64,000 nt of DNA, taken from assembly GCA_948144175.1 (NCBI GenBank), contig CANXME010002585.1:117539-181538 (forward strand). Reading direction: 5' to 3'. This document shows positions 1 to 64,000 of this stretch, one piece after another. This DNA is from Closterium sp. NIES-65. Taxonomy: Eukaryota; Streptophyta; Zygnematophyceae; Desmidiales; Closteriaceae. Both the position numbers and the translations under genes were made by a program. Position 1 is the first letter of the stretch. Each line of letters opens with the position of its first letter. A model generated the notes under the pieces. It worked only from the letters and a program-made list of their open reading frames with translations, made no database searches and had not been told where the DNA came from.

Positions 1-3000
1 GCGCACTCTCACCCCCAGTGTCCGCGCGACCAGCACCAGCTCCCGGACGACAAGAGTCCTCTGCACCCACCGGGTCAGCTCCAACTCCAGAACCAGAAAC
101 TCCAGCTCCAACTCCAGCTCCAGCCCCAGCACCCCCAGAACCAGAAACTCCAGTGCCAACTCCAGCTCCAACTCCAGCTCCAACTCCAGCTCCAACTCCA
201 CCACCCCCAGAACCAGAAACCGGTACAGGAACAGGCGCAGCACCAACCTCTCGAGAGCTAGCACCTGCGGCACGCTGCGAGGAGGACTGTGGGGAGGGAG
301 GCTGTACCGGAGAGGCTACCGAAGGAGGAGGGGTAGCCTGGGACACACCCGACGGGGCTGGACCAGGGGGGGGAGGCTGTACCGGGGGAACAGGAGGGGG
401 AGCGGCAGTCAGGAAGAGGGGGGGAGGAGGAACCTGGAGACCTCGACTGGGGTACCTGACGTAGTACGGAGTGGACTCCTCGAAACGGACGTCACGGGAG
501 TCAAAGAACCGGTGAGAGGGAGGGTGGTAAAAGGTGAAGTCAGAGGAGTCCTCAGGGAAACCAAGGAAGACATAGGGGACGGCACGAGGCGAGAGCTTGT
601 CCGCGGAGGTGTCGCGGACAAGAGCCAAGCACCCCCAGACACGAAACCGCGACGCAACACCAGGGGACCCTGTCCAAAGACTGGTCGGTGAAACCTCTGG
701 TCGAGAGACACGTGGCCAGAGGTTCAGCTGGTGCGCGGCGTACCTGACCGCGTAGGGCCACAGAAAATGGGGGGCACAGGCGTGAGTCAGGGAGGTGCGG
801 GCAATCTCCATGACTAGGCCTATGCGGCGCTCAGCAACCCCATTCTGCTGTGGGGACTCTGGAAGCGTCCAGGACTGACGAATGCCCTGCTCGCGACAGA
901 ATCCAGCGAGAATGCCGGAGCGAAACTCACCCCCACGGTCGGAGTGGAGGCAGCTGACACGACGACCACGAGTGTCCTCGGTGGTGAGCAACCACCTGAT
1001 CAGCGTAGAAGTCACCTCAGACTTCTTCGCCAGAGGGAATACGGTGGTGTAGCGGGAGAAGTCGTCAACGACCACCAGAAAGTAGCGCTCACGCTCAGGG
1101 CCTAGACGAGGGGCGGGGCCCCAGACGTCCAAGTGAAGCGTCTCAAAAGGCTCGGTGGCTGGACGAAGGGAGGAGGAGTGAGGGGCGGCGCGCAGCCGAC
1201 CCTCGACGCAGGGACCACACGGCGGCGCAAGCGAAGGCGGCAGCGACGGCAAGACACGTGGGAGGCCTAGGACAAGACGCTGACTAGACATAGCGCGCAG
1301 ACGAGGAAGGGACGGGTGCCCCATCCGGTGGTGCCACAGAACGGTGGGGTGGGCAAGCGACCGGCAGGAGCACGACGCAGCGACTGGAGCAGACGTAGGA
1401 ACCTGACACGACACAGACACCTGGGGGGACGAAGCAACCTGGTGAGACGCGGGGACCCGAACGGGGGGGGGAACCGGGGGCAGTGGCAGTAGGGGCGGCT
1501 GCTGGTGCGACCGCTGGTGCAGCTGCTGCTGCTGCTGCTGCTGCTGCGGCTGCGGCTGCTGCTGCGGCTGCTGCTGCGGCGCACGCGGGCCAGTGTGAAG
1601 AGTGTAGAGACCTGAGCCCGGCTCAGCAGTAAAGGTAGCAAGAGGCTGGTAAGAGTCTCCGTCAACACACACCGCAGTCTCTCCAGAAGGCTCAAACCAC
1701 ACACCCACGTGCTGACTCACGAGGGGTCGCACGCCCACCAAGTTCCGGGAGAACGAGGGGACGTGAAACCCAGTGAGAGACCCGGAGGGAGCAGCAGGAC
1801 ACGGTAAAGTGGTAGTGTGACGTGCAGTGACTGGTCCCGTAGTGGGATCAGCCAAAGCCACAGAAACAGGCGCAGGAAGTGGTGTAAGTGTCGTGCTGTC
1901 CCGGAAGAAGCAGTGTGAGGCTCCAGAGTCCAGCGTGAACGACAGCGAAGCGTCCTCTGAGGTAGTCGCTGGTCTAGAGTCTACACAAGAACCTACACTA
2001 GCAACAGGCAACTGAGCAAGACTAGCACCTAAGCTAACAACACCAGAGTAAACAGAGTCAGAAACACTAGAGTCAACAACAGCATACATAGCATGAGGAG
2101 CACCAATCAGATCAACTAACTGCTCAGCAGACATGCCCCACAGAGCGGAGCCGTAGCGCTGAACCAGAGGAAGCCAGTCAAGAGCAGGACCGCCAACCCC
2201 GTAGGCCAACCGGACCGTGTCAGTGAGCTGAGCAAAGCACTGACCAGGGGGGTGAAAGCGGCCACAAGGGTGGCCCCGACGAGGACCTGTCAGAACCTGA
2301 TAGGTGCAGGGAGGGTAAGAAGCACCGCGCTGGGGCTGACGCAGCCCCGACCCCGGAGCCAGCTGCTGACGCTGCTGCTGCTGAGGCTGGCGGGAGGAAA
2401 GGGGCTGCTGCTGCTGCTGAAGGTGCTGCTGACGCTGAGCCTGGTACCACGCCGCTGCTCCACCTAGCGGGGTCGGCAGTACAGGAGGCGACTGACGAGC
2501 TCGGGGGTCGCCGCCACCAGCAGGCGCAGTGGAGTCACCAGCCGCTGCACGAGGGGTCTCTCCAGACGCTGCACTCCCACCACCGCCAGTCGCAACAGCA
2601 CCCCCACTACCTCCGCTACCTCCACCTCCACCTCCACCAGAACTACCTTTCTTGCCCCCCTTGCCGCGGGACCGCGACGCAGTCGTAACAGCAGCCGCAG
2701 TCGCGTCAGTAGCGGCAGTGGCGAGAGAGGCAGTGAAGGTGGGTAACTGCGGGACTGTGCACCCGTGGAAGAGTGGGGGGGACACAGTACCAGAGGCGGC
2801 AGCTACCGAGCGAAGGTTGCTCTCGACGTCCTTGAGTGCAGACTCAAGGACCTCGATAGTCAGCTCACTAGGGTGCTTCAGCAGAAGCGCGTCACGAACG
2901 GAGGCTAGGCGGCCAGGGAGGCTAGTGGCGATGAAATAGACAGTAATCGCCATGGGGGGAGGAAGCAGTGCAAGCTGTGCCTCAGTGCAAGCAGCGCGGT

Positions 3001-3472
3001 AACTAGCGTCGAGCGAGCGGAGGTGAGCGATCAAGTCAGCAGAGCGCTCAAACGAGGCGAGATCAGGAAACAGGAACGGGAGGAAAAGACGGCCAAGAGA
3101 GACAGTAGCGGGAGTAGAGTAGCGGGCCTTAATCGCAGTGAGGTACGCAGCAGCAGTGCGAACCTGAGTAAAGTGGACCTCCTCTGACTCAGGGAGGAGG
3201 CTGCTGAGTGCGATGCAGGCCGCAGCGTCACGCGACGTCCAAGCCGTCCGGTCAGCGCGCTGACGGGCAAAGCGAGCCGTAGCAGCGTCGTCAGGGGCAG
3301 AGCCTAAAGCTGTAGGCTCGGGGGGCTCGGGGAGGTCACCAGTAGCGTGCGACCAGAGGGTCTCGCCCCCCTGGACCTGACTCTCTAACAGACGACGAGC
3401 GCGAAGAAGCCAGACGGAAAAGTCAAGTGGTCTACCGTCAGCGTCGAAACGAAGAACTCGCGGAGTCGCCAT
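1..3472 (-). CDS. Copia-1 gag-pol polyprotein, N-terminal 1157 codons, partial
   Basis: The start codon at 3472 opens a reading frame in which I find no stop down to base 1. The frame checks at 3472, 1933, 1063, 418 and 10. Order: gag resembling the UBN2/DUF4219 class (about residues 1-270); a Gly-rich stretch; a Gln-rich stretch; a Cys-His motif of form C-x(12)-C-x3-H-x5-C near residue 405; the protease motif DSGAS near 515-519; another Gln-rich stretch; a pre-integrase HxxxGHP block near 710; and an integrase core (about 780-885) with LDVWGP, HSDRGGEF and NGVAERR carrying the D, D and E catalytic positions. A Val/Gly/Ala-rich linker with a 12-bp period (about 60-235) precedes the missing reverse transcriptase. 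Lack of stops suggests a young, possibly active element. It acts in cytoplasmic virus-like particles and, after reverse transcription, in the nucleus. Confidence 0.85.
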   Translation of the reverse strand, partial: MATPRVLRFDADGRPLDFSVWLLRARRLLESQVQGGETLWSHATGDLPEPPEPTALGSAPDDAATARFARQRADRTAWTSRDAAACIALSSLLPESEEVHFTQVRTAAAYLTAIKARYSTPATVSLGRLFLPFLFPDLASFERSADLIAHLRSLDASYRAACTEAQLALLPPPMAITVYFIATSLPGRLASVRDALLLKHPSELTIEVLESALKDVESNLRSVAAASGTVSPPLFHGCTVPQLPTFTASLATAATDATAAAVTTASRSRGKGGKKGSSGGGGGGGSGGSGGAVATGGGGSAASGETPRAAAGDSTAPAGGGDPRARQSPPVLPTPLGGAAAWYQAQRQQHLQQQQQPLSSRQPQQQQRQQLAPGSGLRQPQRGASYPPCTYQVLTGPRRGHPCGRFHPPGQCFAQLTDTVRLAYGVGGPALDWLPLVQRYGSALWGMSAEQLVDLIGAPHAMYAVVDSSVSDSVYSGVVSLGASLAQLPVASVGSCVDSRPATTSEDASLSFTLDSGASHCFFRDSTTLTPLPAPVSVALADPTTGPVTARHTTTLPCPAAPSGSLTGFHVPSFSRNLVGVRPLVSQHVGVWFEPSGETAVCVDGDSYQPLATFTAEPGSGLYTLHTGPRAPQQQPQQQPQPQQQQQQQQLHQRSHQQPPLLPLPPVPPPVRVPASHQVASSPQVSVSCQVPTSAPVAASCSCRSLAHPTVLWHHRMGHPSLPRLRAMSSQRLVLGLPRVLPSLPPSLAPPCGPCVEGRLRAAPHSSSLRPATEPFETLHLDVWGPAPRLGPERERYFLVVVDDFSRYTTVFPLAKKSEVTSTLIRWLLTTEDTRGRRVSCLHSDRGGEFRSGILAGFCREQGIRQSWTLPESPQQNGVAERRIGLVMEIARTSLTHACAPHFLWPYAVRYAAHQLNLWPRVSRPEVSPTSLWTGSPGVASRFRVWGCLALVRDTSADKLSPRAVPYVFLGFPEDSSDFTFYHPPSHRFFDSRDVRFEESTPYYVRYPSRGLQVPPPPLFLTAAPPPVPPVQPPPPGPAPSGVSQATPPPSVASPVQPPSPQSSSQRAAGASSREVGAAPVPVPVSGSGGGGVGAGVGAGVGAGVGTGVSGSGGAGAGAGVGAGVSGSGVGADPVGAEDSCRPGAGAGRADTGGESA

Positions 3473-3589
3473 AGTGAGAACTAACGCGAACAAACAGGCG
3501 AGTAACAACCGGGGAGAAGAGGCAAATTAGGGTTCAGGTGGGAAGGGGACTCAGTCGCAGCGGAAGAGCGGGCTAGGGCGACGGGCCAG

Positions 3590-3950
3590 GGCGTAGGGTA
3601 GGGCGACGGGCTAGGGCGTAGGGTAGGGCGACGGGCCAGGGCGTAGGGTAGGGCGACGCGACGGGGCAGGGCGACGCGACGGGGCAGGGTGACGGGACGG
3701 GGCAGGGCGACGCGCCGGGCCAGGGCGACGGGACGGGGCAGGGCGACGCGACGGGACAGGGCGACGGGACGGGGGGGAAAGGGCGGGCACGACGTGACGG
3801 GGGGAACGGGCGCGACGCGACGGGGGGAAAGAGCGCTAGGCGACGGGGGGAAAGGGCGCGATGCGACGGGGGGGGGGGGAAAGGGCGCTAGGCGACGGGG
3901 AGAAAGGGCGCTAAGCGACGGGGGAGAGGGCGCTAGGCTCGGTACTAGGC
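3590..3950 (-). repeat. GC-rich tandem repeat in the Copia-1 leader
   Basis: The plus strand shows many variants of a short unit around GGGCGACGCGACGGGGCA, then CGACGGGGGGAAAGGGCG, between the primer-binding site and the gag start. Short ORFs here are by-products of the periodicity. The related copias at 17640-18480 and 58740-59850 have minisatellites at the same place with quite different units. Confidence 0.8.
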
Positions 3951-4057
3951 GCGGTAACAACGGAACCGGTACGAACGAGAGGTAGGATCAGGCTCGGGAG
4001 GGACGAACGGAGAACGGAGGAACGAGATCCCACAAGATCCTAACCTAGCTGATACCA

Positions 4058-4167
4058 TGTCAAAATGAGGAATGATGATGCCATTGATGTTGGTTGGGGT
4101 ATATATAACAAACCCTAACTTCTGTACCCCCTAAGACAAACCTCACTACAGGCTACAACATTTGACA
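4058..4167 (-). repeat. Copia-1 5' LTR (110 bp) with adjacent primer-binding site
   Basis: On the minus strand it begins TGTCAAATG and ends TTTTGACA, so TG..CA ends are present. The primer-binding site TGGTATCAGC follows immediately (4057 downward), matching the usual plant copia tRNA-iMet site for its first nine bases. The internal words GTAGTGAGG and AGGGTTTG recur in the other short-LTR copies in this window. Confidence 0.85.
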
Positions 4168-4247
4168 GTTCGCTCATGCCTTCGCTCATTTGTATTCTTG
4201 CTTCGTTAGTGCAAGTCTCGTTCGTTCACTCAATTGCACTCGTAAGA
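4168..4247 (+). repeat. Gypsy-1 5' LTR remnant (last 80 bp)
   Basis: It starts GTTCGCTCATGCC and closely matches 9369-9448 at the end of the 3' LTR. It ends TAAGA where the 3' LTR has TAACA, so the terminal dinucleotide has mutated. The primer-binding site TTGGTATTCAGAGCC follows one base later. Confidence 0.88.
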
Positions 4248-4428
4248 CTTGGTATTCAGAGCCTACGATCTCATCTCGGACCGCATCCACACCTTCGCTT
4301 CCCACTATCTCAATTTTTGGGGGGGGTAGACGTCTCTCAGCGACACAGCACCGCCGCTCGTAGTGCTCTCTCGAAAGCACGCACGGCCACGACCGAGGCT
4401 CTCGCTGAGCTTGCCCGACACCCCCGCC

Positions 4429-5607
4429 ATGGCCGATTTCAATCTCGCCACGTTGACGCAGGAGCAACTCGATCGTCTCGTGCGTCAATTGGAGGATTCG
4501 GCGCTCGAAATTGCGACTCTCACGGCGGAACGTGACTCCGCCCGTCAACAGTCAACGGTGAACGCACCGACGACATCACACGCACCAACCAATGCACCTG
4601 CACATTCGGAGGAGCCCATCGTCATCTCATCCGGCACACCAACGCAACACAACAGCACGGGACAACGCTCAGGCGCAGCCAGTGACGGCGCAGCCCAACC
4701 GATGCCCGGCATGGGAGGGAACAGGAGCGCATTAAGCCCACGGGAGCCCCGAGAAGCCCGTCGGCACGTGGAGTTTGCGGCGACAAGTGGCGAGAACGCC
4801 ATGATGGCCCCAATGCCACTCAAGCCGCAACGCCCGCCCTGCTTCGACCCAAGCCAACGCGGCGGCCCGACAGTTCAATCGTGGGTCTTCACGATGAATG
4901 TGTTTTTCGACGCCAACTACGTCGAGTCGGACGCCGCCAAGATCCGGTATGCGGTTTCACTACTCAGGGGCCCCGCCATGGACTGGTGGCGAGTCATTGT
5001 GACGTCGCCGCGCGCCTACGAGCCACCGTCGCACGAGGAAGGGCCCTCGGGTCCAGCTGTTACCTGGAGTTCGTTCTGCGAAACCGCCCAATACAGCACG
5101 TGGGATGCGTGGTGCGCAGGGCTTCGGGCGCGCTTTGAGCCGATCGCGGCCTCGATTTCGGCGCTTCAGAGACTGCGCACTCGGCGCCAGCTCGGGTCAG
5201 TTCAAGACTACACCAGCGGGTTTCTCGCACTTTGCGAACAGGTCGGCTACATGCACGAGGCGGAGCGGGTGGACCGTTACGTCGGAGGGCTGAAGCCGGA
5301 CATCTCGCACGAGATAATGCTACGCGGGCTCTCGAATTTCAACGAGATCCTCGCGCTCGCCGAGAAAATCGATATCCTACGCCGACCGAGACCGGGTTCC
5401 TATTACGGACATCGTCCTCGGGGACCGACCGAGCACGCCACTGTACATGCCGTCGCAGCAAATGCAGTTGCCGCGCCGTTTAGAGGGCGTTGCTTTGCTT
5501 GCAACCGGCCGGGCCATCGCAAGAACGAATGTCCAGAGGAGCTGAGGCGTCGAGGAGCAGAGAAGGGGAGGGAGTCTCAGAGGCAGGGAAACGCCAGCAG
5601 TCTGTAG
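4429..5607 (+). CDS. Gypsy-1 gag polyprotein (392 aa)
   Basis: The start at 4429 (MADFNLATLTQ) is chosen over the upstream in-frame ATG at 4363. The reason is that Gypsy-2 begins with the same motif at 10136, while the upstream 22 codons match leader sequence. The N-terminus is a Glu/Leu-rich predicted coiled coil, followed by a Pro/Ser/Thr-rich linker and then a capsid-like retrotransposon gag domain (about residues 150-310) with the motif TWDAWCAGLRARFE. Near the end is one CCHC zinc knuckle, CFACNRPGHRKNEC (about 358-371), which binds RNA for packaging. The frame ends at TAG 5605-5607. Pol lies in the -1 frame and overlaps, so Gag-Pol would need frameshifting. Gag itself is intact. Confidence 0.88.
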   Translation: MADFNLATLTQEQLDRLVRQLEDSALEIATLTAERDSARQQSTVNAPTTSHAPTNAPAHSEEPIVISSGTPTQHNSTGQRSGAASDGAAQPMPGMGGNRSALSPREPREARRHVEFAATSGENAMMAPMPLKPQRPPCFDPSQRGGPTVQSWVFTMNVFFDANYVESDAAKIRYAVSLLRGPAMDWWRVIVTSPRAYEPPSHEEGPSGPAVTWSSFCETAQYSTWDAWCAGLRARFEPIAASISALQRLRTRRQLGSVQDYTSGFLALCEQVGYMHEAERVDRYVGGLKPDISHEIMLRGLSNFNEILALAEKIDILRRPRPGSYYGHRPRGPTEHATVHAVAANAVAAPFRGRCFACNRPGHRKNECPEELRRRGAEKGRESQRQGNASSL

Positions 5608-5639
5608 AAATTGGGCCAACTACTGACGAGACTGCCTGC

Positions 5640-8600
5640 TCGCCCAACCACACCGACCCTCACCGAGTCACAGTACCGATTCACGCCATCGATCGGGCTC
5701 GGATGAATAAGGAGGGTACAGCGACGGATTGCCCGGTACTGATCTACGGGAAAATACAGGGAGCAGCTGTGAAGATCTTCATTGACGGAGGAGCAAGCCA
5801 CAGCTTAGTTAATACCGCAACCGCACGAAAATTACAGTTAACGCTTAACCGATGTTTACCTGAGATAGATGCACGCTTAGTCGACGGCACGCCCCTGGCC
5901 ATACGGGAAAAGGTGGAGCGCGTAAAAGTCCGCTGCGGGGGGAACTTCGGGTTTACACAGGAAATGCTCGCGACGACACTGGATGGGCACGACATTTTAT
6001 TGGGACGTGATTGGCTGCGACGGTACAACCCACGGATCGACTGGACGACGGGGAGCTGCACAGTACGGAGTAGTGGTAACTGGGTCGTTCTACCTCGCTG
6101 GCAGCCACCCGAATCTTCGACGGTCCAAGTCAACGCTATCACGATGAAACGGGTTGTCGCTGCTGGAGCTGACGTGTACGCAGTGGATATCGCACTCGTA
6201 GAAAAAGATGAGCAGCCGGGTGATTTGGAGAAACTGCTGGCGGCTGTACCGACCGAACTACAGGCACTACTGAAACGGTTCCCGGGGATATTTCCGGATG
6301 ATTTACCACAGGGACTGCCACCTCAGCGGGCGTACGACCATAGGATCGAGTTAGAACCGGGGGCACAACCAACTGTACAGCGGCAATTTCGACTGACACA
6401 GCCCGAGCTCGACGAGTGCAGTTAGATTACCTGTTAGAGAAGCAGTTTATCCGACCGAGCTCGTCACCGTTCGCCGCACCGATACTGTTCACACCGAAAA
6501 AAGACGGAGGGTTCCGCATGTGCATCGACTACCAAGCGCTTAACAGGGTAACAGTCAAATCGCGATACCCCATCCCCCGCGCCGACGAACTGATCGACCA
6601 ACTGCGAACAGCACGAGTCTTTTCGAAAATAGATTTACGGGGAGGTTACCATCAGATTCGGGTCGAACCATCGGACTGCGCCAAAACAGCATTTAGGACT
6701 AGGTATGGGTCATTCGAGTATACAGTAATGCCATTCGGGCTGACGAACGCGCCTGCGACATTTCAGATGACCATGAACGAGGCGTTTAGACCACTTTTAG
6801 ATAAATGCGTGATAGTTTACCTGGACGATATTCTAGTTTACAGCCGGGATAAGCAACAACACTTAGTGGATCTTGAAGCAGTTTTTAAGGTTTTGGAGGA
6901 ACATCGGCTACTCACCAAGGGCTCCAAGTGCGAGTTTTTTCGGGACAGGCTAGAGTTTTTGGGTCACGTCATTTCGGAGGCTGGGGTTGAGATTGACCCA
7001 AAGAAGCTGGATACGGTAAAAGCGTGGCGCCCCCCGACGAACATTACGGAACTGCAGAGTTTTTTAGGTTTTGTTAATTACGTTCGACGGTTCGTGCCCG
7101 ACATGGCACGTTTAACAGCCCCACTCACTGATTTACTGTGTAAGGGGGTCGCTTTTACGTGGGGGGAGAAAGAGCATGCTGCCTTCTCTGCCCTGAAAAA
7201 CGTTCTCTGTTCACCACCCGTTCCACGCATCGCTGATCCCCACCGCCCTTTCGAAGTGGTTACCGACGCAAGTGACACCGCCATCGGAGCTGTACTGTTA
7301 CAGGACTTCGGCGACGGCCTCCAACCCATCGCCTACGAATCACGCAAACTACATCCGCCTGAGCGAAATTACCCGATACACGACCGCGAAATGCTCGCGA
7401 TCGTGCACGCATTCAAAGTGTGGCGCTGCTACTTGACCGGCGCAGACGTGACAGTACGGACAGACCATCGATCTCTACAGTACCTCCGCGCACAGCCCCA
7501 CCTCAACCCACGACAGATTCGATGGCTCGATTTCCTCGAGTCGAATTTTCACTATACGGTCACATACAAAAAAGGAGCCTCGAATATCGCCTACGCACTG
7601 ACCCGCCCCACTGCCCAGATCCACGCGATACTACTCGCCCAGACCAGCCCGCTACTGACAGGCCTATTTACCCACGGATATCAAACAGACCCGTTCTTTA
7701 CAGGAGGCAACTCACAGCAATTCGCAGCGGCAAAAGGAGTCTATTACGTAAAAGCTGGAACCGACCGCATCTGGGTACCAGGATACACGCTACTGCGGGA
7801 ACTACTGTTACAGGAAGCACACGACGGAGTTACCTCGGGACATTTCGGGGTAGAAAAAACACGGCAGCAGCTGCAGCGGTATTACTACTGGCCAGAAATG
7901 TTGACTGATGTGCAACGACACGTGGCATCGTGTCCCACTTGCCAGCTCATGAAGTTAAGCAGGAAGCGGCCGGCGGGACAATTGCAACCCATCCCGCCCC
8001 CAGAGCGTGCTTTGCAGCAGGTGACGATGGATTTCGTCACGGGGTTACTAGCTGGGGCGAGTGGGAATGACGCGATCCTGGTCGTCGTCGATCGACTAAC
8101 GAAGATGGCTCATTTCGCAGCATGCAGGAAATCAATCACAGCCGAGGAAACCGCCCGACTCTTCATCACCACCGTCGTTCGATTGCACGGGATACCCGCA
8201 TCGATCATCAGCGACAGGGACACGAAATTTACAAGCAACTTCTGGCGGAACCTGTGGCAGCAGTTCGGCACACGCTTACAGTTCAGTTAATCCTATCACC
8301 CCGAAACCGACGGACAGACGGAACGGACAAATCAGACCATGGAGCAGCTGATTCGAGCCACGTGCGACGATCCGAATACGTGGGAACAGCAGCTGCCACT
8401 CATCGAGTTCGCATACAATAACGCACCATCAGCCACGACGCAACAGTCGCCGTTTTACTTGAATTACGGACAGGACCCAACAGTACCCATGACACCGAAT
8501 CCCGACAACCCCGTCCCACGAGCACAACAGTTCGCCGAGATTCTGCAAGCAGCACGAACCAGGGCAGCAGAAGCAATCAAAAAATCAAACATCATCGCTA

Positions 8601-9088
8601 AACGCAACGCCGATCGCCATCGCAGACCCGTTACTTATCAGCCCGACGACCTCGTTTTACTCGACACTCAGAACCTCCGCCTGCCCATCACTCCAAAACT
8701 TCGCCCTCGATACTGTGGGCCATTTCGAATCAGTCACATGGTTACGCCAGTCACCGCGCACCTCCTCCTCCCTGCTGACTGGTACGTCAGCCCCTCGTTC
8801 CATGTCAGCTTACTTCGCCCTTACGTGCCATCCACCAGCCAACTCCCACGACATCGACCCACCAGCATGACACGACCACCAACCGAACCATTCATCACCC
8901 CCGACAAGATCCTGAGCCACAGAGTTCGCGACCCTCGAGGAGCCCGAAAATTGGAGTTTCTGATCCGCTGGAAAGATCGTACCCCCACCGAGGACAATTG
9001 GGTTCCCCTGGAGAAAGTTGAAAATCACCCCGTCGTCACCGACTACCTGCGTAGCCGCAATTTCCGAGACATCCACGCGCTTTCCTAA
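5640..9088 (+). pseudogene. Gypsy-1 pol: protease-RT-RNase H-integrase-chromodomain, disrupted
   Basis: Protease carries IDGGASHS near 5783-5806. The frame is lost near 6413-6422, where Gypsy-2 has seven more bases between the DEL motif and the RT start, so the upstream frame hits TAG. RT then reads on from 6416 and contains YLDDILVYS (near 6820). RNase H has VTDASD (near 7260). Integrase has an HHCC finger ending CPTCQLMK (near 7935) and the DDE core with MDFVTG and SDRDTKF. An in-frame TAA at 8288-8290 replaces a TCA-type serine codon. After it the same frame resumes to 9088 and ends in a chromodomain-like segment (about 8905-9070) with FLIRWKDRTPTEDNW. Both lesions look like decay of a formerly functional pol. 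Confidence 0.9.
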
Positions 9089-9115
9089 GGAGGACCTCCT
9101 TAGGAGGGGGGGTAG

Positions 9116-9448
9116 TGTAAGGAAATTCCCTTTTCCTTACTTCGCGTCCCTGCTCAACGCGTACATCACTGTAGCACCTCACTCAGCACCGTTACCACTT
9201 GCGACCATCGCATCATTCATCATCCCGCCCTTTTTCGCACATCGCATCCCGACCTCACGGCTCGGCTGGTAACCCGCGTTCCGGACCTACGCTTCGACAC
9301 TTTCCCAACCTCAGTCCCAGGCTCGTCGCGCGACCATTACCGTTACCACTGTAGTTTCGCTATATAATGTTCGCTCATGCCTTCGCTCATTTGTATTCTT
9401 GCTTCGATAGTGCAATTCTCGTTCGTTCACTCAATTGCACTCGTAACA
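9116..9448 (+). repeat. Gypsy-1 3' LTR (333 bp) with polypurine tract
   Basis: It starts TGTAAGGAAATT right after the purine run AGGAGGGGGGGTAG and ends CGTAACA. A TATA-like box TATATAAT lies at 9361-9368, about 80 bp before the LTR end, in the same relative place as in the Gypsy-2 LTRs. Confidence 0.9.
9361..9368 (+). promoter_or_regulatory. TATA-like box in the Gypsy-1 3' LTR
   Basis: TATATAAT is followed about 25-30 bp later by the probable transcription start. The Gypsy-2 LTRs have CATATAAATG at the aligned position (9873-9882 and 19522-19531). Confidence 0.55.
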
Positions 9449-9516
9449 ATTACAAAGTTTTGCCCGCTATAATCCACAAAATCACGTAAATTTATACAGA
9501 TTTTATACGCAACCCC

Positions 9517-9612
9517 GCAATTGTTTGTGTGTTCTGCCCAGGGTAAGGCACATCTGAATTGTCACATCTCTGCTGTTCCTTCCCACGATGCAACACCTTG
9601 ACATGGGTTACC
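9517..9612 (+). repeat. Dispersed repeat R2, copy 1
   Basis: This 200-bp spacer between the two gypsies shares words with 22413-22553 in the same order: GCAAT(T/C)GTTTGTG, TTCTGCCCA, ATCTGAAT, CACGATGCAA, GCAACACCT, GACATGGG. I see no coding potential. It is probably a piece of the original host sequence or of an old unclassified repeat. Confidence 0.55.
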
Positions 9613-9649
9613 TTTTGAGTCGACACAAAAGAGGTGCCTTTTGGTTTCA

Positions 9650-9967
9650 TGTAAGGAATTTTCTCGGCATTCCTTACGGAGCTCGACTACATCACGTACA
9701 GCAACAGCTGTTGTTCGCCCGTTACTGCTAACGGGACTTCGCCAACTTCGCGCGCACTGTTTTGCCAAACCTTGCACTGCTGGCCCGGCCGTGTCGGCCT
9801 ACGCTTCGGTTCTAGCCCGAGCCTCGCTGCAATAGCTAGCTCGCACGCATTGCGTTACCGTTTGCATGTTCGCATATAAATGTTCGCTCATGCCTACGCT
9901 CACATCTTCGTACTCGTTTGACACCTTAGTGCAATTCTCGCTACTTCGATTCATTGCACCCGTAACA
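9650..9967 (+). repeat. Gypsy-2 5' LTR (318 bp)
   Basis: It begins TGTAAGGAATTTTC and ends CCGTAACA. A TATA box TATAAA is at 9875-9880. The next bases are C and then the primer-binding site TTGGTATTCAGAGCC. Confidence 0.92.
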
Positions 9968-10502
9968 CTTGGTATTCAGAGCCCCTTTCTTTCGGACCGC
10001 GCATCTCCGCACCCCAGGAAATCACTCAAAGGGACTCACGCACCTTAGCACCTAGGAGCCGCTGTCCTCGCGTTCTCTCGTAAACGCGTGCAGCCATGTC
10101 TGCGCCTAGACTAAGACGAGCCGACACCCTTCGAAATGGCCGAGCACATCGATATCACGACTCTCACGCAGGAGCACTTGAACGATTTGCTGCGACAAAT
10201 CCGCGAGAGCGCCGAGGAAATCGCGACGCTGACGGCAGAACGCTTGTCAGTGCAAAATGACCTCATACGAGCACAACAAGCACAATCTCAAGCAACCTGC
10301 GAGCGCGGCCAGTGATGGCGTCGTCTGCCCCGACGGAGACGATGACCACGGCACGACACACCCCGAAGCGACGAATGCGGCCCGAAGCCAGCCACGCGCC
10401 ACAATTTCGGCACCAACCGACGGTTCGGCACTTCCGTCACCGATGCCGCTGAAGCCGCAGCGTCCGCCATGCTTCGATCCTAGCCAACGTGGTGGTCCTA
10501 CC

Positions 10503-10680
10503 TGTGAGAGTAGTAGGTATAGTGAGGAGCCATAGCTAGGGTTTACCTAGCTAGGCAAGAGAGAATTAGGCAAAAGAGGGGATTGGCTAGAAAGAAGGGA
10601 GGTACAAATAGCAAGCCCTAAAAGGGTATACTCACTATTGAGTACCCCACTACAGACTAGACAAGCATTATATTCTGACA
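10503..10680 (-). repeat. LTR (3' LTR in element orientation) of the 1464-bp element
   Basis: It is 178 bp long with TG..CA ends and nearly identical to 11789-11966; a T/A difference occurs in the GGGAGG(T/A)ACAAATAG segment. Confidence 0.92.
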
Positions 10681-11788
10681 CACCTCCATAGTCAAAGTGG
10701 GGTATAATAAGCAGAGCACACAGTCATAGAGCAGGTTCACAATGGCAAGCAAAGCTAGAGGCTATCACAGAGGGCAAGTGAGGAGGAGGAGAGTACTGTG
10801 GACGGAGAGAAGATGGGAGGCAACGACTGAAGCTGCAGAGGCACGGGCATAGGAGCGGCTGACTCAGCGGCTACCGAAGCAAGGGCGACGGACTACTGGA
10901 GTGACTGGCTCCGCGGCTATAGACGAGCGGCAGGAGCAACGGACCCACTGGCAACTGGTGCAACAGGCTCATTGGCTACCGAAGCAAGGGCGACGGACTA
11001 CAGGCGCTGCAGGCGACACGACAACTACCTCCACACAACCTCCTCCAACTGACCCAGACCCTTGACACACACCCTAACTGCTTCACCCCTAACTCCACTC
11101 CCATGTCACCCCCCTAGCACCACTCCTTCGTCTCCCACACACCCACCCCCCTTAGCGGCAGCTGCAGCAGCGGGAGACGGAGGAGGAGGAGGAGCAGGGG
11201 ACCGCTCACACACCCGCCACCCCCATACCCGTCACCCCCATACCGTGAGTGTGCGGTAAGCGAGCTCAGGTTTGCGCGAAGCGTGCACAAGCGTGCGGGA
11301 AGCGAACTCGGGTGTGCGGTAAGCGAACTCAGGTGTGCGGGGAGGGGGGCCGCAGGGCGACACGCGGGTCCACGAAGCCGCGCACGGGTCCCACGGGGTG
11401 GCGCGCCGGGATGGCGGGGGCCGCGCGCGGGTCCCTAGGGCGACGCAACGGGATCGCGGGGGGCGCACGCGGGTCCCCAGGGGCGACGCGACGGTCGACG
11501 GGGTGGACGCGCGGTTCTCCGCGGGCGGTGCGACGGTTGACGACGAGGGATGCGCGGGTCCCTGGGTGACACGACGGTCGACGGGGAGGGACCCGCGGGT
11601 CCTCGGGGTGACGCGTGAGGCAGAAAACCACCGTGCGCCCCGAGCGCGCGGTGGGCGGAAAACCGCCATGCGCCCCGAGCACGTGGCGGGAAGAAAATAA
11701 ACGTCGCACGCCACGGGGCGCGCGACAGACAGGATAGCAGCGGAAGCAGGTGGGCCCACAGGTCAGGAGCGTACTAGCTCTGATAGCA

Positions 11789-11966
11789 TGTGAGAGTAGT
11801 AGGTATAGTGAGGAGCCATAGCTAGGGTTTACCTAGCTAGGCAAGAGAGAATTAGGCAAAAGAGGGGATTGGCTAGAAAGAAGGGAGGAACAAATAGCAA
11901 GCCCTAAAAGGGTATACTCACTATTGAGTACCCCACTACAGACTAGACAAGCATTATATTCTGACA
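11789..11966 (-). repeat. LTR (5' LTR in element orientation) of the 1464-bp element
   Basis: It is 178 bp long. On the minus strand it reads TGTCAGAATATAATGC and ends CTCTCACA, followed by the primer-binding site. Confidence 0.92.
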
Positions 11967-12789
11967 CTACCGTTCAGGCGTGGTTGTTTACGATAAACGT
12001 GTTTTTCGACGCCAACTACGTCTTGAAGGATACGGCGAAAATCCGCTACGCCGTGTCGTTGCTGCGAGGACCCGCCATAGATTGGTGGCGCGTCATCGTC
12101 ACGAAGCCGTTAGACTACGCGACTCTACCGACACGGGAAGGACGAACCGGACCCTGGGCGCCGTCGTATTTCGTGGAGGTGCCCCAATATCGCACATGGG
12201 ACGCGTGGTGCGCAGGTCTGCGCGCTCGTTTCGAGCCAATTGCGACTTCGATCAAGGCGCGACAGAAGCTCCGCACTTGGCGCCAGCTCAGTTCCGTCCA
12301 AGACTACACGAGCGGATTTCTGGCGCTATGCGAGTAGATGGAATACATGCACGAGAGCGAGCGCATCGACCGCTACATCGGCGGCCTGAAGCAGGACATC
12401 GCTAAGGAAAACCAGCTTCGCGGCGTCACCGACTTTCAAGAAATTCTCGCTATGGCGGAGAAACTTGATTTCTTCCGCCGACCGAGACCGGGGTCCTACG
12501 GAAGCAGCCATTGGGGACATCAGCCTCGTGGGACGAACGAGGGCGCCACGATACGAGCCGTCGCCACAAATGCCGCTGCCGCACCGTTCAAAGGGTGCTG
12601 CTTTGCGTGCAATCGGCCGAGACATCGCAAGAGCGAATGCCCGGAAAACGCAGAGGGAAAGGGGGAAGCTGAGCAGCAGAAACAGACCAAGCAGCAGGGA
12701 AACGCTGGGAGTCAGTAGCAGACGGGCCCTCTACTGACAGGTCACGCCGCTCACCCGACCCAACCGACCCTCACCGAGTGATTGTGCCG

Positions 12790-13848
12790 GTACACGCAAT
12801 CGACCACACCCGGCCGAATAAGGAGGGGACTACGGTAGACAGCCCCATACTACTTAGTGGGAAAATTGGGACGGACTGAGAAAAGATCTTAGTAGACGGG
12901 GGAGCCAGCCACAACCTCATCAACACTGCCACAAAACGAAAACTGCGACTACCACTGGACAGATGTTTACGTGAGATTGACGCCAGACTGGTAGACGACA
13001 CGCTGCTGGCGATACGGGAACGCGTAGACCGGGTTCGGATTCGATGTGGGGGTAACTTCACGTTTAGCCAGAAAATGCTCGCAACGACCCTCGACGGAAT
13101 CGATATTTTACTCGGGCGTGATTGGCTGCGACGACACAATCCGCGAATCGACTGGACGACGGGTGAATGCACCGTGCGAGTGAACGGTAACAACATCGCC
13201 TTACCTCGCTGGGGCTCGCTTAAGTCTTCGTCAGTGCGTGTCAACGCGATCACGATGAAACGCGCCGTAGCGGCAGGAGCTGACGTGTACGCGGTCGACA
13301 TTCGGGAAGCCGAGGCAGCAGACAAAAGAAGGGATTTACAGAAACTGCTGGCCGACGTACCGAGTGATCTGGCAGCACTGTTGAAGCAGTACAGCGACAT
13401 TTTCCTGGACGATTTACCGACGGGACTGCCAGCTCAGCAACCGCACGAACACAGGATAGAGTTAGAACCGGGGGCACAGCCAACAGTACAGCGACAGTTC
13501 CGACTGACCCAGCCCGAACTGGACGAACTGAGGAAGCAGCTCGATTACCTGCTCGAGAAGGAATTCATTCGCCCTAGTTCATCGCCTTTCGCAGCAGCGA
13601 TACTGTTCGCACCGAAAAAAGACGGGGGATTTCGCATGTGCATAGATTATAGAGCACTGAACAGGGTTACCATCAAATCCCGTTACCCCATCCCGCGAGC
13701 CGACGAACTGATCGACCAACTACGCACAGCCCGGGTTTTCTCGAAAATCAACCTCAGAGGGGGTTACCACCAGATTCGCGTCAATCCGCCCTACTGCCCT
13801 AAGACCGCATTTGGCACACGCTACGGATCCTTTAAATACACTGAGAAG
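12790..13848 (+). pseudogene. Gypsy-2 pol fragment: protease and start of reverse transcriptase
   Basis: Protease has LVDGGASHN near 12890-12917. A stop codon (TGA) precedes it in frame (near 12878), so this part is broken. The open stretch 13075-13848 carries the protease C-terminus (LLGRDWLRR) and the RT N-terminal part with KKDGGFRMCIDYRALN. It ends at GSFKYT, where sequence switches to Copia-2. The YLDD box and everything to the end of integrase are absent. Confidence 0.88.
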
Positions 13849-16800
13849 AAACTAAGTCGACGAGCTCAGCAACTAGGGCAGACGCAGTAGTGGACTCAAA
13901 GGAAGGGTCAGCGACGATAGTAGCAAGGAGACGTGTGACAGTAGGACTGGCAGCACGAAGAGAGTTCGACTCCGGGTCGGCATGAGCAGGAAGAGAGGAC
14001 TCAGGAGGAGAAGGCAAAGGGGCACGCAGAGGAGCAGTGGACGGACGGAGAGACATCCGGTGCGTGCCAAGGATAGGAGGAGGACGCTGACGCGAACCAC
14101 GACCACTAGTGCGAGCAGTACAGACAGGCGACGCAGGGCGAGATGCAGGCTCACGACGCTCAGCAAGACCTCCAGTAGGACCAGTGTAGGGAGAAGGAGC
14201 AGGCAGTGGGGAGGCCGGCTGTAACTGTAACTGTGACGGGACAGGCTATGGACACTCTAAGGGAGGAGGAGGACCAGTAGAAGGCGGGAGACCAAGAACG
14301 TGCTGAAGGAGCGGAACGAAGTACGGCCGAGGCCGCGCAGCGACTCCAGACACAGCAGGGACAGCACCAGTACCCCCAGCGGCAGCACCAGCGCCAGCAG
14401 CACCTCCAGCTCTAGTACCTCCAGCAGCACCAGTAGCACCTTCAGCAGGACCTTCTCCAGGACCGACAGCAGTAGCCTTAGCGCCAACACCCTCAGCAGC
14501 TCCAGCTCCAGTCGTACCCGCAGGCCCAGCAGCTCCAGTACTCCCAGTACGAGCACCTCCGGGACCCGCGGCACCAGCACCCTCAGCAGCCGAAGAACCT
14601 CTAGCTCCAGCAGCACGCCTCCTGCGCCGGGCAAACCACTCGCGCAGCTCCTCTGGAGAGAGTGCTCCCGCCGAGACGAAGAACCCGGAGAACCTCCAGG
14701 CCCAGCACCGCCAGACGCCACACGAGCACGCCCAGCTCCCTCAGGCTCCGCACCCCAAGGCTCAGCACCTCCAGGCGTAGCACCCCCAGGCTCAGCACCC
14801 CCAGGCGTAGCACCCCCATGCTCAGCACCCCTAGGCTCAGCACCCTCAGTGGTAGCACCCCCAGGCTCATCACCCCAAGTAGTAGCACCCTCAGGCTCAG
14901 CACCCCCAGTAGTAGCACCCTCAGGCTCACTACTCCCAGGCGTAGCACCCACACGCTCAGCACTCCCAGAGTCAGCACCCCCAGGCTTAGCACCGTCAGC
15001 AGCACCAGAGTCACCAGTAACCTCGACAGGCTCGACTGCGTCTACGTGGGACACACCTGAAGGGGCAGGACCCTGAAGGGGAGGGGGTCTACCGGGGGGG
15101 GACCGGGCACAAGGAAGAGCAGTGGCGGGGGGAGGGACGGAGTGCGGTAGGGGAAGAGGCAGTAGTAGGGGACCGACTCGTCAAACGTGACAACCTGGGA
15201 GGACAGAACACGGCGAGAGGTGGGGTGGTAGAACTGCCACCCTGGCGCGTCAGGAGGGAAGCCAAGGAAGACGCAAGGAGCAGCACGAGGGGACAGCTTG
15301 TCCGCAGACAAGTGGCGGACAAACGCACGAGATCCCCAGACACAGAACGCAGACGCATCGCCAACCTTCCCGGTCCACAGCAAAGCTGGGGAGGTCTCCG
15401 GCCTGGAGACCCTGGGGTGAAGGTTGATCTGATGACCCGCGTACCGAACCGCAAACGGCCACAGAAAATGGGGGGCAGCCGCATGCATCATGGACGTACG
15501 GGCGACGTCCATGACCATGCCAATGCGGTGCTCAACAATCCCATTTTGCTGTGGAGAGTCCGGAAGCGTGAAGGTCTGGCGGATGCCTCGTGCACGACAG
15601 TAGGCTCGCAGAAGGCCAGAGGAGAACTCTCCGCCTCCGTCAGAGTGCAGACGCAGAACATGAAAGTCTTAGCCGAAGCTCTGGCTGAGCTGGAGACGAG
15701 CTGCGCGGATCCAGTCGATCAACACCTCAGTGACATCACCCTTGCTGCGCAAGGGGAAGACTGTGGTGTAACGCGAGTAGTCGGCCTGTCCGAGCGTCTG
15801 TGTAGTGGGTCACCCGCTGACTTGCAGGAGTGAACTGGTGAACGCCCGCATCCTGTAGGTCAGCACCACTCACCAAGTTCGTAGAGAACGAGTGGAGGTA
15901 AAGACCAGACAGGGTGCCAGAGGGGGCCGCCGGACACGGGAGGACAGTGGAGAAGTGAGCAAGGACAAGACCCCCAGAGGGGTCTGCCTGAGAGACTGCA
16001 ACTGGCCGGCCAAGCGGCGTGAGTGTGGTGCGGTCTCGAAAGAAGGAGCGAGAAGCTCCCGAGTCAAGGGAGAAGGTGTGGAAGGCTGAAGCCGACGCAG
16101 CACCTGAGAGAGCAGACTCACCAGCACCTGAGGGAGCAGACGCACGAGCACCTAGAGCAGCAGCCTCGCTAGCACCTAGAGCAGCAGCCTCACCAGTACC
16201 TAGAGCAGCAGTCTCAATGCCCGGGTTGGACGGAAAACACCGGTAACAGTCACCCTCATCACTGATAGTCACAGCATATATGGCAGCAAGAATAGCATCA
16301 AAGTCAAGGTCAAAGACAGCTACTCCCGCCCTAGACAGCTCGCCCCAGCGGGGGATCTTAGTCGCCTCAGGGAACTGGTGACGCCAAGTGTCCGTCAGGC
16401 GGCCAAAGCAGCGGTGGGTGGAGTGCGCACCCCCGCACTGCTCACCCGCGCGGTCGCCGCTGTGTAGGACGTAGGTGCACGGACCAGTACCCCCACCCCG
16501 CTGGCGTGCAGCGTACCACTCACGGAGCTGCTGAGGGGGGGGGATGTCACGAGTGCACTGCTGCTGCTGCTGCTATTGGCGTTGACCACCACCGGAGCCG
16601 ACCCTCTGCGCAGCGCCACCCTGACCAGCTCCACCTCCTCCGCCGCCGCCTCCTCCACCGCCGCCACCTCCGCCACCTCCGCTCCCACCGCCACCGCCGC
16701 CGCCGCCTCCGCCTTCACTGCCGCCACCGACACCTCCACCCCCGCCACCACTCCCACCACCACCCCCACCCCCTCCACTGCCTCCACCGCCACCTCCGCC

Positions 16801-17615
16801 ACCCCCGCCAGCCCCTCCAGCACCCTTGCCCCCCTTGCCCTTGCTAGTGCGGCGTCTCCCGCTCGGGGCAGACGCAGCGCCGACCAACTCGAAACCAACG
16901 AGGTTGGCCGCAGCAGCAGAGGCAATAGAGGGCAAAAGGGGGAGAGGGAACACCCCTCAAAGACGGGGGTGCGAGGGTCACCACGAGAGGCTCCTACAGC
17001 GACTATGCTCTTCTCGGCCGCTAGGAGGGCCTTCTCAAGGAGGTCAACGGTGAGAGTAGTGGGGCAAACTGAGAGGAAGTGGTCCCTGACTACGCGAAGG
17101 GAGTCAGGGAGCCGGGTGACTATGTAGTAGAGGGTGGTGTACATGGGGGGGAGGTTCTTGGCGCAGAACTTAGCAGGAAGCGCAGCGCGGTATCGAGTGT
17201 CACTAGTGCGGAGGTGCGTAATGAGGTCAGCGACTGTGGGAAAGGCAGCAAGGTCAGGGAAGAGGTACGGTAGCATGAGGCGGCTCAGTGCAGCAGTGGC
17301 AGGGGAGGAGTAGCGCGCAACTACAGCGTCGTACAACGTCTGAGCACTCTTGTACTGGCTAAAGTGTGCACGCTCAGAGGTAGGCAGGTGGCGACGCACA
17401 GCAAGACGTGCAGCAGCATCGCGTGTGGCCCATTGTTAGCGAACAGTGGCGTCGGCATCAGCAGCAAGGGCAGGAGAGGCACCAGAGGTGAGGTCAAAGA
17501 GGGAGAGACCGTCTGCCCTATCGCACTGTAGGAAAAGCTGCAGATCATCTACCCAGACGTCAAAGTCAATGGCCCGACCCTCAGCGTCAAAAGCGAGGAC
17601 ACTAGGGGTAGCCAT
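13849..17615 (-). pseudogene. Copia-2 gag-protease-integrase remnant
   Basis: The gag start (MATPSVLAFDAEG) is at 17615. A TAA at 17436-17438 stands where Copia-3 has a serine TCA. Gag continues open from 17399 (cut near 16940 by a frameshift) with RMLPYLFPDLAAF-type sequence. The Cys-His motif lies near 16440-16480, protease DSGAS near 16060, and the LDVWGP-type start of integrase is lost in a deletion near 15780. HSDGGGEF-type sequence follows near 15640. From about 15010 to 14740 a 15-bp period encodes GGAEP/GGATP repeats. Many frame changes show that it is not functional. Confidence 0.82.
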
Positions 17616-17639
17616 GACAGCAGTAGACTAGCAGCGCGA

Positions 17640-18480
17640 ACAGTAGGGTAAGGGCAGTGCAGTGACAGAGGCGCTGCTCTTACCGGACAGAATGGCTCGG
17701 GCGGCTCGGCGGTTCGGCAACTCGGCGGCTCGGGCGGCTCGCGCAGCTCGGCGGTACGGCGGCTCGGCAGCAACAGCGGCTCGGCGACTCGGCGGCTCGG
17801 GCGGCTCGGGCGGCTCGGCGGTACAGCGGCTTGGCAGCAACTGCAGCTCGGCGGCTCGGCGACCCGGCGGCTCGGGCGGCTCGGCGACCCGGCGGCTCGG
17901 GCGGCTCAGGTGGCGCGGCGGCTCGGGTGGATCGGGCGGCTCGGCAGCAGCTCGGCGACACCGGCGGCTCGGTGGTGACGGCGGGGCCGCGTGGGGACGG
18001 CGGCGGGGCCAGGTGGAGCGGCGGCGGGGCCGGGTGGAGCGGCGTCCCTTCCGGGTGGAGCGGCGTCGGGGCCAGTAGAGGCGGCGCCGGGGCCGGGAAG
18101 GGCAGCTCCGGGGCCGCAGGGGTAGGCGACGGGGCCAGCAGAGGCGGCGCCGAGGCAGGGAAGGGCGGAGCCGGGGCCGCAGGGGTAGGCGACGGGGCCG
18201 CTAGGGCGGCTAGGAGGGGGGGGTCGCGAGGGCGGCTTGAAGAGGCCGCGAGGGCGGCTAGAAAGGGCCGCGAGGGCGGCGTGAAAGGGCCGCGAGGGCG
18301 GCGCGACGCGACAGAGCCGCGAGGGCGGCAGATCGGGGCCGCGAGGGCGGCGCGACGCGGCCGTTAGGGCGGCGCGACGTGAAGGGGCCGCGACGGGGCC
18401 GCAAGCGCGACGCGACAGGGTCGAAAGGGCGGCTCGACGGGGCCGTGAGAGGGGAGCGCGACTCGACCAGTGTAGAGCGC
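17640..18480 (-). repeat. GC-rich minisatellite in the Copia-2 leader
   Basis: The plus strand reads as runs of GGCGGCTCG variants (17700-17950), then GGGGCCGCGAGGGCGGC variants (18000-18450). It lies between the primer-binding site and gag, as in Copia-1 and Copia-3, but with an unrelated unit. Confidence 0.8.
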
Positions 18481-18550
18481 GCTCCGGGTAGGAAAAAAAA
18501 AGTGGTGGGCCCTAGGAACAGTTCCCACAGGGGAACCTGCTCTGATACCA

Positions 18551-18675
18551 TGAGAAACTGAACGAGAATGAAATGACTAAGGGAAAGTTGGGTACAAGTG
18601 CAAACCCTAGAAAGCTGTACCCCATATGTGCTACCCCACTATAGCCTACTGTAGCTATGTCATATAAATCTGACA
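18551..18675 (-). repeat. Copia-2 5' LTR (125 bp)
   Basis: On the minus strand it starts TGTCAGATTTATATG and ends CAGTTTCTCA; the primer-binding site TGGTATCAGAGC follows directly. It resembles the Copia-3 LTR at 58543-58673. Confidence 0.88.
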
Positions 18676-19252
18676 AACACCACGTGCACAGCAATTCGCC
18701 GAAATTCGGCAAGGTGCTCGCACCAGAGCCGCAGAAGCAATTAAAAATACAAACGTCATAGCTAAGCGCAACGCTGACCGCTACTGCCGCCTAATCACAT
18801 ACCAGTCAGGGGATAACGTACTGCTCGACACGCAAAATCTGCGACTGCCCGACGTACCGAAACTTCGACCGCGCTACTGTGGATCATTCCAAATCAGCCA
18901 CATGATCACGCCAGTAACCACGCACCTACTGTTACCGACCGACTAGTACATCAGCCCATCGTTCCACGTCAGCCTACTTCGCCCATACATCCCAACCACC
19001 AGCCAACTGCCTCGTCACTGCCCGCATTCCATGACTCGCCCTGCATCGGAGCCGATCATCGAGCCTGGAAAAATCATGAGCCATCGGATTCGCCACTCCA
19101 CGGGAATCAGGAGGATTGAACTCCTCGTTCGCTGGAAGGACCGCACGCCAACTGAAGATAGCTGGGTGCCCTTGGCCAACATTGAAAACCACCCTGCCCT
19201 GCAACTGTACCTGAGGAGCCGGGGATTCCGCGATATACACGCACTCGCGTAG
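18676..19252 (+). pseudogene. Gypsy-2 integrase C-terminus and chromodomain
   Basis: Sequence resumes at the segment matching AQQFAEIL of Gypsy-1 (about 8525) and runs to a TAG at 19250-19252. A nonsense TAG near 18943 sits in the linker. The last part (about 19075-19240) is a chromodomain with LLVRWKDRTPTEDSW. The chromodomain normally directs integration by reading histone marks. Confidence 0.85.
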
Positions 19253-19269
19253 CGGAGGGGGCTTCTTGA

Positions 19270-19285
19270 GGGGGGGGGGGGGGGG
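19270..19285 (+). other. Polypurine tract of Gypsy-2: run of 16 G
   Basis: An uninterrupted G16 followed by TTAG precedes the 3' LTR. It is the plus-strand primer site in structure, but its length is unusual compared with the G7 run of Gypsy-1. Confidence 0.7.
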
Positions 19286-19289
19286 TTAG

Positions 19290-19616
19290 TGTAAGGAATT
19301 TTCACGGCATTCCTTACGGAGCTCGACTACATCGCGTACAGCAACAGCCGTTGTTCGCCCATTACTGCTAACGGGACTTCGCCAACTTGGCGCGCACTGT
19401 TTTGCCAAACCTCGCCCTGCTGGCCCGGCCGTGTCGGCCTACGCTTCGGGACTAGCCCGAGCCTCGCTGCCAGCGTAGCACTAGCTAGCTCGCACGCACT
19501 GCGTTACCGTTTGCTTGTTCGCATATAAATGTTCGGTCATGCCTTCGCTCACATCTTTGTGCTCGTTTGACACCTTAATGCAATTCTCCCTACTTAGATT
19601 CATTGCACCCGTAACA
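19290..19616 (+). repeat. Gypsy-2 3' LTR (327 bp)
   Basis: It begins TGTAAGGAATTTTC and ends CCGTAACA. TATAAA is at 19524-19529. It differs from the 5' LTR by scattered substitutions and a short insertion near 19470, so the insertion is not very recent. Confidence 0.92.
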
Positions 19617-20314
19617 TTGCACTATTGATTAAGATCAATACATAACCTTAGACTTTTGGGTGCACTTACTGTGTTGGCTGGACTGGGAACGAGGGGAGGG
19701 GGCAGCTGTGGATTGAGTCGATGTGTGTAACAACAACTTACAACACCGACTCGAACAAGATAGGTGGTTTGGCGAGGCGGCTCGGCGCTTATAAATTTCT
19801 GTTACAACTTCTCTACAGTGGTCCGTTTGGAAAATAGACTGCGTCTGTACACTGTCATGCCTTTCGATAACCGCGGAAGCGAGTGAAGCTACACGCCATT
19901 GCGGAACAAATGAAACCTCGTATGGTTACGGGCGAACAATTGTGCTGAACCGGAGGAAACTGTCGCCGAAAGGATTTACTTCAGTGAATAATTGTGTGAA
20001 TTGTAACACGCCTTCACTCATGACGCGTGGAGAGAAATGGGGGGTAGGGTGGATGCAATCGCTGTGTCTGCGAAGACTGGAGCCTATCAATGAATATTGC
20101 TTGTGCCAGTGAACGGCTCATGACTGGAGATTAGGACCAGGGATCTATTATCTGCTAGCCGGAAACTATGTTGAATGTAGGTAGTATACAGCGAGGCAAC
20201 AAGCTTTGATGCCTGCTTGCTGCAATATAATTAAGTAGTGGAATAACTAAGTTTTCAAATCAATCCAAGCCCACTATACAATACATGTGGAATAGCCGAA
20301 ACGGAGTCAGCGTT
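19617..20314. other. Intergenic spacer, no gene seen
   Basis: About 700 bases of mixed composition between Gypsy-2 and the root-cap-like gene, on its 3' side. I find no convincing ORF, RNA gene or repeat. The part next to 20315 would be the 3' UTR of that gene. Confidence 0.6.
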
Positions 20315-21739
20315 TTACGGGAAGTCTTGCACGGGCATCACTTGTCTAGCGCGCCCATACGCGGTATAAGCGCAGTCCACAGCAAGCACGTCGCTCGCCT
20401 CGTACGACCGCGGCGTGCCATCCAGGAACCCTTGCGCCTCCGCGCCGTCGGCGGAGATCGGACGGTGCAGGCTCGCGATCAGCTTCTGGAAGTCCGCGGC
20501 GCGCTGCGCGTGGTCTTCGCGGTACGTCTGCCCGAGCACGCCGTGGATCGCGTCGGTGTGCTCCAGCTCCGCAATGCCAACGTTAATGTGCGCCTCGGCG
20601 TCGCTCGGCGTCTGCAGCTTCGGGTGCGCCACGCGCAGGCGGAGGTCGAGCGAAATCAGGCCGTCGATCGTCAGCAGGTAGTAATCCACATCGAACGGCC
20701 CCTCCTTCTCCAGCCCACGGAACTGGATCGTCAGCCCGCCGTCGCTCGTCACGCTGTCGCCCACCTGCATGCGCGGGATCGCCTCGCCGTCAATCTCGAT
20801 GCTCTTCACGAACCCATCGCCGCGCTCCTGCTGCTTGCCGCCGCGCGCCGCGATGCGAATCTTGTGGTCGACGCCCTTGGCGGTCCACACAATGCCGAGC
20901 TCCTTAATCCACGTGTGCACGGCCTTGCCGTCGACGACTAGCGCCGCGTTGTCGGTGCGCTCGTCGTAGTACCCGCGCAGCAGCATGTTCACGTGCAGGT
21001 CGCGGTCCGTCAGCAGGCAGAACGCCTTGTCGGGGCGGCCGTTGAAGTCGAAGTGCGTGCCGTGCGCGCCCACCAGATGCGGGTCGTTGAGAATCTTGGC
21101 GCTCGGGTTGCACTCGCCACCGATGCGCACCTGAAGCGGCACGGGCTTCGTCTCCGTGCTGTACTGCGCGGTCATCTCTCCGCACGTGAAGTCGATCTGA
21201 TCGTGGATCAGGTAGCACGCGCCCTTGCCCTTCTTCCCGTCGATGGTAATATCGGGGATGTACTGCCAGTACGTGCACAGCGGCGTCGCGGCGCACGTGT
21301 TGCAGCACGACGCGGGGTTGGCCTTGAGAAGCGTGAGCGGGTTACCCGGAACGTACAGCTCGTACCCGAGCTTGTTCTTCTGCAGGTACGCCGTCTTCCA
21401 CTTGGCGGGAATGCCGCCCTTGGAGCAATTCTTGGGCGTGCACGCGCCCGCCAGCTCCTTGTTCAAACCCGGCGGGCATTTCTGCGCGTTCCACCCGGCC
21501 TTCTTCACATCAGCCATGAAAAACGTGTCCTGCGCCGTGTCAACGTATGTCACTCCCTCCGCGTTGCCCGCCGCCGCCTGCTTTGCGATGGCCGCGGGGA
21601 TTTCGGTCATGAGCCCGTCGTCTTTCTTGCTGCTCTGGTCGGGCTTCTCGTTCGCCGTCGAGCTTGTAATGGGGCTGCCGGCGCGCGCCGCCACGAGCAA
21701 CAGCGCGAGGGAGAACGCGAAAAGAGCAGATCGTGCCAT
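20315..21739 (-). CDS. Secreted root-cap/VWD-like protein with PAN-like domain (474 aa)
   Basis: A single-exon gene. Residues 1-20 form a clear signal peptide (MARSALFAFSLALLLVAARA), so the product should enter the secretory pathway. Residues 90-190 are Cys-rich. Within them, about 125-180 look like a PAN/apple-type fold (ASCCNTCAATPLCTYW, then GACYLI). From about 216 the sequence has the hallmark of the plant root-cap family (Pfam Root_cap, related to von Willebrand D): NDPHLVGAHGTHFDFNG, FCLLTDRDLHVN, then a beta-rich segment to about 440. No GPI signal or membrane segment is visible at the C-terminus. Family members are extracellular or mucilage-associated, but their biochemical role is poorly known. 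Start choice: this is the first ATG and it begins the signal peptide. Confidence 0.82.
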   Translation of the reverse strand: MARSALFAFSLALLLVAARAGSPITSSTANEKPDQSSKKDDGLMTEIPAAIAKQAAAGNAEGVTYVDTAQDTFFMADVKKAGWNAQKCPPGLNKELAGACTPKNCSKGGIPAKWKTAYLQKNKLGYELYVPGNPLTLLKANPASCCNTCAATPLCTYWQYIPDITIDGKKGKGACYLIHDQIDFTCGEMTAQYSTETKPVPLQVRIGGECNPSAKILNDPHLVGAHGTHFDFNGRPDKAFCLLTDRDLHVNMLLRGYYDERTDNAALVVDGKAVHTWIKELGIVWTAKGVDHKIRIAARGGKQQERGDGFVKSIEIDGEAIPRMQVGDSVTSDGGLTIQFRGLEKEGPFDVDYYLLTIDGLISLDLRLRVAHPKLQTPSDAEAHINVGIAELEHTDAIHGVLGQTYREDHAQRAADFQKLIASLHRPISADGAEAQGFLDGTPRSYEASDVLAVDCAYTAYGRARQVMPVQDFP

Positions 21740-22412
21740 TCTGGCGGTCGTGAAGGTTAATATATCTGGGGAACGATACTCTCTGAATTTGTGAGGACTC
21801 CTCGGATGAATGAATTGCTAACCCAAAGCATGTGAATACCCAATCTGTGTCCCGTGTTGCTACGTTGCTGAGTTGGTCTGAATCTCTTCAATGGCTGGAC
21901 TTCTATTTGCGAGACAAATTGGGTTGGAGTTGGTGTGTCGCCGAATTGTCCTTGCTGCGCTGCGGGCCTTCCCAAATGTTGCTGCTGGTAAAACTGCTCG
22001 AGATGGCACAAATCACGAACCGCAGGGCGAAACCGGAATGCATCTGACATCTGGATTTCCCTGCGACTTCGCTGAATGGAGACGCAGATGTATGTGGCAC
22101 GTGGATTCCAGCAGCGACACATCCAGAATTACCGTGTCGGCCCCAAAACTGTCACCACTTTCGTGTGATTGGTCGAGGGTTTTGAGCGGGTTTTTGACGC
22201 GATTGGTTCTCGATTTCCCCACCGAACCTGTCTCTTGGGTTTCCCGAACCTACATTTTTTTCGTTGACTTCGTTGTGTAATTCGGGGTGTGGCCTGATGT
22301 TCTGATTGCTTCTATATGGCCGATCTGTTTCATCTTCAGCAGGTGCAGCTTAATTTAACCGGGGTTCTTCCCCTAGATCTACCTTAAAAGATACACGACA
22401 TCATACACTACC

Positions 22413-22553
22413 CAGCAATCGTTTGTGTTCTGCCCACGGTTCGACTTATCTGAATGGGTACAGGTGTTTTGGCCTTCGTCTGGAGAGTTGGTTCGATCGA
22501 CAGTACAGATGCACGATGCAATCATGCAACACCTGACCCTGGACATGGGCTGT
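22413..22553 (+). repeat. Dispersed repeat R2, copy 2
   Basis: It shares ordered words with 9517-9612, with an extra block of about 40 bp in the middle. The class is unknown. Confidence 0.55.
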
Positions 22554-22875
22554 CTACCAGTCAGACATTCGTTTGTTATTCGCTAAGAACATTGTGCGAT
22601 GTTCTGATGGCAGTAGTCCATAACAATATCTTTTCGAGCTTGATATCTAAACATTTATCCTAGTATGATTTTCTCTGTTGCAGTATGCGTGTTTCTACGC
22701 CTCATATCAGGCAACCTTATGACGCGGTTAAAGTGCTCGACCAAAAAATATTGATCCGATCACCGCACTGAAGCACCCCTGTTTCATACGAAAGGTACAC
22801 AACCGTTTACAACCGCCCCAAAAAGACGAGCCAGGGCGATCGATTCTCCACTTTTACCGTGCCCTTATATCAGAC

Positions 22876-22965
22876 TTGCCTGGTAAAACTAGCAAAGGAT
22901 TTCAGTTCGATATAATTTTTCTGTGTGAGCCTGATGTGAGGTATGCTTAATATGAGGTGTAGGAA
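22876..22965 (+). repeat. Dispersed repeat R1, copy 1
   Basis: It aligns over about 85 bp with 34097-34184 (TTGCCTGGTAAAAC, then GATTTTTC or ATTTTTCTG, GTGA(G/A)CCTGAT, GAGG). The two copies lie on either side of Copia-4. Confidence 0.6.
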
Positions 22966-23189
22966 CACACTTTATGTTGAGTAAAATGTAGAACTGGCAT
23001 TTCCATTATGCTTTTCCATGTCCCTATAAACAGTAAGGGAAAGGCAACACTGTGCTTCTTCGTACAGCCATGGCTTACTACAGAAAAGAATATCAAACTA
23101 GTGCACTGACATCAACTCATCAATCTTTTTGGACCAACCATAAAAAATCCAGTCCAAGGGCTTATTCATACGGCCTCATATCAAGATTG

Positions 23190-23614
23190 TGTTGGAATAA
23201 CCGAAAGGTTATATAAAGCATTCCCGAAGCTGTTCCACTGTACCAGTACCGCAATAGCTCATATAGAGCATGCGGAATGTTGAGAGTCACACGAAGGTCA
23301 ACCGTCTGAGAAAGTCAACGGTCGTGACCCTTGACAATCAAGTAACCGCGCGACAGTTAACTCACTGCAACATGGTAACTGTTGAGCATAGCAATAGTCA
23401 CAATTACTGTAGCCATGCAATACAGTTAATAAGGGAATGTACCCCTCAGAGTACATGGCTAGCTAGTTTTCTACTTAATCTCTTGTACTCCTATCTTTCA
23501 ATAATCTTGTTTACTTTCAATCATTATTCAACAAGGTCACTACAGAGACTTTATTGTCTCCTCACAGACTTAACAGATTCTATCCTATCCACTGAATCCT
23601 TGGTTATATCAGCA
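23190..23614 (+). repeat. Copia-4 5' LTR (425 bp)
   Basis: TGTTGGAATAACC ... TATATCAGCA. It is nearly identical to the 3' LTR; a few substitutions and one single-base length difference are visible. Confidence 0.94.
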
Positions 23615-23717
23615 TGGTATGAGAGCCAGAGTGGATTGTACGATCTGTCAAGTCCTCGTTCTTCTTAGAACAACCCCTTTATAAAGTTATTCATTACACC
23701 TCAAAGTCTGCAATCCT

Positions 23718-24960
23718 ATGGCTCCTGAAAGAAAAGCTACAGCAGACTCACCGGGCCCACCACCAGCATCGACTAACGCGCCATCAGCGGTGACCTCCGT
23801 CAGCGCCGCTGTCGTTGAGGAACTAGTCGCACGCATCAACGCTCTTGAGAGCCATCAAGCAATGAGCGTTGACGGCTCAAGCTATGCACGTGGCGTTGCT
23901 GGACTTCCTCTCCCTAGAGAAGACCGGCGAATCAACTCCGAGAGATCCTTCACCTTTGACAATCGTCAAGGGTCAGCTCCTGCACACGACAACCCACAAC
24001 GCTCACAGTCAGACATTGCTTCAATGCAAACCAAATTTGTAGTGACTTCAAAATTAAAGACCTCGACTCCTTTCGATGGAAAGGACTTCTACACGTGGAG
24101 TTTCGAGTTCGAGCTTCTCGCGACAACCGCTCAAATCTGGATGTACTACGACGGAAGCCTACCTTTTCCCTCGGAAGGTACCATCCGGGAGAAGCATCAA
24201 TACTACCAAGAATCCCTCCTCGCGTACACCGCTCTCCTTCGCAATCTCTCACCTGAAGAGCAGCTGGGCATTTGCCCTTATAAGACGGAGTGGGCTCCCG
24301 CGCAAGCCTCCTGGGAACACCTGCGCAACTCATACATGGCAAGAGATCCAGTTACGATGAGCCGTCTACTCAGCCAACTGACTTCAGTTAAAATGAAGCA
24401 AGGGGAGAAAGCGGGACCGTATGTCAACCGGTGCCGCAATCTGCGTGACCAAGTCAAGAAATGCGGTGGGACTTTCCCCGATAACATGTTCATCTCGATG
24501 GTCATCTCTGGCCTCGGCCCCGACTGGCGATAATGTCAGTCACTCCTTTGCGCCCGGGCAACCTTATCAGAGTCGGCTCTGTGCGCCACGCTTCTTTCGT
24601 AGCAGAAGGAAATCGACCAGTACAACGAGAAGAATGTTAAACGGGAGAAATTAGTCTTCTAAACAGGAGCATCACAAGGGGAACAACGCGGAAAGAAGGG
24701 AGCTTTCTGCAAATACTGCAAGAATTCTGGCCACTCTATCGACCAGTGCTACAAGCGTCAGGCTGCTGACGAGCGGCGCAACGCCTCCAGCCAGCAACCA
24801 TCGACGCAGACAAAGCCCTCCGCCACTCTGTCGCCTCCTTCCGTCGCCAGCACTTCCCAATCCTCTGCACTCATCACGGCGAAGGACAAAGGAAAAGGGA
24901 CAATCATAAGCTGCATGGCTCGACACAACAGAGGGTCCCGTTACTAGGATCGAACAACAT
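23718..24960 (+). pseudogene. Copia-4 gag, frameshifted
   Basis: The frame opens at 23718 (MAPERKATADSPG) and shows a coiled-coil N-terminus and a UBN2-type gag core (TPFDGKDFYTWSFEFE). It ends at a TAA at 24531-24533 just after GLGPDWR, where related gags continue. The following frames carry a CCHC knuckle CKYCKNSGHSIDQC (near 24710-24750), so gag once continued. One or more indels near 24530 and stop codons near 24655 and 24943 break it. Confidence 0.82.
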
Positions 24961-26792
24961 TCACTTGCGACGATCCCATCAACCCCGTTGCGCCCAGTCC
25001 AGACAATGACCCAACAGCTTTTACCTGGCCCTCTCGCCCCTCAGACATTCCTCCCGACTTCGAGCTCCCTCCCCCTACTCCGGAATCGCCGTCGAGCATT
25101 TCCGCAAACAGATATTTCGCCCTCTCACCGTACACCGGCGACCTCGATCGCATCGTCACACCCAAGATCGCCAACCTCGCCCGCCAGCGCTACGAGGATC
25201 TGGACACATGGTACCTCGACAGTTGCTGCGGACAACACATGGTGGGATCGCCAAGGTTCATCAGCAACTCCCGACGCATGCGACGACCCTACGAAATCAC
25301 TGCCGCCAACAATGGAAAAATGAAGGCATATGAGATTGGCGAAATCTACCTCGAGGCCGATGACACGAAGTTCACCATTCACATCGGGGACGTTCTCGTC
25401 GCCCCTGATCTACAATACAACTTACTCTCATCAGCTCAACTCATGCGGTGCGGAATCGACATTCGCAGCAATCGGAAGGAAAAGACCTTCGAGCTCTTCC
25501 ACAACGAAACTTAGATCGGAAAGACGATCGATAACGATGGAGTCTTCGTGCTGCAATTTTCGGCTCAGGGCACCACCGGCGACTCCCACCACACACTACT
25601 ACTGAAAACAACTCCCACGCAGCCGCCGACATGGTCACATCCCGACGAGATGGACCTCGAACGACCAACCTCCGACGGCCTTCTACGCTTGCGCACTGTC
25701 CCGACTGCCTCGACCTCCAACCCTGCAGAAACCGAAACCTGCCACAATGGAAGAAGACATCGGCACGTCAAGACCTGCAACTCAACCAACCGAGGAAAAC
25801 AAGACAGCGGAGACACACTGGCCGGGCTGGAACACTTCCGAGCCCGCGCTCGGACCCTGGGGAGAAGTACTAACTCCAGAAGAAGCAGCCGCAAGTTGGA
25901 GGGAAGCAGTTCGAGCAGAGGAAGTTGGCGCCAGAGGAGGATGGGGCACCACGGCCGAAGCAGAACAAAGGCACGCGGAAGCAGCTGGTTTTCCTCCTGC
26001 GGAAGTTGCCGTCGTCGACCCATACTGGGCAACTCGCGGCACCTGCTGGGGAGGTCCACCTCTCCCAGATCAATACGCCCCTGACACACCCGAGCAAAGG
26101 AAAAAAGGGTCAGAAGAAGAAGAAGCCTACGAATTTATGGGAGAACCAACAGAGTTACCTAAACCTACCGACGAGCCGGAGCCGCTAGTACAAGGACCAC
26201 AAGAAATTGAGGTCATCGGCGCTAAATACAGTTACTTCAGAATCCCCGTGAAGGGACTCCCAGTTCGGAAATGGCCCAACCAATGCCTGCTCGTTAGCGG
26301 AGACCAAGTCGAAGCCGGCGACACCGACGACATCATCGGTATTCCCCGCATGCTTCTAGAGCGAAATGCAATTCGCGCGCTCGCCGCTGACATCGACTCC
26401 GCCACCGACGCAGGACCTGAAGGGAGGCAAACGACGAAACAACACGGCAAAAATATTATCAAAGGACAATCGGTTACCGTGCGGACCCAGAAACATGGCA
26501 CCAATGGCTCGGCCATCCCTCCCACGCCACGCTCAAAAACTCGCTCAAAGCAGGAGTCTTCGACAACGACGCGCTTCTCCTCCCTCGAAACGGCTCGCTT
26601 ACCGCGGACTCACCTAACCCGCCATGCACCGTCTTCCCAACCGCGTCGCTCAATCACTAGGCGTTCCCCGAATTGCCCCCAGGGTATGAACGCTACAAGC
26701 CGCTGGACAAAGTCTACAGTGACTTTATGGTGCTCAGCAAGGAGGGGCTTGACGGGGAGCAGTACAGACTTACTTTCATCGACGCATCTACT
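24961..26792 (+). pseudogene. Copia-4 protease, extra acidic region and pre-integrase segment
   Basis: The protease active site reads LDSCCGQHM (near 25210) where a Gly after Asp-Ser is expected, so the catalytic loop is altered. The frame ends with TAG near 25513. From about 25750 to 26450 a Glu/Pro/Gly-rich open stretch without known domain separates protease from the pre-integrase block (HQWLGHPSHATL, near 26500). The integrase start (DKVYSDFMVLSKEG, near 26710) follows, cut at 26792 by the inserted compound element. Confidence 0.75.
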
Positions 26793-26937
26793 TTCAGAAT
26801 GTTATGTTTGTCTAGCCTGCAGTGGGGTACTCAATAGTGAGTACAGCCCAACTTAGGGTTTCCTATATGTACTCAACTGCTTGCTAGTGAACCCCTCTCT
26901 TCTTCATTCTAAACTTTCCTATTCTCGTTTCTTCTCA
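26793..26937 (+). repeat. First LTR of the compound element (145 bp)
   Basis: It starts TTCAGAATGTTATG, lacking one base of the usual TGTCAGAATG start, and ends TTCTCA before the primer-binding site. Confidence 0.82.
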
Positions 26938-27179
26938 TGCTATCAGAGCAGGTCGATCCCCTTGGATCGATCCTGTGGGTGGGCTCACCACCTCGTTGCT
27001 TCCGCTGCAACTTCCACTGCTACTCTCTGTGCCGCACGCCTCGTGGCGTGCGGCAGTTTTTCTTCCCGCCGTGCGCCCTGAGGCGCGCGGCGGTTTTCTG
27101 CCCGCCGTGCGCCCCATGGCGCGCGGCGGTTCTCTGCCCGCTGTGCGCCCCGATGCGCGCGGCGGGCTTCTGCCCCGTC

Positions 27180-27480
27180 ACTCGGCGCGTCGCCCTCGGG
27201 AGGCGTTGCGACGGGCGACGGGGACCCGCGCGTCGCCCTCCGTCGCCCGTCGTGGCCTGCGCGCGGCCCGTACAGGCTGCGTGCGGCCCGTAAGGGCTGC
27301 GCCAAACCCGGACGCGGCCCGTACGGGCTGCGCCAGGCCAGCGCGCGGCTCGTACGGGCTGCGCCAGGCCCGCGCGCGGCCCGTACGGGCTGCGCCAGGC
27401 CCGCGCGCGGCTCGGGCTGCCTACGCGCGATTCGGGCGGCTGTGCCAGGCCCGTGGGCGGCCCTTTCCTTGCTGCCCCTG
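27180..27480 (+). repeat. GC-rich tandem repeats in the first interior of the compound element
   Basis: Imperfect copies of GCGCGGCCCGTACGGGCTGCGCCAG-like units. They contain the palindrome CCCGTACGGG several times and would fold into stable hairpins. Open frames across them are by-products. Confidence 0.7.
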
Positions 27481-28208
27481 CCCTCCCCGCTGTCCCCCGT
27501 GCTTCTACTGGCGCCCCACCCCTCCTACAGCCCGTTCTCTTGAATTAGGGTTTGGGGGTGAGGGGTATGGGGGTGAAGCCACTGTGTGCCGTTCCCTGCT
27601 CCTCCTCCTCCTCCGTCTCCCTGTGCTGTAGCTGCCGCTGAGGGGGGGTGGACTTGGTGGAGCCGTTGGAGTGGTACTAAGGGGGGGTGAAGGGGGAGTG
27701 GAGCTAGCGGTGTAGCAGCGGGTGTGTGTCAGGGGGAGTGGGATAGTTTGGGGAGGTTGAAGGGGGTGGCCGCCGTGAAGCCAGCAGCTCCAGTCGCCCG
27801 TGAGACCGTTGCGCCAGTCGCCCGTGAGACCGTTGCGCCAGTCGCCCATGAGCCCGTTGCTCCAGTCGCCCGTGAGTGCGTTGCTCGTCTGCCGCTACTT
27901 TTAGCCGCGGAGACAGTTACTCCAGTAGCCCGTGTGCCAGTTGCTCCAGTTGCCAGTGTGCCAGTTGCTCAAGTTGTGCCGTGTGCCAGCAGCTTCAGCT
28001 GCCGCCCACTACCTCCTCTCCTCTCATAGTCTCTTTCCTCCTCCTCACTTGCCCGTTGTGACTACCACTAGCTTTGCTCATAATTGTGAACTTTAAACTA
28101 TTGCTTCTTGAACTTGTGCTCAGAATGTGTGGTGACATTGTGATCCACCCTGAGCTTGTACTGCTTTGCTTGCTCTGCTGATTACACCCCACTTTGGCTA
28201 TGGGGGTG

Positions 28209-28333
28209 TGTCAGAATATTATGCTCTAGCCTGTAGTGGGATGCTCTATAGCGAGTACAACCCTTCTAGGGTTTGCTATTTGTATCCTCATTCTTGCTAG
28301 TGCAATCCTCTTCTTTCTTTTAAAACTTTCACA
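28209..28333 (+). repeat. Middle LTR of the compound element (125 bp)
   Basis: TGTCAGAATATTATG ... ACTTTCACA, preceded by the polypurine tract and followed by the primer-binding-like TGTTATCAGAG. It therefore has the junction sequences of both a 3' LTR and a 5' LTR. Confidence 0.85.
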
Positions 28334-28419
28334 TGTTATCAGAGTGGTTCCGATCCTAGGACCCCACTGCTTCCGCTGCTACTCTGTGCTCGGCACGCCC
28401 CGTGGTGTGCCCCTCGCGC

Positions 28420-30020
28420 TTCTCTTAGCGGCCCCGTTGCCGCCCTTCCTAGCCCCTCGCAGTCCCTTCGCGGCCCCGTTGCCGCCCTTCCAGGCCCCTC
28501 GCGGCCCCTTCGCGGCCCCGTCGCCACCCCTTTCGCGGCCCGTCGCCGCCCTTCCGCGGCCCCGTCGCCGCCCTTTCAGCGGCCCCGTCGCCGCCCTTCC
28601 GCGGCCTCATCGCCGCCCTTTCAGCGGCCCCATCGCCGCCCTTTCAGCGGCCCCGTCGCCGCCCTTCCGTAGCCCCGACGCCGCCCTTTCCACGGCCCCA
28701 TCGCCGCCCTTCAGCGGCCCCGTCGCCGCCCTTCCGCGGCCCCGTCGCCGCCCCTTCAGCGGCCCCGTTGCCGCCACCCCTTCAGCGGCCCCGTCGCCGC
28801 CCTTCAGCGGTCCTGTCGCCGCCCTTTCAGCAGCCCCGATGCCGCCCTTTCCGCGGCCCCGTCGCCGCCCCTTACAGCGGCCCCGTCGCCGCCCTTTCAG
28901 CGGCCCCGACGCCGCCCTTTCCGCGGCCCGGTCGCCGCCCCTTACAGCAGCCCTGTCGCCGCCCTTTCAGCGGCCCCGACGCCGCCCTTTCCGCGGCCCC
29001 GTCGCCGCCCCTTACAGCGGCCCCGTCGCCGCCCTTCAGCGGCCCCGACGCCACCCTTTCCGCGGCCCCGTCGCCGCCCCTTACAGCGGCCCCGTCGCCG
29101 CCCTTTCAGCGGCCCCGACGCCGCCCTTTCCGCGGCCCCGTCGCCGCCCCTTACAGCGGCCCCGTCGCCGCCCTTCAGCGGCCCCGACGCCGCCCTTTCC
29201 GCGGCCCCGTCGCCGCCCCTTACAGCGGCCCCGTCGCCGCCCTTTCAGCGGCCCCGACGCCGCCCTTTCCGCGGCCCCGTCGCCGCCCCTTACAGCGGCC
29301 CCGTCGCCGCCCTTCAGCGGCCTCGACGCCGCCCTTTCCGCGGCCCCGTCGCCGCCCCTTACAGCGGCCCCGTTGCCGCCCTTTCAGCGGCCCCGACGCC
29401 GCCCTTTCCGCGGCCCCGTCGCCGCCCCTTACAGCGGCCCCGTCGCCGCCCTTCAGCGGCCCCGACGCCGCCCTTTCCGCGGCCCCGTCGCCGCCCCTTA
29501 CAGTGGCCCCGTCGCCGCCCTTCAGCAGCCCCGACGCCGCCCTTTCCGCGGCCCCGTCGTCGCCCCTTACAGCGGCCCCGTCGCCGCCCTTTCAGCGGCC
29601 CCGACGCCGCCCTTTCCGCGGCCCCGTCGCCGCCCCTTACAGCGGCCCCGTCGCCGCCCTTCAGCGGCCCCGACGCCGCCCTTTCCGCGGCCCCGTCGCC
29701 GCCCCTTACAGCGGCCCCGTCGTCGCCCTTTCAGCGGCCCCGACGCCGCCCTTTCCGCGGCCCCGTCGCCGCCCCTTACAGCGGCCCCGTCGCCGCCCTT
29801 TCAACGGCCCCGACGCCGCCCTTTCCGCGGCCCCATCGCCGCCCCTTACGCGGCCCCGTCGCCGCCCCTTCAGCGGCCCCGTTGCCGCCACCCCTCCAGC
29901 GGCCCCGTCGCCGCCCTTCAGCGGCCCCGTCGCCGCCCTTCAGCGGCCCCGTCGCCGCCCTTCAGCGGCCCCGTCGCCGCCCTTCCTCGGCCCCCTCGCC
30001 GCCTACAGCGGCCCCGGCCC
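28420..30020 (+). repeat. 1.6-kb minisatellite (about 22-23 bp units, higher-order about 67 bp)
   Basis: The base unit is CAGCGGCCCCGTCGCCGCCC with CTT or CTTT ends. It is arranged in a higher-order triplet of variants: GCGGCCCCGACG, CCGCGGCCCCGTCG and CCCCTTACAGCGG. The repeat keeps more than one reading frame open for hundreds of codons (28236-30272 and 28768-30435), but the products are Pro/Arg-rich repeats without domain or conserved start. I treat them as non-coding. Confidence 0.88.
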
Positions 30021-30206
30021 TGCCCCGGCCCTGCCCCGGCCATGCCCCGCCGCCAGCCGCGGCGCACCGGGGGCACGTGCACCGCCCCCCCCCCCCCTTT
30101 TCCCGTCGCCCGTCGCGGCTCCTTCGGGGGCCGCAACCTGGGGGGGGGGGGGGCGAGCGTCGCCCCTTCTGCCGCCTGCTTTGGCGCCCTGGGAGGCCGC
30201 GCGTCG

Positions 30207-30238
<32 letters not shown>
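30207..30238 (+). repeat. Poly-C run, 32 C
   Basis: An uninterrupted C32 at the end of the minisatellite part of the compound element. Its length is liable to sequencing and replication error. Confidence 0.85.
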
Positions 30239-30241
<3 letters not shown>

Positions 30242-30894
30242 CTACCCGCCATCCCCCCCTGCCCTGTGTTAGGGTTTGGGGGTGGCAAGAAGGGGGTGAC
30301 GGGTGTGTGGTCTCCCCTGCTCCTCCTCCTCCTTCGTCTCCCACTGCTGCAGCTGTCGCTGAGGGGGGTGGATGTGTGGGAGCCTGGGGTTTAGGGTTTA
30401 AGGGGGGTAGTGTGGGAGTGGAGCTAGGGTTTTGAGGGAGGTGGATGTGTGGGCGTCTGGGGTTTAGGGTTTACGGGGGTGCTGTGGGTGTAGGGTTAGG
30501 GTTTGAGCAGGGGGTGTGTGAGAGGGGCGTTGGGCAGCTGGGGGAGGTTGCGTGGAGGCAGCCGTCTTGTCGTCAGCAGCACCAGCAGTCCGGAGGCTAC
30601 AATCTCCGGTAGTCGCCAGTCGCCTGTGGGTCAGTTGCTCGTCTGCCGCTACTTTTAGCCGCGGAGCCAGTTACTCCTGTAGTCCGGGCCTTTGTTTAGG
30701 TAGCCACTGAGCCAGCAGCTCGTCTGTGTGTCTGCAGCGTTAGCAGTCGCCTCCCATCTTCTCTCCCCCACAGTCTCTCCTCCTCCTCACTTGCCCTCTG
30801 TGATTAGCTCTAGCCTTACTTACCTATTGTGAACTCCTGCTCTATGCCTGCTTGCTCATTGTGCTGATTACACCCCACTTTGGCTATGGGGGTG

Positions 30895-31030
30895 TGTCAG
30901 AATGTTATGTTTGTCTAGCCTGCAGTGGGGTACTCAATAGTGAGTACAGCCCAACTTAGGGTTTCCTATATGTACTCAACTACTTGCTAGTGAACCCCTC
31001 TCTTCTTCATTTTCATTCTCAATTTTCACA
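30895..31030 (+). repeat. Third LTR of the compound element (136 bp)
   Basis: It starts TGTCAGAATGTTATG after CTATGGGGGTG and ends AATTTTCACA, followed by the target duplication CTACT. Confidence 0.88.
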
Positions 31031-31035
31031 CTACT

Positions 31036-33654
31036 CGCTACGTCTGGGCCGTCAACACCGACAGCAGGTCTCTGGCCTTCGAGTGCTTCATTGCGTGGAT
31101 GAAGCGGGCTGAGCGACAGTCTGGTCTCAAACTCAAAACCTGGCAGACGGACGGAGCCTTGGAGTTCTTCTCAGACGAGTTCAAGGAGCTCCTCAAGCAG
31201 AAGGGGATTGAGCACCTGGTGTCCCTGCCCTACGCTCACCAACAGCAAGGAGTAGCAGAACGGACAAACAGAAGCCTCGCCACGCGGATGTGGGCCCTGA
31301 TGAAGTAGTCGGCCATCCCAACAAAATATTGGCCGTTTGCGATGAATCACGCTGTTCGGCTGCACAACTTGCTGTCCTCGCGAAGCCTTGAGAGCAACAA
31401 CTCTCCCTACCGAGTATGGACGGGCAGAAAAGCAGATACACGCCTGCTTCGGGTGTTTGGCTGCATGGTACAGTACAGACCCCACACTGCGAGAACCAGA
31501 AAATTTGTTGACCGGGCACGATGGGGCATCCATCTCGGGATCGAGAAGGAATTCAAGGTGTGGATCGTGCTGGACTACGTGACACACGAGGTGACGAAAT
31601 CACGTGACTGCATCTTCTACGAGAAGCTGACTTTGCCCCTTTTTAAGGAACACCAAGAAGCCGACAAACTTCCCGAGAGGCTCTTCGAGGGGCACCGCAG
31701 CTTCGCCACGTCACACGACGAAGCTGACCTGGCCGAGGATACAGACGCACCTGATGTCACCCCAATGGACTCCGCTCCGAGCATCCCCCTCACAAGCCAA
31801 TTCGGGACTCCGATATTCATATCTCTACACCAACCCGATCCTAACGATACAACTCGCGCGGCTCACGACTACAACAGCGAGGCGCGCCGATCGCCTGATG
31901 CCGAGTTACCACAACCCAACTTGTCGCAGGATACCCTCCGCCTCGACAACGACAGCGATGACGACGTGGTCGAAGTTACCAGCTTCCACGACTATGACCG
32001 ACTTCACTACGAAAAGACTGACGAAACCGGTCTCCGCGTTCTCGGCCTCGCCGTCGCTGTTCGCCACACCTCGCCCAAGGAACCAACCACAGTCCGCCAA
32101 GCCCTGTCTAGCCCCGACAGTGAAAAATGGAGAACAGCCATGGCCGCCGAAATCACGTCGCTGAAGAAACGTGGCACCTGGAAGCTAGTCCCTCGGTCAT
32201 CGGCAAAGGGGAGAAAAATTCTCTGCGGAAAATGGGTTTTCCGCATCAAAACACTCGCAGATGGCTCGGTCGACAAGTACAAGGTGCGTTGGGTAGTTCG
32301 GGGATTTGAGCAAACACACTTGGTGGATTTCACGCTCACCTATGCTCCAGTCGGCCGCCACACCTCGGTACGCATTCTCATCTGCATCGCCGCCGTCAAA
32401 CAGCGACCGCTCCGGCAAATCGACGTCGGCAGCGCCTTCCTCTACGCTCCCGTCGACGCCATCATTTTTGTCGAGCAGCCGCACGTATTCGAAGAAAACG
32501 ATGGCGCTATGTGCCTCCTCCAAAAATCCCTCTACGGAATCAAGCAGGCGCCTCGTCTATGGCAGCAGTACCTCCATTCCGTCCTCCTTGAGCTCGGCTT
32601 CACTCAGCTGCCGCACGACCTCGGAATGTACAGACGGGAATCGCGCGGGAAACTCATACTCCTCGTCGCCTATGTCGACGACCTTCTCTACACCGGCGAC
32701 GACACGGAGCTTCTGGACCAGTTTGAGGCCGACATAAAAAAGGAGCTGGAGGTAACAATCAATCACAATGTCACCCAGTTTCTCGGCCGCAATGTGACTC
32801 AGTCCGCCTCCTCCATTCACCTCTCCGCCACCAAGTACGTCGAAACACTCGCAAAGCGCTTCTCCATCGCACCAATCAACCTCACTACCCCCTATCGCAC
32901 TCCTCCTCCTAACCACGAGCCATACAACACACCGCTCTCTCCCGACAACCATCGTCTCTATCAGCAGCAGCTGGGATGTCTCCTGTTCGCCGCCGTCACG
33001 TGCCGGCCCGATCTCTCCTACGTCGCAAGCCAGCTCGCACAGTACCTGAAGCGACCTGAAGGGGAGAATCTACTAGATCTACGCCGAGCACTACAGTACT
33101 TCATCTCCACTCCCGACGTCGGCCTCACTTACGAAGCTAACCTCACCGCTACTCTGCAGCTCCATGGCTACGTAGATGCCGACCACGCTGGAGATGTTGA
33201 CAACCGACGCTCCCACACAGGATTCATTTTTCAACTCCAACGAGCGGGACTCATCTCCTGGAACTCTCAGAAGCATGAACTCATCGCCCTTTCGTCAGCA
33301 GAAGCAGAATTCATCGCAGCTAGCGCAGCTGTTCGCGAAGGACTGTACCTGATGGAGCTCCTGCAAGAAGCGAAAGTGACGATGAACGGGTACTTCTCGT
33401 TACTCTGCGACAATCAGAGCGCGATAAAAATCGCAAACAAACCCGGCTTCGTCAACCGCACCAAGCACATCGCCCTTCGTTACTTCTTCGTGAAGGATGA
33501 AATCGACAAAGGGAAAGTCAAGCTGACGTACTGCCCGACCGGTGACATGGCAGCTGACTTCTTAACGAAGAAGCTACCACGTCAGCAGTACCAACCCTAC
33601 GCCGACCTCTGCGGGATCACCAAGAAATCCCACGTGGCCCACCTTCAGGAATGA
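31036..33654 (+). pseudogene. Copia-4 integrase C-part, reverse transcriptase and RNase H
   Basis: Integrase resumes after the insertion with WQTDGALEF and GVAERTNRS. An in-frame TAG (31306-31308) interrupts it. The frame is then open for 770 codons (31342-33654). RT contains WVFRIKTLADG, LYGIKQAPRLW and YVDDLL (near 32670-32690). RNase H contains YVDADHAGD, SSAEAEF and DNQSAIKIA (33160-33440). The last codons reach the polypurine tract. RT-RNase H looks undamaged, but without a continuous upstream frame it cannot be made as a normal polyprotein. Confidence 0.9.
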
Positions 33655-33661
33655 AGGGGAG

Positions 33662-34085
33662 TGTTGGAATAACCGAAAGGTTATATAAAGCATTCCCGAA
33701 GCTGTTCCACTGTACCAGTACCGCAATAGCTCATATAGAGCATGAGGAATGTCGAGAGTCACCCGAAGGTCAACCGTCTGAGAAAGTCAACGGTCGTGAC
33801 CCTTGACAATCAAGTAACCGCGCGACAGTTAACTCACTGCAACATGGTAACTGTCGAGCATAGCAATAGTCACGGTTACTGTAGCCATGCAATACAGTTA
33901 ATAAGGGAATGTACCCCTCAGAGTACATGGCTAGCTAGTTTTCTACTTAATCTCTTGTACTCCTATCTTTCAATCATCTTGTTTACTTTCAATCATTATT
34001 CAACAAGGTCACTACAGAGACTTTATTGTCTCCTTACAGACTTAACAGATTCTATCCTCTCACTGAATCCTTGGTTATATCAGCA
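33662..34085 (+). repeat. Copia-4 3' LTR (424 bp)
   Basis: It begins TGTTGGAATAACC directly after AAGGGGAG and ends TATATCAGCA, followed by GATTG. It ends only 107 bases from the stop codon of the receptor kinase gene, which is transcribed towards it. Confidence 0.93.
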
Positions 34086-34096
34086 GATTGTATTTT

Positions 34097-34184
34097 TTGC
34101 CTGGTAAAACCAGCGAGAGGTTTCGGGTTTATAAGATTTTTCAGCGTGAACCTGATACGAGGCTCGCTTGATACGAAGTTAGGA
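34097..34184 (+). repeat. Dispersed repeat R1, copy 2
   Basis: It aligns with 22876-22965. It sits between Copia-4 and the kinase stop codon, so it lies in the probable 3' UTR of the kinase gene. Confidence 0.6.
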
Positions 34185-34191
34185 TCACGGT

Positions 34192-37100
34192 CTAAGCCGG
34201 GGGCATGGCCCCATAACTAAACACCCCGCTACGATCAAATCCGCTAGAATCAAACGACGCATCCAAGCCCTCCTCATATCCCCCCTCACCCCTCTCACCT
34301 CCACCTTCTCCCTCACCAAATCCCTCTCCTGCTCTGTATTCTTGATTAGGAGCAGCAACACCACCGCCACCACCAATTCGACCTGCATTCCCACCACTTG
34401 CGCCTGCTACAATGACACCTGCTCCAGTTGCGCCTCCCCCAGCAGCTGCCGACGCCCCTCGGAAGGCGGCAACTGGTGCAGGTTTCATCTGCACGCCTAC
34501 GTCGTGACTCACAACATAAGTTCCCCCAGTGCTTCTTGGATCATTTTGACCTGTTGGAACACAAGCACCATCAAGCTCTCTATCCCTCATACCCCGGATA
34601 TCCCCACCAGTGGCCTCAGAAGCACCTGCTGCTGCTACCCCTGCTGCTCTGCCCTTGTATGCTGGGGGTCCCGGTGTTCTTTTCGAGGATGGAGGAGGAA
34701 GAGGCGCATAACAAGCAGGGGTGGGTTGCGGTTGAGAGCGGTTAGGAGGGATAGGGGGGTCTGGGGTGAGAGGAGAATCACCAGCGTCAGAACGAGAAGG
34801 AGAGGCAGAGCTGATTGCTGCAGCCAATGCTGCACCTGCGGTACCTCCCACTGCCAAACCTTCCACCCCCGAGCCTGCCGCCGCCAAACCTGCCCCCCCT
34901 TCTCCACCACCCTGCCCCACCTGCTTCCCAGCTCCGGCAAACCGCGTCAGCCCCGCCCCACCCGGGCCAGCTCCCGAGCCTGACGGCGCGGTACGGAAGT
35001 CTGCCGAATCGTGAGACGGCGGTCCGGAGGAAATGAAGCGGGAAATCGCCTCCGGCTCAAGAACAGCCTCTAGCTCAGCCACAACTCGGGACATAGAGGG
35101 GCGGGCGGCAGGGTTCTGGATGTCGGTGCAGCGAAGGGCGAGGTCGAAGACGTGGTGAAGCTCGTCTGCAGGGTAAAGGCCCATGGTTGGGTCCACTATG
35201 GATGGTAATCCCCCTCTGTCAAACCGATCCTTCACCTGGGGAGGTTAAGGGGAGGGAGGTGGAATGGGGGGAAGGGAAGACATAGGTGATATGGAGGTGT
35301 TTGAGGTGGTTGAGTGCGGTGCAGTGCAGGGCGAGGTCAAACACATGGTGCAGCTCGTCTGCAGGGTACAGCCCTATGGTTGGGTCCACGATGGATGGTA
35401 AGTCACCCCTGTCAAACCGATCCTTCACCTGGGGGAGGATAGGGGCGAGGGACACAAGTGGAATTGGAGGGGTTTGAAGCGGTGAACTTCGGTGCAGTGC
35501 AGGGCAGGTGCAGCGCAGAGCAAGGTCGAAGACATGGTACAGCCCCATGGCGGGATATACTATGGCTGGCAGGTGGGGTTTAGGGAGAGGGAGAGAGGCG
35601 GTATGCGGTTGGGTGTGGTGCAGCTCGTCTGCAGGGTACACCCCTACGTGCCAAGTGGTGAGGTGTGATGTGAGCTCCCTTACCCCCACCCACCCAAGCT
35701 CCCTCACCTGATTCCGCCGGCCCAGCCCGCCTCAGCTCACATCGAATCGGTAGGGGCGGTTGACTTTGTGCGGCCCCTTGCCGGTGAGCAGTTCAAGTAG
35801 CACGATGCCGAGCGAGTACACGTCGATGCGCTTCGAGGAGTGCCCCGTGCGCAGATAGTCCGGGTCACAGTAGCCCTGGGGGAGATGGGTGAAGAGGAGG
35901 AGGTGGTGGGAGTATAGGCAGCAGGGTTAGGAGTGTGGGTTTGCTTGCCCCGCACACTGGTGCGGTAACATGTCGATGCGCTCGGAGGAGTGCCCCGTGC
36001 GCAGATAGTCCGGGTCGCAGTAGCCCTGAGGGGCGGAGAAAAGGCACAAGGGAGGGCAAACAAAGGCAGGGCGAGTGGGATGAAGGGACAGGGTAGGAAG
36101 TGCCCCCTGTGCAGATAGCCCGGGTCGCAGTAGCCCTGAGGGGGAAGGGGTTGGCGCGGGAGGGGGGTGTATGGGGGGCAGTATGGAATGGGATGAAGGG
36201 ACCGGGTAGATAGTCCGGGTTGCAGTAGCCCTGGGGGTGGGGAAAGTAGGGGGAAAGAGGGGAAGTAGGGAGGGAAGAGGGGAGGAGGGGGCTACTTCAG
36301 TACACACACCATTCCACTACTTCATAAACACTCATAACACGTGACGCGCTGCAGCAACGAGCACTCACAGAGGTGCCTTGGATGGTGACTGACATCTTCC
36401 GCAGCTCCTCGGGCGTCATGGGCTTGGACGTGCCAAAGTCAGCAAGTGGAACTGGACTCACTTGCCACTCAACTACCCGTGAGCACTCACAACAAGCACT
36501 CCCAAGAGCACTCACAGCGGTGCCTTGGATGGTTACTGACATCTTCTGCAGCCCCTCAGGCGTCATTGGCTTGGACGTGCCAAAGTCAGCAAGTGGAACT
36601 GGACTCACTCGCCACTCAACTACCCGTGAGCACTCACAACAAGCACTCCCAAGAGCACTCACAGCGGTGCCTTGGATGGTGACTGACGTCTTCCGCAGCT
36701 CCTCAGGCGTCATGGGCTTGGACGTGCCAAAGTCAGCAACCTTGGCCACCACGTGCCGGTCGATCATGACGTTGCTGGGCTTCACGTCCCGGTGGATGAA
36801 GGGTGGCGGAAAGGTGTGAGAGAGGTAGTAAGAGGTGGGCACTATCCAGCCCAAGAAACAGCACTCACAGCGGTGCCTTGGATGGTGACTGACATCTTCC
36901 TCAGCTCTTCCGGAGTCATGGGCTTGGTCGTGCCGAAATCAGCGATCTTAGCCACCACGTGGCGGTCGATCATGATGTTGCTGGGCTTCACGTCCCGGTG
37001 GATGAAGGGCACGTTGATCTCCTCGTGCAGGTATGCTAGTCCTCGTGCCGTGCCCGCTGCTATGAGGAGTCTTTCTGTCCAGTTGAGAGGCGGACGGCTG

Positions 37101-40042
37101 TGGCCTGTGTGGGTTTGCGAGAAGGGAGAAGAGAGGGGCAAGTGGAGGGAAAAGAAGGGGAGAAATGGGGTAAGGGATGAACGGCACGTTGATCTCCTCG
37201 TGCAGGTATGATAGGCCTCTCGCCGTGCCTGCTGCTATGAGGAGTCTTTCTGTCCAGTTGAGTGGCGGACGGCTGTGGCCTGTGTGGGTTTGCGAGAAGG
37301 GAGAAGAGAGGGGCAAGTGGAGGGAAAAAACGGGGAGAAATGGGGTAAGGGAGGAACGGCACGTTGATCTCCTCGTGCAGGTATGCTAGTCCCCTCGCCG
37401 TGCCCGCTGCTATGAGCAGGCGCTCTGTCCAGTTGAGAGGCGGTCGGCTGTGGCCTGTGGTGAAGTGGGGGAAAGGGAAGAGGGAGGAGGAGGGATGAAC
37501 GGCACGTTGAGTCGATCTCCTCGTGCAGGTATGCTAGTCCGTTCGCCGTGCCCGCTGCTATGAGCAGGCGCCCTGTCCAGTTCAGCGGGGGCCGGCTGTG
37601 GCCTGTGGGGTGGGGTGAAAGAGAGAGAATGGAGGAGAGAGGGTTGGGGAGAGGGAGGGAGTGGGGGTTATGAGGATTGAGGGGGGAGGGAAAGGGGCCC
37701 ACCGTCCCGGCCTTCCATACGAGGACACCCCAGCAACCTGGGATTCAAACTCCTCCTCCAATCACTCTGAAGCCAAATCATATTCACGCTCTCTCCAGGT
37801 GGGGTTGAGGTTCTGGGACAGGTCCCCTCCTGCCACGTACTCACACACTCGCAGCTGCTCCCCTCCTTCCGTGCAGTAACGCACCAAACACCCCTGCATC
37901 CACCCACCCCCCACAGACATCTGTGCACCCAAAGCTAAACCCTCTGAGCAGTTTAGAAGCTAATTCATATTCACGCTCTCTCCAGGTGGGGTTGAGGTTC
38001 AGGGACAGGTCCCCTCCCGCCACGTACTTACACACTCGCAGCTGCTCCCTCCCTCCCCGCACCACCGCACCAGCCACCTACACACGCATCTACCTGGCAT
38101 CAACCTGGCTTACAACCAGCCATACAAACGGTACGATTTCCCCAGGACCCAGGAGCCATACTCACGTTCTCTCCACGTCGGGTTAAGGTTCTGCGACAGA
38201 TTCCCTCCCGCCACATACTCATACACCAGCAGCTGCTCGCCTCCCTCCCTGCAGTACCCCACCAGTCGCACCAGGTTCTTATGGCTGACCCGAGACAGCA
38301 GCTCAATCTCCTTTCGGAATTTCCCTGCATCCTGCTTCCGGTCCGCCTTGGCTCTTTTCACCGCTACCACGTCCCCGGAGGATAATTTCGCCTTGTACAC
38401 CATTCCGTAGGTACCCTGCCCGAGATGGTTGCCCGAGGCGAAAGTGTTGGTGGCGTCTACAAGGACTTTCAGGGGAAAGCTGACCACCTTTTGGATGTCA
38501 AACGTCCCCGTGCCTCCACCTGAGCCTGGATCGTCAGGCTCGGGCCGAACCTGCTGCTGCTGTTGTTCTGCCTTTGCACGCACCGCCTCCTCCTCCTGCT
38601 GCTGCTGCTGCCTCTGCTGCTCCTCCTTTTTTAACCTCCGCAGCTGCTGCCGCCTATCCTCCTCCTCCTCATCTCCCCCCTCTTCCCCCCTTCTCTCCTC
38701 TTCTTCCTCCACCCCATCCCCCTCCCTTACCTCTCCACTCCCCACCCGCCCCCCTCTCCCTCTTCTTCCACCCGCCTCGCTCGTTGCCGCCTCCTTCCCC
38801 TTTCCCTTCCCCCTGTCCTCCCCGCCTTTGCTAGAGCTTCCCCCTCCCCCTCCGCCCGCCCCGTGCGCCCTCAGTTCCTCCTCCGGAGCCACAGAGGAAG
38901 TTACAGCCGCACCTGAGGTACCTGGGGATGGGGGTTCGAGGGAGGGAGGGAGGGGTGGGGGATGAGGGGGGAAAAGGGGAAAAGCTCAAGTCCGCGCCAT
39001 AGCCTCTCCGCCCTCCCCCTGCGCCATAGCCTCTCCGCCCTCCCCCTGCGCCCTCAGCTCCTCCTCCAGAGCCACAGAGGAAGTTACGGCCGCACCTGAG
39101 GCACCTGGGGGATGAACAGTCGAGGGAGGGGGGGAGTGGGGCGGAGGAAGTTCAACTCTGCTGCGCCTTCTGCACCTCCCCTCCCCCTCCGCCCTCCCCC
39201 TGCGCCCTAAGTTCCTCCTCCGGAGCCACAGAGGAAGTTACGGCCGCACCTGAGGTACCTGGGGATGGGGGAAAAGGGGGAGAAGGGGAAAATGCGGGTG
39301 AAGGGCGTGAAAAATGGGGACGTGAAGGGAACTGGGGGGGGAGAACGAGGTGAGCAACGAGGGGTGGGAGAGGGGAGCGGAGGGGACAGCGGGCGAGGGG
39401 GGTCTTAAGTGGGGAGAGGAAGGGCGGGGGGTGTGAGAGGAGGGTGGGGGCGGAAGGGGGGGGGGGTGGGTGAGTAGAAGACGTATAGCAGCCGCCTTCC
39501 AAGCAGCTGAGAACAACCTATCCGACACATTGCCTCAATAATTGCATACACGCTACTTGATTCCTTGTAACACCGGCGATGCATTTCCCCAGCACACCTG
39601 AAGATTCTCCTGGCCGTCTGGGCGGCAGTCGCTTCCATAGCATGCACGCGACCACTGTAGCACCCATCGATACAAGCACGGACACCGCGAGAGCCACCAC
39701 CAGCGCTACAACCACAACCGTGTCGCTGCTGCTGCTTCCGCTGCTGCTGCTCCCGCTGCTATTTCCGCTGCTGCTGCTGCTGCTCCCGCCATTGCTCGCG
39801 CTACTGTTCCCGCTGGAGTCAGCAAGCAGCGTTCTACGCGGCCACCGTGGTGAGCTTGTAACGGGTTCGGCTGGCAAGTCGCGACCGGACGCTTCCGCCG
39901 ACGGCGTTTGCACTTGCGCGCAGGAGCGCGCGGCGGAGCTGGCCAATATAGCGGCGACGAGAACCACGTTAAACGATAATATGAGAAGCGCGGGGAAAGG
40001 CCGTGTCTGCATGCTTAAATCGCGGCTCCAACAGATGCTCAT
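34192..40042 (-). CDS. Receptor-like protein kinase, 5 exons, 871 aa
   Basis: Exons: 40042-39598, 38921-38166, 37104-36869, 35875-35741, 35235-34192. All junctions are GT-AG, phases agree and the joined frame is 2616 bases. Exon 1: signal peptide (better from the second Met, residue 11), a Ser/Gly-rich ectodomain of only about 70 residues, and a membrane span ending VACMLW. Exon 2: a charged Glu/Arg/Gln-rich juxtamembrane coiled coil, then the kinase N-lobe with [18 protein letters not shown] and FRKEIELL. Exon 3: [21 protein letters not shown], the HRDVKPSN catalytic loop and the DFG motif (ADFGTTK). Exon 4: GYCDPDYL after GTA, then [16 protein letters not shown]. Exon 5: the kinase C-terminus with DLALRC and RPSMSRVV, then about 280 residues of Gly/Ala/Pro-rich tail. 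All catalytic residues are present, so a membrane Ser/Thr kinase is likely. The ligand is unknown. The introns hold partial exon copies, annotated separately. Confidence 0.85.
35300..35660 (-). repeat. Intron 4: two partial copies of the 5' end of exon 5
   Basis: The nearer copy starts at 35428 with its own CCCCCAG acceptor and reads [31 protein letters not shown], then departs. The farther copy (about 35640-35500) keeps YPADELHH and [12 protein letters not shown] with an internal interruption. They match the real exon 5 start at 35235. Confidence 0.85.
35960..36230 (-). repeat. Intron 3, distal half: three partial copies of the 5' end of exon 4
   Basis: Copies start at 36025, 36135 and 36230, each after a C(C/T)CAG or CCCAG acceptor. 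They read [30 protein letters not shown] and GYCNPDYL. Each copy further from the real exon 4 (35875) is shorter. Confidence 0.87.
36366..36805 (-). repeat. Intron 3, proximal half: three partial copies of the 3' end of exon 3 (147-bp period)
   Basis: The motif TGCCTTGGATGG occurs at 36374, 36521, 36668 and, in exon 3 itself, at 36874. The first three are exactly 147 bp apart. Each copy encodes [12 protein letters not shown](E/G)L(R/Q)K and TIQGT(A/S) and ends with a GTGAGTGC donor. The copy nearest the exon also retains the HRDVKPSN segment but lacks a visible acceptor. Since 147 is a multiple of three, one frame (36854-36297) stays open through all three. Confidence 0.9.
37180..37605 (-). 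repeat. Intron 2, distal half: three partial copies of the 5' end of exon 3
   Basis: Each has a CACAG acceptor followed by HSRPPLNWT(E/G)RLLIAAGTA and YLHEEI, then diverges. The word TGGCCTGTG occurs at 37101 (the real exon), 37276, 37451 and 37599, that is at spacings of 175, 175 and 148 bp. Confidence 0.9.
37770..38090 (-). repeat. Intron 2, proximal half: two partial copies of the 3' end of exon 2
   Basis: Both encode YVAGGDLS(Q/L)NLNPTWRE, matching [17 protein letters not shown] at the end of exon 2, at spacings of 187 and 191 bp. The donor has mutated from CGTGAGT to CGTGAAT in both copies. Confidence 0.88.
39045..39268 (-). repeat. Intron 1: two partial copies of the 5' end of exon 2
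   Basis: Both have a CCCCAG acceptor and encode G(T/A)[10 protein letters not shown](P/L)EEELRAQG, as exon 2 does from 38921. GCGCCCT repeats at 38865, 39048 and 39202 (spacings of 183 and 154 bp). Confidence 0.87.
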
Positions 40043-41378
40043 AGTGGGAACACGTGGAGAATGCTGACACGCTGAATGTAGTTGTACCTCCTGAGACCTT
40101 ATAGTTGGTAGTATCTCCTAGAAGATGAGCATAAGAATTTCATTAGTCTTGGTTGTCTTGGCATCTCTCAAATGCCGACATCCAAATACGACCCCAACTT
40201 TTAAGACTTTTCAAATGTAGGCTCACTTACGTATTTGTACCTGCAAGTAAGGGTTGCAGCTAACATGCGAGTGCCTGACCGCATTGCTGGATCGTAGCTT
40301 TCGCTGCGGGACTTTGGCGTTCGAAATTAAGCGAAGTGGGGTGAGAGCTGTTAGGACGTAAAGCTGCTTGTGCGGGCTCTAGACGGTACCTCCACTCGTG
40401 CTGTTTTTAGGAGGTAAATCTTCTGGTGCTGGTATTAATAGGAACGAAATCGCGAAGGAACGAGAAATATGAAAACACGATTGCTCAATTCAGTCCTGGC
40501 CGCTGCGCTTTTCTGCGGTTTTCGTCACGCGCTCCTTTCGTTCAGAACTTGCAATGCTTCTGTCGGTTCAAAACACCCAACAGGCGCACCAAGACAAGAA
40601 ATTATATGTTACAGAGAGCCACGAATAAATAGAAGCCCGAAGCGCGAATAAATAGAAGCCAGGAGTCGCGCTTCTTACTGGAAATGCCTGACACTACGAA
40701 CTAATAATGCGAAGCGTGAATGCTTCTGAAGCACCTAATAATTGTGGAAAAACAAGGTCGGAGCCAGCCACCAGTTCACTCTCGCCCTACCAAACCATTC
40801 CATCCGTAGAGTTACCGTCCTAGAGCGCAAACCGCCTCGCTCAACCGCATTCAAACGAACTTCCTGAACACACCTACTTAGTTGGATAAGGTCCGTGGGT
40901 GGTGGGACCAGCGAGAATCAACGACGGCACAGAGCACGAGCAGAAATATTGCCGCGCTTTCCGACCCACCTCAATTTCCGCAAATATATTTCGAGGTTAC
41001 CCGTAACAGGCAAAACCTTGGAAACGTCGCAGCCTAAAAAGTTGTCGAAAATAAAGCAGAAGAGGATTCACACTCCCGTTGTTGGGCTGCGCTCGCTGAA
41101 CCAGAGTTCTCAAACTTTCAACGTCGTTGGCTCCACCCGCTGGTTGCAGCAGAAATGCAGCCCACTTACAGAATTCGTCATTTACAGCGAAACTTTTCAA
41201 CGTAACGCTCAAAGGAATCTCCAGAATCTCACATCATACATGATGCTCCGAAAGGAGCATTAGCCCTGGAAAGTTTACCTTCTAGACACACTCAATACTC
41301 AAGGCTTGTTAGTTAGCCAATATGAACATAAGCAGCTCTTATCTATCTTATTACGCAAATATCAATGTCCGGATGTTT
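40043..41378. other. Intergenic spacer upstream of the kinase gene
   Basis: This stretch should contain the kinase promoter and 5' UTR (near 40043-40300) and the 3' UTR of the next gene (near 41300-41378). It is richer in A and T than its surroundings. A short direct repeat CGAATAAATAGAAGCC occurs twice (near 40621-40661). No gene is supported. Confidence 0.55.
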
Positions 41379-42361
41379 CTACCATGCTTCTTGCTCCTCA
41401 ACGTGCGCAGGTAAAGGCATCACGGGTAGCGAAGCTCGCCTTCTATGCGGCAAAGACCTACTTTTACCCGACGACCCAAACACCGGTGCCTCCTCATCCT
41501 CCTCACCCTCCTCTTCTACATCAAACAACCCTCCCCCTCCCACTCTCTTCCTCCCACTCCCCCCCTCGCTTGCGCGGCGGCCTGAAATCGCACAGCCTCT
41601 ACCATTCAAATTTGCATCACACTCCTCATGCCTAACCACAGCCATCTCGTTCTTGTGTGGCTCGGAATCCGAGGGTCTAATGCTAGAAGACTGGTTCGGT
41701 AGCGGTACCGGGGCTTTCCTCCTCGCAGAGAGAGCAGATGGAGACCGCATCAGCAGGCGGGGCGACGGGGAAACGAGGGCCGCTGCAGCGACAGAGTTAG
41801 ATGACTGGGAGCGCGACAGTTTGCAAGAAGACTGCTCCAGTTGCCAGGAAGGGTAAGCACTGGTGAGTGACGGAGCAGGGGGCTTCAGAGAGGATAGGGA
41901 ACGGGAAAGGGAAGAGGAGGAGGAAGCTTGGGAAGAGGATATGATCGCGGCGAGAAACGGGGAGGGCTGCAGGGGTGGAGGCGACACATCTTCCTCCATG
42001 CACGAATCTTCACATGGGGTCATCAAGCCATCGTGTGTGAATTTCTGGAAAACCCCGGCGCCAACTGCAGAGTGAGCGGAAGGCGACCCAAAGGGCATCC
42101 TGACAACCCTGCTTGAAACTGCTGAGCCTGTCTCATAGCTTGAGCTCTTGCCTAGCGCTCTTTTGGGGTCACGGCTGTTTGTCGCACCAGCACGGGCTGC
42201 AAGAGTGGTGGTGAAAGGTGATTCCCTCATGCTCAGGCTGCTCTGGGAGCTGAAGCTGGCCGCCCGCATGTGGGCTGCTAATGGCCGCATTTGGAGCTCC
42301 TGTGGTGCTGATGGGCCTGTTGGGCTTATGTGGCCTGCTGTGGCTGAGCCAGCCCCTGTGC

Positions 42362-42397
<36 letters not shown>

Positions 42398-45300
42398 CAG
42401 GAGGCGGAGCAGCAAGAGCAGGGGCACCTGCAGCTGTGAAAGAAGCACCAGCATCATCAGCAGCAGGGCGGTCAGATGCGGTGGCTGCAAGATAGCTAAC
42501 ACTAGAACCAGAAACAGCAGCTGCAGCATTGGTGAGCCGTTCGGAGGTATTGCGGCGGGAGATGGGTGGAACAGACGACGCAAATTTGGGAAGTCCCATC
42601 GACAAACACCGAACCATCCCCTTCTTCCTCCCTTGCTGCTGCTGCTGCTGCTCTCCACTCTGCACCTGCTGCATTCCCTGAAAAAACCCGCTCTCTACAT
42701 GCTCCCGAACCTTCCTTTCCCCCTCCGCCCACAGCACGCCTTCCCTCATCCCCTCGCCACCCTCCTGACCCCCTTTCCCCAGAGAAGCCGACAGGTGGGT
42801 AGGAGGAGTGAGGCTTTGAAACAGCAGGGCAGGTTTGGTTGCTGCTCTAGGAGAGGTGGGAGCGGAGGCAGCAGAGACAGTAAAAGCAGATGCTCTCCTC
42901 CAAACAGGGTTGGAAAGTATTTGGCTCTCCTGGTGCTGCCTGCTCCCTCTGCCATTCCTCTCCAAAGGCGAGACTCTCTCAGCTGACTCCTGTCCCACAC
43001 TGGCAGCACCTTCCCCAGATACGTCCAGGTGGAGGTTGGTTTGCAGGGACGACCCGGAGGAAAGAGGCGCAGCTGCTGCTGCTCCTGCTGGGGCTGCTGC
43101 TGCTGCTACTGCTGCACCTGCTGCTCCTGCTGCTGCAGTGGTAATCCATGCACCGGCCCCTTTTGGCATTGTGGCCTTAAGCCGTGGATCACGAAGGAAA
43201 TCAAACAAATCCGGAGGGTCCTGCAGTGCCTGTGGCTCCTGAGGTGGCTGAGAAGCCGGAGGAGCTTGAGCTGCTTGCGCTGCTTGCGGTGCTGCTTGCG
43301 GTGCCTGCAATGCTTGTGGTGTTTGGGCTGCTGTGTTGGAACAAAACGGCTTTTGAGGTGCACCAAAAGGCCCCTCTTTTGCCACAGTGGCTGTCAGTCT
43401 GGAATCACGTAGGAAACCGAAGATATCCTCAGGTGCCACTCCCCCCTCTACAATCACATTCACCTTCCCATCACCATCCTTCTTCTGCTGCTGCTGCTGC
43501 GGCTGCTGCACATTCTGAAACGCACCCTTGCCTGCTTCTGCTCCACCCAACCCTCCATCCATCCGTGCTGCTGCTGTACCTCCTGCAACCCGAGACTTCA
43601 AACCAGACTCGTCGATATCAGTTTTTTTTGTCCCACCACCCGACTCAAAGTTTTGGTTCCACCCTCCTACGCGCGTAGCACCTACGCACTCAGAGGAGGA
43701 AGTTTTAGAGCCTGAAAGGGCACTAGCCGAGCCTCCCCCTGTGCAGGCAGTGCGTTTCCGGTTCCCTTTCCCAGCATCGTGTTCTGCCATCCCTTCTTTC
43801 ACCCCTGCAGAGAAGCATGAGGAGTTCAGCACGAGCTGAAAAATGCCGCCCAGTGGCGATCGCGAGCGCCTTGGGCTTGGCGCAGCAGAATTGCTTCCAA
43901 CTTCTGCCACACACGGAGGCAGAGGCAGAGTCGCCTGCAAGTTTTGCGGATCAGATTGTTTTGAGATTGTCTGCCGCCCACTTTCTGAAACTTCTTCTAC
44001 CCGCCCTTCCCCGCTCGTACGGCTACTCGCCTGCCCCCCTGCCCTCGCCGCCTCCTTTACTGCTTCCCCGTCACCTTCGAAACTTTTTATTTTAATTAAC
44101 ACTCCATTTTTGCTGTTTTTGTCCTTGTAACGACTGTTGTAACCAGCTGTGCCATTCCCCTCGTCGCGAAACCCGCTACTGTTCGTACCGCTGCTTGTGG
44201 AGCTATCATCCGAACTGCCGGTTGGCGTACTGCTTGTGCCACTAACGGTGGTTCCGCTGCTGTATCTGTGTTTGTTGCCACCCAAACTAGCAGGGAACTC
44301 CTTCCTCCGCCCTTCATCTAAAGTCACATTGATGCAACCCTGACTGCCGAGGTTCCCGCTCTTTGTATCAAATCCCCCGCCACTATCACTCACGATTTCG
44401 CCGCTCCCCCAACCCTGACTCTGATTTTCGCTACATTTGCTCTTAGTTTCTCCTATCCCACTGTCTCGATCAGCCCTTTCCATGCCGCTCCCGCTCCTCT
44501 CTTTATCGCTGCCCGTGTTTCCGCGCAACCGTCTGCTGCCAGTCGCGGAGATGATCCGGTGAAGATCCGTCGCACCCAGCGTCGAAGAGCGCCTGTACGA
44601 CTTCGCACGCGACGACCCAGCGTCGTCCCGCGCGGAGTCCAGGGGACCCGACCGATCCGAATCGTATTGCGAGTCACAGAGGGGAATGTTGTCGGATAGG
44701 TTCGCGCTTCGTTGCGGGAAATCTTCCGCGGCTATCAGTCCGCCAGCCTCTGGCGCAGACGATAAGGAGTTCCGCGCGCTCGTGCCGGTCGTCGCAGCGG
44801 AACGCCCGGAAACGGACGCTGGAATAGCTCCACGGTGCTCTGCGAAACCCGTTATGCCCGCCGCCGCGCTCTCTTGTTCGTCCCCCGCCGCGGAGCGCCT
44901 CGCCGTGCCTTTACCCATTTCCGCAGTTTCTGGAACCCGCGCTGCTTCCGCCACGTGGCATACATCCAGCGGTGAGTCAGCGGCGGCGGCGCAGCGGCAG
45001 ATGGCGTAATCGATGGCGTATTGCAGCATCCAGGAGAAGTGCGCGCTCGACACTAAGTTGCGCGCCGCGTCGCGCTCTTGCGGCCCTATCGTCATGCCGC
45101 GCAGCCGCAGCGGCGAGCCCCGACGGCCTGCTGAGCAGGGAAGAACGGCAGAGTTGGAAACGCGAAGCATTTAGGGTGCGAACGACAGACATGCAGGGGA
45201 AAACGACTCACGAAAAACACTCATGCCGTAACAATGAGGCCGGCGCAACCTTGTCCAGTGCGTACCCTCGACCTGCGCGTACCCTTTTGCAGATACGCGG

Positions 45301-46355
45301 AGAGCGCCCTTGTGTTGCCGCAGACGCTGAACCAATCGCGCAGCAGCGCGGGGTCCGCCGCCATGTGGTCATCCGCCGCCACCACTGCTACCCGCCATTG
45401 CTGCGCCCGCGCGCGTGAATCCCCCTTCGCAATTCCGCCTTCGGCTTCGGACTCCGCTCCGCCCATCTGCTTCCGCCCTCCCCACTTCCCCCCGCCACCG
45501 CTCTTCAAAGGCAGCGACCGCGTGCTGTGCGCGTCGTCTTCCCCCTCGCTCTCGTCGTCGTCGTCTGCCCATGCTTTCCGCCTAATCCCCAACGGCGCTG
45601 CTAAAGCTTCGTCGTTGCCAAGATCCGAGCCCGGGCCGTTTGTTCCGCCCATCGGGATCGCGAATAACGGTACCACGCTGTACACGTCACCTATTCGCCG
45701 ATTGTGCGACTCGAGCCCGATATCTATGGCTTCAAGCGGAACGTTGGTGCGCACTTCGACCCCCAACAAGTCGTCCCGCGCGCACCCTGCCAAAACCGCC
45801 GTTTGCGGGAAAAAAACCGCGCGCCACTGGGCATCCTGCGGGAACGGGGTCGGTGAGCGGAGAGAGTGCTTCGGGGTCGCTCACAACAAGTTCGCGAATG
45901 CGCGTGCGGCGTTCGCGTTGCGCCGCCATTTCCTCGCGCACGAACAGCTCTTGGAGGAATGCGGCGTCGCGCTTCTTGAGTGGCACCGCGCGTGCGTAAC
46001 GACCGGCGGAACCACTACTGATAGAACCATTGGCGGCTTCCCCTCCGTGCAAAGCCGCGGCATCGCGTGAACAGTCGGAGGCGGGTGACTTCGGCGGCTG
46101 CGGCGGCGCTGTGCACACAAACCGGCAAAGCCCGAGATCTGATCGTGCGGAATCGTTGAAGAGAGGAGGGTGGTGCCATGGATGGGACATATCACGCGGC
46201 TTGGAGCAGCTTTCGCATATGGAAGACGCGAACGAGGAGGGGTTTAGCTTTAGGCTGGCTTGAGTAGCCATTGTAGAGTCCAGTCTGGGGAGTGTACGAT
46301 GCTGGAGCGAAGGATTTATGTGAGGGACGCACGTCCCTGCTTCTACGAAATTCAT
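41379..46355 (-). CDS. Unrecognised large protein, paralogue A (about 1606 aa), one frameshift
   Basis: Exon 1 is 46355-45283 and exon 2 is 45127-41379. The intron is 155 bp, GT-AG, phase 1, at the same position as in paralogue B. Exon 1 has C9, then CESC (47-50), MSHPWHHPPLF (57-67) and CRFVC (77-81), a Cys/His pattern that could bind zinc. It continues with ERRTRIRELV, a Pro-Ala-Gly-Cys block, NRRIGDVYSVVPLFAIP, VVAADDHMA and NTRALSAYLQK. Exon 2 opens with GMTIGPQERD and SWMLQYAIDYAICRC, followed by about 1200 residues of Ser/Ala/Gly/Gln-rich, probably disordered sequence. A run of seven T (coding strand, 45816-45810) shifts the frame in exon 1; paralogue B is in frame there. No signal peptide or membrane span is seen. 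I do not recognise the family and assign no function. Confidence 0.7.
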
Positions 46356-47920
46356 CCCTGCTCAGGCCGCGGCTAGCAGTGCTAAATTTTGATTCGCCCC
46401 ATGAGTGTGTGGATTGTAGGAGGTCACCCGGTGGATAGATGGTCGATGCAGCCTGTTCAACGAAACCGATGCTTGTTTATTCTGCTCTGTTTCCGAGTCA
46501 GCAGTTAGGTCTTCGTCCCGCTGCTTCAAGCAAGCTTAGTGAGCCACTTCCACGCACTTGTAGGTCTGTCGATGCCTACAATATTCTACGTTACCGTAAC
46601 CGTCGCCACTTTCACGCACTTGTATGGGGTCAATGCCTACGAGACTCTATGTAGGTTACCTCATCAGGAAGGCATAGTGTCAAGAGAGCATCGGACTCTC
46701 CTGACACGACAGCAACCTCCTTGGCATCTAATCACGTGGGGGGATTCTTTCGTGCTATGCCGTGGCGTCGCTAGGAGCTTCGTTGGTTGGAATCTCGCTT
46801 CCCGCAGATGTGAGTCGCACACCCAGCTTTGGAGTTCGAATTTCCATTTCAAGTTCCATCCAACTCAATCCAGCCATCCCCAAGAAAGTGAAGCAGAAGA
46901 ACAGCAGCACTGTACTGTGGGATGGGACACAATCATGGATATGCAGTACAAGTGATGCCTACCCCATGCACGCGAATTTGCTCTGCAACGGATGGAAACG
47001 CTGCACCCGAGGTTGTTTCCCCAGCCTGTTGCACCCACGTTACAAGCGCGTCGCGTGGTTATGAACCAATAGTAACAAACAGACTGAAGTCAAACTGAAG
47101 AGACTGAAGTCAAAATGTCAACGAAAAGGGTTATAGATCCTTTATATAAGCACCTGCGAATCCTTTTAGCTAGCCGCGAATTGACGAAACTTTGACGACA
47201 AACAAGTTACGCATTATAAGCCCTCTTTACAAGGCGACCGGGTGTGGCTCAAACAAGCATCATGTGTATTTTAAGAACAAACAAACATCACACTTCTCGC
47301 AACGGGTGTCTGATTGCGGTCCAGAAAATTTCTTGCTCAGCAAGTGAAATTCTATGCGAGACTAAAACGGCTGAGCAGGGTGGAGAAAGATACAGAGCGT
47401 TCAACGGTAGGGCAGCGCTACAGTTTCGCTGTTGGAATTGCCCACGGATTACCATCAAATGTGTAACCAAATCTTTTGCACACACTAATTTGACGAAAAC
47501 GACGGCTACATCAATTCCGTACTACAGTACAAATGTTGCCTGCCAGCATACAAAATTTGGGCGCGTCGCAGGTGAGTACTCTGTAGCCATTATGGACTCC
47601 ATCCACAACAGTTTTGGCCTGGTCAAGGGGTGTCTACAAGGACATGTCACATCCGATACACGATAATTGTAGCTTGATGTTCATACAGAATGAGCTAACA
47701 AGCAAGTCATGAATGAATTAACAGTGAAAATGTGCAATGTGACTGAGAGGGCCTCCAGGAAAAGAGGCTCTGGAGGGGTGGCGAATGGCGCATTGGCGAC
47801 TCGTGGCCCTCAGAACCAAGAGGCAGTTTGTAAATGCGCCCAATCTTGAAAATTAGAGGGGTTTGTAGTGCAAGCTTCTGGACACAACATTCATGCCTAT
47901 TATACCGTAATTTGATATGA
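46356..47920. other. Intergenic spacer between paralogues A and B
   Basis: It contains the presumed promoter of A and the 3' UTR of B. A short partial direct repeat (CACGCACTTGTA with ATGCCTAC downstream) occurs near 46551 and 46613. The segment near 47085-47115 repeats GACTGAAGTCAAA. No gene is supported. Confidence 0.55.
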
Positions 47921-55525
<7,605 letters not shown>

Positions 55526-57166
55526 GGCGAAAGGATTGAGGCTGCCGTGCGAATTGGTCCAGAGGAGCTAGGGGGACTCCCGATCAAGAGGACGACCGGA
55601 TAAGTCCAGTGGGGCTAACGGCTATCGGAAATCGTTCAATTCCATCAACCTCCCGTCAACCTCCGGCTACCACGACTCGCATCATGCTGGTCGCATCTTT
55701 CGTGGATACTATCCAAGAGTAAGGAAAGGAATGAGAATTCGGGCTTCTACCATCATGCTACCCATGGCAAGGTGCTTCGAACAGCGGGTTTCACGGCCGT
55801 CGGTGCTGGGAAACACTCGTAACGCTCCATAAATGTGTGTACAGGCCTAGATTACCGCCGCGCTGCGAGCTGAATATTGATTTGAGGTATCGCTACACAG
55901 GAGTCAGTATTTTTGGCTGTGAGTACTGGTGGCCACACCTAACAACCTCGATGTTTACCGCTATGAGCTGAATCTTCACACGTAACTGCATGTAGATCTG
56001 TCAGACTTCTCCAAGTGAACATAATAATCGGCGACGATGACAATCCACACTCAGAACGCACAACTTATACACGATGCTTCTGCGGTTGGTATCTCGTACC
56101 CACGTGCACATTGGGTGCAGTATAATGGGCCTAAGGCAAAAACTACATATGGGCGACGGCGTAGTTTCCGGCGGTTGGTTTTGTTCAGTAGCTACTAGTG
56201 ATGGATAACTACCTAAGCTGCCTGTCACGATTACACTGCTGCTCTGGCAAGGCAACCCATAACGAGTTTTATGTGAGGGAGTGTGTCAAGCAAGCAATGC
56301 AAAGCGCAACGATGACGAGAAGGGGTACCAACGTTGTTGTACAACATGTCGCTGGGCAGGGAAACAAAAATAAAGCAGCAGGAAGGAGCTAGTTCGCGGG
56401 GTAAAAAAATCAATACAGTAGCAGAGCTACTGAAGACCGAACGAAAATACAGTAGCTTGTTCGTTGACTCCAAGACAATATAGTTGTACACGAAAACTGT
56501 AGACTAATTTAAAGGTGCCGCTCCCCGCCCCAACCCCTGCTCCGCTCATCCTCACTCGCACACATCAAACACAATCGCGCTTGTACTGTGCGGCGACTTG
56601 GGGAAGCTACACCGCCCAAAGGCTGGCATAAGGTCGGCCTCACTGTCAGAATCAGCGAGCTCTCGCTTTCTTGCTAAATCCACGGAATTACCCTGGTTTT
56701 TCGTCTAGATACGAATACCAGGTGTGAAACATGGGGACTGACAATTCTCTCGCTCTTTGTCTGGAGCTCCGAGAACGCAGGGTAGGCAGCACCAGAGAGA
56801 AAATTGAGCTGCTCAGTCGGATGCATCCACCACTGTTAGAATTGAAACACACTGACTTAATGTCAAACAACAGCACAGTATGTACAAAGTAAATACACTT
56901 GGCGCACTTCATGAAGGGCTTCAAATATCTGGAAATTGGAATCTAGATGACGCAAACCCCAAACGTTGCGATATCAAGGGTAATGACCCTAATAAACGAC
57001 CATTCCAGCTACTACTAGCGGTTAGTATGGTCCAGATAGGACCATCCGCCGTTGTCTCTGGACCAGCTCATGCCACACACCAGCACGAAAGCTTGGATTG
57101 GTTGGGTTGGGAGTTGAAAACAAAGGTCAGAAAGCCGTGCTCTCCAAAAGAAGTCCACATCATTCA
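55526..57166. other. Intergenic spacer upstream of paralogue B
   Basis: It lies between paralogue B (transcribed leftward from 55525) and the tRNA gene. The promoter of B should be in the first few hundred bases. I see no convincing ORF, structured RNA or mobile element in the rest. Confidence 0.55.
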
Positions 57167-57247
57167 CGTGCTCAGCAGGACTCGAACCTGCGCGGGCAGG
57201 GGCCAACAGATTTCTAGTCTGTTCCGTTAAAACCCCGGCATGAGCAC
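57167..57247 (-). tRNA. tRNA-Ser (anticodon AGA)
   Basis: The minus strand gives an acceptor stem GTGCTCA / TGAGCAC, discriminator G, a D arm of form CCGGGGTTTTAACGG, an anticodon stem-loop ACAGA-CTAGAAA-TCTGT (anticodon AGA), a long class-II variable arm, and a T arm GCAGG-TTCGAGT-CCTGC. The sequence after the anticodon closely resembles plant nuclear tRNA-Ser(AGA). There is no intron and CCA is not encoded. The T-arm TTCGAGTCC is the B box for RNA polymerase III, and a TTTT run about 20 bases downstream (plus-strand AAAA near 57147) can end transcription. Confidence 0.93.
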
Positions 57248-57491
57248 ACGTTACAACTGAGAAACGTCAATAGTTGTACATTTTGAATTTTCCATTTCAC
57301 TGACAACGCACGACATGACGGCTCTGTTCGATACGGCCAACTTCATACATACTCAGGGCAGAAAAAATAAACCCCTATAGAATCTGGACGCATTTGCGGG
57401 AGGGATCAACCCTGAACATGGGAAAGGGCATTGTTTTTAGGGTTGATGTCTCCCGAGTCGCATCCCTTTCCGATTGGGTTTTATGTTTTGG

Positions 57492-58337
57492 TTAAGGTTA
57501 TTTTATTGATCGTAATCAATGTACAAGTCATATAGCATAGAGCTGTCTAAAAATATGGCCAGAGTGGCCAGCATCCCATAAGGAGCACGTGGATCACACG
57601 TTATTTCCTTGTCCAGATGACAACTGCCAGCGACCTGGGGAGACGCTATATGCAGAGGCTGTCTACGGGGGTCGAAAAGGGTTCCCCAAGAGCCATGAGA
57701 ATCTGAGGTTGGGGTGAATGGATGGTATACTGTGTTGGTCAAAGAGGAGGAAGCGGAGATCCTGTGCTCGCTTGATGCTGGAGGATGTGCGTTGTCGCTT
57801 TTTGGGAGATTGGCGTCGGCTTCTCCATATCAGAATCTTGAAGGCGATAAGGAACTGGGCAAGAATCAGCTGCAGGATCTCAAAATTCGAGGAGGAGGAG
57901 TTGTGGTTCCTGTGGGTGCAGCGTGTCTGCCACAGTGTCTTAACCGCTGCTCCCACTAGTAGGCTCCAAGGTGGGGACTGTCCTACCCGTGACTGTATTG
58001 GGAAGAAGATGTGCTCGGCGGTGGTTGTTTGTCCAAGGTGGCGGTCAGCGACAGTGTGAAGGGCCGAGCTGACGTTGCGCGCGGAGGAGCATTCGAAGAA
58101 AATGTGCGGTATTGTCTCGACGACCGCGGCTGGGCAGCGAGGGCAGATCCCCCTGTCATCAAAGTATTGGAAGCGAGACCCTGAGGGAAGGGTGAGCGTG
58201 TAGAATCTGAAAAGGATGTCCCGCTGGCGGCTCGGCTGATCCCTGAGAAACGAATGTGTAAGGTCAGGGAGAGGAGGAGGAGGGACGATGAGGTCGCCTC
58301 CTTTACTCAGCACAACCACTAACTCACCACCTCCGAT
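57492..58337 (-). mobile_element. 5'-truncated LINE (non-LTR retrotransposon) tail
   Basis: A direct repeat GGGTTTTATGTTTTGG (57476-57491 and 58338-58353) flanks the segment as a target-site duplication of LINE length. Inside, the minus strand encodes the C-terminal zinc-binding region of plant LINE reverse transcriptases: CPRCPAAVVETIPHIFFEC, then about 120 residues with WSLLVGAAVKTLWQTRC. No RT core is present, as expected for 5' truncation during target-primed reverse transcription. The 3' end points left and no long poly-A is visible. Confidence 0.82.
57663..58337 (-). pseudogene. LINE reverse transcriptase C-terminal (zf-RVT-like) fragment
   Basis: An open stretch of about 225 codons, with no native start because the protein is truncated at its N-terminus. 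It has the CxxC...HxxxxC finger typical of the zf-RVT domain (Pfam) found after RT in plant LINEs. The upstream ATG at 58358 belongs to flanking host sequence. Confidence 0.8.
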
Positions 58338-58542
58338 GGGTTTTATGTTTTGGGTCAAGAGGGTGCAATATATTTCTCCTGAAGTCGGCGGCTTCCCGTA
58401 GTTAGGGTTGATCTGTCTCGAAATTCATCTAGGTTCGCTACAAAAAAACTTCAGGTGCTGCATTTTCTGTAGTGGCTGTATTCAGAAAACTACCAGAAAC
58501 ACCTACTACTATATCGCAAAACTCTGTTTCTGTTGGTGATTA

Positions 58543-58673
58543 TGTCAGAACATTATAGCTTATGCTTTTGTGTAGGCTGTAGTGGGGTAGCCCATATGGG
58601 GTACAACCCAATTAGGGTTAGTACTTGTACCCAACTGTTTCATAGTTCATTCATTCTCGTTTCAATTCTCACA
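58543..58673 (+). repeat. Copia-3 5' LTR (131 bp)
   Basis: TGTCAGAACATTATAG ... TTCTCACA, followed by TGGTATCGAGC. Core words GTAGTGGGGTA, CATATGGGGTACA and TAGGGTT match Copia-2 in reverse. Confidence 0.9.
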
Positions 58674-58739
58674 TGGTATCGAGCAGGATCCCTCGTGGGA
58701 ACTGTTCCTAGGGCCCACCAATTCGACATTTTTTTTTCC

Positions 58740-59850
58740 TGCCCGGAGCGCGCTCAGCCCTAGCCCGAGTCGCGCTCCCCCTTTTCTCCCCCCGTCGCGC
58801 CGCCCTAGCGGCCCCGTCACCTGCCTTGCGGCCCTCGCGCCGCCCTTCCTGGCCCCGACCCGCCGCCCTGCGGCCTCGTCCCCTACCCCACGGCCATCGC
58901 GCCGCCCTTTTCCGGCCCCGATCCGCCGCCCTGCGGCCTCGTCGCCTACCCAGCGGCCCTCGCGCCGCCCTGCGGCCCTGACGCCGCCCTTACCGGCCCT
59001 GGCGCCTACCTGCGGCCCCGACGCCTACCTATGCGACCCCGGCGCCTACCTGCTGGCCCCGCCACCTACCTGCGGCCCCGCCACTTACCAGCGGCCCCGC
59101 CTCCTACCTGCGACCCCGCCACCTACCAGCGGCCCCGCCACCTACCTGCAGCCCCGCCACCTACCAGCGGCCCCCGCCACCTACCTGCGGCCCCGCCACC
59201 TACCCGCGGCCCCGCCACCTACCTGTGCGGCCCCGGCGCCTACCTGCTGGCCCCGCCACCTACCTGCGGCCCCGCCACCTACCAGCGGCCCCGCCACCTA
59301 CCTGCGGCCCCGCCACCTACCCGCGGCCCTGCCACCTACCTATGCGGCCCCGGCGCCTACCTGCTGGACCCACCACCTACCTGCGGCCCCGCCACCTACC
59401 AACGGCCCCGCCACCTACCTGCGGCCCCGCCACCTACCCGCGGCCCCGCCACCGACCTGTGCGGCCCCGACGCCTACCTGCGGCCCCGCCACCGACCTGT
59501 GCGGCCCCGACGCCTACCTGCGGCCCCGCCACCTACCAGCGGCCCCGCCACCTACCTTTGCGGCCCCGCCGCCTCCTCTCAGCGGCCCCGCCGCCTCCTC
59601 CCAGCGGCCCTGGACGCCGCCCTCTCAGCGGCCCCGCCGGACCGCCCACCAGCCGAGCTGCCCAGCAGCCGAGCCACCTAGCCGCCGAGCCGCCCAGCAG
59701 CCGAGCCGCCCAGCAGCCGAGCAGCCGAGCCGCCGAGCCGCCCAGCAGCCGAGCCGCCGAGCCGCCCAGCAGCCGAGGCGCCGAGCCGCCCAGCTGCCGA
59801 GCCGCCGAGTCGCCCTGCAGCCGAGCCGCCCGAGCCGCCCTGTCCGGTAA
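58740..59850 (+). repeat. GC-rich minisatellite in the Copia-3 leader
   Basis: About 18-20-bp units around CGGCCCCGCCACCTACCTG (59030-59560), then GCCGAGCCGCCCAGCA units (59650-59830). Open frames here (59031-59681, 59225-59902) read as Pro/Arg repeats and are not taken as genes. Confidence 0.85.
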
Positions 59851-59914
59851 GAGCAGCGCCTCTTTCACAGCACTGCCCTCACCCTACTGTTTGCGCTGCT
59901 AGTCTACTGCTGTC

Positions 59915-62900
59915 ATGGCTACCCCTAGTGTCCTCGCTTTTGACGCTGAGGGTCGGGCCATTGACTTTGACGTCTGGATAGATGACCTGCAGCTTTTCTT
60001 ACAGTGCGATAGGGCAGACGGTCTCTCTCTCTTTGACCTCACCTCTGGTGCCTCTCCTGCCCCTGCTGCTAATGCAGATGCCACTATTCGCTCACAGTGG
60101 GCCACGCGCGATGCTGTTGCACGTTTTGCTGTGCGTCGCCACCTGCCTACCTCTAAGCGTGCGCACTTTAGCCAGTACAAGAGTGCTTAGACCTTGTACG
60201 CCGCTGTAGTTGCACGCTACTCCTCCCCTGCCACTGCTGCACTGAGCCGCCTCATGCTATCGTACCTCTTTCCTGACCTTGCTGCCTTTCCCACAGTCGC
60301 TGACCTCATTACGCACCTCCGCACTAGTGACACTCGCTACCGCGCTGCGCTTCCTGCTGAGTTCTGCGCCAAGAACCCCCCCCCCATGTACATCACTCTC
60401 TACTACATAGTCACCCGCCTCCCTGACTCCCTTCGCGTAGTCAGGGACCACTTCCTCTCAGTCTGTCCCACCACTCTCACTGCTGACCTCCTCGAGAAGG
60501 CCCTCTTAGCAGAGAAAAGAGCATAGTCGCTGTAGGAGCCTCTCGTGGAGACCCGCGCACCCCAATCTTTGAGGGGTGTTCCCCCTCCCCCCTTTTGCCC
60601 TCTGTTGCCTCTGCTGCTGCGGTCGACCTCGTTGGGCTTGATTCGGTCGGTGCGGCGTCTGCCCCTAGCGGGAGACGCCGCCCTAGCAAGGGAAAGGGGG
60701 CAGGGGCGCTGGAGGAGCTAGCGGGGGCGGTGGAGGCGGCGGTGGAGGCGGCGGAGGGGGTGGGGGAAGCGGTGGGGGTGGTGGCGGGGGTGGAGGTGTC
60801 GGTGGTGGCAGTGGAGGCGGAGGCGGCGGCGGTGGCGGTGGGAGCGGAGGTGGCGGGGGTGGCGGCGGTGGAGGAGGCGGTGGCAGAGGAGGTGGAGCTG
60901 GTCGAGGTGGCGCTGCGCCGAGGGTCGGCTCCCGGTGGTGGTCAGCGCCAGCAGCAGCAGCAGCAGCAGCGCACTCGTGACATCCTCCCCCCTCAGCAGC
61001 TCCGTAAGTGGTACGCTGCACGCCAGCGGGGTGGGGGTACTGGTCCGTGCACCTACGTCCTCCGCACCGGCGACCGCACGGGTGAGCAGTGTGGGGGTGC
61101 GCACCCCACCCAGCGCTGCTTTGGCCGCCTGACGGACGCTTGGCGTCACCAGTTTCCTGAGGCCACGGAGATCCCCCTGCTGGGGTGAGCTGTCTAGGGC
61201 GGGCGTAGCTATCTTTGATCTTCACTTTGATGCTATTCTTGCTGCCATGTATGCTGTGACTATTAGTGAAGAGGGGGACTGTTAGCGGTGTTTCCCGCCC
61301 GACCCGGGCATTGAGACTGCTGCTCTAGGTGCTGGTGAGGCTGCTGCTCTCGGTGCTAGCGAGGCTGCTGCTCTAGGTGCTAGTGCGTCTGCTTCCTCCG
61401 GTACTGGTGAGTCTGCGCTCTCAGGTACTGCGTCGGCTTCGGCCTCCCACACCTTCACTCTTGACTCGGGGGCTTCTCGCTCCTTCTTTCGAGACCGCAC
61501 CACACTCACGCCGCTTGGTCCGCCAGTTGCTGTCTCCCTGGCAGACCCCTCCGGGGGTCCTGTCCTTGCTTACTTCTCCACTGTCTTCCCGTGTCCGGCG
61601 GCCCCCTCTGGCACCCTGTCTGGTCTTTACCTCCCCTCGTTCTCTACCAACTTCGTGAGTGGTGCTGACCTACAGGATGCGGGGGTTCACTCCTGCGAGT
61701 CAGCGGGTGACCCACTGCACGCACACTCGGACAGGCCAACACCTGGCCACGTTTACACGTCGGCCGGGGTCGAGCCTGTACACACTGACCACTGCGTCTC
61801 CTCTAGTCACTGCGTCTGGTCAGGTAGCTGCGTCGGGTCAGGTGTTAGCTGCAGCGTCCAGGTCTGGTCCTGAGTCTGCCCCCTGCTCGTGTCGCCTCCT
61901 GTCTCACGAGACTCTCCTCTAGCACCACTGCCTTGGTCACCCCTCCCTTCTTCGTCTCCAAAGCATGGCCTCCCGTGTCCTTGTCTCTGGTCTTCCCCGG
62001 TCCCTCCCTCCCCTTCCTCCAGGGCCTGGCCCTACCTGCGTCCCCTGTGTCGAGGGGCAGCAGCGGGCTGCCCCTCACTCCTCCCAGTTTCCTCCGATAG
62101 AGGCCCCGCTGTAGACGCTTCACATGGACGTGTGGGGCCCAGCCCGCGTCCGTGGACAGGGTCACGAGCGCTACTTTCTGCTGGTGGTTGACGACTACTC
62201 GCGTTACACCAGAGTATTCCCCTTGCGCAGCAAGGGTGATGTCACTGAGGTGTTGATCGACTGGATCCGCGCAACTCGTCTCCAGCTCAGGCGGAGCTTC
62301 GGCCCGGACTTTCCTGTTCTGCGTCTGCACTCTGACAGATGCGGAGAGTTCTCCTCTGGCCTTCTGCGAGTCTACTGTTGTGCACGAGGCATCCGCTAGA
62401 CCTTAAAGCTTCCGGACTCTCCACAGCAAAATGGGATTGCTGAGCGCCGCATTGGCATGGTCATAAACGTCACCCGTACGTCCATGATGCATGCGGTTGC
62501 CCCCCATTTTCTGTGGCCGTTTGCAGTTCAGTACGCGGCGCATCAGATCAACCTTCAGCCCAAGGTCTCCATGCCGGAGACCTCCCGCTTTGCTGTGGAC
62601 GGGGAAGGTTGGCGATGCGTCTGCGTTCCGTGTCTGGGAATCTCGGGCGCTTGTCCGCGACTTGTCTGCGGACAAGCTGTCCCCTCATGCTGCTCCTTGC
62701 GTCTTCCTGGGTTTCCCCCCTGACGCGCCAGGGTGGCAGTTCTACCACCCCACTCTCGCCGTGTTCTGTCCTCCCAGGACGTCACGTTCGACGAGTCGGT
62801 TCCCCTACTACCCGCCTCTTCCCCTACCGCACTCCGTCCCTCCCCCCGCCACCCGCTCTACCTTGTACCAGGTCCCCCCCCGGTTAGACCCCCTCCCCCC

Positions 62901-64000
62901 TCAGGGTCGTGCCCCTTCAGGTGTGTCCCAGGTAGACGCTGTTGAGCCTGTCGAGGTTGCTGGTGACTCTGGTGCTGCTGATCTTGGGGGTGCTGACTCT
63001 GGGGGTGCTGAGCGTGTGGGTGCTACGCCTGGGGGTGCTGAGCGTGAGGGTACTACGACTGGGGGTGCTGAGCCTGGGGGTGCTGAGTCTGGGGGTGCTG
63101 AGCCTGGGGGTGCTACGCCTGGGGGTGCTGAGCCTGAGGGTGCTGAGCCTGGGGGTGCTACGCCTGGAGGTGCTGAGCCTGGGGGTGCGGAGCCTGAGGG
63201 AGCTGGGGCTGCTGGTGCTGTGCCTAGCGGTTCTCTGGGTGCTTCGTCTCGCCGGGAGCCACTCTCTCCACAGGAGCTGCGTGAGTGGTTTGCCCGGCGC
63301 TGGAGGCGAGCTGCTGGAGCTCGAGGTGCTGCGGGTACTGGAGGTTCTGTTGCTGCTGAGGGAGTTGGTGCCACGGGTCCCAGAGGTGCTCGTACTGGGA
63401 GTACTAGAGCTGCTGGGCCTGCGGGTACTTCTGGAGCTGGAGCTGTTGCGGGTGTTGGCGCGACGGCTACTGCTGTCGGTCCAGGAGGCAATCTTGCTGG
63501 GGGTACTACTGGTGCTGCTGGAGGTACTGGAGTTGGAGCTGCTATTGGTGCTGGTGCTGCCACTGGGGGTGCTGGTGCTGTCCCTGCTATGTCTGGAGTC
63601 GCCGCGCGGCCTCGGCCGTACTTCGTTCCGCTCCTTCAGCAGGTTCTTGGTCTCCCGTCTTCTACTGGTCCTCCTCCTCCCTTAGAGTGTCCACAGCATG
63701 TCCCGTCGCAGTTACAGTTACAACCGGCCTCCCCACTGCCTGCTCCGTCTCCCTACACTGGTCCTACTGGAGGTCTTGCTGAGCGTCGTGAGCCTGCGTC
63801 TTGCCCTACGTCGCCTGTCCGTGGTGCTCGCACTAGTGGTCGCGGTTCGCGGCAGCGTCGTCCTCCTGTCCCTGGCACGCATCGGATGTCTCTGCGTCCG
63901 TCCACTGCTCCTCTGCGTGCCCCTTTGCCTTCTCCTCCTGAGTCTTCTCTTCCTGCTCTTGCCGACCCGGAGTCGGACTCTCTTCGTGGTGCCAGTCCTA
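59915..64000 (+). pseudogene. Copia-3 gag-protease-integrase remnant
   Basis: The ATG at 59915 opens with MATPSVLAFDAEG. TAG at 60188-60190 replaces a Gln codon (Copia-2 has Gln here). A frameshift follows near 60510. The C-x(11)-C-x3-H-x5-C motif lies near 61045-61115, DSGAS near 61465, and integrase with MDVWGP (62125), VVDDYSRY, HSDRCGEF (Cys where Gly is usual) and NGIAERR (near 62430). TAG at 62397-62399 interrupts it. From 62940 to 63220 a 15-bp period encodes Gly-Ala-Glu-Pro-Gly-type repeats in the integrase-RT linker. Confidence 0.85.

Follow-up and report, generated by a model that had tools for sequence, protein, structure and literature searches.

Introns of a Closterium receptor-like kinase gene, and of unrelated genes, carry tandem copies of their own exon borders

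Intronic minisatellites (VNTRs) are built of tandem units, differ in copy number between near-identical loci, and are homogeneous while young. Duplicated or mutually exclusive exons also place extra exon sequence in introns, each copy with both of its splice sites. Two described routes of intron gain likewise start from a tandem duplication: in an RdRp gene of potato, an intron was gained by duplication across an intron-exon boundary (PMC4974935, consulted in part), and in the tandem genomic duplication model with AGGT, an exonic segment is duplicated and a new intron results (review PMC3443670, also consulted in part). The Closterium genome paper, in the parts consulted, gives introns as averages (PMC10407611), and among the matches listed in a literature search of open-licence papers (title and start of abstract), there was no account of genes built from junction arrays genome-wide. 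Within this literature, parts of which were consulted, single border-crossing tandem duplications are already known, and arrays at many junctions of many genes, with turnover, were not found.

The 64-kb stretch of Closterium sp. NIES-65 DNA that was analysed (the window) carries, on the minus strand at 34192-40012, a five-exon gene for a plant-type receptor-like kinase of 861 aa, which we refer to as gene A. Joining exons 40012-39598, 38921-38166, 37104-36869, 35875-35741, and 35235-34192 gives 2,586 nt without an internal stop that encode one kinase domain (Pfam PF00069, E=7.4e-45), in agreement with the claim of the preliminary description that the ordinary five-exon path yields a complete kinase. 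By sequence, this domain is closest to plant RLKs (RLK/Pelle), with BAK1, SYMRK, and CERK1 among the best solved structures. Judged by eye, exon 1 has a signal peptide-like start, a Ser-rich stretch, and a membrane-spanning-like stretch; edge copies of this exon were looked for and none were found. Introns 1-4, of 676, 1061, 993, and 505 bp, hold partial copies of the edges of the other exons. The exons (from translation) and the copies are as follows:

39598..40012, minus strand, exon 1, donor AG/GTGTGC
39178..39258, minus strand, exon 2 start copy 1 in intron 1, acceptor CAG retained
39030..39104, minus strand, exon 2 start copy 2 in intron 1, acceptor CAG retained
38166..38921, minus strand, exon 2 (N-lobe of the kinase)
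37975..38072, minus strand, exon 2 end copy 1 in intron 2, donor GTGAAT, 1-nt deletion
37788..37885, minus strand, exon 2 end copy 2 in intron 2, donor GTGAAT
37493..37602, minus strand, exon 3 start copy 1 in intron 2, acceptor retained, 5-nt insertion
37350..37454, minus strand, exon 3 start copy 2 in intron 2, acceptor retained
37175..37279, minus strand, exon 3 start copy 3 (c3) in intron 2, acceptor retained
36869..37104, minus strand, exon 3 (HRD and DFG stretch)
36663..36803, minus strand, exon 3 end copy 1 (141 nt) in intron 3, donor GTGAGT
36516..36590, minus strand, exon 3 end copy 2 in intron 3, donor GTGAGT
36369..36443, minus strand, exon 3 end copy 3 in intron 3, donor GTGAGT
36208..36230, minus strand, exon 4 start copy 1 (23 nt) in intron 3, acceptor retained
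36099..36135, minus strand, exon 4 start copy 2 in intron 3, acceptor retained
35968..36025, minus strand, exon 4 start copy 3 in intron 3, acceptor retained
35741..35875, minus strand, exon 4
35489..35569, minus strand, exon 5 start distal copy in intron 4, without acceptor
35317..35428, minus strand, exon 5 start copy in intron 4, acceptor retained
34192..35235, minus strand, exon 5 (end of the kinase domain, Gly/Ala-rich tail, terminal stop codon)

About 15 partial copies had been described, and exactly 15 were recovered in the described order: two each of the exon 2 start, the exon 2 end, and the exon 5 start, and three each of the exon 3 start, the exon 3 end, and the exon 4 start (a further 31-bp exon 5 piece in intron 4, at 35616-35646, is left out of this count). 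Start copies had been said always to lie upstream of their exon with an acceptor, and end copies always downstream, most with a donor. Placement and donors were as described throughout, and the acceptor is lacking in the distal exon 5 copy; AG or GT is thus retained in 14 of the 15. Spacings are 154/183 bp for the exon 2 start, 191/187 for the exon 2 end, 148/175/175 for the exon 3 start, 206/147/147 for the exon 3 end, 95/110/150 for the exon 4 start, and 193 and about 189 for the exon 5 start. The range of 147-206 bp given earlier for the exon 2 and exon 3 arrays stands, and the gene A arrays taken together span a wider one, from 95 bp.

The copies are 75-95% identical to their exon, and all are incomplete, none extending to more than one exon edge. 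They belong to head-to-tail repeat units that are composed of an exon part and an intron part and span the exon-intron border. Young units match across both parts (58/60 intron and 56/60 exon bases are alike in the last two exon 3 start units, and 59/60 and 65/70 bases in two exon 3 end units), and older units match mainly in the exon part, their intron parts being gapped. Repeats counted at E up to 1e-3 and offset up to 600 cover 2,477 of the 3,235 intron bases (391/676, 954/1061, 766/993, and 366/505 in introns 1 to 4); a chance origin was rejected, since none of 100 dinucleotide-shuffled versions of the introns had any repeat cover. A window-wide repeat scan found no other gene with arrays at several junctions in the rest of the window, which has minisatellite or simple stretches at about 14.7, 18, 27-30, 58.8-59.8, and 63 kb, besides a handful of isolated repeat pairs (9286, 10824, 48377, and 63314).

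Gene A thus shares with duplicated exons the presence of extra exon sequence in introns, but its copies cannot serve as cassette exons because they are partial and carry at most one of the two splice sites. The potato RdRp case is alike in that the duplication crosses the border and carries the acceptor, the pyrimidine tract, and the exon start, and differs in being one duplication that made a new intron (PMC4974935, in the part consulted); in Closterium, existing introns are lengthened, at many junctions, by many units, and in unrelated genes, with turnover and exon-copy exchange. The AGGT model also invokes an internal tandem duplication of coding sequence that is then hidden by splicing (PMC3443670, in the part consulted), whereas the Closterium units span old junctions and the five-exon path of gene A needs no extra intron. 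Introners (the subject of PMC9860276) are comparable in their wide spread of intron sequence in a genome, but there the same element is dispersed in many genes, and no such dispersed element was seen in the Closterium search. A dispersed mobile element was rejected on these grounds: among the matches listed for a 360-base junction query, 11 in number, 10 lie in the four copies of the kinase gene and one is weak (78% over 73 bases).

These four gene copies were found by searching the assembly (874,075,685 bases in 2,400 contigs): gene A in the window, gene B about 86 kb from it on the opposite strand, and A' and B' on contig C794. Exon identity is 97.5-100% between A' and A, 97.4-100% between B' and B, and 92.6-96.1% between A and B. 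All four carry exon-edge arrays, in which some copy numbers are common and others differ: there are three exon 3 start copies in A and one in A', and 24 exon 5 start copies in B and five in B', where intron 4 measures 5,159 bp and 1,354 bp, respectively. In gene B, 18 of 19 neighbouring 201-bp units compared are 98-100% alike. Since copy number differs between near-identical duplicates, turnover of the exon-edge copies is recent. The variable copy number and the homogeneous array in intron 4 of gene B are features of intronic VNTRs, but the Closterium unit holds a splice site and a coding exon edge, and many junctions have a unit of their own. Gene B may be impaired; its exon 3 has 5 nt fewer than that of A, and its intron 3 acceptor reads CCCAAG. 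One B' match carries a stop. Most matches in the genome, whichever gene is searched for, come as near-identical contig pairs (differing by 0.03-1.7% in 12 pairs that were compared, all of CCT loci), which agrees with the copy-number variation known from Closterium.

At exon 3, an intronic copy and an exon have apparently been exchanged. The exon 3 start of A' differs from the intronic copy c3 of A by one mismatch in 105. It differs from the exon 3 start of A itself at six of 105 sites, all of them silent, and A' has the letter of c3 at all six; the other four exons of the two genes together show 12 differences in 2,350 sites. The present exon 3 start in A is mosaic, in that gene B agrees with A at four of the six sites and with A' at two, and with this split the swap can be read in both directions, from exon into intron or the reverse. 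Units thus appear to move between intron and exon, with diverged homologous sequence involved, as far as this tract, which is one event, allows. Parts of exons covered by copies are not significantly enriched in differences between A and A' and between B and B' (14/1167 vs 31/3957, p=0.21), and 12 of these 14 differences have the letter of the partner in some copy. A common break point of start and end copies within an exon, as exon 3 of A and exon 4 of B suggested, is not established: a test of 12 of 14 exons, the two longest being omitted, gave p=0.0085 under one null and 0.30 under another.

The arrays extend beyond kinases. A profile search of the genome for chaperonins (PF00118) gave repeated partial exon matches, and five CCT genes were read, three of them picked because the search had already shown partial matches and two (C1757 and C1133) picked independently of such matches. 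Local direct repeats abound in all five. An exon start has its copy upstream in 24 alignments, and an exon end has its copy downstream in 20; the reverse placements number 0 and 0, and 13 alignments are unclassed; the placement rule is thus obeyed in 44 of 44 classed alignments, those within one array not being independent of each other. Edge copies occur at 22 of 26 CCT exon cores, or 30 of 36 including A and B' (the HMM-defined cores possibly extending a few bases into introns), and the distance from an exon edge to its nearest copy is 117-298 bp with a median of 159 (34 CCT edges), a length that, as a passing remark, is similar to that of a nucleosome. Among 12 further-sampled CCT exon stretches (3 kb each, with a near-identical partner), the central exon is copied at least once in ten, and two have no copy of it. 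One (L051) of two near-identical CCT stretches has a fresh 220-bp tandem unit that is identical to its neighbour at 219 of 220 positions.

Repeat families number 13.1 per 10 kb in seven genes (the five CCT genes, A, and B') and 0.95 in seven control stretches, which were hand-picked away from the minisatellites of the window and hold four families in 42 kb, three of them in one control (L013). The seven genes have 53 families, and 42 of these overlap a known exon. Among the other 11, four contain chaperonin exons missed by the first search. Three of five peptides from exon-less families match chaperonins (Pfam, below the curated cut-off; two also in PDB), and the remaining two, from three families of locus L065, had no Pfam match, nor did the one tried against PDB match there. 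Up to seven of the 53 families therefore have no detected exon, four of these seven lying outside the peptide look-up. Duplications inside exons account for none of the 53 families; in 14 kinase loci, several of them near-identical, no repeat family lies within the longest reading frames (25.6 kb) and 17 lie in the flanks.

MCM genes may carry the same arrays, as is hinted by match positions for PF00493: 14 pairs overlap, nine of them can be classed (two are unclear and three of equal length), and all nine obey the placement rule, in four of eight genes. Full-gene CCT and MCM counts used one contig of each near-identical pair (for MCM, eight contigs with 43 of 86 matches). A kinase-only phenomenon is ruled out by the CCT arrays and the MCM match order, which also tell against the gene-specific instability raised earlier as an option.

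Copies differ from their exons mainly at silent sites. In the kinase, the nearest copy of each array compared with its exon gave pS 0.281 and pN 0.040 (ratio 0.142); simulated neutral copies had a mean pN/pS of 0.57-0.61 and never fell below 0.36 in 2 x 400 runs. Taking the farthest copy of each array instead raises the ratio to 0.306, a value as low as which was seen in 0 of 400 neutral runs and which 399 of 400 full-constraint runs equalled or undercut; over all four neutral settings, the means were 0.57-0.63, with 0 of 400 runs as low as observed in each. These farthest copies fit neither neutral drift nor full constraint. The 56 CCT copies gave pS 0.275, pN 0.056, and a ratio of 0.20, with differences of 103/92/338 by codon position. 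Kinase paralogy as the whole source of the synonymous divergence was dropped, as the CCT genes share the bias. A diverged source of the CCT units was sought, and the 12 CCT loci compared have near-identical partners only, whose divergence of 0.03-1.7% is far below the copy-exon synonymous divergence of about 0.28.

Recent changes follow another pattern. In 14 near-identical locus pairs, the copies hold 28 changes, where the rate in the sequence around them predicts 27.0, a result that leans on the kinase, with 24 of the 28 from A/A' and B/B' and four seen versus about 5.0 expected in CCT genes. By codon position, these recent differences are 8/8/12. The kinase exons also show little codon bias between partners (4/3/6 for A/A' and 10/8/9 for B/B'), and gene B in particular may be under weak constraint. 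Changes private to a single kinase copy, counted at sites covered by at least two copies, are 28 nonsynonymous and 18 silent, versus 8 and 20 for changes by which the exon stands apart from every copy (p=0.009). A first, unmatched contig comparison had suggested that copies are more conserved than introns (4/2,667 vs 158/32,469); this signal was gone after matching by locus and dropping gap-flanking bases. The copies thus do not seem to be kept by selection at present. Because copy-exon differences are mostly synonymous although the copies now drift like intron, copies and exons would have diverged mainly while both lineages were working exons.

We consider it likely (probability about 0.7) that the arrays result from tandem duplications across splice junctions, which are hidden by splicing and turned over by unequal exchange with an occasional swap of exon edges. 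The introns carry what can be called splice-junction minisatellites, in which each tandem unit spans one exon-intron border and the spacing of the nearest unit is mostly 120-220 bp. A unit by the donor adds exon ends downstream of the real donor, and a unit by the acceptor adds exon starts upstream of the real acceptor; a complete exon would come only from the unit continuous with the rest of the exon, and splicing would presumably leave the five-exon mRNA unchanged. Selection would tolerate such border duplications, and duplications inside exons would be lost because they change the protein. Units are gained and lost in the arrays, in all likelihood through unequal exchange, and now and then this would swap an intronic copy with the functional exon edge, in either direction. 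If units are drawn from diverged homologous genes or alleles and each copy resides in the intron only briefly, silent divergence would follow. Subtracting the array spacings from the introns of gene A leaves, very roughly, 120-340 bp, which is close to the unit length, so that most duplications touching such an intron must span a border; geometry and selection may suffice, with no border-seeking machinery needed. Of the interpretations in the preliminary description, which are supported in part when taken together, the one in which introns grow as segments at splice junctions are tandemly duplicated again and again is supported by the junction-spanning units and the fresh 220-bp CCT unit.

Other readings account for some of these observations. 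It is unlikely that the arrays are decoy or alternative splice sites kept by selection to tune productive output, e.g., via non-productive transcripts. Such a role would fit the splice dinucleotides kept in 14 of 15 kinase copies and, by eye and uncounted, in many CCT copies, but short residence alone would preserve them, recent changes in copies are as frequent as in introns and are spread evenly across the codon, near-identical duplicates differ widely in copy number, and housekeeping CCT genes carry arrays too. Ordinary neutral intron decay, in which the copies are plain self-duplicates of the present exon edge that have drifted since without exchange, has a slightly smaller chance of being correct: the unit anatomy and the recent neutral drift agree with it, whereas the observed pN/pS (0.14 in the kinase, 0.20 in CCT) is much lower than expected for copies drifting since the split, and in A' the exon 3 start corresponds to an intronic copy of A.

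We give little credence to the copies being functional alternative exon parts under protein-level selection in place. The mainly synonymous deep divergence and the rarity of in-frame stops (0 of 15 kinase and 2 of 56 CCT copies) would be expected of them, but at the broken end, start copies lack a donor and end copies an acceptor (by eye), and frame-breaking gaps occur in 19 of 56 CCT copy alignments. A present coding function is also disfavoured by the intron-rate, codon-even recent changes and by the private-change ratio in the kinase copies. An assembly artefact, for example from haplotypes left unmerged or paralogues joined head to tail, is very unlikely: many matches do lie in near-identical contig pairs, but the copies of gene A are 75-95% identical to their exon, the arrays are alike in position and content in A, A', B, and B' on two contigs, some units are 98-100% identical and others far less, and the NIES-65 assembly rests on PacBio reads with an N50 of 30 kb, longer than the arrays (PMC10407611, in the part consulted).

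Duplication across splice junctions, with splicing and exchange, bears on the old question of why introns grow and where their sequence originates, as in this alga intron growth can be seen to start from the adjoining exon borders, in genes that are unrelated and with intermediates of different ages. These differing ages, together with the near-identical duplicates, make the rates and the mechanism of intron growth measurable. Exon edges may be replaced by this route with the protein unchanged. The arrays are also a hard test of splicing, since the spliceosome has to ignore several closely similar sites that lie no more than a few hundred bases from the correct one, and gene predictors and synonymous-rate dating could be misled in such a genome. 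More tentatively, and at somewhat less than even odds, most introns of most multi-exon genes in this alga would be built from such arrays, which would be the main route of intron growth and a genome-wide store of alternative exon edges, neutral for the protein, that unequal recombination would exchange with the working exon time and again.

The window also contains other repeats and reading frames. A Copia-type LTR retrotransposon at 23189-34085 has its right end about 100 bp past the gene A stop; its LTRs are direct repeats (23189-23614 and 33661-34085, 97.7% identical), and it encloses gag-like (PF14223) and RVT_2 reading frames. More Ty3-like and Copia-like retroelement frames lie at 4330-8290, 12880-13890, 2-3526 (minus strand), and 62488-63999. 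GC-rich minisatellites at 28427-30016 (23/139-bp units) and 58770-59840 (19/117-bp units) have a mutual likeness of about 67%. A single-exon reading frame at 20315-21817 (minus strand) has PAN-like and Root_cap-like matches, which we take to be a streptophyte sign. A TGC-type trinucleotide run at 53016-53233 (about 73 units, 94% matching) sits within a long minus-strand reading frame at 47921-54502.
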